Notes under the pieces: model-generated
Seen by the model: the letters and a program-made list of their open reading frames with translations, nothing else
The model's database searches: none
What the model was told of the DNA's origin: nothing
In this document: positions 1-64,000 of the stretch, piece after piece
How the letters are laid out: each line of letters begins with the position of its first letter
Position numbering within the stretch: the stretch's first letter is position 1
Translations under genes and position numbers: made by a program
NCBI RefSeq assembly: GCF_949628265.1
Contig: NC_088787.1
Span: forward strand, 796,501 to 860,500
Direction: 5' to 3'
Source: Cloeon dipterum
Lineage: Eukaryota; Arthropoda; Insecta; Ephemeroptera; Baetidae
Length of the DNA stretch: 64,000 bases

Positions 1-2895
1 GTCAAGTTCTTATTAGAGGAAAACATCAGTGGACTGCAACGTAACAAAGAAACTTTCGAAATCAATGAAGTAAAATCTCATTTGAATGCTTTACATTCTG
101 CTATTTGCAAAGGGCACAATGAAATCGCGAAAATTATAATAGAAAAGTGCCCAAATTTGAAAAACGCGGAATATGGTGATGATGAAAGTCTTCTACAATT
201 TTCGGCTAAAAATGGAAATTATAAAATGTGTCAATGGCTTATTGACGAAGAAGGGGTTGACGTGAACACCTTACGACGTAGTGGAGAACCACGAGATTGG
301 TCCAGGAATGACGAGGGCACAAGCGATGGGTCCTCAGATGTCGAGGACACAAGCGATGGGTCCTCGGATGACGAGGACGACAAAGTATGCATGGATTATT
401 TCTTAATGCTGCAGAAGATCGACATTAACATGACGGATAAAAGAGGAAAAACTGCTCTTCACTGCGCTGCGGAACGTGCATATCTTGAACGTGTCAAAGA
501 GTTGATCAATGCTGGCGCAAATATTCGAGCTGTAGACGAAAATGGATGGAATGCTTTTCATTTTGCTTGCAGCAATTGGGGTTACCTTGAAAAAGACGTG
601 ATTCGATTGTTGCACAGCACTGATAGTCAACTGGCCAAGGAGAAAACTGGAAGTGGTCAAACAGGGCTGCATATTCTAGTGGAATCCAGCTATTGGTTTG
701 TTGAGGATATGCGTTTTCTTGTCGAAGAGATTGGAGTTGACGTAAGAGCAAAGGACAACAATGGCTGCACTGCGTTGCATATTGCAGTTGACAAAGAAAA
801 GGATTCCGTTGACTATTTGATGGAAAAAGATATCGACCTGGAAGTAAAAAACGAAGAGGGGCGAACGTCCCTTCATTTAGCCGCTGGAAGGGGTGATTTA
901 GAGGCTCTGCCAACTTGGATACATCTGGGTGGAGACTTGGATGTGGTTGACGAAAAAGGGATGACTGCGTTGCATATTGCTGCTGAAAGCGGACATTTGC
1001 AATTTGTGAAAAAGTTTTTAGCCTGCGCGACCGAGGAAGTCCAAAATCAAGATATTGGCGAGGGTTGTGTTGGATCTAAACTGAAAGAAAGATTAAACAG
1101 ATGTGACGAATATGGAAGGACAGCACTCCACCTTGCTGCTGAGTCAGGAAATGTTGATTTGGTGGAAATGTTGCTTGAAAACAGTGCAGATTTAACTCAA
1201 ACGGATCTGGAAGGAAAGAATGCAATGCACTACGCTATCGAAAACGAAAGAATGTTACGATTCCTCAATGAGAAGAACGGAGATCTTTTGAAGCAGCGTA
1301 CAAAATATGGAGACACTACTCTACATCTGGCAATTGAATGGAAATCAAAAGTAACGGAAGAGGACGAACACATTGCTCTGTGGATTATAGGAAAAGTAGA
1401 CGACACCGTTTTAAACGCGAAAAATGCTTCTGGCGACACACCACTCTTACTGGCTTGCAGAAGAGAGAGGTGGAGGACCGCCGAATTGCTGCTGACCAGA
1501 AATGTTGAGATTAATGTATCGGACAGGTGGGGAAGAACTGCAATGCACCACGCCGCAGAAAAAGGAAACTTGTCGTTAGTGAAGCTTTTGCACGAGAAAG
1601 GTGCGGATTTGACTCTAACAGACAACGAGGGAATGAACGCATTGCACCACGCAATACGTCACTTGGAGCTAATTTCATTTCTTCACGAGAAAAACAATAA
1701 GTTGTTGGGACAGCGTTCTAAAGACGGAGACACAACCCTCCATTTGGCATTAAAAACGAGGCACATAATTGACACTGACACAATTCGTTGGCTCGTTGAG
1801 CAATTCAAAAATGACGTGAATGTAACAAACAGCGAGGGTGAGACATCGCTTCTGCTGGCTTGCAAGAAGAGTAAATGGATTATTGCTAAAAATTTGCTGG
1901 CAAAAGATGCAGATATTTATGTGAAGGATAAAAATGGAAGAACGGCTCTGCACTACGCCGTTCAATTGAATGCATTTGAAAGGCTAGAAGATTCACATGC
2001 TTTTGATTTGGTGCAAGAGTTGTGCAAAAGGGGCGCAGATTTGGCTTTGACGGACAACGAAGGGATGAACGCATTTCACCATGCGATGAAAAACTTTCAC
2101 ATGGCTCTAGTCATTCACAAATTAAATGGTAATTTGGTTAAACAACGTTTTAACAATGGAGACACCACTCTGCATCTGGCAATCAAATTAGACAGGGATG
2201 ATAACATTCTTATTTGGCTTGTGGAGCAATGCGAAAATGACTTGAATGTAAAAAACAACGATGGTGAGACACCACTCCTGCTGGCTTTCAAGAAGAGAAA
2301 GTTGATTATTGCTAAAATTTTGCTCGCAAAAACCGTTGATATAAACGCGAAAGATAAAAAAGGAAGAACGGCCCTGCACTACGCCGTTAAATTGTATAAA
2401 GACGATGATCTAGACGATTCAGCACCTGCTTTTGATTTGGTGCAAGAGTTGCTCAAAAGAGGCTTAGATTTGGCTTTGACAGACAACGACGGGAAGAATG
2501 CATTTCACCATGCGATACCAAATTATGACATGGCGTTATTCATTCATGAGTTGAAAGGTGATTTGGTTAAACAGCGTTTGAACAATGGAGATACCTCTCT
2601 GCATCTGGCAATCAAATTATTCAGAAACAGTCCCTGGTGGAATGACAATGAAATTCTTATGTGGCTTTTGGAGCAAGGCGACATTGATTTGAACGCGAGA
2701 AATGCTTTGAACGAAACCCCGTTGATTCTGGCTTGCAAGGAAGAGCTCTGGGATGAGAAATTTTTTGAAACACTTTTGTCCAAAAATGTAGATGTCAGTA
2801 TAAAAGACATTGAGGGGAAATCTGCTCGTGACTACATTGACGAATCTTTTCCAACTCATTTACTTGAAAGGTTTGATGAACTCGAAGAAGCTTGA
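1..2895 (+). CDS. NACHT-ankyrin paralogue A, C-terminal part only (5' end outside window)
   Basis: The frame is open from the first base, and the first 964 residues shown are almost entirely ankyrin repeats of about 33 residues with the G-x-TALHxAA core. The upstream exons, which in paralogue C encode caspase-like and NACHT domains, lie outside the window. Nucleotide identity to B and C is high through the whole repeat region, so this is the last exon of the same gene type. An acidic Ser/Asp/Glu insert near bases 313-384 holds two copies of an 11-residue unit; C has one and B none. The reading frame ends at TGA 2893-2895, where C has a TCA serine codon, so A lacks the basic Lys-Lys-Met-Arg tail of B and C. 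Ankyrin repeats normally bind proteins; ligand unknown. Identity as ankyrin protein is very secure; domain content upstream is inferred from paralogy. Confidence 0.9.
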   Translation, partial: VKFLLEENISGLQRNKETFEINEVKSHLNALHSAICKGHNEIAKIIIEKCPNLKNAEYGDDESLLQFSAKNGNYKMCQWLIDEEGVDVNTLRRSGEPRDWSRNDEGTSDGSSDVEDTSDGSSDDEDDKVCMDYFLMLQKIDINMTDKRGKTALHCAAERAYLERVKELINAGANIRAVDENGWNAFHFACSNWGYLEKDVIRLLHSTDSQLAKEKTGSGQTGLHILVESSYWFVEDMRFLVEEIGVDVRAKDNNGCTALHIAVDKEKDSVDYLMEKDIDLEVKNEEGRTSLHLAAGRGDLEALPTWIHLGGDLDVVDEKGMTALHIAAESGHLQFVKKFLACATEEVQNQDIGEGCVGSKLKERLNRCDEYGRTALHLAAESGNVDLVEMLLENSADLTQTDLEGKNAMHYAIENERMLRFLNEKNGDLLKQRTKYGDTTLHLAIEWKSKVTEEDEHIALWIIGKVDDTVLNAKNASGDTPLLLACRRERWRTAELLLTRNVEINVSDRWGRTAMHHAAEKGNLSLVKLLHEKGADLTLTDNEGMNALHHAIRHLELISFLHEKNNKLLGQRSKDGDTTLHLALKTRHIIDTDTIRWLVEQFKNDVNVTNSEGETSLLLACKKSKWIIAKNLLAKDADIYVKDKNGRTALHYAVQLNAFERLEDSHAFDLVQELCKRGADLALTDNEGMNAFHHAMKNFHMALVIHKLNGNLVKQRFNNGDTTLHLAIKLDRDDNILIWLVEQCENDLNVKNNDGETPLLLAFKKRKLIIAKILLAKTVDINAKDKKGRTALHYAVKLYKDDDLDDSAPAFDLVQELLKRGLDLALTDNDGKNAFHHAIPNYDMALFIHELKGDLVKQRLNNGDTSLHLAIKLFRNSPWWNDNEILMWLLEQGDIDLNARNALNETPLILACKEELWDEKFFETLLSKNVDVSIKDIEGKSARDYIDESFPTHLLERFDELEEA

Positions 2896-3280
2896 CCCAG
2901 AAAAAAATGCGAATGAGTTAAATTCACTTTTTCTTGCTCAGAATTCTGACCTATTTGCTTTTTGTTTCTTCAATTTTAATTTAAGTTTGCAATTTCCAGA
3001 TGAAGCTAATATCGTTGTTTTCATGGTGTTTTCTGAAATGGTGTCATATTTTTTTAAAATATCACTTAATTTTAATGATTTTACATTTAACATACCAGCA
3101 TTTTAACTATGTTTCAAGAATAAGAGTTTTGGAGAACTTTGTATTTTATTTAGACATTATTTTTTATTTAGTAAAATAAGTATTAAATATGCATAGTATC
3201 GGTTTTTATGTAAATGTTGCTTACAAAATTTTAGTTTCTGTACTATACTGGCGGTAAGGAATATAATGAAAGCGTTATTG

Positions 3281-3286
3281 AATAAA
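3281..3286 (+). terminator. Polyadenylation signal of paralogue A
   Basis: A canonical AATAAA lies about 390 nt after the stop. The same context, after a conserved GAAAGCGTTATT-type stretch, is found after paralogue B at 26,894. Confidence 0.5.
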
Positions 3287-3490
3287 ATTTAAAACACTTT
3301 TTGAATGATTCATGTGTTTTATTCCAAAACATAGAGAATAATCTTCGTGGTACTTGTGCATTTAATAGGAGTTAATTAAGAGTCATTGTGTGGCATTGAT
3401 TTCATTTTTTAAACGATATGAAACTGCGAAAGTGCGAAATCATACTTGCAGCAATATCCCTATGCACTAATAAATCTTTCTTAAATTAAA

Positions 3491-3715
3491 GCTACCGCAT
3501 GTGGAATGATCTCCCACCAAATTTTTGTCTCAACGAAAACTTAAGTGCATTCAATGAACTCTTAAAAGAACAATTTTTTCAAGAAATATTGAATTAATGT
3601 CTGACTTCTCTAATAATTATGTTTCTATTATTGAATTTATTTGACTGTATGTGGCAATTTATGAGGCAAAATAGCCCTGCAGAACCATAATAAAGATCAT
3701 TTGAAAATAAATTAA
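3491..3715 (+). mobile_element. 5'-truncated non-LTR (LINE) retrotransposon fragment
   Basis: The frame from 3493 to the stop at 3595-3597 reads like the very C-terminus of a LINE reverse-transcriptase polyprotein: a WNDLPPNF motif, then a Phe-x-x-Leu-Leu-Lys stretch ending in a short charged helix. About 115 nt of AT-rich 3' sequence follows, with several AATAAA-like runs at its end. The matching place after paralogue B (about 27,080-27,110) lacks it, so it inserted after the duplication, or was lost from B. The 5' border is my estimate from comparing the two flanks. Confidence 0.6.
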
Positions 3716-4327
3716 TAAATTTCTGTGAAAATCAATCACTCGAAAACTTAACACAGGGTAAGAGAGTCAACTTCTTTTTATTATGACCACTTTTAAGAAG
3801 ATTAGTTTGATCTTAATCTTCCGGTTGCAGATTTTCTGCGGCAATATCAAAATCCTTGTTAAATAAAACACTTTCAGAGTAAAAACATCGTGTTAACCTT
3901 CTTGATGATCGATTGTTACAGACCGAAAAAGATATTTCCCTCTACGAAGTACACCCTCTGTAATAACTTCAATAGAAACATTTTTCTTTTTCATGTATTT
4001 CTAATTGTATCTTGTCTATTTCGATAAACTTTTAATTTTACTTCAAATATAGCATGTTTTCTGACGAATTTATTATGTTAGCTCTGCTTTTCATGCGAAA
4101 ACAGCTGTTTCTACATTCTCATCTAGTCTCGATTTCCCTGAAGGTGGTGCAACGATTTCGCAGAGAATCCAAGTTTAACGTAGGTCTTTTGAATTTCCAT
4201 TCAGCATCTGATTGCAAGCGCGTAACAAGAAGCTGTTTCCACACTCCCAGCTGGACGGACGTTTTTGATTGCCCTGAAGGTGGCAGGGAAGTGCGGAAGG
4301 CAATCAGGCTTTAATCACGAACACTCA

Positions 4328-4557
4328 AACACCTCTGGATCTGGATGAATCCTAGACGCGACAAGTCGACATTTTTTTGGTAATTATAAATTATAATGGT
4401 ACCTGCGAAATTAATTAATTTTTGAACTTTTCCTTTGTTTTTCAAATTTAGTTAATCAAATTTTCCAAATTTTGAAGCGTCTTACTCCTTGCCCACAGCT
4501 GCTTAACGTCGAGAACACCTCTGGATCTGGATGAATCCTAGACGCCACAACTCGACA
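4328..4557. repeat. Pair of about 40-bp direct repeats
   Basis: The phrase ACACCTCTGGATCTGGATG with the following 20 bases occurs at about 4328-4370 and again at about 4514-4557, with only a few differences. Function unknown; it may be the ends of a degraded element. Confidence 0.5.
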
Positions 4558-6000
4558 CTTTCTTCCAAATTTTAAAGGTATCTGAGTAGCTCATTAATTT
4601 TTTCTTTTATTTTCCTCGGTGATTAAAATTAAGTTTTAGATTTTTTAAATCTTCTACACTGACATTGTCTGCAATGAATGCTTCGACAGCCATGGATTAG
4701 AGCTTAAAAATGCTCCAGTTTAGATTTATGTATTTTTTATCAAGATTTTTATTTTTTCAAAATCTCCGTAAAAATCAAACAACCTGTTCATCAATGAAAG
4801 ACTACAAAATTAATTGGCATGAAAATTTATCATTTTTATTAGACATATTGCTGAGAAGAAACGATTGAATCAATTAAATTTGAAAGTATGGTTTAAGGTG
4901 TCAAATTTTTGAATATATCTTACCTTCTGGAAATACTGCGGATTTTCTAAAACTTGCTTAAAATCGCTTACGTTTCTTTGCCAACCCAGACGATAATTAG
5001 AGACCGCGAACCTTTTCAGACTCTGCAATTTTTCATTTTGAGCCAACTTCCACCAGTGAAAAGGCTAAGAGGGGAACATAGATGGCCCTGAAGAAGGAGA
5101 GAATCTGTGCTTTCAAGGACCAAACTAAATGATTCATAAATCTCGCAAGAAACTGGGTTTTTCTTTCTAGGTAATAAATACACTTTCGTCATATATAAAA
5201 TTTTAATACGCATAATTGAAGGGAGGTGTCGTGACTCTTGACGGCCTGAATCTTCCCCAACTGGCGCCTGCAGACCCAAGTCTTCGAAACAAGAACCACC
5301 GTTTTATGTATAAAATTGGCTTTTCCTTTTTTGCCTTTAACGTCGAGCGAGCACTGTTTAATTTAACGTAGTTTTGGCATCTTGCACGCCCAAAAATGTA
5401 TATTTTCCAATCACTGACTGGCTCGAGACACCCCAAAAATTGGCGTCCCAACCTCCTCCAAGCCTTAGAGCTTAGCATCGCATCATTATTCTGCCTACTA
5501 TTTGCCCCTTTTTTGAATTTCCAGTCACAGTAGGAATGCATTTATATTTCCAAAGTCTCGTCTACGTTATCTTTGTATCTTCCGTAGCTTAATTTCTGGC
5601 CAATTTCGCGATCCAAAGTATTTTTCTCTCTGTTAGAGTCACTTTGAGCAATAAACCAAAACCAACACAATTTCTAAGCTCAATCCTCTTTGTTTTTTTC
5701 CTTCTTCCTGACCAGCAGCATAATTGAAGGAGCGATAAAGTAATCTGAACATTCATCCATTAATTAAGGGCTCACTGTGGAGCAGCCCTTTTCAATTTCA
5801 AAGCTCATTGAATATTATTTAAAGTGACATTACTTCTGGATTCCCTTGGTTGTTCTCGGATTGCGGCCCCGCCTCCGGGATTGATCAATTGTTTGCGAGA
5901 AACCTTATAGTCAAACTGATCTTGCTTGGGCCCTTTCTTTCTGGCCGTTGAAGATATCAGAGAGCAATAATAATAACATAAAGAGACGATTGGCCAGGAG
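4558..6000. other. Gene-poor flank of paralogue A, duplicated after paralogue B
   Basis: No convincing gene. From about 4,900 onward this DNA aligns by eye with 27,530-28,690, including a shared GAAGAAGGAGAGAATCTGTG stretch at about 5,091 and 27,747. It is therefore part of the segmental duplication. Open frames here are not conserved between the copies. Confidence 0.6.
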
Positions 6001-6273
6001 CAGGGGGCTACCACTCTTATGGGCCGAACTCGTTCCCGCTAAGAGCTTTCCCCCCAACCGTTGGTGTCGCGTCGGTCGCTTTAAAACAGGGTTATGGCCG
6101 CCATATGCGGTGTTTTGGGGGGCGTAACTTTATGACGTCACAAAGTTACGCCCACAAAACACCGTATATGGCCGCCATAAGACCTGTTTTAAAGCGACCG
6201 ACGCGACACCAACGGTTGGGGGGGAAAGCTCTTAGCGGGAACGAGTTCGGCCCATAAGAGTGGTAGCCCCCTG
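6001..6273. mobile_element. Palindromic (fold-back) hAT-like MITE with 8-bp target duplication
   Basis: The element is nearly one perfect inverted repeat: the left arm begins CAGGGGGCTACCACTCTTAT and the right arm ends with its complement, with the centre near TGACGTCA at about 6,131. It is flanked on both sides by GCCAGGAG, an exact 8-bp target-site duplication, the length typical of hAT elements. The paralogous sequence near 28,690 (GAGACGATT then GAGAGGCAGCC) carries no insertion and serves as an empty site. No coding capacity. Confidence 0.85.
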
Positions 6274-7734
6274 GCCAGGAGAGGCAGCCACCGCGACGCC
6301 GAGTTTGAGGGACGGATCAGCGACACCGAGCTCTCCTTGAGTTCTCGCTCTAGTTCTTCGAGCTGTATGTAAGTTAAAATTTGTCATATAATGATATTTT
6401 CCGTTTTCGTTCTGTTTCAGAAACTTCACAACGCTAAGATTTTTAGGCCAAGATGAAATATATATTATTTCTTTTTTAGGAGAAAGATATCTTCTCGTTT
6501 TTTAATTTGCTTGTAAAAACATCTCGAAATTCTTTAAAATTTGCAATAGACCCAGTGCGATAGACATGCTTTCTCTGTTGGTGTGAAGAGTCTGCTAAAA
6601 ACTATACAAATTTCAATCATTGATAAGAGTCTATAATTAAGAATCTGCGTAGACAAACGTAATATATGAATAGGTTCAAAATGCGGAGCTCTAAATTTTG
6701 TGCATCTATCTATCTCAAAAGATGAAACCTGAGGACGATGTAGTCCTGGCTGAATATAGATTTAAAAAGAGGAAAACATTTTAATTTTGATGTTGCTTGA
6801 AATATGCATTTCAGATCATGGCTCTCTATGGAAATCTTTTCAAACAGAAGAAAGCAAATAAAAAATTGTTGCCGCGGAAAAAATTATTTTTAAGTTCTTT
6901 GTTACTGAATTTTCAAAATGTAGGAAATTTTTGCAGTAGGTCCTCGTCCGATGGCTGCATGGAAAAATGGATCCAATAGCCGCAGCTTCTCAAGGTAAGT
7001 GGTGGCGATTGGCAATCTGAGAAACGACCTGATTCCGTGAGCCAGGATGACCAAATATTGTGCCGCACAAAAACCAAGCTGAAAAATTAAGCGAGAGAAC
7101 GGTTAGCAGTCTGTCTGGCCGCAATTCACAACCAAGAACAAGAAACGCACATATTTTACGAAATTTTAGCTCCACTGTTTATGAGAATTCGGATATCTCG
7201 CGGTGATGGATGTTGAAAAACTAAAACGCCCTTTTACATGGCGTCCCGCATGTCCCATTAGGTCGCCATTTAACAGCAACCTGAAATTCAGCTTACAATT
7301 AGTACCAGCGAATACGCAACAAAAATGTCCTGAACCTTTTTCTGGACAGAACAACACAAGGTAAGTCAGCGATTTTTGCAGCATAAATTCGTCCGCAGCA
7401 TCTCCCTTCCTCGGCAACACATTCTTAATCCTTTTCGCATTCATCTCGAGTCAAAATGTTAGAGCAACTGCTGCAGAAGTGGGCGTGGCTCTTTCCTTGA
7501 TTATTTTTGAAGTGCAAATATGTTTAGATCGCATATGTCATTCGATTTGAAAAAAGTGAATTGTTTGTTAAAACTCTGATATTTAATGTAACAACAGCAA
7601 GAAAAATATTATTTTCAAGTTTATTTCAAAGATCCTTCATTAAATAAGTTCTTTTTAGGAGACACGTTGGTTCAATTAATCTAGTTGGGCCCTTCTGGCC
7701 GCTGAATATGAATTAGAGAGAAATGGCAATAAAT

Positions 7735-7740
<6 letters not shown>
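6274..7740 (+). other. Duplicated non-coding tract with a decayed candidate exon
   Basis: The sequence matches 28,700-29,700 after paralogue B. At 6937-6994 a 58-nt stretch is bounded by TTTTTGCAG and GTAAGTGG, and the same 58-nt segment with the same splice-like borders lies at 29,559-29,616. The A copy carries an in-frame TAG where the B copy reads on, so if it is an exon this copy is probably dead. The B copy's larger candidate exon (28,838-29,046) is missing here. Confidence 0.35.

Positions 7741-7790
<50 letters not shown>
7741..7790. repeat. (GA)25 microsatellite
   Basis: Fifty uninterrupted bases of alternating G and A. The copy is longer here than anything at the corresponding place in the second duplicated unit. 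Confidence 0.98.
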
Positions 7791-7791
<1 letters not shown>

Positions 7792-8132
7792 GAATTATCC
7801 TGCGAGGCAGCCGCCGCAACAGCGAGCTCTCGTTTGGCGTAAAAGTCGAGAGAGCGGTAAGTTCAACGAGTCTCGAGCTGCTTTCACGCGATTTAAGCCG
7901 GTGATCGTGTTGTGTGTCACTCTTTTAAACACAAATTCCAACTTTCACCAGCTTGCTTTAAATATTTTGCACGCGTTTTGGAATTTAACCTAGGAGAATT
8001 CACATTTTTTAATTTTCCTATTCTTTAGAACAATTAATTCTACTTGAATTCAAAAAGGGATAAATGATTGAAAGCCTTAATCTTCTGCTCGCTCAAATTC
8101 TTACCAAGAAAAAAGGCAGAACAGTGGAAAGA

Positions 8133-8231
8133 ATGACTCCGTTCTTCATTTTGTTGCTAAGCCTTTCTTCCCTGGCCAGTGGCCACCGCAGCACAGCACT
8201 AATTGATCCGTTAATTTTGAGGAAAAAGTAA
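8133..8231 (+). pseudogene. 32-codon ORF resembling a yellow-family signal peptide exon
   Basis: The frame starts ATG-Thr-Pro-Phe and continues FILLLSLSSLASG, closely like the leader peptides of the yellow-family genes 40-50 kb away (MTPF or MSPF, then a Leu-rich core and LSSLAT). After the putative cleavage region it is unrelated and stops at TAA 8229-8231. There is no GT donor at the expected place. It could be a relic of a yellow-family first exon or a chance secreted-type peptide; I favour a relic, weakly. Confidence 0.3.
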
Positions 8232-8423
8232 ATATACAAATGGAAGAGTTATAATTGCAGTTTTTTTTTAAAATTTAGTCAAAACGTTAGTACGAATTTA
8301 TTAAATTGCAGACCAGGGAACAAAAAACCTAATAACGTTTGACCTACATTTAGTTAGAGGCAACAATTTAATATGCCCACACAATTTGAAGACAGAGAGC
8401 AACTCGCTGGTCGCCCGCCGGTC

Positions 8424-8575
8424 GTGCACACTCGCGACTCGCGGCAGCTGCTTGTCGCTTATCGCTCATGTGTCGCCTCTCGCGAGTCGCGGGTTACATT
8501 TTTGTGCAGCAAGTGGGCCACCGCGGTTTGGCTCTCCTCGCTGTTAGTTCAACTCTCGCCCGCACTGAGGCAGCA
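8424..8575. repeat. TCGCGA-rich GC island repeat, copy 1
   Basis: A GC-rich segment in AT-rich surroundings holds inverted copies of CGCGACTCGCG around 8,432 and 8,485, able to form a hairpin, followed by GTGGGCCACCGCGGTTTGGC. Related copies lie at about 10,622-10,790 (same order), 30,376-30,560, and in different order at 12,535-12,665 and 34,545-34,650. No open frame is conserved among them, so this is a repeat family rather than a gene. Confidence 0.5.
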
Positions 8576-9974
8576 GCAACCGCGATCTCGTGTCTTGTCC
8601 AGGAAATAAAATCATCTATTATTTCCACCGCACATTTTATATTTTTTATACGCGAAAACTGTGAATTAAATTCTTATAAAATTTAATTGTTTCCATTTTT
8701 ACATGCTTGCCAAAAAATATTATAGACATCGACTCGTAGTGGTGAAAATGCGGTGCTGCTGGCGGCGAGTCGCCTCTCGTGACTCGACACGCTTTCACTT
8801 TATTTTGAATAAATTTTGTATTATGATTTTCTTGTTGCATTGTGAAGATCATATCTGAAAGTTCGAGTGTGGCCTCGGAATATTTAAAAATAAGAAATTA
8901 ATTAGCACATCAAGGGTCAATTTTATAAAAAAGAGGCCGTATTGAAAGTAAGTATACTTTTGAAACTGACGGACCAAGCTGCCAGCTGTCAGCGACGCGG
9001 GGCAGGGCCGCCGAATGGGCGCAATCGGCCCTGCCGGCGCGCCTTCTCCCTATCACGAGGTCAGAGTCTTTTCTTCTGTGGCCAAAGTAGACTTTACAGG
9101 GTGCAGGGTGGACAAGAAGGGAAAATGCCCAGTTACTATACCATACCAGTTTATTGTAGTTAGCGGCGACAGTACACAGCGTGGCTACCCAGAGGGACGA
9201 GCGGGGGAGCGTGAGAGTTACCCTCTTGCTCGTGTGCCGTCAGGAGAGCGAATGCGTTGGTGCGAGCGGGTCGTGTGCTAGCGAGGGGGAGGCGCTTGCG
9301 TTGCCTTTATTGATACCTGAGTTTCTCCCTCCGCTCTCCCTTGTGGGCGCCCGAAAGTTAACGTAAATTACATATCGGTGCTGAACAACTATTAATGCGA
9401 TCGTAATATCGTCAGGTAAAACCCTGACACCAGCCAACCAGCGGCCATGTCTCAATTATGCGCAAAGAGCGGATTTTCTGTTAAAAAATATTTAATTTTA
9501 AGATGGAATTTGTATTTAGGCAATCTGCACTGCACTCAAGTTTAGCCGGTTGCATAGCTACCAGATTCTGATCCGGCAGTTTGAGAAAAATTTCCGCACA
9601 ACTATATCTCATCTCAAAAGAGCCCAAAATTGTAGATCCTTGCTTTTTAGGGTGGGAATGATTTTTGATAAAATGGCGGCACATTCCTGACTTTCAAATG
9701 ACGGTTTTTCATAATTTCTCCGTGGGACAGACCAGAAATTAATTATGTTTCTTGGAGCTAATGAATATTCTGCGTCCTTTTTTGGTCCAAAGTGCATGCT
9801 TTTGCAAATAAAATAGCAACAATCGAAAAGGGAAAACCATTCAAATCACATGCGGTGTTATGAATAAAGCACGAGAATTCTGTTTTTTAATTTAAATATT
9901 GTCTAATAAAAGTGACAGATTTTTTTTGAATCGATTTCAAAGTTTAAAATAATAAATATCCGGTTTCTTATTCT

Positions 9975-10110
9975 TGTGCAAGTAGCCGTCGACTGCGTCA
10001 GGTAGAATCACGTGCTTTGCAACGTGCTGAACTCAAGAGCAGAGCAGGTTGCGCTTTTTTATTTTTTAAATGCCTCCACCGTGCGCTGGAATCCTGAATC
10101 TCTGCGGCTT
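9975..10110. repeat. Dispersed repeat family 1, copy 1
   Basis: Contains GTGCTTTGCAACGTGCTGA, then a T-rich run and GCCTCCACCGTGCG. Recognisable copies occur at about 31,600-31,735, 46,557-46,740 and 50,090-50,215. The third copy follows paralogue C directly, marking a deletion of about 7 kb relative to the other units. Confidence 0.5.
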
Positions 10111-10304
10111 TACACTGGGACGCAGCCTTTTCGTGCGTGTGTTTGCTCTCTCCTCTCTTCATCCGCCGACCAGCCGCGCGGCTCTTCGATGGATGTTAAA
10201 TAAAACTCTTACTTTAAAAAAATGATATTTTTCGTATTTCACGCTGCGTTAAAAAGAACTTGTTGCATCGCAAAGGTTTCCTTGCACGCTAAATAGGTGT
10301 TTTT

Positions 10305-10565
10305 TGCGCAGTGCTCAATAGAGAAAACACTGCAACAATTAACAAAATTTTTTTCAGCAATATTTTTTGTCCAAAATTGAAGCACAGAGCTCGCGTATTA
10401 AAATAATGTTTGCCATCTGCTGATTGTGAGTTTCCGAGTGTGAGCGCGATTTAACGAGCGGCCTTGAGAGCACTTGTTAGACTCTTCGCGTGCGCGTTGC
10501 TCTTTCCTCTCTTCTTCATCCGCCGAGCAGCCGCGCTGCTCATCGACGTACAAATACATCTGGCC
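10305..10565. repeat. Dispersed repeat family 2, copy 1
   Basis: The unit runs from an AGAAAACACTGCAACAATTA-like stretch through AATTTAGCCACAGAGCTTGCG-type sequence to a CTTTTCGTGCGCGTGTTGCT/CCGCCG end. Other copies: 18,005-18,345, 35,190-35,430, 35,900-36,170, and one split by a transposon (36,290-36,459 plus 38,193-38,330). Several copies carry GATAAG runs. Confidence 0.5.
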
Positions 10566-10621
10566 ATCATAACAAAATAGTTAATTAAAATTTTAATTAA
10601 ATTATTATGTCAACTCGGCGG

Positions 10622-10790
10622 TTGCCGCGCGGACGTGCACACTCGCGACTCGCGGCCGCCGCTTATCTCTGATGTGTGGTGAAGGAGCGGTGCTGCTGGC
10701 TGGCTGCCGTGTCGCCTCTCGCGAGTCGCGAATTAAATTTTTTTCAGCAAGTGGGCCACCGCGGTTTGGCTCTCCTCGCTGTAAGGAACA
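10622..10790. repeat. TCGCGA-rich GC island repeat, copy 2
   Basis: Repeats the order ACTCGCGACTCGCGG, TCTCGCGAGTCGCG, GTGGGCCACCGCGGTTTGGC of the copy at 8,424-8,575, showing duplication within the same unit. Confidence 0.45.
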
Positions 10791-11859
10791 AAAGGAACCA
10801 AACCTGCTACTCTTCTCCGTCGCTAGAAACAATAGGAAAATGGTCCAAATAAATGACGCAATTGGTCCTGAGCTGATCAAACATTGAGAGACAAGCAGCT
10901 CAGTAATTGTTGCGTCCACCTTGCGGCACAATTTGCAGACCTCGGCGTCGTGTATCTTAAGACAACGAGTGCAAAGGAATCGACCGTTCCGGCGGCGGTG
11001 GGCGTTGGCGGGAACACAAAGCTGCTTAAAATATGACAAATTTGACGGACACTCTGAAAGAGTTTAATTTTCCACTCTACGGCCATAGGGGCAGAGTTTT
11101 TAATTTTTAGGTCCAAAAAACACGATTTGTTACATATTGAATCTTTTGTTTTTGTATCCCAGGTGGGACTGTGTGGGCCGGACGGCGCATATTTTGGCTC
11201 CAGTCGATGCCCCTCGGTGGGCCACATCCGCCCGTGTGCGAATTTTGCAAATTGAACCATTTTTCGAAATACTACGAATTTTTTCCAGCCATATTTCGGA
11301 AGAACAGAAATTTTCAAATATGTTTTTCACCGTTATTTATGCCACCTTGACGTCTGCGCTAGGCATTGCACAAAAATCCTTTTAGAAAACTTTATTAACT
11401 TTTTGTAGTCTCAGTATCTTTCATTCAAAATGTTGGAAATTTTACCGCACACCTTCGACTTCTGGTCACCTTTTGTCTCAGGAGCAGGGAAATAATTCCA
11501 AAAATGGCTTCTGGACAGCGCAGAATTTATCTATGATCATTTTAGGACCAATTACGAGCCGTTCCAATCAAATTTCTAGGAAATAATTCATTTTTAACAC
11601 TGCAGAAATTTAATTTTTCACATTTTGTCTGCAAAAATATCATGGGAAAGGGAAATATTCACAATTTATTTCCGAACGAGGACCAATAATGGGTTATTAC
11701 CTATTTCAACGCATGCGTAGTGCCAATTCCCGTCTGGAAACCAATTATCAGATTTTTCCCGCCCAAAACAAAATTAATATTAATTTTTTTTCCTTTTTTC
11801 TCTTTTGGCACGCGCGAAATCGGTTTTATTTTTGTTAAAATTCGGCCGTTCTTCCGATC

Positions 11860-14800
11860 GTCGACCACGACCCCTCATCGGACAGGTCTTGATCTCCGCT
11901 TTCACCTGGTATACCCTGATGAACTTTTTCAGGGTATACCGACCTGAGATCCTCTGCGAAAGTGCGAAGCCAGTTTTTCAAGGTTTTTCAGAGATTTCGA
12001 GCACATTTGGCAGCGCTCGGCCACGATTTTTCACCCTCTCACCTTGCAACTACCTTCCTCAGGTCGCTTTACCTGAGATCCGGTGCCGGACTGTTTCGCT
12101 TTGCTGTTTTTCCAGGCGCGACGTAGGCATTATATCCGCCGGGCGTTCCATCCAGCAGCAGATCGTGTAGATTAAAGTCATGAGAAATTTGGGACCGCAA
12201 AGGTCGAATATCCTGCCATTTTCCTGTGTCGGGAAATTGTTGAATTACATTTTCTTTCAACCAACATGATTTCCAAACATTAGCTTTTTAATTCAACGGA
12301 CCAAGCATATTGAAATGGAAACAAATGAATTTTAAAATAATTTAATTTAAGTTTGTAGCGTATGAAAAAATCAAAATGTCCATGAAATGTCATATATAAG
12401 CGTGGTGATTAATAGTGTCGTTCGCTGGATGAAACACGAGCCTGCCTGCTGCTGCCTTCTCGCGGGCAATCGAGGAACTGACAGTGGGCGAAAACACGTG
12501 CGAATCACATTTTTAAAAATAGAAAGTCTAGCGAAAAGTCTTACTCTCGCGGGAGGCGAATCGCCAAGCAGCTGCTCCGCACGCACGACACTTCACATAT
12601 CGCTGCCGCGAGACGCGAGTTTGCTCCTCCGCGCGACGACCGGCCAGTTTCTCTCTCTTCAAATTGGGAGGGCAAGGGCAGCTGCCCTGAACATTTTCCC
12701 GAGTTGTCCGACTAGATGGCAGCAGATCAACAATAAGGTAAGTCAATTGTTTCCAGGGTAAATTTTCAATTTAATACTGTATATTCGTCGCTTGAAAAGA
12801 ATTATTATAATTACTGCGTCAACGGGTTTTGATGGCAACGGGGTTTAATTAAATACCTTCCCCATTTAAATTGACTGGCGGCCTTAAAATTCATTTATTA
12901 ACTTTTTGTAAAGTGTTCATTGTCAGAAAAAATATCAAAAATAATCGAATTCACATTTTATTTGCCACGCAAAATTTTTTCCTCTTTAATTTTTATTTTT
13001 TCCCTGAACCTTTGCTCAGCATATCGAGTTTGGGTCCCAATAAAACGGATTATGTATGGGGCCCAAGGGGCCGCAGGGGAGCTAGGGCCCAATCGTGGCC
13101 ATTTTTTACTTCCCGCACCGAGATATTTTTCTGAAACGGCACAAATTTCTCCGAAAGCCGCTGGAAAGGTGCGAAAAAATTGAGCATTTCGAGAAGCGGT
13201 CTGAGCCGCCCAATTTTTTTCCAGCTGCTGGCTAATACACCGGCTTAGCCGTCTAAGTCTGGCGGCTGCGGCGGCTTGCCGAATATACGGAATAAACGGC
13301 ATTTATGCAATTGTATACGCAGTATTAAAATAGTATCCAGCGGCTCGCAAAATCTGTCGGCAGCAGCTGGTTCAAAAATTGAGCAAAAAAGGCTCACTCA
13401 TTGTCAGATCAGAAATAGAAATAGACCCGAGCTGATACCTCCCTCTGCTTCGCCACTCGCGAGGATGCCGTCGTTTTTGCGAAATAAAAAAATGTTTGTC
13501 CTCCGCTGTTATTAATTAAAATTAACGGGAGGCCGTGAAATCGGTTCTTAGACTTTTCTTGCACGTGCGTTGCTCCCCATCGGCCGACCCGCCGCGTGTG
13601 TGAATATGGGACAGAAATAAAACTTCTTGCACGCCACTTCAACAAGGCGGTATTCTTTTTGCGGGGGTTGGGGGCGACGGGGGTGGCGAATGCGTCTATA
13701 ACACGCAGAATGTAACAGCGATTTCGTTACGGCCAAATTAAAGTTTTTAATTAGTTTAATCATTATTCTGTCGCGATTCTCTTCTGATACTATTCTGATG
13801 AAAAGTGACTGTAAACCGAATTTGAAAATTTTCGGGCCTATAAGCGAATTACGGCGGAATTTTAAAATATTTGGATTTCGCCCTGACGGCAATGAGGGCC
13901 GTCGCAAATGCGCGCACGGGCGCCGCGAAGCCCCTGGGCAAATGCTTACGATTTTGGCCATTGAATCGGTACGAGGAAGTCGAAAGAAGCCCGCATCTCG
14001 ATTTACAGCAATTTTGCTTTGCTGAAATTAATTTTTTTGCGTGTTTTTGGGGTTCGCACATGAGTGTGCGTGCCGTTCCGCGTGCCGTGCGCGACGAAAA
14101 TGGTTTTATTTTTGGGAAAATTCGACCGTTCATCACAGAGTCGACCACGAGCCCTCATTCGACAGAGCTCGCAAAGGGCTACGACCTGGCTTTCCCAAAC
14201 GACCTTTTTCAGGGTCCCGCGACCTGAGAAACTTGTCCAGGCTGAATTTTAATGCTCCTTAGGCCAATTTGAGCATATTTGAAGGGTCTCGGAGCCGCCA
14301 CCAACGACATTCCTAAGGTTGTATACCCTGAAAACTGTCATTTCGCGGTTTTGCCTCTGCCGGCGCCTCTTTTCGGTTAGTTCGTGGTTATTATTGCTTG
14401 TTTTAAGCGGATTTCGCACTCGCGTGCCCCTGGCCGGCTGGCAAACATTTTTTTTTAATTCGACCGTTCATAGTATCGTCGACTACGACCCTCCTTCAGA
14501 CGCGTCTCGCAGAGATCTTTAACCTGGAATACCGAAACGACCTTTTTCAGGGTTCCGCGACCTGAGATCCTTACCGAGGCCAAATAAGAGAGTTTTTTTG
14601 GCGTTTTCTGGCAAAATTCAAACGGCGATGATTTTTCAACCCCACCTGTTCTCGCCCTTCCTCAGGTTGCACCACCTGATGACTGTTTTTATTCGGTCCT
14701 GACGGTGCATTTGCTCATTTTTGGATGTTTTCATGTTCCTGGATGCGGATTTTGCACTCGCGATGCAACGCGCGCACGGATGAAGAGCGGCGCCGCCTAA

Positions 14801-15150
14801 ACTTTTTCCAATTTCACTGTGCGGAAAAGAGCTTGGCAGCGAGGCGCTTTTCAGCGGCGCGTCAAAGCGCTTCTCGGCGCTGCGAGATATGGCACAAACG
14901 ATCCTTAATTCAAATTGCGCCGTTTATTTAGAACCGCATCATTGGCAAGGAAGCGAACTCGATGATCATATTTTTAATTTGCAAAGCATTTACCAATGTC
15001 TCAACGGGGGCACCTAGGTTTTTTGTCTAATAACTCGATAGTGCGAGGGATAATCGGTCACGAACTTTCCCTGAAAATTCCTCGCCGTGCCCCGTAACCC
15101 GCCCCACCCTGGCGACCTTTTTCAGGGTTGCCCAACTAGAGATCACTATC
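11860..15150. repeat. Array of diverged CTTTTTCAGGGT / CGACCTGAG repeats
   Basis: Segments with the order CGACCACGA-CC-TCA, GACCTTTTTCAGGGT and CGACCTGAGA recur at about 11,860-11,960, 14,140-14,230, 14,470-14,575 and (part only) 15,105-15,150, with about 330 bp between the two best copies. The second unit holds one copy at about 34,015-34,120. Between copies the DNA is GC-richer than its surroundings. No conserved reading frame was found. Confidence 0.45.
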
Positions 15151-15594
15151 CAAGCGGGTTTTTTTCGATTTTTCCGGTGTCACCGGCTCCGCCGAACTCC
15201 CGCGGTGCTTGGGCTGGTTCAAACCTGCTATGAAAACGGCGCGCAAATGTAAAGAGGGGCGGATTACGGCACGGAATTTTAGCTCGACCTTGAAACACTA
15301 TACAACGTCATCCTTATGCCCAGCGTTGCCATTTTCTTTCAAGGTCGAGTTAAAAAATGGTGCCGTAAATCGACCCCAAGTGCTTGTTAATTTTAATATT
15401 ATTATGCTTACTGATAAAAATGGCAAATTTTAAAAGTTAAGTCAAAATTAGAAAAAATAATGAATCTGTTAATGTTAAGAGGTCGAGGGGGGACTTAACA
15501 GGGACAGGGACGAACCCGAGAGAAAAAATGGGACAGGGACGGGATAAAAAAACGGTCCCGATTCCCCTCTCAGGAATTCTGAGAAGTGTCACAG

Positions 15595-16136
15595 CAAATT
15601 GGGGGATCTAATACAATGGCTGCCCAGAAATGGCAAAATTTGGTTAATTTATTGACTCGAAATGATCAAATAGCTAAACGGGCTGGGAGGACTTGCCACT
15701 TGCTGGATTTGCACCTTTCTACCGGCTTTTTAGGGACAGATTTCTTGGCGTTTAAATAAAAGACCTCACTGTGAGGAGGCGAAAAGATGGCCAAATTTGG
15801 CAAAAGCTCCTCTGCGGCCTCTAGGGCCACTTGTTATACACTTGGAAATGTTAGTATGGCACCCGCGGTGAGCTCATAGCTCACGGAAAGTATACTGAGC
15901 AGGGTTTTTTTTTGCTCATTTTATCCCTTTCCGAAGACCGGAGGACCGGGAAGGGCGCGCACTGCACTAGCACGAATGCTGAAACCCGGGTCCCAATAAC
16001 ACCGCGAACGGATAACATGGGCGCACCGAGGACTGCATTGAAACGCTAGACATTTGTCCCGTGAAGCCAAATCACGCATGCTGGAAAGGTGCAAACCAGC
16101 CCGTTGAGCAATTTGAGCATTTCGAGTCACTATAAC
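15595..16136. repeat. Dispersed repeat family 3, copy interrupted by a transposon
   Basis: Contains GGGGATCTAATAC, AAATGGCAAAATTTGG, TGACTCGAAATG, GGTGAGCTCATAGCTCACGG and TGCTGAGCAG-type motifs in order, partly as inverted halves around the hAT-like element. The second half continues at 17,860-17,990. Other copies: 35,510-35,850, 38,860-39,130 and 57,030-57,360, the last lying inside a yellow-family intron. Confidence 0.45.
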
Positions 16137-17851
16137 TAGGGATGTGCAAAAATAGTCGATTATTATAGTCGGAAATTCAGAGACAAATAATCGGTTTTAT
16201 AATCGGTTTCTAGTCAAATAATCTATCAAATAATCGGTTTCATATGTGGTTTCCTGTTCCTATATAGGCGATAGATTGTATATTTTTCTATGCTAAAATT
16301 TTTATTGGAAAAGCAAAAGAAGTTCGTTAAGGATATTAAAATTTGTAACATTTTGCCGAAAACAATTTTAAAATTTCATATCACTATTAGCTCTTGTGGA
16401 ATGTTTTAATCGTGTTGAAGTATTTTTAGACAATTAAAATTTAATTAAAGTCGCAGTGATAGGTTAAAATACTTAAAAAAATAATTGTTTGAGTGAAAAA
16501 GTTAAAGTAGGACTTACAATTAACAGTCCGCTAAAGATTAAAAATATTTTGCATTTGTTGGCTTTAGCAAGTTGTTCATTTTGTTAATTGTTTTTTGAAT
16601 TAAGCAACTTCTAGAATGAGCAATAATGAAATCAGGTCTGTCAAACAATTAAAGTTCAGATATTGCCTAACTGCTTGACAAATTATAGAGTTTGTCAAAG
16701 AGTTTTTCGCTTAAAGAGGAATGATACCGCAAACGCCTGCAAATTGTTTGTTGCCAATGCATAAACTTATCCCTTAGGATTCAGTTAAAGCCTAAATTGA
16801 CCTAGGAAGCACTGTAATTTTACGAGAAAATTGGCTGGAAAGTTACCGTGCTTTTCAAATGAAATCCGATTAATTTTAAAAACCAAGAGTTTGCCCAATA
16901 AGTGGCATACACCGTTGGACAGATCTCAACGAGAGGAATCGAAATTTGGCATGAAAATATGTTCAAGCACTGTAAATTTTGGAGAAAATTGGCAAAATTT
17001 GAATTTTAATGTAGGAAGGTCAATTTTTTATTATTGCAAATTGTTGAACAAATTGTTAATCGATCAATTGTTTATGGCATCCAACAATTTAAATAATTTT
17101 CAATTGTTGCCCCGTATCATTCCACTTTAATTTTGATCCCTTTCGTCACGATATGTCCAATTAATGGTATGTGATTTATGATCTAAATTTCCCTTCTGGT
17201 GAAATAAACTATGATTTCAAATCAAAATATTGATTAGACAATTTAGGCATTTAGGCAATATGACTAAAATGCAAGCTTATAAGCCGATTTTCTCGCAAAT
17301 TTGGAAAAAAATTTAAGCTTTTCTCTAATTTCGGGTAAATTTAAAAATATTTTTAATTATACTTTAAGTAACAACAACTTTCTGCAACTGGTTACCTCAT
17401 GCGGTCCTCACAAATTATTACATTGCAAATCAATCATTGCTCATGTACATTACTGTTAAAAGATAAAAATGTTAAAATTTGAGCTATTAAAGTAATAACT
17501 ACTGTATATTTAAATTATTCATTGTTTAAAAATTATCTGTTTTGTAAGATTCCTTTAAAAAATTGGCTTTGGCAACCTCTCTGATGCTTAAAACACTGTT
17601 GCACGTTCGCGGATAGCGTGGTTTTCGACAAAATATAGTGGAAAATAACCCCTTTTTAAGAAATCAGACAATAAACGCTTTTTTTATGGGAGATAATCGA
17701 AAAATAGTCGGTTTGGATGAAATAATCGAAAATAATCGATTTGTAAAATCTGTCAAAATACTTAAAAATTGATGATTCGTACTCATTTGATAGTCCCGAC
17801 ATCATACAGGCAAAAGAAAAAATAATCGATAATCGGTTTTGCACATCCCTA
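16137..17851. mobile_element. Non-autonomous hAT-like element with 8-bp target duplication
   Basis: The left end is TAGGGATGTGCAAAA and the right end its exact complement, each followed inward by ATAATCGATTAT-like sequence. ACTATAAC flanks both sides as a perfect 8-bp duplication. Removing the element restores a continuous copy of repeat family 3 that matches 35,575-35,640 in inverse orientation (AGTCACTAAACTAACCACC), an empty site. The interior has an extra inverted pair at about 16,713 and 17,128. The longest frame (about 99 codons at 16,831) does not resemble a transposase. Confidence 0.85.
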
Positions 17852-18004
17852 ACTATAACCTAACCACCTTTTGCCATCTCTGACATTGGGCAGCCAGCAT
17901 TAGATCTCCCAACTGCACAAATACCTCACATTGCTTTGACACTCCTGAGAATGTCTTAACAATGCGAGCCAACGGGCTTTTTAAAAAAAATAAATAACTT
18001 CATG

Positions 18005-18345
18005 CACATTCATAGCAAAAAAATGCGACCTTGCATGTTAAATAGGTGATTTTTGTGGAGTACTCAGTAAAATGAGTAGAGAAATCCCAGCAAGAATCAA
18101 TAGAATTTATATATATTTTTCCATACGCATTGTTGCAGATTTTTTCGTTCTCAAATTTAGCCACCAAACTCGCGTCTTTCGAAATCAAATAATGCAGTTT
18201 GCCATATGCTACGATTAAGGACGGTATAAGTACCGCTAAAAGTGCGAGTGCGATTAACCGAACGGCCTTGAGATTTGAGATCAGTTCTTGGACTTTTCGT
18301 GCGCGTGTTGCTCTTCCAACCGTCAACGGCAATCCTTAAATAATT
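18005..18345. repeat. Dispersed repeat family 2, copy 2
   Basis: Same order of landmarks as the copy at 10,305: a hexamer-poor AT tract, AAATTTAGCCACCAAACTCGCG, then GACTTTTCGTGCGCGTGTTGCTC. Confidence 0.45.
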
Positions 18346-18952
18346 GAAATCCATCATTTACCATCTGCGGTGTTTTTTTTTTTTTTTGCTTTTTTCGAGA
18401 ACTTTGTGCGATCCGTTGAAAAATAATGTACGTAATCCGCTCATGCTTCGTTGCATTGAGGAATATGCACATTAAATATTAGATTCAGTCGAGAGTGAAG
18501 CGAAATTTGGTTTTCGTTGATTTGAAAGCCGGTGCTAGATTATACCAAAATAGGTATTATACGAACTTCAAACCATGCTTTGCCAATGGATATATTGTGA
18601 TATATACATATTTAAAAAGTAATTTGATTTTATGTTGCGGCCAGGACCAGAGGAGCCTTATGGTGGGACATGGACAAAACTTGTCAAAAAAACTAATTTG
18701 AAATGCAATGTTGGCCTTCTTGCACGATAAAAAGAACTTCTTGCTTGTTAATTTGAATGTCTTGCGCATAATGTGCGAAATTAAAATTCCTGTAACCATC
18801 ACACCCCCCACAAGTTATAACCCAAAGGTGCAAGCCCCCTACCTGAAAACCAGGTAGAAATTTTAGACCGAGTCCAGAACTGGAAACCAATCATTTATCC
18901 ACGACCTTTGAGGTAATTAGTGGATTTCAATTATTTTTTTTCAGGGGAGAAA

Positions 18953-21900
18953 ATGCCTAAAGAACCAGCCAAATTAGGATACTTCGTATCGAAAGACAAA
19001 ACTATACAAAACGCAGACAAGTATGAAAATCGTGGAGATTATCCGACACATTTTATTGAAACCCCTGATTCTCAGTATTTGTGTGCTCGTCATCCACTAC
19101 GACTTTAAGGAAGCCAAGGCCCAGCTAGCAGAATTACCTCAAGTAACGCAGGTAGTACGAAATGTCACCCAAACATCACTGTCATGTCTGAATTTATCAC
19201 ATTGAAATAAAAAAAATTCAAATGTACGTTTATCCAACAGATGGCGCCACAACTTATACTATAATTTTGATTAAAAGGCACTTCCGCTACGGTTTCTGAC
19301 TCAATTGTGCATTCTTCTCTTAATATCATTTAATATGTCCCCTTTTACGTGCTGGAAAACAAAATCGGATAAGCAAATCGCCATAGAATCGTAAAAAACT
19401 GTTTTTTGAAATACAAAATCATTTGAGTCGTTTCTACGGCAGATAGCTGGACTGATTTTTTTACAGCATGCCAAAAAAATTATTCTAAATGCAGAATGCA
19501 CAGCAGCAGGATTAAGTCTGATATCACAGCGGCCATTCATCTAAACGAAAATTCATAGGATATAAAAAAAAATTTAAGTAATATAATTAAATCGGAAAAT
19601 CCCCACTACTTGTTTTTAAAACGTCGCATTTTCCTGTGACAGAAGCATTCCACTTCAATGTATAACAAACATCAGCGGAATATTCTATAACATAATATCA
19701 ACACAAAATATTGCTAGGATGAGATCGATGAGATGGGCGAGTGGAACCGGGAAGGTGATGCTAAGGACCTAGAGAATCTGAAAGAAACCTTCAGAGAGAA
19801 CCGTAACTGCAACTTCCACAGTATTTTGTCGCCGAAAAAAGAGGATTTGAAAGAACTTCTCTCCAAACAAGAAATACTATTGGAAAAATTTGGCTGTTCA
19901 GGTTAAACGAATTTATTTTCGATAAATTTTGTTCTATCGTATTGGTTTTACAGATGTTCCATCAGTGTTTGTGCTTTACATTCTTTCTCACGGTGACAGA
20001 GATGGAGAAATCTACACAGACCACTTCAAGGACAATGCTCGCCATATTGTGGAAAAAAAAGGTGCCAGCAGAGGGGACGACACCCTAAAGCTGAGAGAGT
20101 TGTTTGTTTCCTTCACAACCACGGAAATATTCGAGAATCTGAAAAAGCTGACCGGATTCGATGACTGTCTTAAATGTATAAACTTTGGTGTAAGTCCCTG
20201 TTTATGAATCAACAAGACTAGCATTAAAATATTTATTTTATAGCCATGTAGAGGGGAACTCATAGACGTAAAGATTACCGAAAACGACACAATAAATCCT
20301 TACAACAACGAAAATTCTTGCCGAATCACCTACAGCCCTCAGATGAGGAACACGGTTGTGTTCTTTTCAACGGTTGAAAGTAAGACTCTCGTCAAAAAAA
20401 TTATTTTTTTTAACTTGCAATAATTTTTGCAGCGACAAAATCCAAACGAAGCACGTCAAAAGGGTCAAATTTCGTCCGCCTTACTTGCGAGGTCTTTAAT
20501 TCGCTAAAAGAGGACGAGAATCTCATAAATGTCCTAACAACTATTCAAAATGAGAGCCACAAGGAAAATGACATAATTGATAACATATTCGCTGGTCAGA
20601 CTCCAGAAGTAAAAATGTTTTCCCAGGACAGAAGTTTTGTCATCTCAAAGTGAGTTTTCGTCGTATTTGACATGGCTTACCATGCTGACGTATGATCAAA
20701 TTATGTATTTCAGGAGTCCTTCAAATAACTCGACTTCCTCAACATCTGACGTCGTGGGCACCAAAATTAAAAAGAAACGTGAGTTTTACTCATGGAAATC
20801 AAGCTCAGGGGAAGACCTGCGACACCGCCTTGCGTTCCTATATTCCGCTGAGCAAAATAATCAGTTGAATGAATTAAAAAGAGTGTTGTCCGAAAACCTT
20901 CATTTTCAGACCAGCGAGCCACGTAATAAACAGCTCTATAGATATGCTGGAAATTATGTAATTCATATTTCAGCCTCGAAGCTTGACTCAGACTTTGGCT
21001 GCATTTTCTTGATTTTTCTTGGCATTGTGAGTGAAGACAAGAAAACGAACGAGGTTTGCCTGCAGGTGAACAGGAAAGAAAATGCAATATCTAAACAACT
21101 GCTAAGGTTAATCGGGCCAAAACACGACCAGTGGATTGGAAAACCTAAAATATTATTCATTGTCAATCAGGAAAAAAGCGCATCTGACGATGTAAGTGAT
21201 TTTGTCAAATTGAAACAAAAATATTAGGGCTGTGAATTTTAGACGGTTATTTTTGGGAAAATGTTCGACTAAGTTAGATGGACTAGGTCGATTTTTATAA
21301 TTTATACGGTTTTAGATGAATTTCTTTATTATTGTCTCAATAATTAATTTAATTTTCGTAAATTATGGTGGAATTTGATCTGTAACCCCACATGTTATGC
21401 ATGTATGATTCTATTGCAAAAGACACATGGAGTCGTGCGTTAAATTTTTTTACCACTAAAATTCTTAATAATACGCACGCAGAAAAAATTTCAAATCTAT
21501 CGTTTTAAACAATCTCAAAATTGTACGATTCATGCTCATTTGATGGTACCGCTTCCCGCCATGATTTGGAGCTCACAATCAGACAAAAGTAGTCAATCGT
21601 CTAAAATTCAGAGCCCTCATATATTAAAGTAATTCTCACCGTATTTCTTCTAGATCGGACTAAAAGAAACCAAGGATAAAATAACAGTACCAACAAACCA
21701 CAGTGGTTGGTTGGTCCTAGTTTTGCACAACAAAGGTATTTTTTATGTTCTCCAAATTTGAAAGGGTTTAAAACATTTGTCTCTATTTAGACGAACTTCA
21801 AAAGCTGATCGAAATCTTCAAAGGGCAAGAGCTGAAGAGGGAAAAAAGTCTGCAAGAACTGCTTGAAAGTCTGCTCATTTCCGAATCAAGCGAAAACAGG

Positions 21901-24900
21901 GATTTTCTAAACTCGACGCTTCAGTATCTCCTCAATTTTCCCGACCCTTTTGTTGAACTCACCTTTTCACTGACAATGCCTAATAAAACTCGAAAAAATG
22001 ACGTCAGCTTCGGCTGCTTGGTGAAGGAATCAGCATCAAAAAAACAAATTTGGCTCTTGAGTTCAGTCGCAGGGACAGGAAAGACGACAATCCTCAGGGA
22101 AATGGCCTTTCAACTTGGGAAACTAAATCCAGAATTACAAATTTTACACGTTTCACTGCCGAGAGTTTCGTTTAGCTCTCTAAAGTGGAACGTGACTGAA
22201 ACAGAATTTCTCGTGAAAGCCACTCACAATTCGCAAGAGGAAATCAAAAAAACAATAGAAAACAAGCAATGTGTTGTGATACTTGATGGGTTTGATGAAA
22301 TTACCCGTCCTGATAACCAAAAAAAAAACACTGAAAGTGATCAAAACTCTAGAAGAGAAGCAAGTATCCGTTTGGATCGGAACGAGACCAAACGCTGCAG
22401 AAGCAATAAAAAATATGATATCAAAAGCTGTTATAGTAGAGATTGATCCCTTGGATGAAGAACAGCAAATCGAGTTGTTTCAACTGGAGACGGGCAAGAG
22501 TCAAGAAGATAGTGAATTATTCATCAAAAACTTCGCATCAAAGGACATCTTGGAAAATCCTTTGCACCTTTCTTTGGTTGCGAAGTACGGAGCCGAAGGA
22601 AACTTGTACCAAATTTACGACAAGGTAGTGCGACACAAAGTGGAAGACTCATTGAACAGGAAAGCAGTTGACAAGAAAAGATTCGAGTTTGGTGAAATAT
22701 TTGCAGATGGTTTGAAAGATCTCCAAAAGTTAGCAATTAACCACATCAGAGGAGTTGAACTTAATGATTACACGAAAGACGACCTAGAAAAAAACAATTA
22801 CTATGGCATTGCCTCGTTTCAAAACAACCATGTTATTTTCATTCACCAGACATTGGCCGAATTCCTTGCAGCCCAACATTTCCTACGTGAAATCGAGAAT
22901 AGTGGCGATTGCGACATCCAAACCAGCACTGAAGATATTGCAAATTTATTTTTAGGAGAATCGTTTTCGTGGTGCAGAACGTTTGTCGATCTGTTCTATT
23001 CCACAGTTTTGAATGACGCGGAAAAGATTGAATTGCACAAAGCATCCTATCTTCCAGTCATGAAGTTGAATCCAGATAGATTTTTGCAATTGATTGTTTC
23101 TGGTGGTTGTATCAATATCTTCAAAATGATTTATCAAAACATCACTTTCAGTAACAACCCAGAGGGAAATTGTATTACTGTTGCAAAGGATAGGACTCTT
23201 TTGGTCAAAGCAATCGAAGGAGCGGAAGAAATAGCAGTCATGCTACTCGACATAGACTTAATCAACAGTGATGATGAGTTGCTTATAATTTTACCTCCCC
23301 TGTTGAAGACAGTAGCTGAATCACACGCATGTCTCTTCTTTGAAAATCTGGAAACAAAATTTCCTAGATTGCCAGAGATGATCCACTCTCGAAGATCTAT
23401 AATAGAAGCTGGAGTGGTTGCCGCAAGTAATAATCACGACGAAATTCTTCATCTGCTGCTGCAAAATGGTGTCGACAAAGATTTTCAAAATGATGAAGGT
23501 AACGCCCTATATTGGGCTATTATCGATGGATATATAAAATGCGTGGAAGTTTTGCTTAAGCATGGCGCGAAATTAGCCATATCTGATGATGGTGACAGTT
23601 CGGACCCATTGACTCTGGCTGTAGAAGTAAATAACCTAGACCTGGTTAAATTCTTATTGGAGGAAGATATCAGTGCACTGCAGTGCAACAAAAAAACTCT
23701 CGAAATCAATGTAGTTAAATCATGCTTGAATTCTGCTATTCGTCATGGGCACAAAGAAGTGGCGAAATTATTAATAGAAAAGTGCCCAAGTTTTAAAAAC
23801 GCGAAATATGGTGATGATGAAAGTCTTCTACAATTTTCGGCTAAAAATAGTAATTTAGAAATGTGTCAATGGCTTGTTGACGAAGAAGGGGAAGACGTGA
23901 ACACTTTGCGACCAAGTGGAGAACCAAGAGATTGGTCCCGAAAAGACAAATTATGCATGGACCATTACTTAATTCTGCAGAATGTGACGGACGAAAGAGG
24001 AAAAACTGCTCTTCACTGCGCTGCGGAACATGGATATCTTGAACGTGTCCAGGAGTTGATCAATTCTGGCGCAAATGTTCGAGCTGTAGACAAAAATGGA
24101 TGGAATGCATTGCACTTTGCTTGCAAAAGTAACAGTGAAGAAAAAGAGGACGTGATTCGATTGTTGCACAGCACTGATAGTCAGCTGTCCATGGAGAAAA
24201 CCAAAAGTGGCAAAACAGGGCTGCATATTCATCTTCTGAAATCCAGCCATTGGTTGGATTGGCAAAAAGTGCGTTTTCTTGTCGAAGAGATTGGAGTTGA
24301 CGTTAAAGCAAAGGACAACAATGGCTGCACTGCGTTGCGTATTGCATTTGACAAAGGACGTCATTTCTTGGACTATTTGATGGAAAAAGATATCGACCTG
24401 GAAGTAAAAACCAAACAGGGGCGAACGTGCCTGCATTTTGCCGCTGAAAGGGGTGATTTAGAGGCTCTGCAAACTTGGATAGAACTGGGTGGAGACTTCA
24501 ATGTGGTTGATGAAAAAGGGATGACTGCGTTGCATATTGCTGCTGAACGCGGACATTTGCAATTTGTGAAAAAGATTTTAGACTGCGCGACCGAGGAAGT
24601 CCAAAATCAAGATCTTGGCGAGGGTTGTGTTGGATCTAAACTGAAAGAGAGATTAAGCAGATGTGACAGTAAAGGAAGGACAGCACTGCACCTTGCTGCT
24701 GAGTCAGGAAATGTTGATTTGGTGAAAATATTGCTTGAAAATGCCGCAGATTTAACTCTAACGGACCTGGAAGGAAAGAATGCAATCCACTTCGCTATCA
24801 GAAATGAAAGAATGTTACGATTCCTCAATGAGAAGAACGGAGATCTTGTAAAGCAGTGTACAAAATATGGAGACACAACTCTACATCTGGCATTGGATTT

Positions 24901-26467
24901 TCATTTCAATAAAACGGAAGATGACGAACAAATTGCTCTGTGGATTATAGGACAAGTAGACGACACTGTTTTAAACGCGAAAAATGCTTCTGGCAAAACA
25001 CCACTCTTACTGGCTTGCAATTACGAGTGGTGGATGGTCGCCAAATTGCTGCTGACCAGAAATGTTGAGGTCAATGTCTCGAACTGGTGTGGAAAAACTG
25101 CAATGCACTACGCCGCAGCAGAAGGAAACTTGGATTTAGTGAAGCTTTTGCTTGAGAAAGGTGCGGATTTGACTCTAACAAACGACGAAGGAATGAACGC
25201 ATTGCACCACGCAATAAATAATATGGAGGTATTTTTATTTCTTCAAGAGAAAAACAATGCTTTGTTGAAACAGCGTTTGAAAAACGGAAATACAATCCTT
25301 CATAGGGCAGTCATGGAATTATCCGATGGAACTAAAGTAATTCCTTTGATTCTTGAACAAAGCGAAAATGACTTGAATGCAACAAACAGCGAGGGTGAGA
25401 CACCGCTTCTGCTGGCTTGCAAGAGGAGAAAATGGATTATTGCTAAAATTTTGCTAGCAAAAACCATTGATATAGATACGAAAGATAAATATGGAAGAAC
25501 GGCCTTGCACTACGCAGTTAACTGGTGGAGTAACTCTGATATAAAAGAATTACATGCTTTTTATCTTGTGGAAGAGTTGCTAGGGAGAGGCGCAGATTTG
25601 GCTTTGACCGACAACGACGGGAAGAACGCATTTCACCATGCGATTAAAAACTTTCATATGGCCTTATTCATTCATGAGTTGAATGGTGATTTGGTTAAAC
25701 AGCGTTTGAACAATGGAGATACCTCTCTGCAACTGGCAATCAATTTACACGGATATGACATCAATGATAACATTCTTATTTGGCATATTGAGCAATACTT
25801 GAATGTAACAAACAGCAAGGGTACGACACCGCTTATATTGGCTTGCAAGAATGGAATGTGGATTATTGCCAAAATTTTGGTGGCTAAAAGCGCTGATATA
25901 AACGCGAAAGATAAAAAAGGAAGATCAGCCCTGCACTACGCCGTTAATTTGGATGGAATCCATCGACTCGAAGATTTATCTGCTTTTGATTTGGTGCAAG
26001 AGTTATGCAAAAGAGGCGCAGATTTGGCTCAGACAGACAACGAAGGGATGAACGCATTTCACCATGCGATGAAAAATTATGACATGGCGTTATTCATTCA
26101 CGAGTTGAATGGTGACTTGGTCAAACAGCGTTTGAACAATGGAGACACCACTCTGCATCTGGCAATTAAATTGAACGAAGACAACTGGAATGACAAGTTT
26201 GTTATATGGCTTGTTGAGCAAGGCGTCGTTGATTTGAACGCGACAAATGCTTTGAACGAAACCCCATTAATCCTGGCTTGCAAAAATTGGAACGAGAATA
26301 GGAACATTGTTGATTTATTTATATCTAAAAATGTGGATGTCTTAGTAAAAGACAATGAGGGGAAACGTGCTCTTGACTACATTAACAAATTATGTCAAAC
26401 TCATTTACGTGGAAGTTTTGTTGATATCGAAGACGCGTCACCCAGCAAAAAAATGCGAATGAGTTAA
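18953..26467 (+). CDS. Caspase-pseudocaspase-NACHT-ankyrin paralogue B, frameshifted in NACHT
   Basis: Exons by splice sites and homology to C: 18953-19020, 19076-19142, 19718-19901, 19954-20189, 20244-20379, 20433-20649, 20714-20922, 20974-21191, 21654-21735, 21791-26467. Domain order equals C. First caspase-like domain: ILSHG with the general-base His, GPCRGE with the nucleophile Cys, p10-like GSNF and GQTPE motifs. Second: GKPKILF core but SHG and Cys lost. Walker A is SVAGTGKTT and Walker B VVILDGFDE. Immediately after Walker B a run of ten A (22,319-22,328) has one base more than the frame needs: frame 1 stops at 22,446, while the C-like frame is open to 26,467. This could be a homopolymer sequencing error, a real null allele or frameshifting. 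The second caspase exon is split by a 575-nt sequence absent from C; that join is uncertain. If the extra base is an error the product is about 2,030 residues. Confidence 0.8.
21226..21617. mobile_element. MITE in intron of paralogue B
   Basis: Terminal inverted repeats AGGGCTGTGAATTTTAGACG and its near-complement close about 390 bp inside the intron at 21,192-21,653. The same intron of C is only 110 nt. The interior shares a GATTC-TACTCATTTGATAG-like stretch with the 1.7-kb element at 16,137-17,851, so the two are probably related hAT-like families. No clean target duplication was seen. Confidence 0.65.
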
Positions 26468-27540
26468 ATTCACTTTTTGTTTCCCAGAATTCGGACCTCT
26501 TTGCTTTTTGTTGCTCTAACACTTCAAGCATTGCCACCAACGTAGATTATGACAGAGGATGAATGATTAACTTTTAAATTAAGTTTGCAAGTACCAGATG
26601 AGCGAATATCATTGTTTTCATGGTATTTCCTAAAATAGTGTCATATTTGTAAAGTATCAATTATTTTTAATGCCTTGTATTTATACCAAGATTTTAATTA
26701 CGTTTAAAGAATAAGATTTTCAAAGAACTTTGTATTTTATTTAGACGTAATACATATTTTATAATTTATATGGTAATAAGTATGAAATATGCATAGTATC
26801 GGTGTTTATGAAAAAAAACTGCTTGCAAAAATTTAGTTTCTATACTATATATACTGGTAGTAAGGAATATACAATATACTGAAAGCGTTATTCAATAAAA
26901 TTTAAATTTTTTTTGAATGATTAATGGATTTTATTTCAAAAAATAGAGCCTGATCTTTGTGCTATTTTTGCATTTATTATGAATTAATTTAAAATAATTA
27001 TGTTGTATTAATTTCAATTTTTAAACAATATGAAACTGCGAAAGCGCAAAACCATATATCCTTGCAGCAATATCTGTATCCACTAATAAATCTTAAAAAT
27101 TATTAAATTTCTTTGAAAATCCAATCCTTTGAAATTTTAATTCAACTTGTTTTTACTATGACCGCCTTTAAGAAGATTAGTTGAATATTAATCTTCCAGA
27201 TTTTAATATTCCGATGCAGTATATCAATATCTTCGTTAAAAATATATTCAGAGTAAAAATATCTTGTTAACCTTCCTGAAAATTGATTGTTCAAGATAGA
27301 AAAACTTTTCCCTGCACGAAGTACACCCTCTGTAATAAAGGTTGTTGATTAAGCCATTGCCATTGGAAATGCAGTCAATGAGCTTGAAAATTCTCCTGTC
27401 TTCAATTATTTTTATTTTTATGAGGGTTTTTTTCAGTTTCTTCCGTGAAAATTAAATAGTGAAGACTGCAAATTTTTATGGTTTGAAAATTTTAAATTTT
27501 CATTACTCGAATTTCATAATTAAATTATAATTCTTGTCAC
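26468..27540. other. 3' flank of paralogue B, with polyadenylation signal
   Basis: The first 800 nt matches the 3' flanks of A and C closely. AATAAA at 26,894-26,899 is the likely polyadenylation signal. No gene is visible in the AT-rich remainder. Confidence 0.55.
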
Positions 27541-28702
27541 AAATTTCAAATGTTACTTGCTCTCTGGAAATATTGCGCTTTTTCTAAAAATTTATTAAAA
27601 ATCACTTACCTTTTTTCTTTGCGAACCCGTACGATAAACAAATACCTTGGACCTTTCCAGGTTTCCAGACGCATTTTCACGGTGATTGATGTATTAACTT
27701 CCACCAGAACGAGACACAAGGTGTCAAGAGGAGAACAGATGGCCCTGAAGAAGGAGAGAATCTGTGGTTTCCAGCACCAACCAAATGAAGCCAAATCCAC
27801 TAAACTCGCAAGAAACCGATCTTTCATTTGGTTATAAATAAATTTTTATCGTTGATAATATTTTAACACGCTCCATTGAAGGGAAGTGTCATGTGTCATG
27901 TGACACTCGACGGCCCTATTTGCCCCAACGCGCGCCTTCAGACCCCAGTCTTCGAAACAAGATAACCACAGTTTATGTGTAAAATTGGCTTTTCCTTTTT
28001 TTGCCTTTGACGTCGAGCGAGCACTGTTTAAGTTAAAGTATTTTTGGCATCTTGCACGCCCAAAAATGTATTTATTACAATCACGGACCAGCTCGTGACA
28101 CCCGAAAAAGTGAGATCACATCCACCCTCAAGCCTTCGAGGTTGATTCACATCGCATCATCATTCCTGCGCCTCTGCCTACTCGTTTCCCCTCTTTTGCC
28201 TGTCCAATCACAGTAGGAATTTATTTTCTAAGTCTCGTCCGCGTTATCTTTATTCCATCTCCAACGTAAATGGCCAATTTCGCGATAAAAAGTCTTTTTG
28301 TCTTTGTTAGAGTCACTTTTAGTAATAAACTAAAATCAACACAATTTTTTAGCTCAATCCTCATTGTTTTTGTTCTTCTTCCTGACAAGCAGCATGATTT
28401 TTTGAAGGAACTATACAGTATTCTGAATATTTCATAGTAAATTAAAGGCTCACTGAGGAGAAGCCGAGTTCCAATTTAAAGATCATTGAATATTTTTTAT
28501 TCAAGTTTACCGCTGCACATCCTGATTATTCTAGTGCCCTCACATGGCACTTGACATTGAATAATTATAAGAATGGCACCTAGACTTCTCATAATTTATA
28601 CGAGAAACCTTAGTTCAATTGATCTTATTTGGGCCCTTCTGGCTTCTGAAGTAATTATAAAAAAAATAGTAGGAACTAAATAATATCTGAGAGACGATTA
28701 CC

Positions 28703-28781
28703 GTGAGAGGCAGCCGCCGCGACGACGAGCCAGAAGCTCTAGCTGATCAGCACTTCGGGAGCCGTTCCAGTTCTGCGAGCT
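28703..28781 (+). other. Candidate 5' exon of an unrecognised gene, ending in a splice donor
   Basis: A GC-rich stretch (GAGAGGCAGCCGCCGCGACG onward) ends at GAGCT followed by GTAAGTCAAG, a strong donor. Related segments ending in donor-like sequence occur at about 6,276-6,362 and 7,803-7,855. The next acceptor is 56 nt downstream, the typical intron size in this window. It may be non-coding leader. Confidence 0.3.
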
Positions 28782-28837
28782 GTAAGTCAAGGGATCGAAG
28801 GGTACTTATCATATTTTTCGGTTGAGCTGTGTTGCAG

Positions 28838-29046
28838 AAATCGGCAACTAATGTGAATTTCACAGAAGAAAGACTAGAGCACAAAAGGAACGAGATGCTT
28901 TCCTACTTTCGTACGCTGCTTGGCTCGGGCGACGCCTCCTTTTCCTGGCAGAAGGGCGTTGACGAATTGGTCCAGGATAAGATTGACCTGAGCATCTTTC
29001 TCCCCGACACCAGCTTAATCCAAAGCCTCAGCAGCATGCAACTTTT
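28838..29046 (+). CDS. Candidate internal coding exon, function unknown
   Basis: Bounded by TGTGTTGCAG and TTTTGTAAGC. The frame is open throughout and has coding-like composition, with hydrophilic and aromatic residues such as RNEMLSYFRTLLGSG and SFSWQKGVDELVQDK. It stands out from the non-coding DNA around it. Unit A lacks the segment. A further possible exon is 29,559-29,616, reading RFSSDGFMEKWIQSP with intact splice borders. I do not recognise the protein. It could be a live small-intron gene, or a captured fragment of a gene elsewhere. Confidence 0.35.
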
Positions 29047-29699
29047 GTAAGCAAAATAAAAAAGACAATTAACAATTAATTAGAATTTTGTATGTAAGTT
29101 ATGGGCCATAAAATATTTATATTTTCCGGTTTTGTTCTGTTGCAGAATGTCCTCAACATTAAGATTTTTTAGGCCAAGATGAAAATTTGGAGACAGATGT
29201 CTCTTATTCTCATTTTCGACTTTGCTTTCCATTGCGAGTTCGTAAACGCTTCGAATTTCATTTAAAGTGTGCAATAGTTTAATCAAGAATCTATTTGGAC
29301 TAATATAAATTTGTTCTAATGAGTAGCAAGAATTTAATCTCTAAATTTTGTAAATCTATCTCAAAAGATGAATCCTGCGGACGATGCAGTCCTGGAATAA
29401 AGGTTTTAAAAAGAAGAAAACATTTCAATGTTGGTGCTTGAGACCATGGTTCTCTTTGGAGGCTGGAAAATAATTTTTTCAAACAGAAGAAAGCAAAAAA
29501 ATCTTGTTGCCGTGGAAACATTTTTTTTAATTTTTCAAAATATTGGAAATTTTTACAGCATAGGTTTTCATCCGATGGCTTCATGGAAAAATGGATCCAA
29601 TCGCCAGTTTCTACAGGTAAGTGGTGGTGGCAATGACCAAAAAGGATCACGTACGGATAAAAAAATCTATTGGTAATTTGCCTCGAAGTTAGCATTGTT

Positions 29700-32600
29700 T
29701 TAAAAGGAGAATTTTCAAAGGAATTTTTTAATCGCGATTTTCCCTGAATTTCCGCATTTCCCCAAAGAAAGAGTCACGCTGTCAGACAGATCTCGATCGG
29801 AGGATTCCAAAATCATGGTCAAGCGCTCCAAATATCGAAGAAAACTGGCAGAAACAATTTTTATTGGTCGAAAGAGGGGGCGTGTCACGCACTTTCCCGC
29901 AATTTTTCCAGAAGCCAACCTAATTTCACTTCATTTATCATTTAAATTACGTATTTTTATTTTTCCTGGAAAAAATTAAGGGCTCTCTAACGGCTAGTTG
30001 AAATTTTCAGATGAATTTTGTGCGAAAATAGTAAAATTCACTTTCAAAATCGAATCAGCTTTCCGAATTTAGGCGGTTTTTATCGCTACTATCAACTGCT
30101 GAATTTTAATCAGGCCAAACACTCACCCCTTTCGAAAGTATGTAATTTAAAAAAAAATAAGAAAATACTTTTCAAGACAAGAAATTAAATTTTAATGATT
30201 TTTCTCACCCCGGAAGCAATTAATTTTCTTTGCTAAAAAAAGAGGGCGTAACCGGCTAAATTAAAAAAAGGGTTATGGCGCACTTTTGGTATGTTAAAAA
30301 TTAGGTCGGTTTGCGTCAAATCTCAAATTTTTTTTTTTTTTTTGTTTTTATGCCCAGAACTGTTGGGTTGCCGTGCGGAAATTCACACACTCGCGACTCG
30401 CGGCAGCTGCGTGTCGTTGGTGGGCGGGGAACGCGCGGAGCTGCGTGCAGGCTGGCCTCTCGCCTCTCGCGGGTTGAATTTTTGTAGCAAGTGGGCCCTC
30501 GGGGTTTCGCTCTCCTCGTTCTAAGTTCAACTCTCGCCCGCACAGAGGCAGCAGCAACCAGTCTCGAAACAAAAATATCTCTATTAAATCCACCGCACAT
30601 CTTAATTCTTTTAACGCAGCAATTATTGCAAGTTAAATTCTTATAAAAATACGATTGTTTCCATTTTTATATGCTTGTAGAGCCCGTGTATTCAAGAACA
30701 GATTTTCCCATCCCGCCATTCTAGTTCCGGAAAAAATGATCAGGTTTGAAAGTTCGAGTGTGGCCTCTAAATAATTAAAAATGAGACAATATAATTAGCA
30801 CACCATCAAGGGTGGTTTTTATCAAACAAAAGAGGCCGCGGGGAAATGAGTTTACTTTGGAAGCCACCAGGAGGGCAGCACTTGCACTGGCCGAGAAATT
30901 GTGCATCGCTTTTCAATAACCAAATTGATCGTCAGCCTTTTCTATAATTTTATTTTCAAAACTGTGGGACGAGCGGCCATGTTTGAATTGATGCGCAAAG
31001 AGCACAAATTAAGGGGATATTCTGTTGAAAAGATTAAATTTAAAGACGGAGTTTGTATTTAGGCAATCTGCACTGCAGTCAAGTTTCGCCGGTTGCAAAG
31101 CTACTAGATTCTGTTCAAATTTATCTCTTGTCAGCAGAGCTTAAAATATTTGCGTTTCCTTTTTGTTTAGGGTGGCAGTAATTTTTTTTGCTGAAACGGT
31201 GGATGGTTCCTGACTTTCAAAAGACGTTTTTCATGTTTTCCCCGTCGGAAAGACCAGAAAATAAACTCGTTTCTTTGAGTTAATAAATATTCTGCGTCCC
31301 TAACGATACAAAGTGAATGCTTTTGCAGATAAAATAGCAACAATTTGAAAGGGATAACCGTTGAAATCTCATGCGGTGACTCGAATAAAGCACGAGTCAA
31401 CTGTTTTTTAAGGTAAATGGAGTGTTGATAATAGTGACAGATACATTATCCGGAATTTAACCGATTTCAGACTCAAAAATAATAATTATCTCGATTTTAA
31501 CGGACGACACGGACGATAATTTTCACTCCAGCAAGTCCGTCAAATAAAAAATCTCTAGTTCGTAGCATGAAAATATTGAGAGTATTAAATAGAACCAGTT
31601 TGGATTGCACGTGTGCTTTGCAACGTGCTGAGCAGCAGAGCAAAGCAGGTTGCGTTTTTTATTTTGTTTTTTAAATGGCTTCACCGTGCGTTGAAATCCG
31701 GGATGTCTGCATCTTTGCAGTGCGACGCAGCCAGCCAAAATGCTCTTTCTATTTTGGATTAATTTGCTGAAAGTGCTGAAATATTATCCTTGGCCTACTT
31801 TTCTTTTTATTTTGCTAGCCGATGATCGTATCTGCTCAAAGATGAAAGCAGACACGCATTAATTTAACAAAGGAACGTTTATTTTGCATCACGTTTCGCG
31901 TGAGGAATTTTGAACAGAAATGCGAGCAAGAGGCCCAACAGTTGTGCTGCGTTTTCTTTTATTTATTGATTCGTTTCAATGATTTCAAGAGTGTTGTTTC
32001 GCCGGCGAGCGACAGAACCGGGTCCAGAGCAAGCTGAACGGTGGCCACGCCCCCTTGTTGGCCACGTCGGCCACGTGGCGCTCCATTTTGAATTTTTAAA
32101 TTAATTCTTGATTGAAATTCACTCTGAAAAGCGCAAAAATTTGAATGATTACTAATTTTAATTAGGTTATTGCTGTCATTTGACGCTTAATATTAGTGTA
32201 AAAATTTCTAGAAATTTGGTGTCGGTTTTTTGCGTTTATTAATCACTACGTGACGCAGGGAATTCGTTAAATGTCGCGATAAAATAAGCGTTTCAAATCC
32301 CAGAAAATGACAAGGAATTTCCGGAATTTGCGTCAAGGCCCGAAAGCAAAAAAAAAACATTTGCGGGTTGAAGTTTCGGCCAGCGCTCGTGGATGTGGAC
32401 GCCGAAGTTTCTGTTGGCCGCTGACCTGGCCCTGAACCTGCACCGGCTTGCCAGAAAGCAGGACGCATCGAGTTCACCACCACACCCTGAGACCTGGCCG
32501 GCGACGTCACCAGGGCGGTTGCCCGACGCTCCTGATTTGCAAAATTAAAACAGAAATTAAATTTAAAATTGGCCGGGGAATAAAATCAGGAGAAGCGACT

Positions 32601-35189
32601 TAGTTCATGTCTAGCTTCTTTCAAAAATTAAAATATATCGCAAATTCTGATGGCAGTGTGTTTAATTCATGTGTCGAAACACAAAAATTTCCTGAAGTTC
32701 TGTTGGTATTTTTAATTTTTTAATTTGCATAAGTTCAGAAAATTGTAGTAAAAACGTCAGCAGAGGTTTTTTTTATAAAAATTAAATTATTTTAATGTTT
32801 TTGTGTCAAATCGCTGGACCGAGCCTTTTTCAAACTCTTAAATAATAAAATATTTGGAGAATGAACTCAGGATGGAGTCTGAAATCACACCGAAAGAGAC
32901 TTCCAAATCATAAACACACGGTGGCGCCATCTAACAGCGGCTTCAAACACTTCTGGTTTGCATAAAATTAACGGGAAGAGTGGATTTAATTTTTTCAAAC
33001 AAAAAGCATTAGAGCAATTTGCAGTTTTGGTTTTTATGCAACGCGCGGGACTCTTCAGTCTTGCAAAATGCCTACATTCCGGTTTTGCAGGCGATTTCGC
33101 TTGTGCGAATTATTCAAAGCGACAGAGCAAATAAATATTTCTTTCAGTGCAGACGAATGGGGCCGCTGTTGCAGCGGGGAATTAAAACGTCCTAAAATAC
33201 GCAAAAGTTCATGGCGAGGCTGAAAAAAGTTTGATTTCCACTCGACAGCCAACGGCAGCCGAGTTATTAATTTTTTAGATCCAAAAAACACGAATTGGGA
33301 CATTTACAACTTTCGTTTTTGCGGCCCAGGCGGGGCTCTGTGGGACGGATGGCGCTTATTTTGACACCAGTCGATGCCCCTCGGAGGGACACATCCGCCC
33401 GTGTGTAGGTTTTCAAAATCAAAACATTTCTCGAGTTACTGCGAATTTTTTTCAGTTAAATTTGAGAAAAAAATCATCTTTTAAAAATATTTTAACACCA
33501 TTTATGATGCAGATTTTTTTTTCTGGATATGCCTCATAGACATCTGAGCTAGGCAATGCACAAATCAACTTTTGGGAAGGTTTTATTAGCTTTTTAATCT
33601 TTTTTTTTAAATTTTCCAAATTTTTCTGGCTTTTAGTCACTAAATTATCTCGGGTGCAAGCAAAAAACTCGAAAAAATGTCTCCTAAACAACGCAGAATT
33701 TATCTAGGATCGTTTTAAGACTGATTTCGAGCCAGTCCAATCAAAATCTTAGGAAATGATTGATTTTGAAGTTTCAAAAACGCAATTTTTGTATTTTCTC
33801 CATAAAATTATCATGGAAAATGGAAAATTCCCAATTTATTTCCGAACTGGTAATAATAATGTGTTCCCATCTGTTGCAACACATGTGTAGTTGTGACGCC
33901 GGTCTGGAAACTGATTTTCAGATTTTTCCCGCCCAAAACAAAATTAAAATTAAGGTTTTTCCGTTTATTTTCAGCACGCGCGAAATTGGTTTTATTTTTG
34001 TTAAAATTCAGCCATTTGTCCGATCCTTGACCACGACCCCTCATCGGACAGGTCTTGGTCTGCGCTTTTACCTGGTATACCATGATTACCTTTTTCAGGG
34101 TACCCCAACCTGATTTTCTATTCAAAGCCAGTTTTTAAACGTTTTTTTAGCAATTTCGAGCGACAATTTGCCACCCATTCCTGTCACCGACCTTCCTCAG
34201 GTCACGTTACCTGAGATACGGCCCAGGATTGTTTCTTTTTCCTGTTTAGCCAGCGCCGTCGCTTTAAAAACGAGTCTTTAATTGGTCAATTCCGCCGCCG
34301 CCCCTTCGACGGACCCTAAAGGGCATGCGCGATGTGGGCAAAAAGTCCCCTGGTGTTTCGTCCAGCAACAGGTCGTGAAGAGTGAAGTGATAAGAAAACC
34401 GGGACCGCAAAAGTCGAGCGTCTTGCCGTTTTACCTGTCAATCAGTGGACTCTCCTCTTGAAATTTTATCGATTAGCTCGTTGAGATAAGACGAGATTGA
34501 CAGCTGCCGCCTCTGAGCGGGCGAGAGAAAAGTGGGAGAGCGAAACTGCGGTCACTCTCGCGAGAGGCTAATCGCCAACCAGTCGTACCCGCAGGAACAC
34601 CTCAACGAGAAGCCGCGGTCGCGAGTCGCGGGTGTGCAGGTCCGCGCGGAGAGTTGCTCTCTCTGCAAATTGTGAGGGAACGGAAGCTGGCCTGAAGATT
34701 GTCTCCTCTTCTCTGCCTGATGTGAGATCAACTAAAAGGTAGGTGAATTTTTTAGCTCTGCAATTTATTAAATTCGTGCTGACCGTTTGGTAGCATCGAG
34801 GTTAAATTACAAATGATCGCGAATAATAACTAGGTATTTTACATCGACTTATTTAACGGAGAAAACAGAGCACGAATTAAATATTATTCTCGCTCTAGTC
34901 AATAACAATAAGGTACATTATATTAAAAAAGGGCGAACAGATCTAGCGAAAAAAATGCTGAGTAAAATCACGCCGCACTGAGCTGCAAATAAGATTAAAA
35001 TATCAAGAATCACGTTCGCTGTTCACTGTAACCTTGCCATAAGAGCTTCTTGTCGAGGGTGCGAAATTCTGCTTTAGGGTGCAGAGTCCTTGAGCTCTGG
35101 TGGCAGATCGTCCCACGGTTGTACCAGCCTAAAGGAAAAAACAAACACTGATGGCGGCTGCAGCCTCACTGCGATGCGCATGCGCGCAC
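29700..35189. other. Gene-poor duplicated tract (unit B)
   Basis: Collinear, with many indels, with about 8,300-12,800 of unit A: GC island at 30,376-30,560, family 1 repeat at 31,600-31,735, a block at 33,050-33,400 matching 11,040-11,240, the CTTTTTCAGGG repeat at 34,015-34,120 and a GC-rich segment ending in a donor-like AAAGGTAGGTG at 34,738 (unit A: AAGGTAAGTC at 12,735). Those last two could be leader exons of a transcript, but no coding frame is conserved. Confidence 0.45.
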
Positions 35190-36459
35190 GGCTGTTGAAT
35201 GCAATTCATGTTTTATTTTCCATGCAAAAATTACGGAATTTTTGTCTAAAATTTAGCAAAATTGCCTGCGGTTTAAAGTAATAAGTTTGTCGTGTGTGCT
35301 GAGTTGCTGACTGATGCGATAAGATAAGATAAACTGAGCAGCCTCTTGAGAGAGTTTTCGTGCGCGTGTTGCCCTTTCCTCTCCCCAACCGCTGACCCGC
35401 CGCGTTGTTTGATGGTCGGAAAATAAATTAAATATAATTTATTCCAGTTTAAATAGTAGTTCTTGCACCTCAAATTAATAATTAACCAGTCTGTTTGCTG
35501 GCATGATATTTAAGGCGTCCTCAGGAGTGTCAAAGCAGTGCGAGATATTTGAGTAGTTCGGGGATCTAATACCAATGTCAGAGATGGCAAAGGTGGTTAG
35601 TTTAGTGACTCGAAATGCTCAATTGCTCAACGGACTGCGGTAGAATGCGCCCCTTGCTGATTTTCGCACCCTTCCAGCGGCTTTAGGGACAAATTTGTGC
35701 CGTTTCAATAAAAAGACTTGGTGCAGAGAGGCGAAAAGCTGGCCACTCGGGCCACTTTGTTCTAAACTTGGCGGTGCTATTGGGACCCCGTGAGCTCATA
35801 CGATCATAGCCCACGAAATGTGCTAAGCAGTCGAGGTTCGAAAAAAAACTTCATAGACTATTAAGCTATTCTTTAACGTCTTGCATTAAAAAAGTGTCCT
35901 TTTATTTGCGGAGTGTTCAGAAATATGAATAAAAGAACACAGCAAGATAAATGGAAATTAAATTACATTTTTCATGCATTTTGCTGATTTTTTTTTCTAA
36001 AATTTAGCCAAAGAGCTTGCCGTCTGCTGCATGACTGTAGTGATAAGATAAGATTAACCGAGCGACCATAAGAGTGTTTCTTATTGTTAGACTTTTCGTG
36101 CACGCGTGTTGCTTTTCCTCTCCAGCCGCGTGACTGATCGACGGATATGCAAAATTAAAGCTTCCTCCACTTTTAATAGGTGTTCTTTAAAAATCTTTTT
36201 TCTTGTATAATATAAGTTTCATTTGGTTGCCCCTTTTTTGCAACAAGGAAATTAGCGTCTGTCTTTGAAAAAAATTTTCCACTTCCAAGACAGATATTAG
36301 AGAAAACACAGCAATAATTAATGTAATTCATATTTTACTAGTTTTGCAATCTTGCTGCGATTTTTCATTCTAAAATTTAGCCACAGAGCTTGCGTAGTAA
36401 AATAACGTTTGCTGTCTGCTGACTGCAAAGAAGTAAGATAAGATAAGATAACCGAACTG
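35190..36459. repeat. Dispersed repeat families 2 and 3, tandem copies
   Basis: Family 2 copies at 35,190-35,430, 35,900-36,170 and 36,290-36,459 (the last interrupted by the adjacent transposon) alternate with family 3 at 35,510-35,850. GATAAGATAAGATA-type runs occur in each family 2 copy. Confidence 0.5.
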
Positions 36460-38192
36460 CAGGCCCGGACTGGCACCAAATTTTTTACCGGGGACTGTTG
36501 ATTTTCGCGGCCCACCGAGCCACCGCGGCCCGTTACCCCCCCTCCCCCCCGAAATGTTATAATTTTCGATTGAAATTTAAGGCAGCTGCCTTTAATTTCG
36601 GTGGATAGAGAGCAGGGTTGCAAAAGACCCGCATTTAAAAAAAACGCAGTGAAGTGGTATAAACGTTTTTTTTTCAATTTTTTACCAGTTTCTTGCTGGC
36701 AATGTTTGCATCTCAGTTTCCAATAATTTTCTAATTATTAGCTCATGACCTCGACTTCAAATTTTTTAGATAGGTTTTTGGATAAATTGAAATAGCAATT
36801 TAAAAACAAAAAATTCGTACAGTAGAGAAAATTTTGACCACTTCCGACTAAAATTCTTGGATTTTCACAGGGGGAAAATGGAATAAATTCATTCCTTGCA
36901 TTTCTTGCGCAAGAAATTTGTAAAAATTCAGTGGTAGAAACTAGAAACCGTTAAAAACCAGTGGTGAAAAAATCGGGTGGTATTAATAAAGCAAATGCAA
37001 AGCGAGCTGTTTGTTTTTCCGCGTTTCTACATAAATAATGTCCTGCTCAGCCCCTAGTCGGGACAGGAAGCTCATGAATTAGGACTACAACCTTTAGCCG
37101 AAACTAGTTGAGCAGGATATTTCTGTAAATTTACGGAAAAAGATCAAGCTCGCTATTCACCGAGGAAGCTGTTATTTCAACTGATTTTTTACTGTACGGA
37201 TTATACGTATTTTAGTATAGTGCAGTACAAATACATATATGTCATCTGAAATGGATAGAGTGACGTTCAATACATCAATAATCGACCTACTCTGGCCTAA
37301 TTATTTTGGAAAACTGGGAAAACTTGACAGTTGAATAAGGTTGCGTTGCTAAATCTGTGTGTTGCTCAAAATTCACTCTTGTCAGAGGTTCGGAGCAATA
37401 AATATTTTTGTCAGATTAATATAAACTTTTTTACCTTTCGTTCAAATAAGTAGGACATTAATTTTTCTTGAATTTTTTTAAATATTCGACTTCCAAATAA
37501 AAATAGAAACGCACTCACATTAGCCAGCCTGGCAAAATGATTTGGTTTTAGCTCGCCAGCCACGCCTGCCACCGGTCAAAATTTCGAAAATGGAAAAAAG
37601 GAGTTTCAGCTCCTTGGACCGTTTGTTGGCCTATTCTCATCCAAATCTAATAAAAACGCAGCCCAAATAATGCATTCAATAGTTTCCAGTTTCCACGCTA
37701 GTTTGAAACACGCAAAGCGAATTTTTCACTCTCGAAGCGGGGGCCGCCGAGTCCTAGTACCTGATCAAGCTCTCGGTTTAATTTTTATTCCTGTGTGCAA
37801 AGACGGAAAAATCAAGGATACGATAGTTTTTCCCGTTTGCTTACTCCCCAACATAAATAAGAAATGAGGAGCGGGCCGAACGGCCAAAGCGGTGGGCTTG
37901 CAACAAGCGAAAACGAAAATGAAACTTTATTTTTCGATTTTTTTTATTCAAAAATTTTCCTTTAATTTTGACAAAAATCTTTAGCCAAAACAAAGAATTG
38001 AGTATAATAGGAACTTGTGTTGCCTCCAGCCCCAGTCCCAACACGGAAAAGCCACTAAAAAAATATGGGCCGCGACAGCCACAAACGCGGGCCGCTTGAC
38101 AGTCTTGAAAATATTGGGCGGTCCGGGCGGCCCACTTGGGCCGCGGCCCACCGGTGTTTCGCCCGGTGCGCCCGATTACCAGTCCGGGCCTG
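36460..38192. mobile_element. Non-autonomous hAT-like element with 8-bp target duplication
   Basis: The ends are CAGGCCCGGACTGG and its exact complement, and CCGAACTG flanks both sides as a perfect 8-bp duplication. It interrupts a family 2 repeat; the paralogous copy near 36,055-36,090 (TAACCGAGCGACCATAAGAG) represents the empty site. No transposase-like frame is visible in 1.7 kb. The two ends are GC-rich and contain GGCCCAC/GGGCCGCGGCCC runs. Confidence 0.85.
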
Positions 38193-39423
38193 CCGAACTG
38201 TCATAAGAGCGATTCTTAGACTTTTCAGGCACGTGCTGTGTGGCTCTTTACTCTCCCCATTCGCTGACCTACTACAGCGCAGCTCATTGACGGATATGTT
38301 AAATAAAGTTCCTTCCACCTTACACAGGGGATTTGAGGCGTGCTTGACAAACTTAAAAGATAAAATGGCAATGCTTTGGCATAAGGATTATATTGACAAG
38401 TGTTTCAAAGGTCAAGCTACAAAAACAGTGCCGTGATCCAACCTCTATGGATTTTTAAGTGCTATCAAATTTTGATATGATATTTTAAATATCAGCAATG
38501 GGAGCGTTAATACAGCACTGTATTTTAGCTTGACCTCGAAACACTGTACAATGCTATCCTGATGCCCAGCGATGCCATTTTCTTTCAAGATTGAGTGGCC
38601 GTGTTTCGCCCAGTGATGTTTGGGAAATCAAATCAAGATCGACTTTTCAAGTTTGATAATATGCCCAATCCTACCTCTTATTTAACAGGGAGCGGATTAC
38701 GGCAACGCAACCTTTGGAATCAGGATAGCATTGTGTAGTCTTTCAAGGTCAAGTCCGTAATCTGCCCCCAGGTTGCCAATATATTACCGTGTTGAGAATT
38801 TTTAGCTCTTTAATATTTTCTGAGTAAAAAGTGAAGATTAGAGATTTCATATTTTTTAGCCTCTGCTAATTACTTCCCGTGAGCTATGAGCTCACAGGGT
38901 CCCAGGTCCCAATAACACCACTGAGCGGAAAACATGGGGCCCAAGTGGATGCGCAGGAGCTTGGGCCCTATATACGGTGGCCATCTTTTCGAGAACCAGC
39001 AAGTGGAGAGTTTTTCCAGCTCGTTAAGCTATTTCAGCTTTTCTAATCACTATATGCACTAACCACATTTGGACGTCTCTGACATTACAAAGCCGTATAT
39101 TATTAGATCCACGAACTGCTAAAAATACTTTCCATTTTGCTTTGACACACCAATGCCTTATTAACAATGCGAGCGATCGGGCTTGTTAACAACAAAGAGG
39201 TTCCCCAAACGGTTTCATAAGCTGTTGGACAGATATCGACTATCACATCCCCCCACAAGTCAAAAACCAGATGTGTGCGCCTCCATAAATGGGGCCCCCT
39301 ACCTAAAAACCAGGTTAACATAATTATAACCCAGTCGAGAAGCAGACACCAATAATTTATCCAAGACCTTTTGGAGGTAATAAGCTTAATTAGTGGTTTT
39401 CACGGATTTTTTCAGAGGAGAAA
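38193..39423. other. Upstream region and leader of paralogue C
   Basis: Holds the rest of a family 2 repeat, an inverted family 3 copy (38,860-39,130), and from about 39,120 a segment matching the leader of paralogue B (18,693-18,952). In both, a donor-like GAGGTAAT and a TTTTTTCAG acceptor just before the ATG suggest a small 5' UTR intron. No TATA box is obvious. Confidence 0.45.
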
Positions 39424-42400
39424 ATGCCTAAAGGGCCAGCCAAATTGGGATATTTCGTGTCGAAAGACCAAACTATACAAAACGCAGACAAGTATGAACA
39501 TCGTGGAAATTAACCGACATAATTAATTACCAACCCTAATTGTCAGTGTTTGCGTGCTCGTTGTTCACTACAACTTTGAAAAAACCAAGAACGAAACCTG
39601 GATTCGGATAGGAGATGATCAGGACGTAAATAATCTGAAACGGACATTCGGAGAGAACCGTAACTGCAACTTCCACGATGTGTTATCGCCGGAAAAAGAG
39701 GAATTGCTTGAACTTCTCTCCGATCAAGAAAAACTGTTGCAATTATTTGGCAGTTCAGGTAAAACTAGTAACTTTTCGATAAATTATGTTACTTCATATT
39801 GACTTTGCAGATGTTCCATCAGTGTTTGTGCTTTACATTCTTTCTCACGGCTTCAGAGATGGAAAAATCTTCACAGACCACTTCAAGGACGATGTTCCCG
39901 CGAGCGCAGAAGAGCGTGCCAGAAGTACGGACCCGAAAAAGTTGTTTGTTTCCTTCACAACAACCGAGATATTCGAGTCTCTGAAAAAGCTGACTAATTT
40001 CGAGGAATGTCTCAAATTTATAAACTTTGGTGTAAGTCTATGCTAATATAAACAAGAATTGTATTACACTAATTAATTTGTAGCCATGTAGAGGAGAACT
40101 GGATGACGTATTATTTTCTGAAATAGACGAAGAAATCCCTTACAACAACAAAAATTCCTGCCGAATCACCTACAGCCCTCTGATGAGAAACACGGTTGTG
40201 TTCTTCTCAACAGTTGAAAGTGAGATTATTGACATTATAAATTTTATTCTTTGTCGTTTGCAAAAATATATTCAGCGACCAGGGCCAAAAGAAACCAGTC
40301 AGGATCAACTTTCGCCTCTCTTACGTGCCAGGTCTTTAATTTCCTTGAGAAGGACGAGAGTTTCATAAATGTCCTCACAACTATTCAAAATGAGAGTCAC
40401 AAAAATGTTGACTTCAAGAATTCTGTTGGACAGACTCCAGAAGTGAAGATGTTTTCTCAGGACAGAAGTTTTGTCATCTCAAAGTGAGTTTTTTATAAAT
40501 TATTTTATAGTTTTCCTCACATAGGCTACAGGCAAACAGCTTTTAATGGCGACAAAATGTATGGTAAAATTATTTATTTTAGAAGTCCTTCAAATTGCTC
40601 GGCTTTCTCGACATCTGACGGAATTGGCATCAGGAAAAAAAAGGAACTCGAGTTTTACTCTTGGAAATCAAACAAAAAGGAAAACTTGCGACGCCGCGTT
40701 GCGATTCTTTTTTCCAAAGAGCAAAACGATCAGTTAAAAGAAATTAAAAAAGTGCTGTCCCTAAACCTAGATTTTGAGACCAGCGAAAGGTTGCTGAGAG
40801 GAAAGCCGTGGATGTCCATAAACGAAGGTTTTGCGACTTATTTATGTTAATATGATGTAATTTGTGCAATTCATATTTCAGCCTCGTGGAGTGATTCCAA
40901 CATAGGCTGCATTTTCCTGCTTTTCTTTGGCATTTTGAGTGAAGACAAGAACACGAATGAGGTTTGCGTGCAGGTGGACGGTCAAGAAACTGCGGTATCT
41001 GAAATACTGCGCGAGTTTATCGGGCCAAAAAACGAGCAGTGGATTGGAAAACCGAAAATATTATTCCTTGTGAATCAGGAAACGAGCTCATCTGACTACG
41101 TAAGTGACTAATATTTAGTTAAACTTTCGAAATATTTCCAAAATAAATAGAGAAAATGAAAAAGAGTCTTATCAAAGTAAGAAACTGACAGTATCTTTCT
41201 CCTATAAAGCTCGGATCAACGCAGCCTAAGATGAAAATATCAGCAACAAACCACAGTGGATGGTTAGTCCTAGTTTTGCACAGTAAAGGTTAGTTTTTAA
41301 CTTCCTCAAATTTGTGAATTAGTAAAAAATTCATTGATATAGATAAAATTAAAAAGCTGATCGAAATCTTCAAGGGACAAGAGCTGAAAAAGGAGAAAAG
41401 TCTTCAAGAACTGCTCGCAACTCTTCTCATCTCCGAATCAAAGGAAAATAAGGATTTACTTAACTCGACGCTCCAGTATCCTCTCAATTTTCCAGAATGG
41501 CCAAAGTCTTTTGTTAAACTTAACTTTTCGGTAACAAAGCTTAAAACTCTAGAAAAGCGCATCAGCTTTGACAGTCTTGTGAAGGAATCAGCAGGAAAAA
41601 ATCAAATTTGGCTCTTGAGTTCAGTCGCAGGAACAGGAAAGACAACTATCCTCAGGGAAATGGCTTTTCAACTCGGGAAACTAAATCCTGAAATACAAAT
41701 TTTACGCGTTTTTCTCCCGAGAGTTTCGTTTAGCTCTCTAATGCGAAACATGACTGATATTGAATTTCTCCAAAAAATCACGCTCATTTCACACGAAGAA
41801 ATCATAAGAAGTATAAAAAACAAGAAATGTGTTGTGATTCTTGATGGGTTCGATGAAATCCCACGACCTGAAAACCGAGAAAAAATACTAAAAGTAATCA
41901 AAGCTCTAGAAAAGAAGCAGATATCCGTATGGGTTGGAACGAGACCTCACGCAGCAGAAGCAATCCAAAAGCGGATATCAAATGCCGTTTTAGTACAGAT
42001 TGAACCCTTGAATAAAAAGCAGCAAATCGAGTTGTTTCAGCTGGAGACGGGCAAGAGTCGAGAAGAATGTAAATCATTCATCGAGAACTTTGCGTCAAAG
42101 GATATCTTGGAAAATCCTTTGCACCTTTCTTTGGTTGCCAAGTACGGGGCCAAAGGAAACTTGTACCAGATCTACGACCAGGTTGTGCGACACAAAGTGG
42201 AAATCCATCTTCAAGACAGGGAAGGATATGACAAAAACAACTTTTCCAAGTTTCAAGAGCAATTAGACTATGCCTTGGAAAGTCTTCAACAGTTAGCAAG
42301 TTGCCACATCAGAGGAGTTGCACTTCCTGATTACACGAAAGACGACCTAGAAAAAAACAATTACTATGGCATTGCCTCGTTTCAAGACAACAAGGTTATT

Positions 42401-45400
42401 TTCATTCATCAGACTTTTGCCGAATTTCTCGCAGCCCAATATTTTTTATGTAAAATAGATGATTTCCTCATTGACACTGCAAAATTATTTTTCGGGCCAT
42501 CATTTTCGTGGTGCAGAAAGTTTGTCGATTTATTCTATTCCACATACGAGGAAAAGATTGAAGAGCACAAAGCATCAATTCTTAGAGTCATGAAGTTGGA
42601 TCCAGATATTTTTTTGGGATTGATTGCTTCCGATGGCTGCATAAATATTTTCAAAATGATTTTTCAAAGTATCACCTTCAGTAGCAACCGAGAGGGTAAT
42701 TGTATTACTGTTGCAAAGGACAAGACTCTTTTGTTCAAAGCAATCGAAGGAGCGGAAGAAATTGCAATCATGCTGCTCGACATGGGCTTGATCGAAAGTG
42801 ATGAAGAGTTGCTTATAATTTTACCATACCTGTTGAATTCAGTAGCTGAGTCAAACGCATGTCTCTTCTTTGAAAAAATAAAAGCAAAATTTCCTAAAAT
42901 GACAGAGATGATCCACTCTAGAAGATCTATAATAGAAGCTGGAGTGTTAGCAGCAAAAAAGAGTAACGGCGAAATTCTTCATCTACTGCTGCAAAGTGGT
43001 GTCGACAAAGATTTTCAAGGTGATGAAGAAGGAAACGCCCTAAATTGTGCTATTTGGAATGGAGATATAAAATGTGTGGAAGTTTTGCTTAAACATGGCG
43101 CAAAATTGACAGTATATGAAAATGGTGAAAGTTGGGAACTTATGGTGCATGCTGTAGAAACAAATAACCTAGACTTGGTCAAATTCTTATTGGAGGAAAA
43201 TATCAGTGGACTGCAACGCAACAATGAAACTTTAAAAATCAATGAAATGATATCAGAAATTGATGCTTTTAAAGTTGCTATTCAAGTAGGGAACAAAAAA
43301 ATCGCGAAATTTTTAATAGAAAAGTACCCAAGTTTGAAAAACACGAAATATGGTGAAGATGAAAGTGTTCTACAATTTTCGGCTACAAATAGTAATTTAG
43401 AAATGTGTCAATGGCTTGTTGACGAAGAAGGGGTTGACGTGAACACCTTACGACGTAGTGGAGAACCACGAGATTGGTCCAGGAATGACGAGGGCACAAG
43501 CGATGGGTCCTCGGATGACGAGGACGACAAAGTATGCATGGATTATTTCTTAATGCTGCAGAAGATCGACATTAACATGACGGATAAAAGAGGAAAAACT
43601 GCTCTTCACTGCGCTGCGGAACATGCATATCTTGAACGTGTCAAAGAGTTGATCCATTCTGGCGCAAATGTTCGAGCTGTAGACGAAAATGGATGGAATG
43701 CTTTTCATTTTGCTTGCAGCAGTCGGCGTTACCTTAAAGAAGGCGTGATTCGATTGTGGCACAGCACTGATAGTCAGCTTGCCAAGGAGAAATCCAACAG
43801 TGGTCAAACAGGGCTGCATATTTTAATGGAATCCAGCAAATATTGCTCGGATAATGAAGCGCGTTTTCTGGTCGAAGAGATTGGAGTCGACGCAAGAGCA
43901 AAGGACAATAATGGCTGCACTGCGTTACGTATAGCAGTTAACAAAGGAGTTGAAAAATGCGTTGACTATTTGATGACAAAAGATATCGACCTGGAAGTAA
44001 AAAACAAACGGGGGCGAACGTGCCTGCATTTTGCCGCTGGAAGGGGTGATTTAGAGGATCTGCAAACTTGGATAGAACTGGGTGGAGACTTGAATGTGGT
44101 TGACGAAAAAGGGATGACTGCGTTGCATTTAGCTTCAGAAAAAGGACATTTGCAGTTTGTGGAAAAGCTTTTAGCCTGCGCTGCCGAGGAAGCTTATAAT
44201 CCAGATATTGGTGAGGGTTGTGTTGGATCTAAACTGAAAAAGAACGAGATATTAAACAGATGTGACAATGGAGGAAGAACAGCTCTGCATTTTGCTGCTA
44301 AATCAGGAAATGTTGATTTGGTGAAATGGTTGATTGAAAACAACGCAGATTTAACTCAAACGGACCCGGAAGGAAAGAATGCAATCCACTTCGCTATAAG
44401 AAACGAAAGAATGTTACGATTCCTCAATGAGAAGAACAGAGATCTTGTGAAGCAGCGTACAAAATATGGAGACACAACTCTACATCTGGCAATTAAAAGG
44501 AAATCAAAAGTAACGGAAGAGGACGAACAAATTTCTGTGTGGATTATTGGACAAGTAGACGACACCGTTTTAAACGCGAAAAATTATTATCGCCAAACAC
44601 CACTCTTACTGGCTTGCGAAGAAGAGTGGTGGAAGGTCGCCGAACTGCTGCTGACCAGAAATGTTGAGGTCAATGTCTCGGACAGAAGTGGAAAAACTGT
44701 AATACACTACGCCGCAGAAAAAGGAAACTTGTCTTTAGTGAAGCTTTTGCTTGAGAAAGGTGCGGATTTGACTCTAAGAGACAACAAGGGAAAGAACGCG
44801 TTGCACCACGCAATAGATCACTTGGAGGTAATTTCATTTCTTCACGAGAAAAACAATGAGTTGTTGGGACAGCGTCTTAAAGACGGAGACACAACCCTCC
44901 ATTTGGCATTAAAAACGTGGGACATTGACACTGACACAATTCGTTGGCTCGTTGAGCATTGCGAAAATGACTTGAATGTAACAAACAGCGAGGGTGATAC
45001 ACCGCTTATGTTGGCTTGCAAGAGGAGAGAATGGATTATTGCTAAAATTTTGCTAGCAAAAACCATTGATATAGACACGAAAGATGAAAATGGAAGAACG
45101 GCCTTTCACTACGCAGTTAACTGGTGGAGTAATTCTGATATAAAAGAATTACATGCTTTTTATCTGGTGCAAGAGTTGTGCAAAAGAGGCGCAGATTTGG
45201 CTTTGACAGACAACGACGGGATGAACGCATTTCACCATGCTATACCAAACTTTCACATGGCGTTATTCATTCATAATTTGAATGGTGATTTGGTTAAACA
45301 GCGTTTGAACAATGGAGACACATCTCTACATCTGGCAATCAAATTAGAACAAGACATCAGGGACATTATTTTTCCTTGGCTTGTGGAGCAATGCGAAAAT

Positions 45401-46057
45401 GACTTGAATGTAACAAACAGCGAGGGCGATACACCGCTTCTGCTGGCTTTCAAGAAGAGAAAGTTGATTATTGCTAAATTTTTGCTGGCAAAAACCGTTG
45501 ATATAGACACGAAAGATAAAAATGGAAGAACAGCTCTGCACTATGCCATCGCTACTCATTGTTGGAGTGGAAATTCAGATGCTCTTGATTTGGTGCAAGA
45601 GTTGTGCAAAAGAGGTGCAGATTTGGCTTCGACAGACAACGACGGGATGAACGCATTTCACCATGCGATGGAAAACTTTAACATGGCTATATTCATTCAT
45701 GAGATGAATGGTGATTTGGTTAAACAGCGTTTGAACAATGGAGATACCTCTCTGCATCTGGCAATCAAATTATGCAGCCCAAATAACATTCTTATTTGGC
45801 TTGTGGAGCAAGGCGACATTGATTTGAACGCGACAAATGCTTTGAACGAAACCCCATTAATCCTGGCTTGCAAATATTGGAACGAGAATAGGAACTTTGT
45901 TGATTTACTTATGTCTAAAAATGTGGATGTCTTAGTAAAAGACAATCAGGGGAAGTGTGCTCTTCACTACTTTAACAAATTTTGTCCAACTCATTTACGT
46001 GGAAGCTATGTTGATATCGAAGAAGCGTCACCCAGCAAAAAAATGCGAATGAGTTAA
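39424..46057 (+). CDS. Caspase-pseudocaspase-NACHT-ankyrin protein, paralogue C (intact)
   Basis: Nine exons join in frame: 39424-39491, 39547-39758, 39811-40031, 40084-40219, 40276-40483, 40583-40827, 40882-41099, 41210-41288, 41343-46057, giving 2,033 residues. Residues about 24-275 are a caspase-like domain: ILSHG with His106, GPCRGE with Cys169, and a p10-like part starting GSTF at 222. Residues about 300-530 form a second caspase-like domain (WIGKPKILF at about 417-425) with His and Cys positions replaced. NACHT follows: Walker A SVAGTGKTT (Lys562), Walker B VVILDGFDE (about 626-634), GTRP at about 661, FIHQTFAEFLAAQ at about 816. From about 970 to the end are ankyrin repeats, four of them in 415-bp higher-order blocks. 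The C-terminus is basic, KKMRMS. Inferred role: intracellular nucleotide-gated sensor whose own protease domain is the output. Domain identities rest on motifs and exon order, not on a search. Confidence 0.88.
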
Positions 46058-47393
46058 ATTGGATTTTTCCTTCCCAGAATTCGGACCTATTTGCTTTTTG
46101 TTGCTCCAACGCTTGATGACTTCAAGCATTGCCACCAACGTAGATGATGACAGAGGAGGAATAATTCGCTCTTAAATTAAGTTTGCAAGTACCAGATGAG
46201 CGAATATCATTGTTTTCATGGTATTTTCTGAAATAGTGTCATATTTGTAAACTATCAATTAATTTTAATGCCTTGTATTTATACCAAGATTTTAATTACA
46301 ATTAAAGAATAAGATTTTCAAAGAACTTTGTATTTTATTTAGACATAATACATATTTTATATGGTAATAAGTATGAAATATGAATAGTATCGGTCTCTAT
46401 GAAAAAAAATGCTTGCCAAAAATTTAGTTTCTATACTATATATACTGGTAGTAAGGAATGTACTGAAAGCGTTATTCATTAAAATTAAATTTTTTTTAAT
46501 GATAAATGGATTTTATTCCAAAAAATTGATCCTTATCTTTGTGCTATTTGTGCATTTTTTATTCGTGTACAAGTAGCCGTGGACTGCGTCAGGTAGAATC
46601 ACGAACCTTGCAATCTGCTGAGCACCAGAGCAGAACGGGTGGCGTTTTTTTATTATTTTAAATGGCTTCACCGTGCATTAAAATCCGAGATCTCTGCGGC
46701 TTTGCAGTGCGACGCAGCCAGTCAAAATGTTCTTTCAATCTCGGATTAATTTGCTAAAAATTCCAAAACTTTAAATTTCTTTCTTGATGCATTTCTCATT
46801 TTATTTTGCCAAAAATTTAAATGAATTCAATTTAAATAAATGAAGTTTGAGAATGATGAAAGCATATAGGCACACATTTATTTAAACTGAATTTTAACAA
46901 GGAAACGATTATTTCGCATCAGACAGAGTAATTTTGAATAGGATTAAATGCAACCGGCCGAACAGAAGTGCAGCGCAGGTTGCGTTTTCTCGTTCGCAGG
47001 AGAAAGTAGTTTCGTTTGAAAAGTGTCAAATTAATATGCAACCATCGCGACTTTTTTTCTACGCAGGTTGCATACAATAAAGTCTAGCAACAAAACTAAA
47101 ATGCTTTTTAATTTGCACCACTCCAGAATTAATTTCTATTGGTCAGTTGTTTAAATTAATTACTTTAGACCCATTCGCTTGGATAAAGTCGTGTATCCAG
47201 GCAGCATATCAGGATAGGAAGTGGACACCGGTTCAGCGGCTATTGCTCTTGAACAATGGGAACGACGTTTTTGTCCGTCCAAACTGAGCAGGATGTAATT
47301 TGTAAGAAAGTTTTATTTGTTAATTTTACATACAAGTGAAGTGTTCACTCAAATATGCTCTTTGGAATGCAAATATTTTCTATCGGGTGTCAC
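46058..47393. other. 3' flank of paralogue C joined to truncated duplicated unit
   Basis: About 490 nt matches the 3' flanks of A and B, with ATTAAA at 46,478-46,483 where the others have AATAAA. At about 46,556 the sequence jumps to family 1 repeat, about 7 kb further on in unit A. The third unit is therefore internally deleted before the yellow-family cluster begins. Confidence 0.5.
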
Positions 47394-47400
47394 TATATAA
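47394..47400 (+). promoter_or_regulatory. TATA box of yellow-family gene 1
   Basis: TATATAA in the context CACTATATAAGCAAGAACTGA, shared with genes 2 and 3. About 30 nt upstream is a conserved TTTGGAATGCAAATATTTTC element. A leader exon ending in TTTTG before GTAAGT at about 47,501 and an acceptor TGAACAG at about 47,555 suggest a 5' UTR intron. Confidence 0.7.
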
Positions 47401-47575
47401 GCAAGAACTGATAGCCCTACTCAAGTCACTTTAGAATTATAATTTCTCGCGTTAACAACAGGCAAGTTTCGAGCTCCGCAGACTTATCTTCGCAGTTTTG
47501 GTAAGTGGTATGAAACAATATTTCGCTTAGCATATTTCCTCACTTTTGTGAACAGCTGTAAAAGAGGTCAGAAGC

Positions 47576-49288
47576 ATGTCTCCGTTTTTGTGCGCCATTT
47601 TCTTGCTCGGCCTTTCGTCGCTGGCCACTGCCGCCAACTTCACCTTAGTCTACGAGTGGCCCGATGGATTGGACTACGAGTGGCCGTCGGGGGAAAGCAG
47701 GACGCAAGCCTTAAAAGATGGAACTTTTGATCCAAAGGCGGGTGTTAAACCTCTTATGGCAGTGTACGGAACGAGGCTCTTCCTCAGTCTGTCTCCATAT
47801 AATCACAATTATAAGGTGACTCTCGTGTCTCTACCGACGAACAGGACGTCCTTCGCACCTCCGAAGCTCACTCCGTTTCCTTCGTGGGACATGCATCTTC
47901 ATGTAAGTAACAAAAGTGTATGCTATTTGTTCTAAATACATTTTAATGGGAAGGCATTTTTAATGTTATCAAGGATTTCAGCTTTGCTAAAAGGAAATGT
48001 TTGTTTACGTCGATATTGCAAACAATTCTTTTATTTGCAGGGAAATAAATACTGCAACAAAATTAAAGAAGCAAAATGGACTGGAAGTGGATTCCGCCGG
48101 AAGGTTGTGGGTGTTGGACAGAGGCAACAACTTTTGCAAATCAAAAATATGGATCATCGATTTGAACAAGAACGATCACACCGAGATAATTCATCAGTTT
48201 TCTTTTCACGACTGGATGCACGACTTGGTGCTTGACGAAATGCCAAATAATGGAACGTTCGCCTACATCTCGCGGTGGGAAGAACAAAATATTGTCGTGT
48301 TTAGTTTGGAAAGAAACGAATCTTGGATTGTGAAAACGCCAGATGTCAAGGTTTTTTCCATCGCCCTTTCCCCCAAGGATCAGGAACCGAGACAGCTCTA
48401 CCTTGGCAGCTACCACTCCAATGAACTGTATTCAATTCCCGTTGTCGCTCTCCGCAGTCGAGTTCAAAGTGCAAATCCGAAACTAATCGGAAGATGGACT
48501 GCAGAGCAACCCTATAGAATGCTAATAGACAACCACGGGACCATGTATACCGCATTTTTGTGGGCACACCAAATACTTTCTTGGGATACTTCCCAGCCAT
48601 TTCAGGAAAAGCATTTTCGTGAGGTAGGTCATCAATTTAAAATATCATTTGAGTTCGTTCTAATTTTCCTTTGGAATTTTCTAACGAGTATTTGCAGATC
48701 CTCGTTAAACATCGTTGCCAACTTAACAATCTTTCGTTTAAGTGAATATTTAAAACTTTTCCTAGCTCACGCGCAGTAAAAATATTCAACACCTCTTCCT
48801 AAAATCCTATAAATTTCTTCTTATGAATTCTATATGATCGAGATGGTGATTTGCTTGGTTTCAGGTCGCAGGACTGTATACTAATATACTATTTACATTT
48901 GCCTTGGACCAAAATGGAACTCTTTGGATGACGGAGATTGATGAAGAAATAAGGCCTAGATATACGCTAAGGCTTTTGCAAGGTAAGATTCCTATATTTA
49001 ATATTTTTCAATAGCAGGGAGGGGAAATAAACTGAACTTTTAATCAGCCCTATTATATTTACTTGAACTATATATTTATAATTTGCTAAATTTTGTTGAT
49101 TTCACTTTGATTAATATCTTTTGATGTTAAAATAAAAATTATCACGTTGTTTTATTCTTGTTTCAGTTACGCCTACCATTCCAACCACCACTACCAAGGT
49201 GAAGACTGAAAAACCGCACCTATATTGGCCTTTCAAATTCATTCTTATCTACACCATCGTGATTAACTTGATCCTGCGGGGTATATGA
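47576..49288 (+). pseudogene. Yellow/MRJP-family gene 1, frameshifted
   Basis: Exons 47576-47902, 48041-48623, 48865-48982, 49167-49288 match the other family members. The first encodes a signal peptide (MSPFLCAIFLLGLSSLATA), then VYEWPDGLDYEWPS and FPSWDMH. The second has GLEVDSAGRLWVLDRG, HDLVLDE, LYLGSYHSNELYSIP and DNHGTMYTAF, all characteristic of MRJP beta-propeller proteins. Exon 2 is 583 nt against 582 in genes 2 and 3, and the frame breaks near 48,078, so the encoded product ends early unless the extra base is an error. The last exon lacks most of the stalk, and an insertion of about 20 bp in the membrane segment shifts the tail into another frame. Two independent lesions favour a pseudogene. 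Confidence 0.75.
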
Positions 49289-50381
49289 TCGTTTGATCAT
49301 TCTGAGACAGAAGAAGGTCGATTCCCAATTCCCTTTCGCAAAACACCTAAAAGAGCCATCAAATGACCTTTTTCTGTGACAACCACGATGACGTCTATTC
49401 GAGGTCCCGTTCTTCTGATCTAAAAGCAGCCGAAAAGTCCCAGAGTGCGACCGGTGGTGAGGAAAGTGAAAGTGATATCCGGGAAACCGAGGGGTTTTGA
49501 ACAATTTGGACAAACACCTCTTGATCTAAATCCAATATTTTAAAAACATTCGATTATTTTTAAAAATGTTTCATTTTTATCTGAAACAAATAGTGTTTTG
49601 CCCTACTATTTTTCTTTTACAACTTGCCATTTAAAAAAAAATAGGGATAAAAAGCAGTTGTTGTTTTGTTCTGCAGTAATTATTCACAGAAAGCGATACA
49701 AATATTAATCAAAAGCAGACATGAGTCTTTTTTCAGAAAAACAAATTATTTTAAGGCAGTTCAATTTTCGTTTAAAAATTAATCTTGAGAATGAATGGTT
49801 TTTCAATAAAATCAAGCTCCTATTGTGCAATAATTAAAAAAAAACAATTAACTGAATTTTTATTAAACCTTGTTCTTCCCACAGTATTATGATTGAAAAG
49901 AAACTTCTATTGGCTCACGCATTGCTCTTTGGAATGTTATTTGTTTTCTATCGGGCGACAATTTTTTATATATGCATGGGCTGAATTGAATTTTGCAGGA
50001 AAAAGATCAGATCAACGCTTTATAAAATTAATTCCAGCAATTCCGTTTAATTGCAAGTTCAAATCTAGTTCACATCAGGACGCTCTAGAGTGTGAACCAA
50101 TTTAGATTGCGCGTGCCTAGCAACTTGCCGATCACTAGAGCTAAGCAGGTTGTGTTTTTTTTTATATTTTAGGCTTCAACCTGCGTTGAAATTCGGGATC
50201 TCTTAGTGGGTCTTTAGAAATTGGATGATTTTGTCTGTCCAAACCGAGCAGAGGGTGTAGCTTGTAAGGAAGTTTTATTTTTTCTTTGTACATATTTAGC
50301 ACAGTTAAATTATTGATCACTCAAATTCAACATGCTCTTTGGAATATAAATATTATCCAATCGGTGACTGTTATTTGTCAC
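49289..50381. other. Spacer with a relic promoter and family 1 repeat
   Basis: AATAAA at 49,805-49,810 may end gene 1 transcripts. At about 49,916-49,975 a degraded copy of the yellow-gene upstream element occurs (TTGCTCTTTGGAATG, TTTCTATCGGGCGAC, TTTTTATATA) with no gene after it. Family 1 repeat lies at 50,090-50,215. Confidence 0.45.
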
Positions 50382-50388
50382 TATATAA
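50382..50388 (+). promoter_or_regulatory. TATA box of yellow-family gene 2
   Basis: TATATAA in CACTATATAAGCAAGAACTGA, with the conserved TGCTCTTTGGAATATAAATA element about 45 nt upstream. GTTAACATCAGGCAAGT, shared with gene 1, follows in the leader. Confidence 0.7.
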
Positions 50389-50602
50389 GCAAGAACTGAG
50401 AGCCCTGCTCGAGTCACTCGAGAGTTATTCTTCCAAGCGTTAACATCAGGCAAGTGTGGACTAAGCAGACATATCTTCACAATTTTGGCAGAGAAAGTGT
50501 TGAGAAACATTTAGCTTGTTTTGTTACTTCTCTAAGAATTAATTTTGAAGAAAAATCCATTTCAATTCTGTGTGTAAACAGTTGGAAAAGCCCGCCGGAA
50601 GC

Positions 50603-52662
50603 ATGTCTCCATTTGTGTGCGCCATTTTCTTGCTCCATATTTCATTGCTGTCCACCGCCGCCAACCTCACCGTAGTCTACGAGTGGCCCGGTGGATTAGA
50701 ATACGAGTGGCCAACATTTCAACCAGTGGATATTGAACCTCGATACATGGCTGTCTACGGTTCAAGGATCTTTCTCAGTCTTGAGTATAAGATTAATCGC
50801 GTTCCGCCGGCTACTCTGGTGTCTTTGCCAACGAGCAGCGAGTCTTCTGCGTCCCCGAAAATAACTCCATTTCCTTCGTGGGACATGCATGTAAGTAGAA
50901 AAAGCTATTGCCATATTTTTTATAATTTAATTCGGAAAGTTGTTCCGAATCTGCGAAAAGAAGAATCTTGGAAATTCGTGATAATTCGGCAGGAATTTCG
51001 AAAGCGTTGTGAATCACTTTTCTTGGCCAAATTTTTCAGTACAGGAATCATAACTTCATTATTTAAATTTTTCCTGTGTGAAATCTTCAGGATATTTTTA
51101 AAAAGTTTGACACTGTTTACGACAAATTTTGTCCGGAAGAAAACATAAAAAACAGTTCCGAATAAATTTTCTTTTTCAGGGAATAGGAAACTGCAACAAG
51201 ATTGAATATGCATCAGGGCTGGATGTGGACACGGTTGGCAGGCTCTGGGTTCTGGACAGCGGTAGCTCCCAATGCAAATCCAAAATATGGATTATCGATT
51301 TGATGAACAACAATGAAATCAATCACATTCCTTCGTTTTCTTCTGACGGCTCGATGCATGATTTGGTGCTGGACGAAACTGCCAACGAAACCTTTGCCTA
51401 CATCTCGCTGTGGGGTGAAGAATACATTGTCGTGTATTGTTTGGAAAGAAATGAATTTTGGATTGTGCTAACGCCAGATGTCAAGGTTTTTTCCATTGCC
51501 CTGTCCCCTAAAAAGGATCAGGAACCGAGACAGCTCTACCTTGGCAAACGAAACTCCACTGAACTGTATTCAATTTCCGTCGCCGTAATCCACAAAGTAA
51601 CTGGAAAAGCAGAACCGGAACTAGTCGGAAAATGGACTGCAAAGCAATCGTATAGAATGCTGATGGACAACCACGGGACCTTGTATTCCGCTTTTGAATT
51701 CTATTACTCCATTCTTTCTTGGAACGCATCCCAGCCATTCAAGGAGCAGCTTTTTCATGAGGTAGGTCATGAATTTAAAATTGGATTTGAGGACAGAATA
51801 ATTAATTTGGTTCAAATTTTCTTTGGACTTTTGTAACGAGTATTTGAAGATTTGTGGAGGCAAATATTTATGCTGACAAATTTAACTATCGTTCGCCAAT
51901 CTAAGATTTTTCATAGCTCTCACGCAATTAAAACTTTCAACACGTAACAAATTTAACCCTTTTCCTAATATTCAATATTATTAAATTTCTTATAAATTCT
52001 TAATCATCGAAATGGGCTCTATCCTTAGCTTCAGGAGTCAGGACGGCATTTATCTATATGTCCGTTTACTTTTGCCTTGGACGAAAATGGAACTTTTTGG
52101 ATGACAGAAAGAAATCCGAGATACAGGCTTTTCAAGGCTACACTCGAAGAAAAATCCTCCGAGGCCTTGCCAGGTAAGATTCCTTGGGTGTAATTTTTCA
52201 TCAATCCACCGCAGAAACTGTTATAAAACGAACCTTATATTTTCTTTCCATACTTTTGTAAAATAATTATTGATATCAATTAGATTTAATGACGGCTAGA
52301 ATAAGAAACATCATGTTTGATTTATTCTTTTTTCAGCTACGCCCGCCATTACAACCACCAGCGGTACTACTACCACACCTCAAAAGACCAAACCAACGCC
52401 TCCTACCCCTACAGAACGATCTTGTGTGTGCAGTCCATCCACAACAACATCCTCTACGCTTGCTGAGGTGCAGGAGAACAGCGTCCTGAAAGAAAAATTG
52501 CAATATCATCAGCTGTTTAGCATCAGTCTTATCTGCTCCAATGTATTTGCCGCAATCCTATTGGGTTATATCATCCTGAGAAAAAGGAGGAACAATTTTT
52601 TTTCACCAAACACCATTGAGGCCCACCAAATGACCTTTTTCCGTAACAATCATGCCGAATAG
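50603..52662 (+). CDS. Yellow/MRJP-family protein 2, membrane-anchored
   Basis: Exons 50603-50890, 51180-51761, 52035-52173, 52337-52662 join in phases 0, 0 and 1 to give 444 residues with no defects. Residues 1-20 are a signal peptide. The MRJP domain spans about 21-335, with VYEWPGGLEYEWP, GRLWVLDSGSSQCKSKIW, LDETANETFAYIS, LSPKKDQEPRQLYLG, DNHGTLYSAF and FALDENGTFWM. The last exon encodes a Thr/Pro-rich stalk, a transmembrane helix (about FSISLICSNVFAAILLGYII) and a tail beginning RKRRNNFF. Yellow proteins are normally secreted, so the anchor is unusual. The start is set by the leader peptide and the conserved GGAAGC-ATG context of gene 1. A polyadenylation signal lies at 52,842-52,847. 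Ligand or substrate is unknown. Confidence 0.9.
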
Positions 52663-53282
52663 CATGAATTCCAAATTGACGATATTTCAAGGCCCCATTC
52701 TACTTATCTATAAACTGCCGAAAATTCCAAGTTCGCTATATACTGGCGAAGAACAAGAAAGCGATACCTGCAAGGTCGTGGAGTTTAGAAAATTTCTATG
52801 AACACCTCAATAATTTAAAAATGTTACATTTAGATTTAAATAATAAATAGAGTTTCACCCTAATAATTTTATTTTATTAAAATTTTCCTTGTACAACAGA
52901 ACATTTTACAGTAGAATAAATTTAATAATTAGAAAAGGCTTCCCTTAAAATGAAAGAAAGAAAGCAGCGTGTTGTTTTGTTCTGCAGTAAATATACACAG
53001 AACACGATAAAATATAATCAAGAAAGTTGAATGGCTTAGTGAATGGCTTATAGTGAACAATGAACAAATAAAACTGTATACAGTCGTTCCCATTGGCCAA
53101 GACCTAAGCCGCAACCGAATACTATATTCAAATATTCTGTCAATTCTGTTCTCACAGGGTGTGGTAAATTTTTAGCCCATCCTATGTATCAAATTCATTT
53201 TACAGCAAAATCCTCTGTTTTACAAGAAAAATAGGTAGAAGGGTTTGAATAAAAATATAATATTCGTAAGGAAAAACACTAT
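52663..53282. other. Convergent spacer between yellow-family genes 2 and 3
   Basis: AT-rich, with AATAAA at 52,842-52,847 serving gene 2. No gene seen. Confidence 0.5.
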
Positions 53283-55316
53283 TTATTTTTCCAATACAAA
53301 CGAAACGCGATAAACAATGATCAAACTGGACAGGAACATGGAGATTAAGATGGAGCAGCTCAGGGTGTTGGCAAACAGGTGCTGGTGCAACGAGCTGGAA
53401 GCCTGGATCGTTCTGTAATGGTAACAGGCGGTGGTTTGGTCTTTTGGAAGAGGGTGGTAGGGATTGTAATAAATGTTATATATGATTTCTTTTATTTCAA
53501 CTTCGAAAGATTATCCAAACGTCATTTATTCAAAGTGAAATTTTAGCAAAAGTTTTAATTGAAAATGAAAATTCCGTTAGCAGTTTCTGCAGTGGATTGA
53601 ATGGAATTGATAAATAATTATTTGGCATAAATCTAAAACAACATTGAGGAACTGTATAATATTTCATTCTATATAATTAAGAGAGACGTTCAGGGCAAGA
53701 ATATTTCCCAAGCCATTTTGACACGAAATATTTTTAGGTGATTTTAAATAGGACTGATTTAGTTTACCCGAAAAATAAAAAAATACAATAAGGTAACTTA
53801 CCTGGTGAAGCCTTAAAGATGTATGATTTTCCGCCGACTGAAGCCTTCATAATTCTGTGTCTTGACTCTCCCGTGTGATCAAACTCTAACAGCCAGAAAG
53901 TTCCTTTTTGGTCCAGTGCAAAAGTAACTGGCCTAAAATAAAGCGGAGGAGAGACCTAAAACCAAACCATGCACCAACTCGATAAATAAGAATTTTTGAC
54001 TAAAAATTTTGATATTTTCATGTTGGAAATTTTAATGTTCAAGTATTTTCCTTTTTTCCCTCCAATTGTTTTAAAATAAATAATTTATATCCTTTTTTAT
54101 TCGATTGGTATAGATTAAAGTGAAATAATTTTATAGTGTTATTTTAAAATGGTGACTTGCCTCATAAAAACGCTGCTCCTCAAATAACGGTAAAGATGTG
54201 TCTAAAGATGAAATGTAGTTTTTGATCCTAAAGGCCGCAAACATGGTCCCGCGGTTGTCAATCAGCATTCTATACGTGCTATAAGCAGTCCAGGTCCCGA
54301 TTAATTTCGGATTTGAATATCGCAGAGATTCGTTGCGAAGGGCGGCAACGGAAATTGAATACAATTGTTTGGAGAATAAGTGGCTAAGGTAGAACTGTCT
54401 CGGTTCCTCCTTTGGGGACAAGGCAATGGAAATAATCTGAACTCCTGGCGTGCCAACAGTCCAAGATCGGTGTGTTTCCAAACTAAACACGACAGTGTAT
54501 TCTCTTCTCCAAAGTGAAATGTAGGCAAAGATTCCATTGGGTGACTCGTCGAGCACCAAGTCGTGTAACGGGTCGTGAACTGAAAGCCAGTGAATGACTC
54601 TGGTGTTATCCCTGTTGGCCAAGTCGATAATCCAGAGTTTGGAGCTGCAGGGAAAACTACCCTGATCGAGCACCCACAGCCTTCCAACCGAGTCTACTTC
54701 GAGCCCTTTTGCTTCTTCCATTTTGGCGCAGTTTCCCTTTCCCTGCAAAAAGAGGAATAGGATTTTTGATTCTTTTAAAACTAAGTCAAACTAAAGATTT
54801 GCAGTTTCTATAGAAAATTTATGATCCATTATTTTCTTCCAAAATCTTTTTTTATCATACTCTTAATAGTAGACTTGCACTTTTGTTTTACTGAAGATCA
54901 ATAAGGACATTTAACAATAATTCATTTTCGTAGTATATGATAATAAAACCTGGCCCTTAAAATGGACAGCCTATAGATTTTCTTTAACTTACGTGTATCT
55001 TCCACGATGGGAATGGTTTGAGCTTGGGAGACGCTGAGGACGCGCTTCTCATCGGCAAAGACACCAGAGTCACGGGAATTTTTTTGCTATCGTATTTCTC
55101 AAGGCTGAGGAAGATTCTTCTTCCGTAGACAGCCATGTAACTAGGTCGAACATTCTTTTGTCCGAAAGTTCCATTCCCCAAGGTCTGTGTCTTGATTTCC
55201 TCGGACGGCCACTCGAAGTCCCATTCATCGTGCCATTCGAAAACTAGGGTGAAGTTTGGGAAAGTGGCCAGAGACGAAAGGCACATCAAGAATGTAGCGA
55301 CGAGATACGGAGCCAT
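53283..55316 (-). CDS. Yellow/MRJP-family protein 3, membrane-anchored
   Basis: Minus-strand exons: 55316-54993, 54742-54161, 53955-53802, 53488-53283, about 421 residues. MAPYLVATFLMCLSSLAT is the leader; MRJP landmarks include VFEWHDEWDFEWPS, GLEVDSVGRLWVLDQG, LVLDESPNGIFAYIS, YRMLIDNRGTMFAAF and FALDQKGTFWL. Exon 2 ends at GAG followed by GCAAGT, a GC-AG type donor where the paralogues have GTAGGT. The last exon reads into a transmembrane helix (LSCSILISMFLSSLIIVYRV) and stops at 53,283-53,285. Its Thr/Pro stalk homology (TKPPPVTITERS) lies in another frame, so the stalk has been altered by compensating shifts or its acceptor has moved. The last acceptor is therefore the weakest part of the model. 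Confidence 0.75.
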
Positions 55317-55524
55317 GCTTTTATTAACTGTTAACAAAAGGGTAACGTTAGACACGATTCAACCTACCCTGACAAGCTGAAGAGTTTAGCCTAATCAGTG
55401 AAACATTGTTTCTTACCACTTTAACTGCCAAAACTGTGAAGATAAGTCTGTCAAGTTCAACAACGCGAAAAAGAACAACTAACTCTTAACTGACTCGAGT
55501 AGAGGGCGCTATATCAGTTCTTGC

Positions 55525-55534
55525 TTATGTATAG
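55525..55534 (-). promoter_or_regulatory. TATA-like box of yellow-family gene 3
   Basis: On the minus strand CACTATACATAAGCAAGAACTGA aligns with the TATA region of genes 1 and 2, one step diverged. The upstream element TTTGCAATGCAAATATTTTC with TATCGGG is conserved just before it. Confidence 0.6.
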
Positions 55535-55599
55535 TGCCCGATAGAAAATATTTGCATTGCAAAGAGAATTTTAATACTTGTATGTACAATGATTAATTA

Positions 55600-56480
55600 A
55601 ACATTCTTACAATTAACATCCTGCACAGTTTTGTATTGTCCAAGACCCAGCCGGTGTCTTCTTCCAATCCTGATGCTGCCAGGATGCTGCTACAATTTCT
55701 CGTTCGTTGCTGCATTTAAATGGAAAATATGTTGCACAATCTTTTTAATCATATTATATAGCATGAACAACAAGGACAATTTGGGAATAACACATAACAA
55801 AAATATTGAATCTTAACAAAGAGAAGTACACGATTTGATTGAAAAGCCTCATAAAATGGTATTTATACCAGAATTAATTTTTATACGAAAATATATGCAA
55901 TGAGAATTAACCGACGCTCAGATGGGACCTTTCTCCTTGCGAATACGGCCGGGAATTCGTCTTCAGGTTGCAAAAAGGGCAGCTCCGCTGAGACGAACAG
56001 CACGTGCTCGCTGCCCATGTAGCCACGAAAATGACGGAAACTTCCCCTCAACCTGTCTGAGAGAACCTGACGACAAAGACCGCTTAAGACATGTTCCTGA
56101 TTTTCGCAGTTATATCTACTCCCTTTGACACTGCACGTGTGAAAAGGTGAAAGGTGCTTGTTGTTGCTACTCACGTTGATTGCTGGAAAAATATTTACTT
56201 TTTTATTTAATTCAGGTTAAGTAAACCTGAGTTATTTTTTTTGTGTAATTTTCAATAAAAAAAGAAAACATCCATACATATTAATTAATTTTCCCGATTT
56301 CACACACCCAGAAAGAGTTTCTTTCTGTTCTGATACTTAATATCAAAATAAACTATAAAAATTGTGGAAGTAATCTATTTTATTCAATAACTGGAGCTGG
56401 ACAAGAATTTTAGTTATTTCTGGAAAATTTCAACTGCTTCTTGATCAGGAGAAAAAGATAACGAATTGACGCTATCGTGG
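55600..56480. other. Spacer between yellow-family genes 3 and 4
   Basis: Mostly AT-rich. A GC-richer patch at 55,920-56,120 carries overlapping open frames on both strands (minus-strand frame 55,881-56,174, with MGSEHVLFVSAELPFLQPED). It is followed on the minus strand by no clear intron-exon structure, so I cannot call it a gene. TTTATT at 56,379-56,384 is a minus-strand polyadenylation signal for gene 4. Confidence 0.35.
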
Positions 56481-56485
56481 AATTT

Positions 56486-58936
56486 TTAGTAATTGACAGA
56501 CTTGTCTTGAAAAATTGTTGTTTGGTGGGCCACGTTGGCGTTATTTGGAAGGGCATTGTTCCTCTTCTGTCTCAAGATGATCAAACCCAACAGGATCACG
56601 ACGGAGCAGACAAGAATAACGATAAACAGCCGTTGGTGCAATATTTTCGTCAGGATGCCGGTTGTTGCAGTTTCATCAGCAAGCGTCGAAGATATTGTTG
56701 TGGTTGAAATTAAAAGGCTGGATTGTTCTGTAGAGGTGGTTTGATTTGCAGGCGTAACTGAAAAAGAATAAAGATAAATATTCTAGAATGAAGATATTCC
56801 AAACGTCTTGTAATCAAAATGCAGTCATTATAATTAAACAAAAGTTTACTCAAAACAGAGTTCGTAAAATGTTTGTGCCATGAAATGAAATGATTTTTGA
56901 AATAAATTAATAAATAACGGTCTGAACAGCACAGAAAAACTAAGTTAATGTATTTAATGACAAAAAATATTTGGCATATTTAACCTAAAAAAAAGGAAGA
57001 ACATAGTGCTTCAATATTTCCCAGGATGAAAAGAAAAAAGAGCAGTGAGAGATGTTTGAGCATTTTGGGGGTCTAATACTGGTTGCTAATGTAAAAGATG
57101 GCAAAAAGGTTGTAAATTAAGTGACTCGAGATACTAAATTTGCATAAAATTTCACACCTTTCCAGCGGCTTTAGGAACATAAATAAATGACTGGTGTTTG
57201 AATTAAAAGGCCTTGGTGAGGGAAGTAAAAAAGATGGCCATATTAGGCCCACGCCCCACAGCGGCCACTCGGGCGCCATGATATTAGATTGACGGTCTAA
57301 TCGGGTCCTGGGGCAAGGTAAGCTCATAGCCCACGGGAAATGCTGAGCAGAGAAGGTCCAAAAAGAATATTTTTTAAGTAAATTTAAAGGTGGCAGAGTT
57401 GTTGAATTTGTTTTACCCTAATAATAGAAAAAAATCACTTAAAGAAGCTTACCTTACGAGTCCTCGAAGGATGGTTCTCCGACCGCAGCCTTGAAAAGCC
57501 TGTATCTTGGCTTTCTTTCGTAATCAAACACTGTCATCCAAAGAGTGCCATTTTGGTCCAAGGCAATAGTAAACGGATAATAAGTATCCAGTCCGTCGAC
57601 CTAAAAGCAAGCAAGGCACAGTCTCGGTGATTCATGATTCCAATTACTCGTTACAAAATTAATTATTCTTTTTATTTTAATTGGCGACCTACTTCAAAAA
57701 ATTGCTGCTCAAGAAATGGCTGGGAGCTGTTCCAAGAATGTATGAAGTTTTTCTTCAAAAAGGCGGTGTACATGGTCCCGTGCTCGTCTATCAGCATTCT
57801 GTATGGTCTTGCAGACCAATTTCCGATTAATTTTGGATTTGCAGTTCGAGTTCCACTGCGAAGTACGTCAACAGGAATTGAATACAGTTCAGTGGAGTTC
57901 CATTGGCCAAGATAGAGCTGCCTCGGTTCCTGATCCTTAGGGGACAGGGCAAGAGATAAAACATCAATTCCTGGCGTGACCACTGTCCAAGATTCATTTC
58001 TTTCCAAACTAAACACGACAATGTTTTGTTCATACTGCCGCGAGATGTAGGCAAAGGTTTCGTTTGGCGTTTCGTCAAGCACCAACTCGTGCAACTCGCC
58101 GTAAAAAGAAAACTGATGAATTATTTCGGCGCAATCGTTGTTGTTCAAGTCAATGGTCCATATTTTTGAATTGCATTTCTTGCTACCGACGTCCAGCACC
58201 CACAGCTGTCCAACGGAGTCCACTTCCAGCCCTTTTGGACTTTCAATGTGGTTGCAGATTTCATATTCCTGCAAAAATAAAAATTGATGTGCTCTTTTAA
58301 AAGAATTCAAAATCTTATTTTAGATTTTGACGTCGCATTACGTTTTTTTTACAAATCTTGTCCTGTTTTACGACACAAAATCTTTAAATGGGAGAGAAAT
58401 TATTGAGACAAATAGAAATTATATTGGAAGCGTGGGAAACAAATGTGAAAAGAAGTACACAATAAGAGTAGCTGCGTCAGCAAAAGTCAAGACGAAACAT
58501 TCGTCCAGGGCAAGCACACGGGCAAGAGGACGCCGAATGGACACCGGTAGCACAGTGGCTTCTCTTTGCATTTTCAGAGCTACTTCCCCAATTTAAAACT
58601 TCAACATTTAATTTTGCTACTCACATGCACGTCCCACGAAGGAAATGGGGTGATCTTTGGAGGTGCAGCGGACGCGCTGCTCGTCGGCAAAGACACCAGA
58701 CCCACGGGAATGGCTTCATTTGGCACAAGCATGAAGAAGATTCTTGATCCGTAGACAGCCATGAATAGAGGCTCCGTGATAAATCGATAGTAACTTCCGT
58801 CCATTATTGCCCATTTCGCCTCGGACGGCCAGTCGAGGTCCCAATTATTGGGCCATTCGTAGACTTGAGTGAAGTTGGCTGCGGTGGCCAGCGATGAATG
58901 GCAGAGCAAGAAAATTGCGATGCAAAACGGAGTCAT
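56486..58936 (-). CDS. Yellow/MRJP-family protein 4, stop codon just before anchor exon
   Basis: Minus-strand exons 58936-58625, 58268-57693, 57600-57453, 56757-56486. The leader is MTPFCIAIFLLCHSSLATA. MRJP motifs include GLEVDSVGQLWVLDVG, LVLDETPNETFAYIS, LYLGQWNSTELYSIP, YRMLIDEHGTMYTAF and IALDQNGTLWM. The last codon of exon 3 before the donor is TAA (57,456-57,454), where gene 5 reads Thr/Pro codons at the same place. As written the product ends after 344 residues and is soluble. The anchor exon downstream nevertheless is intact: stalk, a transmembrane helix (FIVILVCSVVILLGLIIL), RQKRNN tail and stop 56,488-56,486. Either anchored and soluble forms are made by another splice choice, or the anchor has been lost very recently. 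Intron 3 carries a family 3 repeat. Confidence 0.8.
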
Positions 58937-59044
58937 GCTTCTGGCCACTTGCAACTGCTCACAAAAGGAACGTCTGCTACGCTTGCCTAGTGTTAACGTG
59001 TGGAGAAATGACTCTCGAGTGATCCGAGGGATATTTCGTCACGG

Positions 59045-59051
59045 TTATATA
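59045..59051 (-). promoter_or_regulatory. TATA box of yellow-family gene 4
   Basis: On the minus strand GTCACTATATAACCGTGACG, about 110 nt upstream of the ATG, aligns with the TATA regions of genes 1 and 2. Downstream, CTCGAGAGTCA and GTTAACACTAGGCAAG also match their leaders. Confidence 0.65.
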
Positions 59052-59390
59052 GTGACAAGCGGGTGCGCAGAGAGTATGGGAATGAACGATTGTTTCACAA
59101 CACTTTTACAATGAACAAATTAAACTGCTTACACAATGCATTCCAGGTATTCGAGGATCAAGTGCTTTAAATTTGGAAATTGTTTTGATGCCCAAAAAGA
59201 TAACTTGCGTAATGGAGTACATTCTGACACAAAGAACGCAATTTGTACAATAATCAAAGGGATTCACAGTTGTGATTGAAGAAACAGTATCGCTTTCTGT
59301 GAAAATTTACTGGAGAGAATTTATTACAAATACAAATTAAACACGTTCAAGAAGGATTAAATGTTTTTAAATTATTGGATTTAGAGCACT

Positions 59391-60320
59391 TTACAAATTT
59401 ATCGCAGGCATCACGCTTTCACTTCCATCGTTGGTTACGGTATTATTAATCATTTCAGCTGCTTGCAGGTCAGGAGAAGACGACCTCGAATTGAGCTTAT
59501 CATAGTTTTTGGCCGACTTGTCGTGAACAATAGTCATTTGCAAAGCCTCGTTGGGGTTTGGCGAAATGGATTTGTTCCTCCTATGTCCGAGGTTGAGCCA
59601 AATAAGAATCACGGTGGATCAGATAAGAATGATGTTTTGAAGCCGAAATTGGAGCAATATTTCCGATAGGGTTGTGGCCGTTTCCTCAGCAGGCGTTGAA
59701 GGTTTTGTTATGGTTTGAATGAATGATCTGAATCGTTCAGTGCTGGTTACAGGAGTTGGCTTGGGCTTTTGGGAAAAAGTAGTTGTGGTTGGAGTAGTTT
59801 GCGTAACTGAAAACAGAATAAATCAAACATGATGTTGACTATTCCAAACCGTCATTTAAAAAAAATGCAATCTTTACAGTACAAAAATGAATTGTTTTGA
59901 AATTATATGATTCATTAAATGTATGTGCAATGCAATGAACGGATTTTGTTTAAAAATAATTTAATAATTTAGGCTTTAACATTTATTTGGCATTTAAGCT
60001 AAATAAGTTAAGAAAGAATATTTCCCACAACGAAAAGCAAGAATATATTTTCTAAGTAAATACGAAGGAGGCTGGGCTGTTGAATTTGATTTACCCTAAT
60101 AATAAAAAAAAACAAAAGGAAATTTACCTGGTGAGTCCTCGAAGTATAGATCACTGTCTGAAGCCTTCAAAGTGTCATCTCTCAAGGCCTGCGTCCTGTT
60201 CGCCTCGGAGGGCAACTCGTAGTCCAATCCTTTGGGCCACTCGTAGACAGTGTTAAAGTTTGCAGCGGTTGCCAGAGATGAAAGGCCGAGCAAGAAAATT
60301 GCGATGAAAACCGGAGTCAT
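59391..60320 (-). pseudogene. Yellow/MRJP-family gene 5, internally deleted
   Basis: Exon 60320-60128 encodes an intact leader (MTPVFIAIFLLGLSSLATA) and the N-terminal VYEWPKGLDYELPS, then passes straight into sequence matching the end of exon 3 of its paralogues (KASDSDLYFEDSP) before a normal donor. About 250 residues of the propeller, with exon 2 and two introns, are therefore gone. The last exon (59806-59391) keeps the Thr/Pro-rich stalk, but a TGA at 59,621-59,619 replaces a TGC in the membrane helix; the frame is open beyond it to 59,391. A short secreted stalk peptide could still be made, but loss of function is more likely. Confidence 0.75.
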
Positions 60321-61013
60321 GCTTCCAACTGTTCACAAAAGGAATAAAAATATAACTCTGCGGGCGTCTGCCACACCTGCCCGTTTGTTAACGTGTGGAG
60401 AAATAAATTTCAAGTGATCCCGAGTTATATTTCATCAAGCGGGTGCTCCGCCCGGTGGAATGCATTACAGAGTGTGTATGTGAATGAACGATAGTTTTCA
60501 CAATGCATTCCAGGTAGTCGAGAACTTTTAGATTAGGGTCTTGTTTTAACCAAAAAAATGTATTGCGCAATGAAAAATATTCTTACACAATCAGCGTTGT
60601 AATGGTACAATTAAAGATTGACTTATTAATTAATTGAATTTTCGTAATTCCTTTCTTTGCGCAATTTTAAGTTTACTTACGCTCATGCCAGCTGATTTAT
60701 TTCTCATGTGTTAACAAACGCGAACGTTGGCAAACGCCGCAGGAAGTGAAAGGAAGAAAATAATTACTTTATTCAGTGAGCAGTAGTGCTTTTGTTGTGC
60801 TTGGACAAAGAACGTTAATCGATCATTGAAGCTTCCAATAATCAGCGACAAAGGTAACGCTTTTCTTTTATAATTAAGCTGTTGAGTGTTAGACGGGTAT
60901 TTTCTGGATAATATTCGACTATGTTTAGACAGGTTTTCGGATTTATTTCTATTTATAACTGATTAGAATAATAATAATTTCAAGTGTAAAAATTTGTATC
61001 CTAAGGATTCACC
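60321..61013. other. Divergent spacer, promoters of gene 5 and the receptor-like gene
   Basis: Gene 5 leader landmarks (GTTAACGTGTGGAGAAAT on the minus strand) persist, but its TATA region is eroded. A leader exon for the receptor gene may end at about 60,852, where GACAAAG precedes GTAACGC. Confidence 0.35.
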
Positions 61014-64000
61014 ATGGTGTGGGAGATCAAAACGTGCATGACGTTTCTCTTTTTCCTTCTCGGTGAGTAATTATAACTCCGCCTGACAATATTATTATTT
61101 TTTAATTATTCAAACACGAAGCAGGGTTCAACTTTGCTTTTGGATACTTGGTCCAAGTTAAATCTCAGAACGGAATCAATGCCTGCATCACTGATGACCA
61201 CCAACATGCGGTAGCTTTCGTCAAGTCCTGGAAACCATTGTCAGGTATTTAACGTGTTTTAGAAATATTAAGAAGGATGATTATGTCATATTTTCGTAAG
61301 AGCTTTCTATTAAATTAGTGGTTGTAAATTTGTTTTGTAAATTATTTTCAACGCCGTTAATTTTGTAAGACAGATGTTTGTTAAGCTTAATCTTCCAATA
61401 CTTTTGTTACGTGCAACTACGTTTATTGAAATATTCTGTAAAGACAGCAACACCGATGTGGAAATCTTTGGCCTGGATGGAACTTCCACCGAACTGGGAA
61501 AATTTGATTGCAATTTGGTGAAAAAAGGCGGCTGCGAGCAGTGGCGAACAAAAAATTTCTCAAAGAAATCGAACAAATACGGAAATTACCCGCCCGTCAC
61601 CGACTTTCGTTGGCACGGTACATTATCATAAGTTTTTCCAAATTAGTAGAAAATTATGTTGGTTTTTACAGACTTGCCAGTTTATTTCGGAAAAGACTCT
61701 ACTTTCCTGCTGACGGAGGAAATGAGGAAGAACAAATCAATCAACTCACACTACTCAATGCTAACTGATAGAGACTACAAAGTGATCTTAGGCAGAAAGA
61801 GTTTGATGGATGCGTTTAACCTAACAAAACATCTCTCCGAGGACGAGTTCAATGAAATTCTTATTCGGAGCCTTCGCGATATTCCGAATTTTCATGATTT
61901 CATTTTGCAAAACTATAATTTTAACGTTCGGGTATGAAAAATTAACGCAGCAAAAATGTTTCTTACATCTGTTGAATCCTCCAAGCCCAAGCGAGATCTA
62001 TGGCACATCATGACTCTTAATTACTCGGCAGACACTGCAAAAATAGAACTGCTCGTTCGTAAGGAAGGCCAGAGTCCGTTCATTGACAGTAGGCCAATGT
62101 AAGTAGAAATATTTGAATTTTCTTATAATTTATTCGAATGTAAAATATGCCTTTAGGGATGGGGATGGCGTCATCCCAACAATCTTGCTGATAGGATCTG
62201 GTCTGGTGAAGCATCATTCTTGTAAGTCCAAAATCCTAATTTGTGCATGCCTTTTAAAAGGAAAGCGCTAGTATATTGACGGCTAAACTCTGACTAGTCA
62301 GAAAGTGACTTTATAAAGTCTGTGACTGTTCTAAAAACTTCACCCCCTGCAGCGAATAACCCTCTCTTGCCAATCAGAGTAGATGCATGGTCTTGCACCT
62401 TAGCTTTAGCTTTTCTCATGATTAATAATTTAACTTTTGTTTCGCCTAAATTGGTGTCAAACGAAAACGCACGAGTTGAACTATAACAAAATTCGACAAC
62501 ATGACCGCGAGTAATGAAATAACCGAGAAATCCACGCTCGAAATATGCTCTATTTCGCCTGGGGGAAGAAAGCTACAGCAGGAGCAAAAGTGACAGTAGA
62601 GACATCTGCTCAAAGCAAGCCAGAGCAATGAAGCAGATCAGTCACGTGACTTAATCCCACGATCTCATTGGCCAAGAAAGCGGCAAATTTCCTCGTATTG
62701 ATTAATTAAAATTATTTCCAGACAATCTTCTTGTGCCCGAAAATTCAAATAGTTGGATGGAGCGAGAAATCGACATCAAAGAAGCAAGCCCATTCTGCGT
62801 TGACGTTGTTTACCTTTTGAAAAACAAACTCAACAGTTCGGAAAGCCCTTTGAATATCACATTGACGATGCAGAACGGCCTAACGGAGCATTTCACTCAT
62901 AATGAAGCTTCAAAGAAAGGTGCTGCCACCTGGCAAGTTGCTAGGTTTGAAAATCCGCAACCTCGATTCAAGGGAAACATGACGATCAGGTTGAACGTTG
63001 GATCGAAAGACCTGGAAATTGGCGGAGTTAAATTCTGCACAGGAGGTTTGTTTTAATATTTCTCACGGTATTTTTATTTTTCTCTATATTCAGGAGACTT
63101 GATGGTCATTCCCAAGGACCACGGTGAACAGTATAACTGTCAGATATTGTCTGATCAACCCCCAAAAACAATTATAGATGATATTAAAAAAGGTAATAAT
63201 TTGTTAAAAGTTATAAAATCACGTACATGAATTCTCCTATTGTATCTTTTTACTTTTTGTAATGTTGCATGGATTTTGGATCGTCCAATAGTTATTTTTT
63301 AATTAGACGTTTTGTAATATTTAAATTTTAGTGGCTGTTAGTTGGAAAATTTGCGAACGACTCGGCAAAAAAGACTGTTCAGAGCTGAGAGCGGGACGGC
63401 ATTGCTTTGGAGGCTATTCAGGCGAAAAATGCCAGACACGTAATATTAATAACGCCTAAAAAAACAGTTAATTAACCATATTTCCTCGCCAGGCTGTTCC
63501 GGAAATAGTTTTGGAATGGATTGTGCAGAAAATTACCCAGCCGGCCGATGTGTCAACGACGAATTCAGCCGGAAAGACGGATCGTGCAATCTTGCTTGTG
63601 GAAATAGGACGTTTAGCTTTCCTTTTTGCACCACTCGTAAAGAATATCTAAAATTTGTTTACCCTCTTAGTAATAAACTCTTAATGCACAGCAATTAGAA
63701 AGGTGGACCCTGTTGTTGTCAGCGTCTCGAGAACAGCCATTAAATTGAGGATGCCGGACAGCAGCCAGCTCACTGGTCACGACCACATCGCCGTGCAGTA
63801 CAGAGAAGTAAAACCGTTAGGAACTATTACTTGAATATTTATAAAACCTCTACTTTTAGATTAACGGAGGACTGTTTTGGCACACCAAGGTTCATAAAGA
63901 GACGGACGGTGAATTTGTTGTACTGGATAATCTTACTCCCAACACGGACTACGAGATCGCTTTCGTTGTGTACGAACACAATTGGGAACTATACCTGCAA
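61014..64000 (+). CDS. Receptor-like protein with EGF-like and fibronectin-III modules (3' end outside window)
   Basis: Exons: 61014-61062, 61125-61244, 61444-61617, 61672-61931, 61986-62098, 62157-62221, 62722-63045, 63094-63192, 63332-63439, 63493-63636, 63692-63807, 63860-64000 and onward; 571 residues are visible and all phases agree. ATG 61,014 has a good CACCATGG context and begins a hydrophobic leader. Residues about 17-400 are an ectodomain I do not recognise. About 402-485 is Cys-rich and EGF-like (HCFGGYSGEKC, DCAENYPAGRC). About 487-571 is a fibronectin-III domain, with the typical VLDNLTPNTDYEIAF end. Most borders are phase 1, as expected for shuffled extracellular modules. A Tie-like receptor kinase or a receptor phosphatase would fit, but the kinase or phosphatase part lies outside the window. 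The acceptor at 61,985 is inferred because the nearer CAG breaks the frame. Confidence 0.75.

Follow-up and report, generated by a model that had tools for sequence, protein, structure and literature searches.

In vertebrate NLR inflammasomes, caspase-1 is a separate protein that is recruited via CARD or PYD domains. Caspase-8 and cFLIP, an active caspase and its catalytically dead homologue, are likewise two proteins, each with DED prodomains. Insects are generally regarded as lacking NLR inflammasomes. The accessible text of two studies describes Drosophila as lacking NLRs (PMC2575513; PMC11508797), and in this respect the statement in our first-pass annotation that NLRs are absent from well-studied insects holds, but a NACHT-ankyrin combination was reported in Neoptera in 2012 (PMC3499355, excerpted text). 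According to the part of a 2024 survey available here, an N-terminal effector domain is missing from arthropod NLRs; Arthropoda were therefore left out and no inflammasome was predicted (PMC11508797).

Several described systems share parts of the architecture reported below. Vertebrate NLR inflammasomes with caspase-1 have a NACHT switch, a repeat sensor, and a caspase output (PMC11508797, same part). Proteins of Neoptera and fungi join NACHT to ankyrin repeats, and in fungal NLRs the N-terminus can hold an effector domain as well, a subtilisin-type (S8) peptidase being one kind, but the excerpts of these papers report no caspase or pseudo-caspase domain (PMC3499355; PMC4986451). The amphioxus "direct connection" genes, TNFR-caspase and LRR-caspase, put a recognition module and a caspase in one chain and bypass adaptors, but neither a NACHT-caspase nor a pseudo-caspase is named in the excerpt (PMC2575513). 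In bacterial STAND systems, NTPases of the NACHT clade or other STAND groups are paired with peptidase effectors, including caspases; these systems are prokaryotic, and the section of the source at hand names no chain of caspase, pseudo-caspase, NACHT, and ankyrin (PMC8195603).

The window, a 64,000-nt stretch of the genome of the mayfly Cloeon dipterum, includes a gene, here gene C, that is predicted to encode such a chain. Unlike vertebrate inflammasomes, which have a separate caspase and an LRR sensor, gene C has the protease within the receptor and ankyrin repeats as the putative sensor, and unlike caspase-8 and cFLIP, its putatively active and dead caspase-like domains follow each other on a single polypeptide, in which Pfam detects no DED. 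Winged insects were already known to have NACHT-ankyrin proteins, whereas no published report of a caspase fused to NACHT-ankyrin was found in the literature searched. Features of the window are as follows.

1..2895, plus strand: ankyrin tail of paralogue A, whose NACHT and caspase exons precede the window (G000:C2:794917, 793103)
18953..26467, plus strand: paralogue B, N-terminal gene structure of the same kind with His and Cys kept; last-exon frame broken at ~22,320
39424..46057, plus strand: gene C, caspase, pseudo-caspase, NACHT, and ankyrin; nine-exon gene model, 2,033 aa
39424..39491, plus strand: gene C exon 1, start ATG, residues 1-22; all 42 loci that cover intron 1 have it
39547..40483, plus strand: catalytic caspase domain (domain 1), exons 2-5; Peptidase_C14 match and profile match to PDB caspase-3
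39547-39758, 39811-40031, 40084-40219, and 40276-40483, plus strand: exons 2, 3, 4, and 5 of the gene model
39846..39848, plus strand: codon of predicted catalytic His106, LSHG motif
40087..40089, plus strand: codon of predicted catalytic Cys169, FGPCRG motif
40583..41288, plus strand: pseudo-caspase domain (domain 2), exons 6-8, His and Cys replaced; 19-member profile against PDB and residue counts
40583-40827, 40882-41099, and 41210-41288, plus strand: exons 6, 7, and 8 of the gene model
41343..46057, plus strand: exon 9 with NACHT, helical region, ankyrin array, and stop; gene model and Pfam
41624..42037, plus strand: NACHT NTPase domain, PF05729, model positions 8-160 of 167
42950..46000, plus strand: ankyrin repeats, approximate limits set by eye
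44307..45772, plus strand: ankyrin super-repeats with a start-to-start spacing of 417-432 nt, from repeat comparison

The nine exons of gene C join in frame to give 2,033 codons (6,102 nt) in which the sole stop is the terminal one. All eight introns are GT-AG, 52-110 nt long, with phases 2, 1, 0, 1, 2, 1, 0, and 1, and the same introns were recovered by a spliced aligner. The uninterrupted frame and the order of domains along one predicted chain (caspase, second caspase-like domain, NACHT, ankyrin repeats), both noted in the first-pass annotation, are borne out by the gene model and domain matches, and the gene structure is confirmed.

It is highly improbable that the locus instead consists of two adjoining genes, one for a caspase (exons 1-5 or 1-8) and one for a NACHT-ankyrin protein, that were duplicated together and never share an mRNA. 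The gene model is derived from genomic DNA alone, and retention of intron 5 would stop the protein right behind the caspase, as the frame at 40233-40487 stops at the splice donor. Nevertheless, intron place and phase are conserved in 36-44 of 41-44 loci per intron, and intron 8, at the junction of pseudo-caspase and NACHT, agrees in both position and phase in 40 of 41. In locus L043, a single open frame runs uninterrupted from the pseudo-caspase through NACHT; frames in L051 and L054 are also open across intron 8, where a stop-free in-frame intron can be due to chance. Order and strand are also constant, with a spacing of 1.07-4.0 kb, in 89 of 101 loci. Because of the conserved introns and the open frame in L043, a separate caspase gene ending before 41,210 is unlikely, and a single gene is the preferred reading.

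Residues 24-270 of gene C match Peptidase_C14 in Pfam (model positions 3-224 of 233; E = 1.2e-9; 38.7 bits against a cut-off of 21.4). A profile of 20 members, from a set of 43 of 44 loci that excludes L033 with its stop inside the caspase part, matches caspase-3 in the PDB across nearly the full length (E = 3.1e-15) with His and Cys in register. Sequence comparisons thus assign domain 1 to the caspase fold and agree with the caspase-like protease initially proposed for the N-terminus. The catalytic His and Cys-Arg-Gly are kept in 44 of 44 loci and in five of five further loci (49 of 49). Domain 1 is probably a catalytically active member of the caspase family of cysteine proteases. In caspase-3, the S1 pocket for Asp is formed by Arg, Gln, and Arg, with the Gln two residues before the Cys. 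In domain 1, the first Arg is present in 43 of 44 loci, Gly stands two residues ahead of the Cys in 43 and Ala in one, and the p10 Arg position has Arg in 31, Thr in 11, Gly in one, and Ser in one. Two classical substrate-pocket positions are therefore not kept and Asp-specific cleavage is not assured.

Pfam gave no DED match in gene C and also no CARD or PYD match, the recruitment domains of the vertebrate type; the single CARD match genome-wide is on contig C3, away from the window. Three ordinary caspase loci (L009-L011) score only 41-90 with the aligner seeded with gene C, barely above shuffled DNA, indicating that the family is distant from ordinary caspases and giving no support for descent from them. 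PADLOC left the caspase domain of the gene unmatched; its matches fell in the ankyrin part, apart from a single weak one at the P-loop.

Pfam does not recognise a caspase in domain 2 of gene C, and single sequences of its relatives are scarcely better (two weak matches among 19 family members, none in the other 17). The homology emerges from a profile of 19 members (aligned from a set of 41 of 44 loci; L021, L022, and L024 are too short), which has 135 matches in the PDB at E up to 1, the best at 9e-8; among the matches listed, 60 of 60 are caspases. The catalytic residues are gone. His is absent at residues 379-381 from all 42 of 44 loci that align there (residues 376-387 counted), and all 43 of 44 that align at the place of the catalytic Cys have Q, V, M, or R instead. 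No SHG, CRG, CQG, or CGG motif occurs anywhere in domain 2 of the 44 loci. The second caspase-like domain of the first-pass annotation is thus retained and refined to a pseudo-caspase, with caspase homology and both catalytic residues missing wherever alignable. By analogy with cFLIP and caspase-8, domain 2 is most likely a catalytically dead caspase and the dimer partner of domain 1. Recent duplication of one domain into the other was rejected: a comparison of their profiles with hhalign gave no match and was not above shuffled columns. Their kinship therefore rests on the separate caspase matches of each.

The contrast between the two domains bears on whether domain 1 is a working protease. 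Loss of the classical Gln two before the Cys and of a conserved p10 Arg could mean that the caspase domain is kept as structure, a scaffold or decoy with no working protease. We consider this very unlikely since His and Cys-Arg-Gly are invariant in 44 of 44 loci even though identity to gene C falls as low as 32% across the 20 aligned members, and domain 2, apparently without such a constraint, lost both residues.

The NACHT and ankyrin assignments of the first-pass annotation also stand. The last exon of gene C matches NACHT (PF05729; E = 8.6e-9), placing it with NLR or STAND NTPases, and Ank_2 (E = 1.7e-120) in 13 stretches over ~42950-46000. A STAND NTPase match and ankyrin repeats occur together in eight of eight further scanned frames, so that gene C and all eight have C-terminal repeats with a putative sensor role. 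No LRR family is among the Pfam matches of gene C and these eight frames, which sets them apart from NLRs in the strict sense. An AlphaFold model of the NACHT exon alone is of low confidence (mean pLDDT of 39.8). Within the super-repeats, DNA similarity between adjoining units is 85-91% at the 3' end and 60-62% farther up.

The family to which gene C belongs comprises at least 94 loci. Genome-wide, there are 101 NACHT matches at E <= 0.001, and in pooled caspase searches 89 have a caspase match 1.07-4.0 kb upstream on the same strand, versus none upstream on the opposite strand. The suggestion that the other 12 lack a caspase was rejected, as upstream DNA was fetched for five of them and all five carry it. 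At C1:9155645, one of the remaining seven, no caspase match was found within 1.5 kb on either side. A spliced aligner read a caspase domain in 49 of 49 N-terminal loci (44 that include gene C and paralogues A and B, then five more), with no score below 295, whereas five shuffled loci scored 39-62 and the five opposite strands 44-58.

NACHT matches are spread over all five large contigs (190 Mb) but not evenly: 55 of 101 are within 2 Mb of a chromosome end, a zone that makes up 11% of the sequence, and for 75 of 101 there is a second match inside 100 kb. No TTAGG arrays were found at the four contig ends read. Contamination or recent transfer from a symbiont, virus, or other organism has a precedent of sorts in Wolbachia phage genomes reported to carry eukaryote-like genes, for which the available text mentions NACHT and ankyrin (PMC5062602). 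It is hardly credible as a source of this family, given the eight short spliceosomal introns of gene C, the matches on all five large contigs, and the failure to confirm any relative of domain 1 among 34 pattern matches in GTDB genomes and 44 in viral contigs. That GTDB genomes yielded no confirmed relative of domain 1 also sets the family apart from the bacterial STAND systems.

Both caspase-like domains are under purifying selection and the ankyrin part of the window genes changes faster. Over 16 pairs, not all independent, the median dN/dS is 0.32 (range of 0.18-0.67) for the caspase and 0.31 (0.13-0.50) for the pseudo-caspase. The NACHT region has a dN/dS of 0.42 (C vs. B), and one pair reaches 0.85 over the opening 63 residues of the NACHT exon. 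For ankyrin, dN/dS is 0.83 (C vs. A) and 0.74 (C vs. B); these two pairs, both below 1, do not demonstrate diversifying selection.

On the basis of its domains, gene C is rather likely an intracellular STAND/NLR-type receptor of a large insect family, with an effector caspase in cis and a cFLIP-like partner. The presence of dozens of such genes in the genome suggests an all-in-one defence receptor. The ankyrin array would act as sensor and NACHT as an ATP-driven oligomerisation switch. Ligand binding on the ankyrin surface would release NACHT, receptor chains would then oligomerise, and caspase and pseudo-caspase could pair up and become active. The substrates then cleaved would probably be executioner caspases or other proteins of cell death or defence. 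The defence role, oligomerisation, cFLIP-like pairing, substrates, and inflammasome-like function are all predictions of this model. A search for gasdermin found none and gave no match for its control either.

The same domains are open to another use. The apoptosome is also built of a caspase and a STAND ATPase, a combination that would suit receptors with a role in apoptosis, self/non-self recognition, or germline conflict and not in antimicrobial defence, and tandem copies and clusters by chromosome ends also suit selfish or allorecognition genes. We regard a non-defence role as unlikely, arguing that ~100 copies with faster-changing ankyrin repeats resemble a recognition repertoire and not a core apoptosis machine. 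We more tentatively extend the preferred defence reading to the family as a whole, which may comprise ~100 single-chain inflammasomes, each with an active and a dead caspase as a built-in cFLIP-like pair gated by NACHT and with fast-changing ankyrin sensors, clustered near chromosome ends as an animal counterpart of plant R-gene arsenals. If so, a chain that unites sensor, switch, and protease would represent inflammasome logic assembled without adaptors and a simple system for asking how a NACHT switch activates a caspase. With caspase and pseudo-caspase in tandem, the cFLIP question could then be tested directly inside one polypeptide. The size of the repertoire suggests that intracellular receptors have diversified in insects too.

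A genome search for non-ribosomal peptide synthetase, a marker of springtails, was without match. Odorant receptor exons of insect type are present, in keeping with the insect-like genome recognised at the outset, and they speak against a springtail as the source. An exon-wise search, a design which may or may not explain the low counts, gave five matches to odorant receptor exons and one to OBP; for C. dipterum, the accessible portions of published work give 49 OR and 191 OBP genes in a 180 Mb genome (PMC7250882) and a karyotype of 2n=10 (PMC6446309).

Gene C (39,424–46,057, forward strand) is predicted to encode in one chain a caspase domain (domain 1), a second, caspase-like domain (domain 2), a NACHT and ankyrin repeats. 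Its nine exons are joined across eight canonical GT-AG introns of 52–110 nt into 6,102 nt in which the sole stop is terminal, and a purpose-written spliced aligner, given protein and DNA as input, recovered the same introns. In Pfam, Peptidase_C14 matches residues 24–270 (E = 1.2e-9), and in the last exon a NACHT (E = 8.6e-9) precedes ankyrin repeats. The gene structure described in the first-pass annotation is thus borne out, and it extends to a family with two other members in the window (paralogues A and B), which also contains a cluster of unrelated type:

1–2,895: paralogue A, ankyrin tail
18,953–26,467: paralogue B, N-terminal exon structure of the gene C type, catalytic His and Cys kept, frame of the last exon broken near 22,320
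47,552–59,038, both strands: cluster of major royal jelly/yellow protein genes directly downstream of gene C (four of four scanned frames)

The frame break of paralogue B lies near a run of A in the NACHT exon (22,280–22,340); loss of function, a polymorphic site or faulty base calling could each account for it, the first making B a pseudogene. A basic tail, PSKKMRMS, closes both gene C (46,020–46,057) and gene B (26,430–26,467), a tail which paralogue A lacks and which is possibly a nuclear localisation signal.

Across 44 N-terminal loci aligned with the spliced aligner (L017–L060, genes A, B and C included), intron place (within four residues) and phase are kept in 42/42, 43/44, 44/44 and 44/44 loci for introns 1–4 and in 40/44, 36/43, 38/42 and 40/41 for introns 5–8. 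Because the aligner took gene C as its seed, it is biased toward that gene's structure; scores of shuffled and reverse-strand controls are far under the real ones. Locus L043 lacks intron 8, and its intron 7 keeps the frame, such that a single open frame runs from domain 2 (model residue 373) to residue 710, beyond the NACHT match. Introns 2–8 are each bridged by an open frame in some locus, intron 5 barely (L046 and L049), which is weaker evidence than L043 because a 55-nt intron may be stop-free by chance. Of the earlier proposal of a self-contained inflammasome-like receptor, the architecture is supported by gene model, domain matches, conserved introns and the L043 frame; the proposed function is a reading of that anatomy.

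The genome assembly (ten contigs totalling 190 Mb, five of these, C1–C5, of 33–43 Mb) has 101 NACHT matches at E ≤ 0.001, of which 83 fall in open frames 700 aa or longer, and 103 matches to caspase exon 3, including some exons counted as two halves. When exon 3 matches were pooled with 36 Pfam caspase matches, 89 of 101 NACHT matches had a same-strand caspase match 1.07–4.0 kb upstream and none had one upstream on the opposite strand. Five of the 12 NACHT matches first scored without a caspase were fetched; all five encode one upstream, three with all eight gene C intron phases (aligner scores of 295–1090 versus 39–62 for five shuffled loci and 44–58 for five opposite strands). Together with the 89, these place a caspase upstream in at least 94 of 101 NACHT loci. 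At C1:9155645, the 1.5 kb examined on either side of the NACHT contained no caspase match. At eight of eight further scanned loci, ankyrin repeats occur in the same frame as a STAND NTPase match; NACHT exceeds the Pfam cut-off in seven, and at L062 it reaches 24.9 bits versus 26.7, with NB-ARC above its own cut-off. Among the 36 Pfam caspase matches, 27 have no scored NACHT downstream, and the same holds, within 6 kb, for six exon 3 matches (C4:29991909, C4:29997213, C1:20967493, C5:9168872, C5:21743300 and C1:41631184); these six are possible caspase-only relatives or missed NACHTs.

Domain 1 looks catalytic. His106 and Cys169-Arg-Gly are kept in all 44 loci, with Ser preceding the His everywhere except L042, and the His and Cys pair is also kept in five of five more loci. 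A profile of 20 members aligns almost end to end with caspase-3 in the PDB (E = 3.1e-15), and the catalytic His and Cys of the two coincide. By the substrate-pocket roles of caspase-3 residues, the first pocket Arg is present in 43 of 44 loci (Lys in one) and the p10 Arg in 31 of 44; two before the Cys, 43 of 44 have Gly where classical caspases have Gln. Since the Gln and p10 Arg positions are altered, cleavage specificity may differ from that of classical caspases. Ordinary caspases in this genome (loci L009–L011) score 41–90 with the gene C-seeded aligner, indicating that the family is far diverged from them.

Domain 2, to judge from its sequence, is a dead caspase. In gene C it has no caspase match in Pfam, and of 19 domain 2 sequences taken singly, two give a Peptidase_C14 match, each of them weak (best E = 0.073). 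A profile of the 19, run against every chain in the PDB, matched 135 sequences with E no higher than 1 (best E = 9e-8); the best 60 of these 135 are all caspases, and the alignment reaches the GKPKxxF strand immediately preceding the catalytic Cys. His is absent from residues 379–381 in all 42 loci that align at this place, and Cys from residue 429 in all 43 that align at that one; none of the 44 loci has an SHG, CRG, CQG or CGG motif anywhere in domain 2. Direct comparison of the domain 1 and domain 2 profiles gave no match, so that the caspase kinship of domain 2, regarded as anciently diverged, rests on the PDB search.

Caspases are activated by dimerisation, and cFLIP, a dead caspase homologue, can serve as dimer partner. 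A cFLIP-like pair would agree with the conserved side-by-side arrangement of an active and a dead caspase. Read from its anatomy, the chain most likely works as follows: the ankyrin surface would be the sensor, the NACHT a nucleotide switch and assembly platform, domain 1 the output and domain 2 its built-in partner, with pairing inside one chain or between neighbouring chains of an oligomer. Among candidate pathway partners, an exon-wise genome search gave one CARD match (C3:11478003–11478242), NB-ARC matches were solely inside two NACHT frames, and a gasdermin search that also detected no control gave no match.

Across 16 paralogue pairs, partly non-independent, dN/dS is 0.18–0.67 (median 0.32) for the caspase, 0.13–0.50 (median 0.31) for the pseudo-caspase and 0.14–0.85 for the initial 63 residues encoded by the NACHT exon. 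Between genes C and B it is 0.42 in the NACHT region, 0.69 over residues 900–1100 and 0.74 in the ankyrins (0.83 for C versus A). These ratios indicate that both caspase-like domains are constrained and the putative ankyrin sensor is looser; all being below one, they do not demonstrate positive selection. The ankyrin array of gene C carries super-repeats of ∼426 nt (44,307–45,772), with a tandem pair at 44,940–45,772 that is 85% matched; aligned blocks of the last units are 88–91% alike and those further up 60–62%, a pattern that would fit gain and loss of units through recombination. The super-repeats, whose DNA is most similar toward the 3′ end, resemble the repeats that recombine in fungal NLRs.

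Published work includes NACHT-ankyrin proteins noted in Neoptera in 2012 (PMC3499355) and a survey of NLR inflammasomes, according to which the NLRs of arthropods have no N-terminal effector and no inflammasome is to be expected in that group (PMC11508797). Related solutions are described in amphioxus (TNFR-caspase and LRR-caspase chains; PMC2575513), fungi (NLRs with a subtilisin-type peptidase; PMC4986451) and bacteria (STAND systems with caspase effectors; PMC8195603). Literature searches by name, domain terms and arthropods or insects, with subscription papers mostly outside coverage, gave no caspase-NACHT fusion among the matches listed. Domain 1 had no relatives in GTDB genomes or viral contigs, collections hardly expected to contain any.

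Of the 101 NACHT matches, 55 lie no more than 2 Mb from a chromosome end, in zones that make up 11% of the five large contigs; 75 have a further NACHT match at most 100 kb away. C4 has 46 and C2 has 34, few of them outside two clusters near chromosome ends (C2, 0.8–4.7 Mb; C4, 29–36.1 Mb) that contain most of the 101. In a tree of the 44 catalytic domains, in which five long branches are uncertainly placed, copies from the same chromosome mostly group together (8 changes versus 19.5 with shuffled labels) and 21 of the 22 copies on C2 fall into a single clade (support 97/80), indicating local expansion. The genome also has five odorant receptor (7tm_6) matches, confirmed in two of two scanned, and 20 gustatory receptor (7tm_7) matches, which together with the royal jelly/yellow genes support an insect. 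The five odorant receptor matches and a single odorant-binding protein match are far below the 49 and 191 genes given for the mayfly Cloeon dipterum in a paper that puts its genome at 180 Mb (PMC7250882); its karyotype is stated as 2n = 10 (PMC6446309). In the outermost 400 bases at one end each of four contigs, TTAGG telomere arrays are absent; an AT-rich repeat is common to the ends of C2 and C4, and a different repeat to those of C1 and C5.
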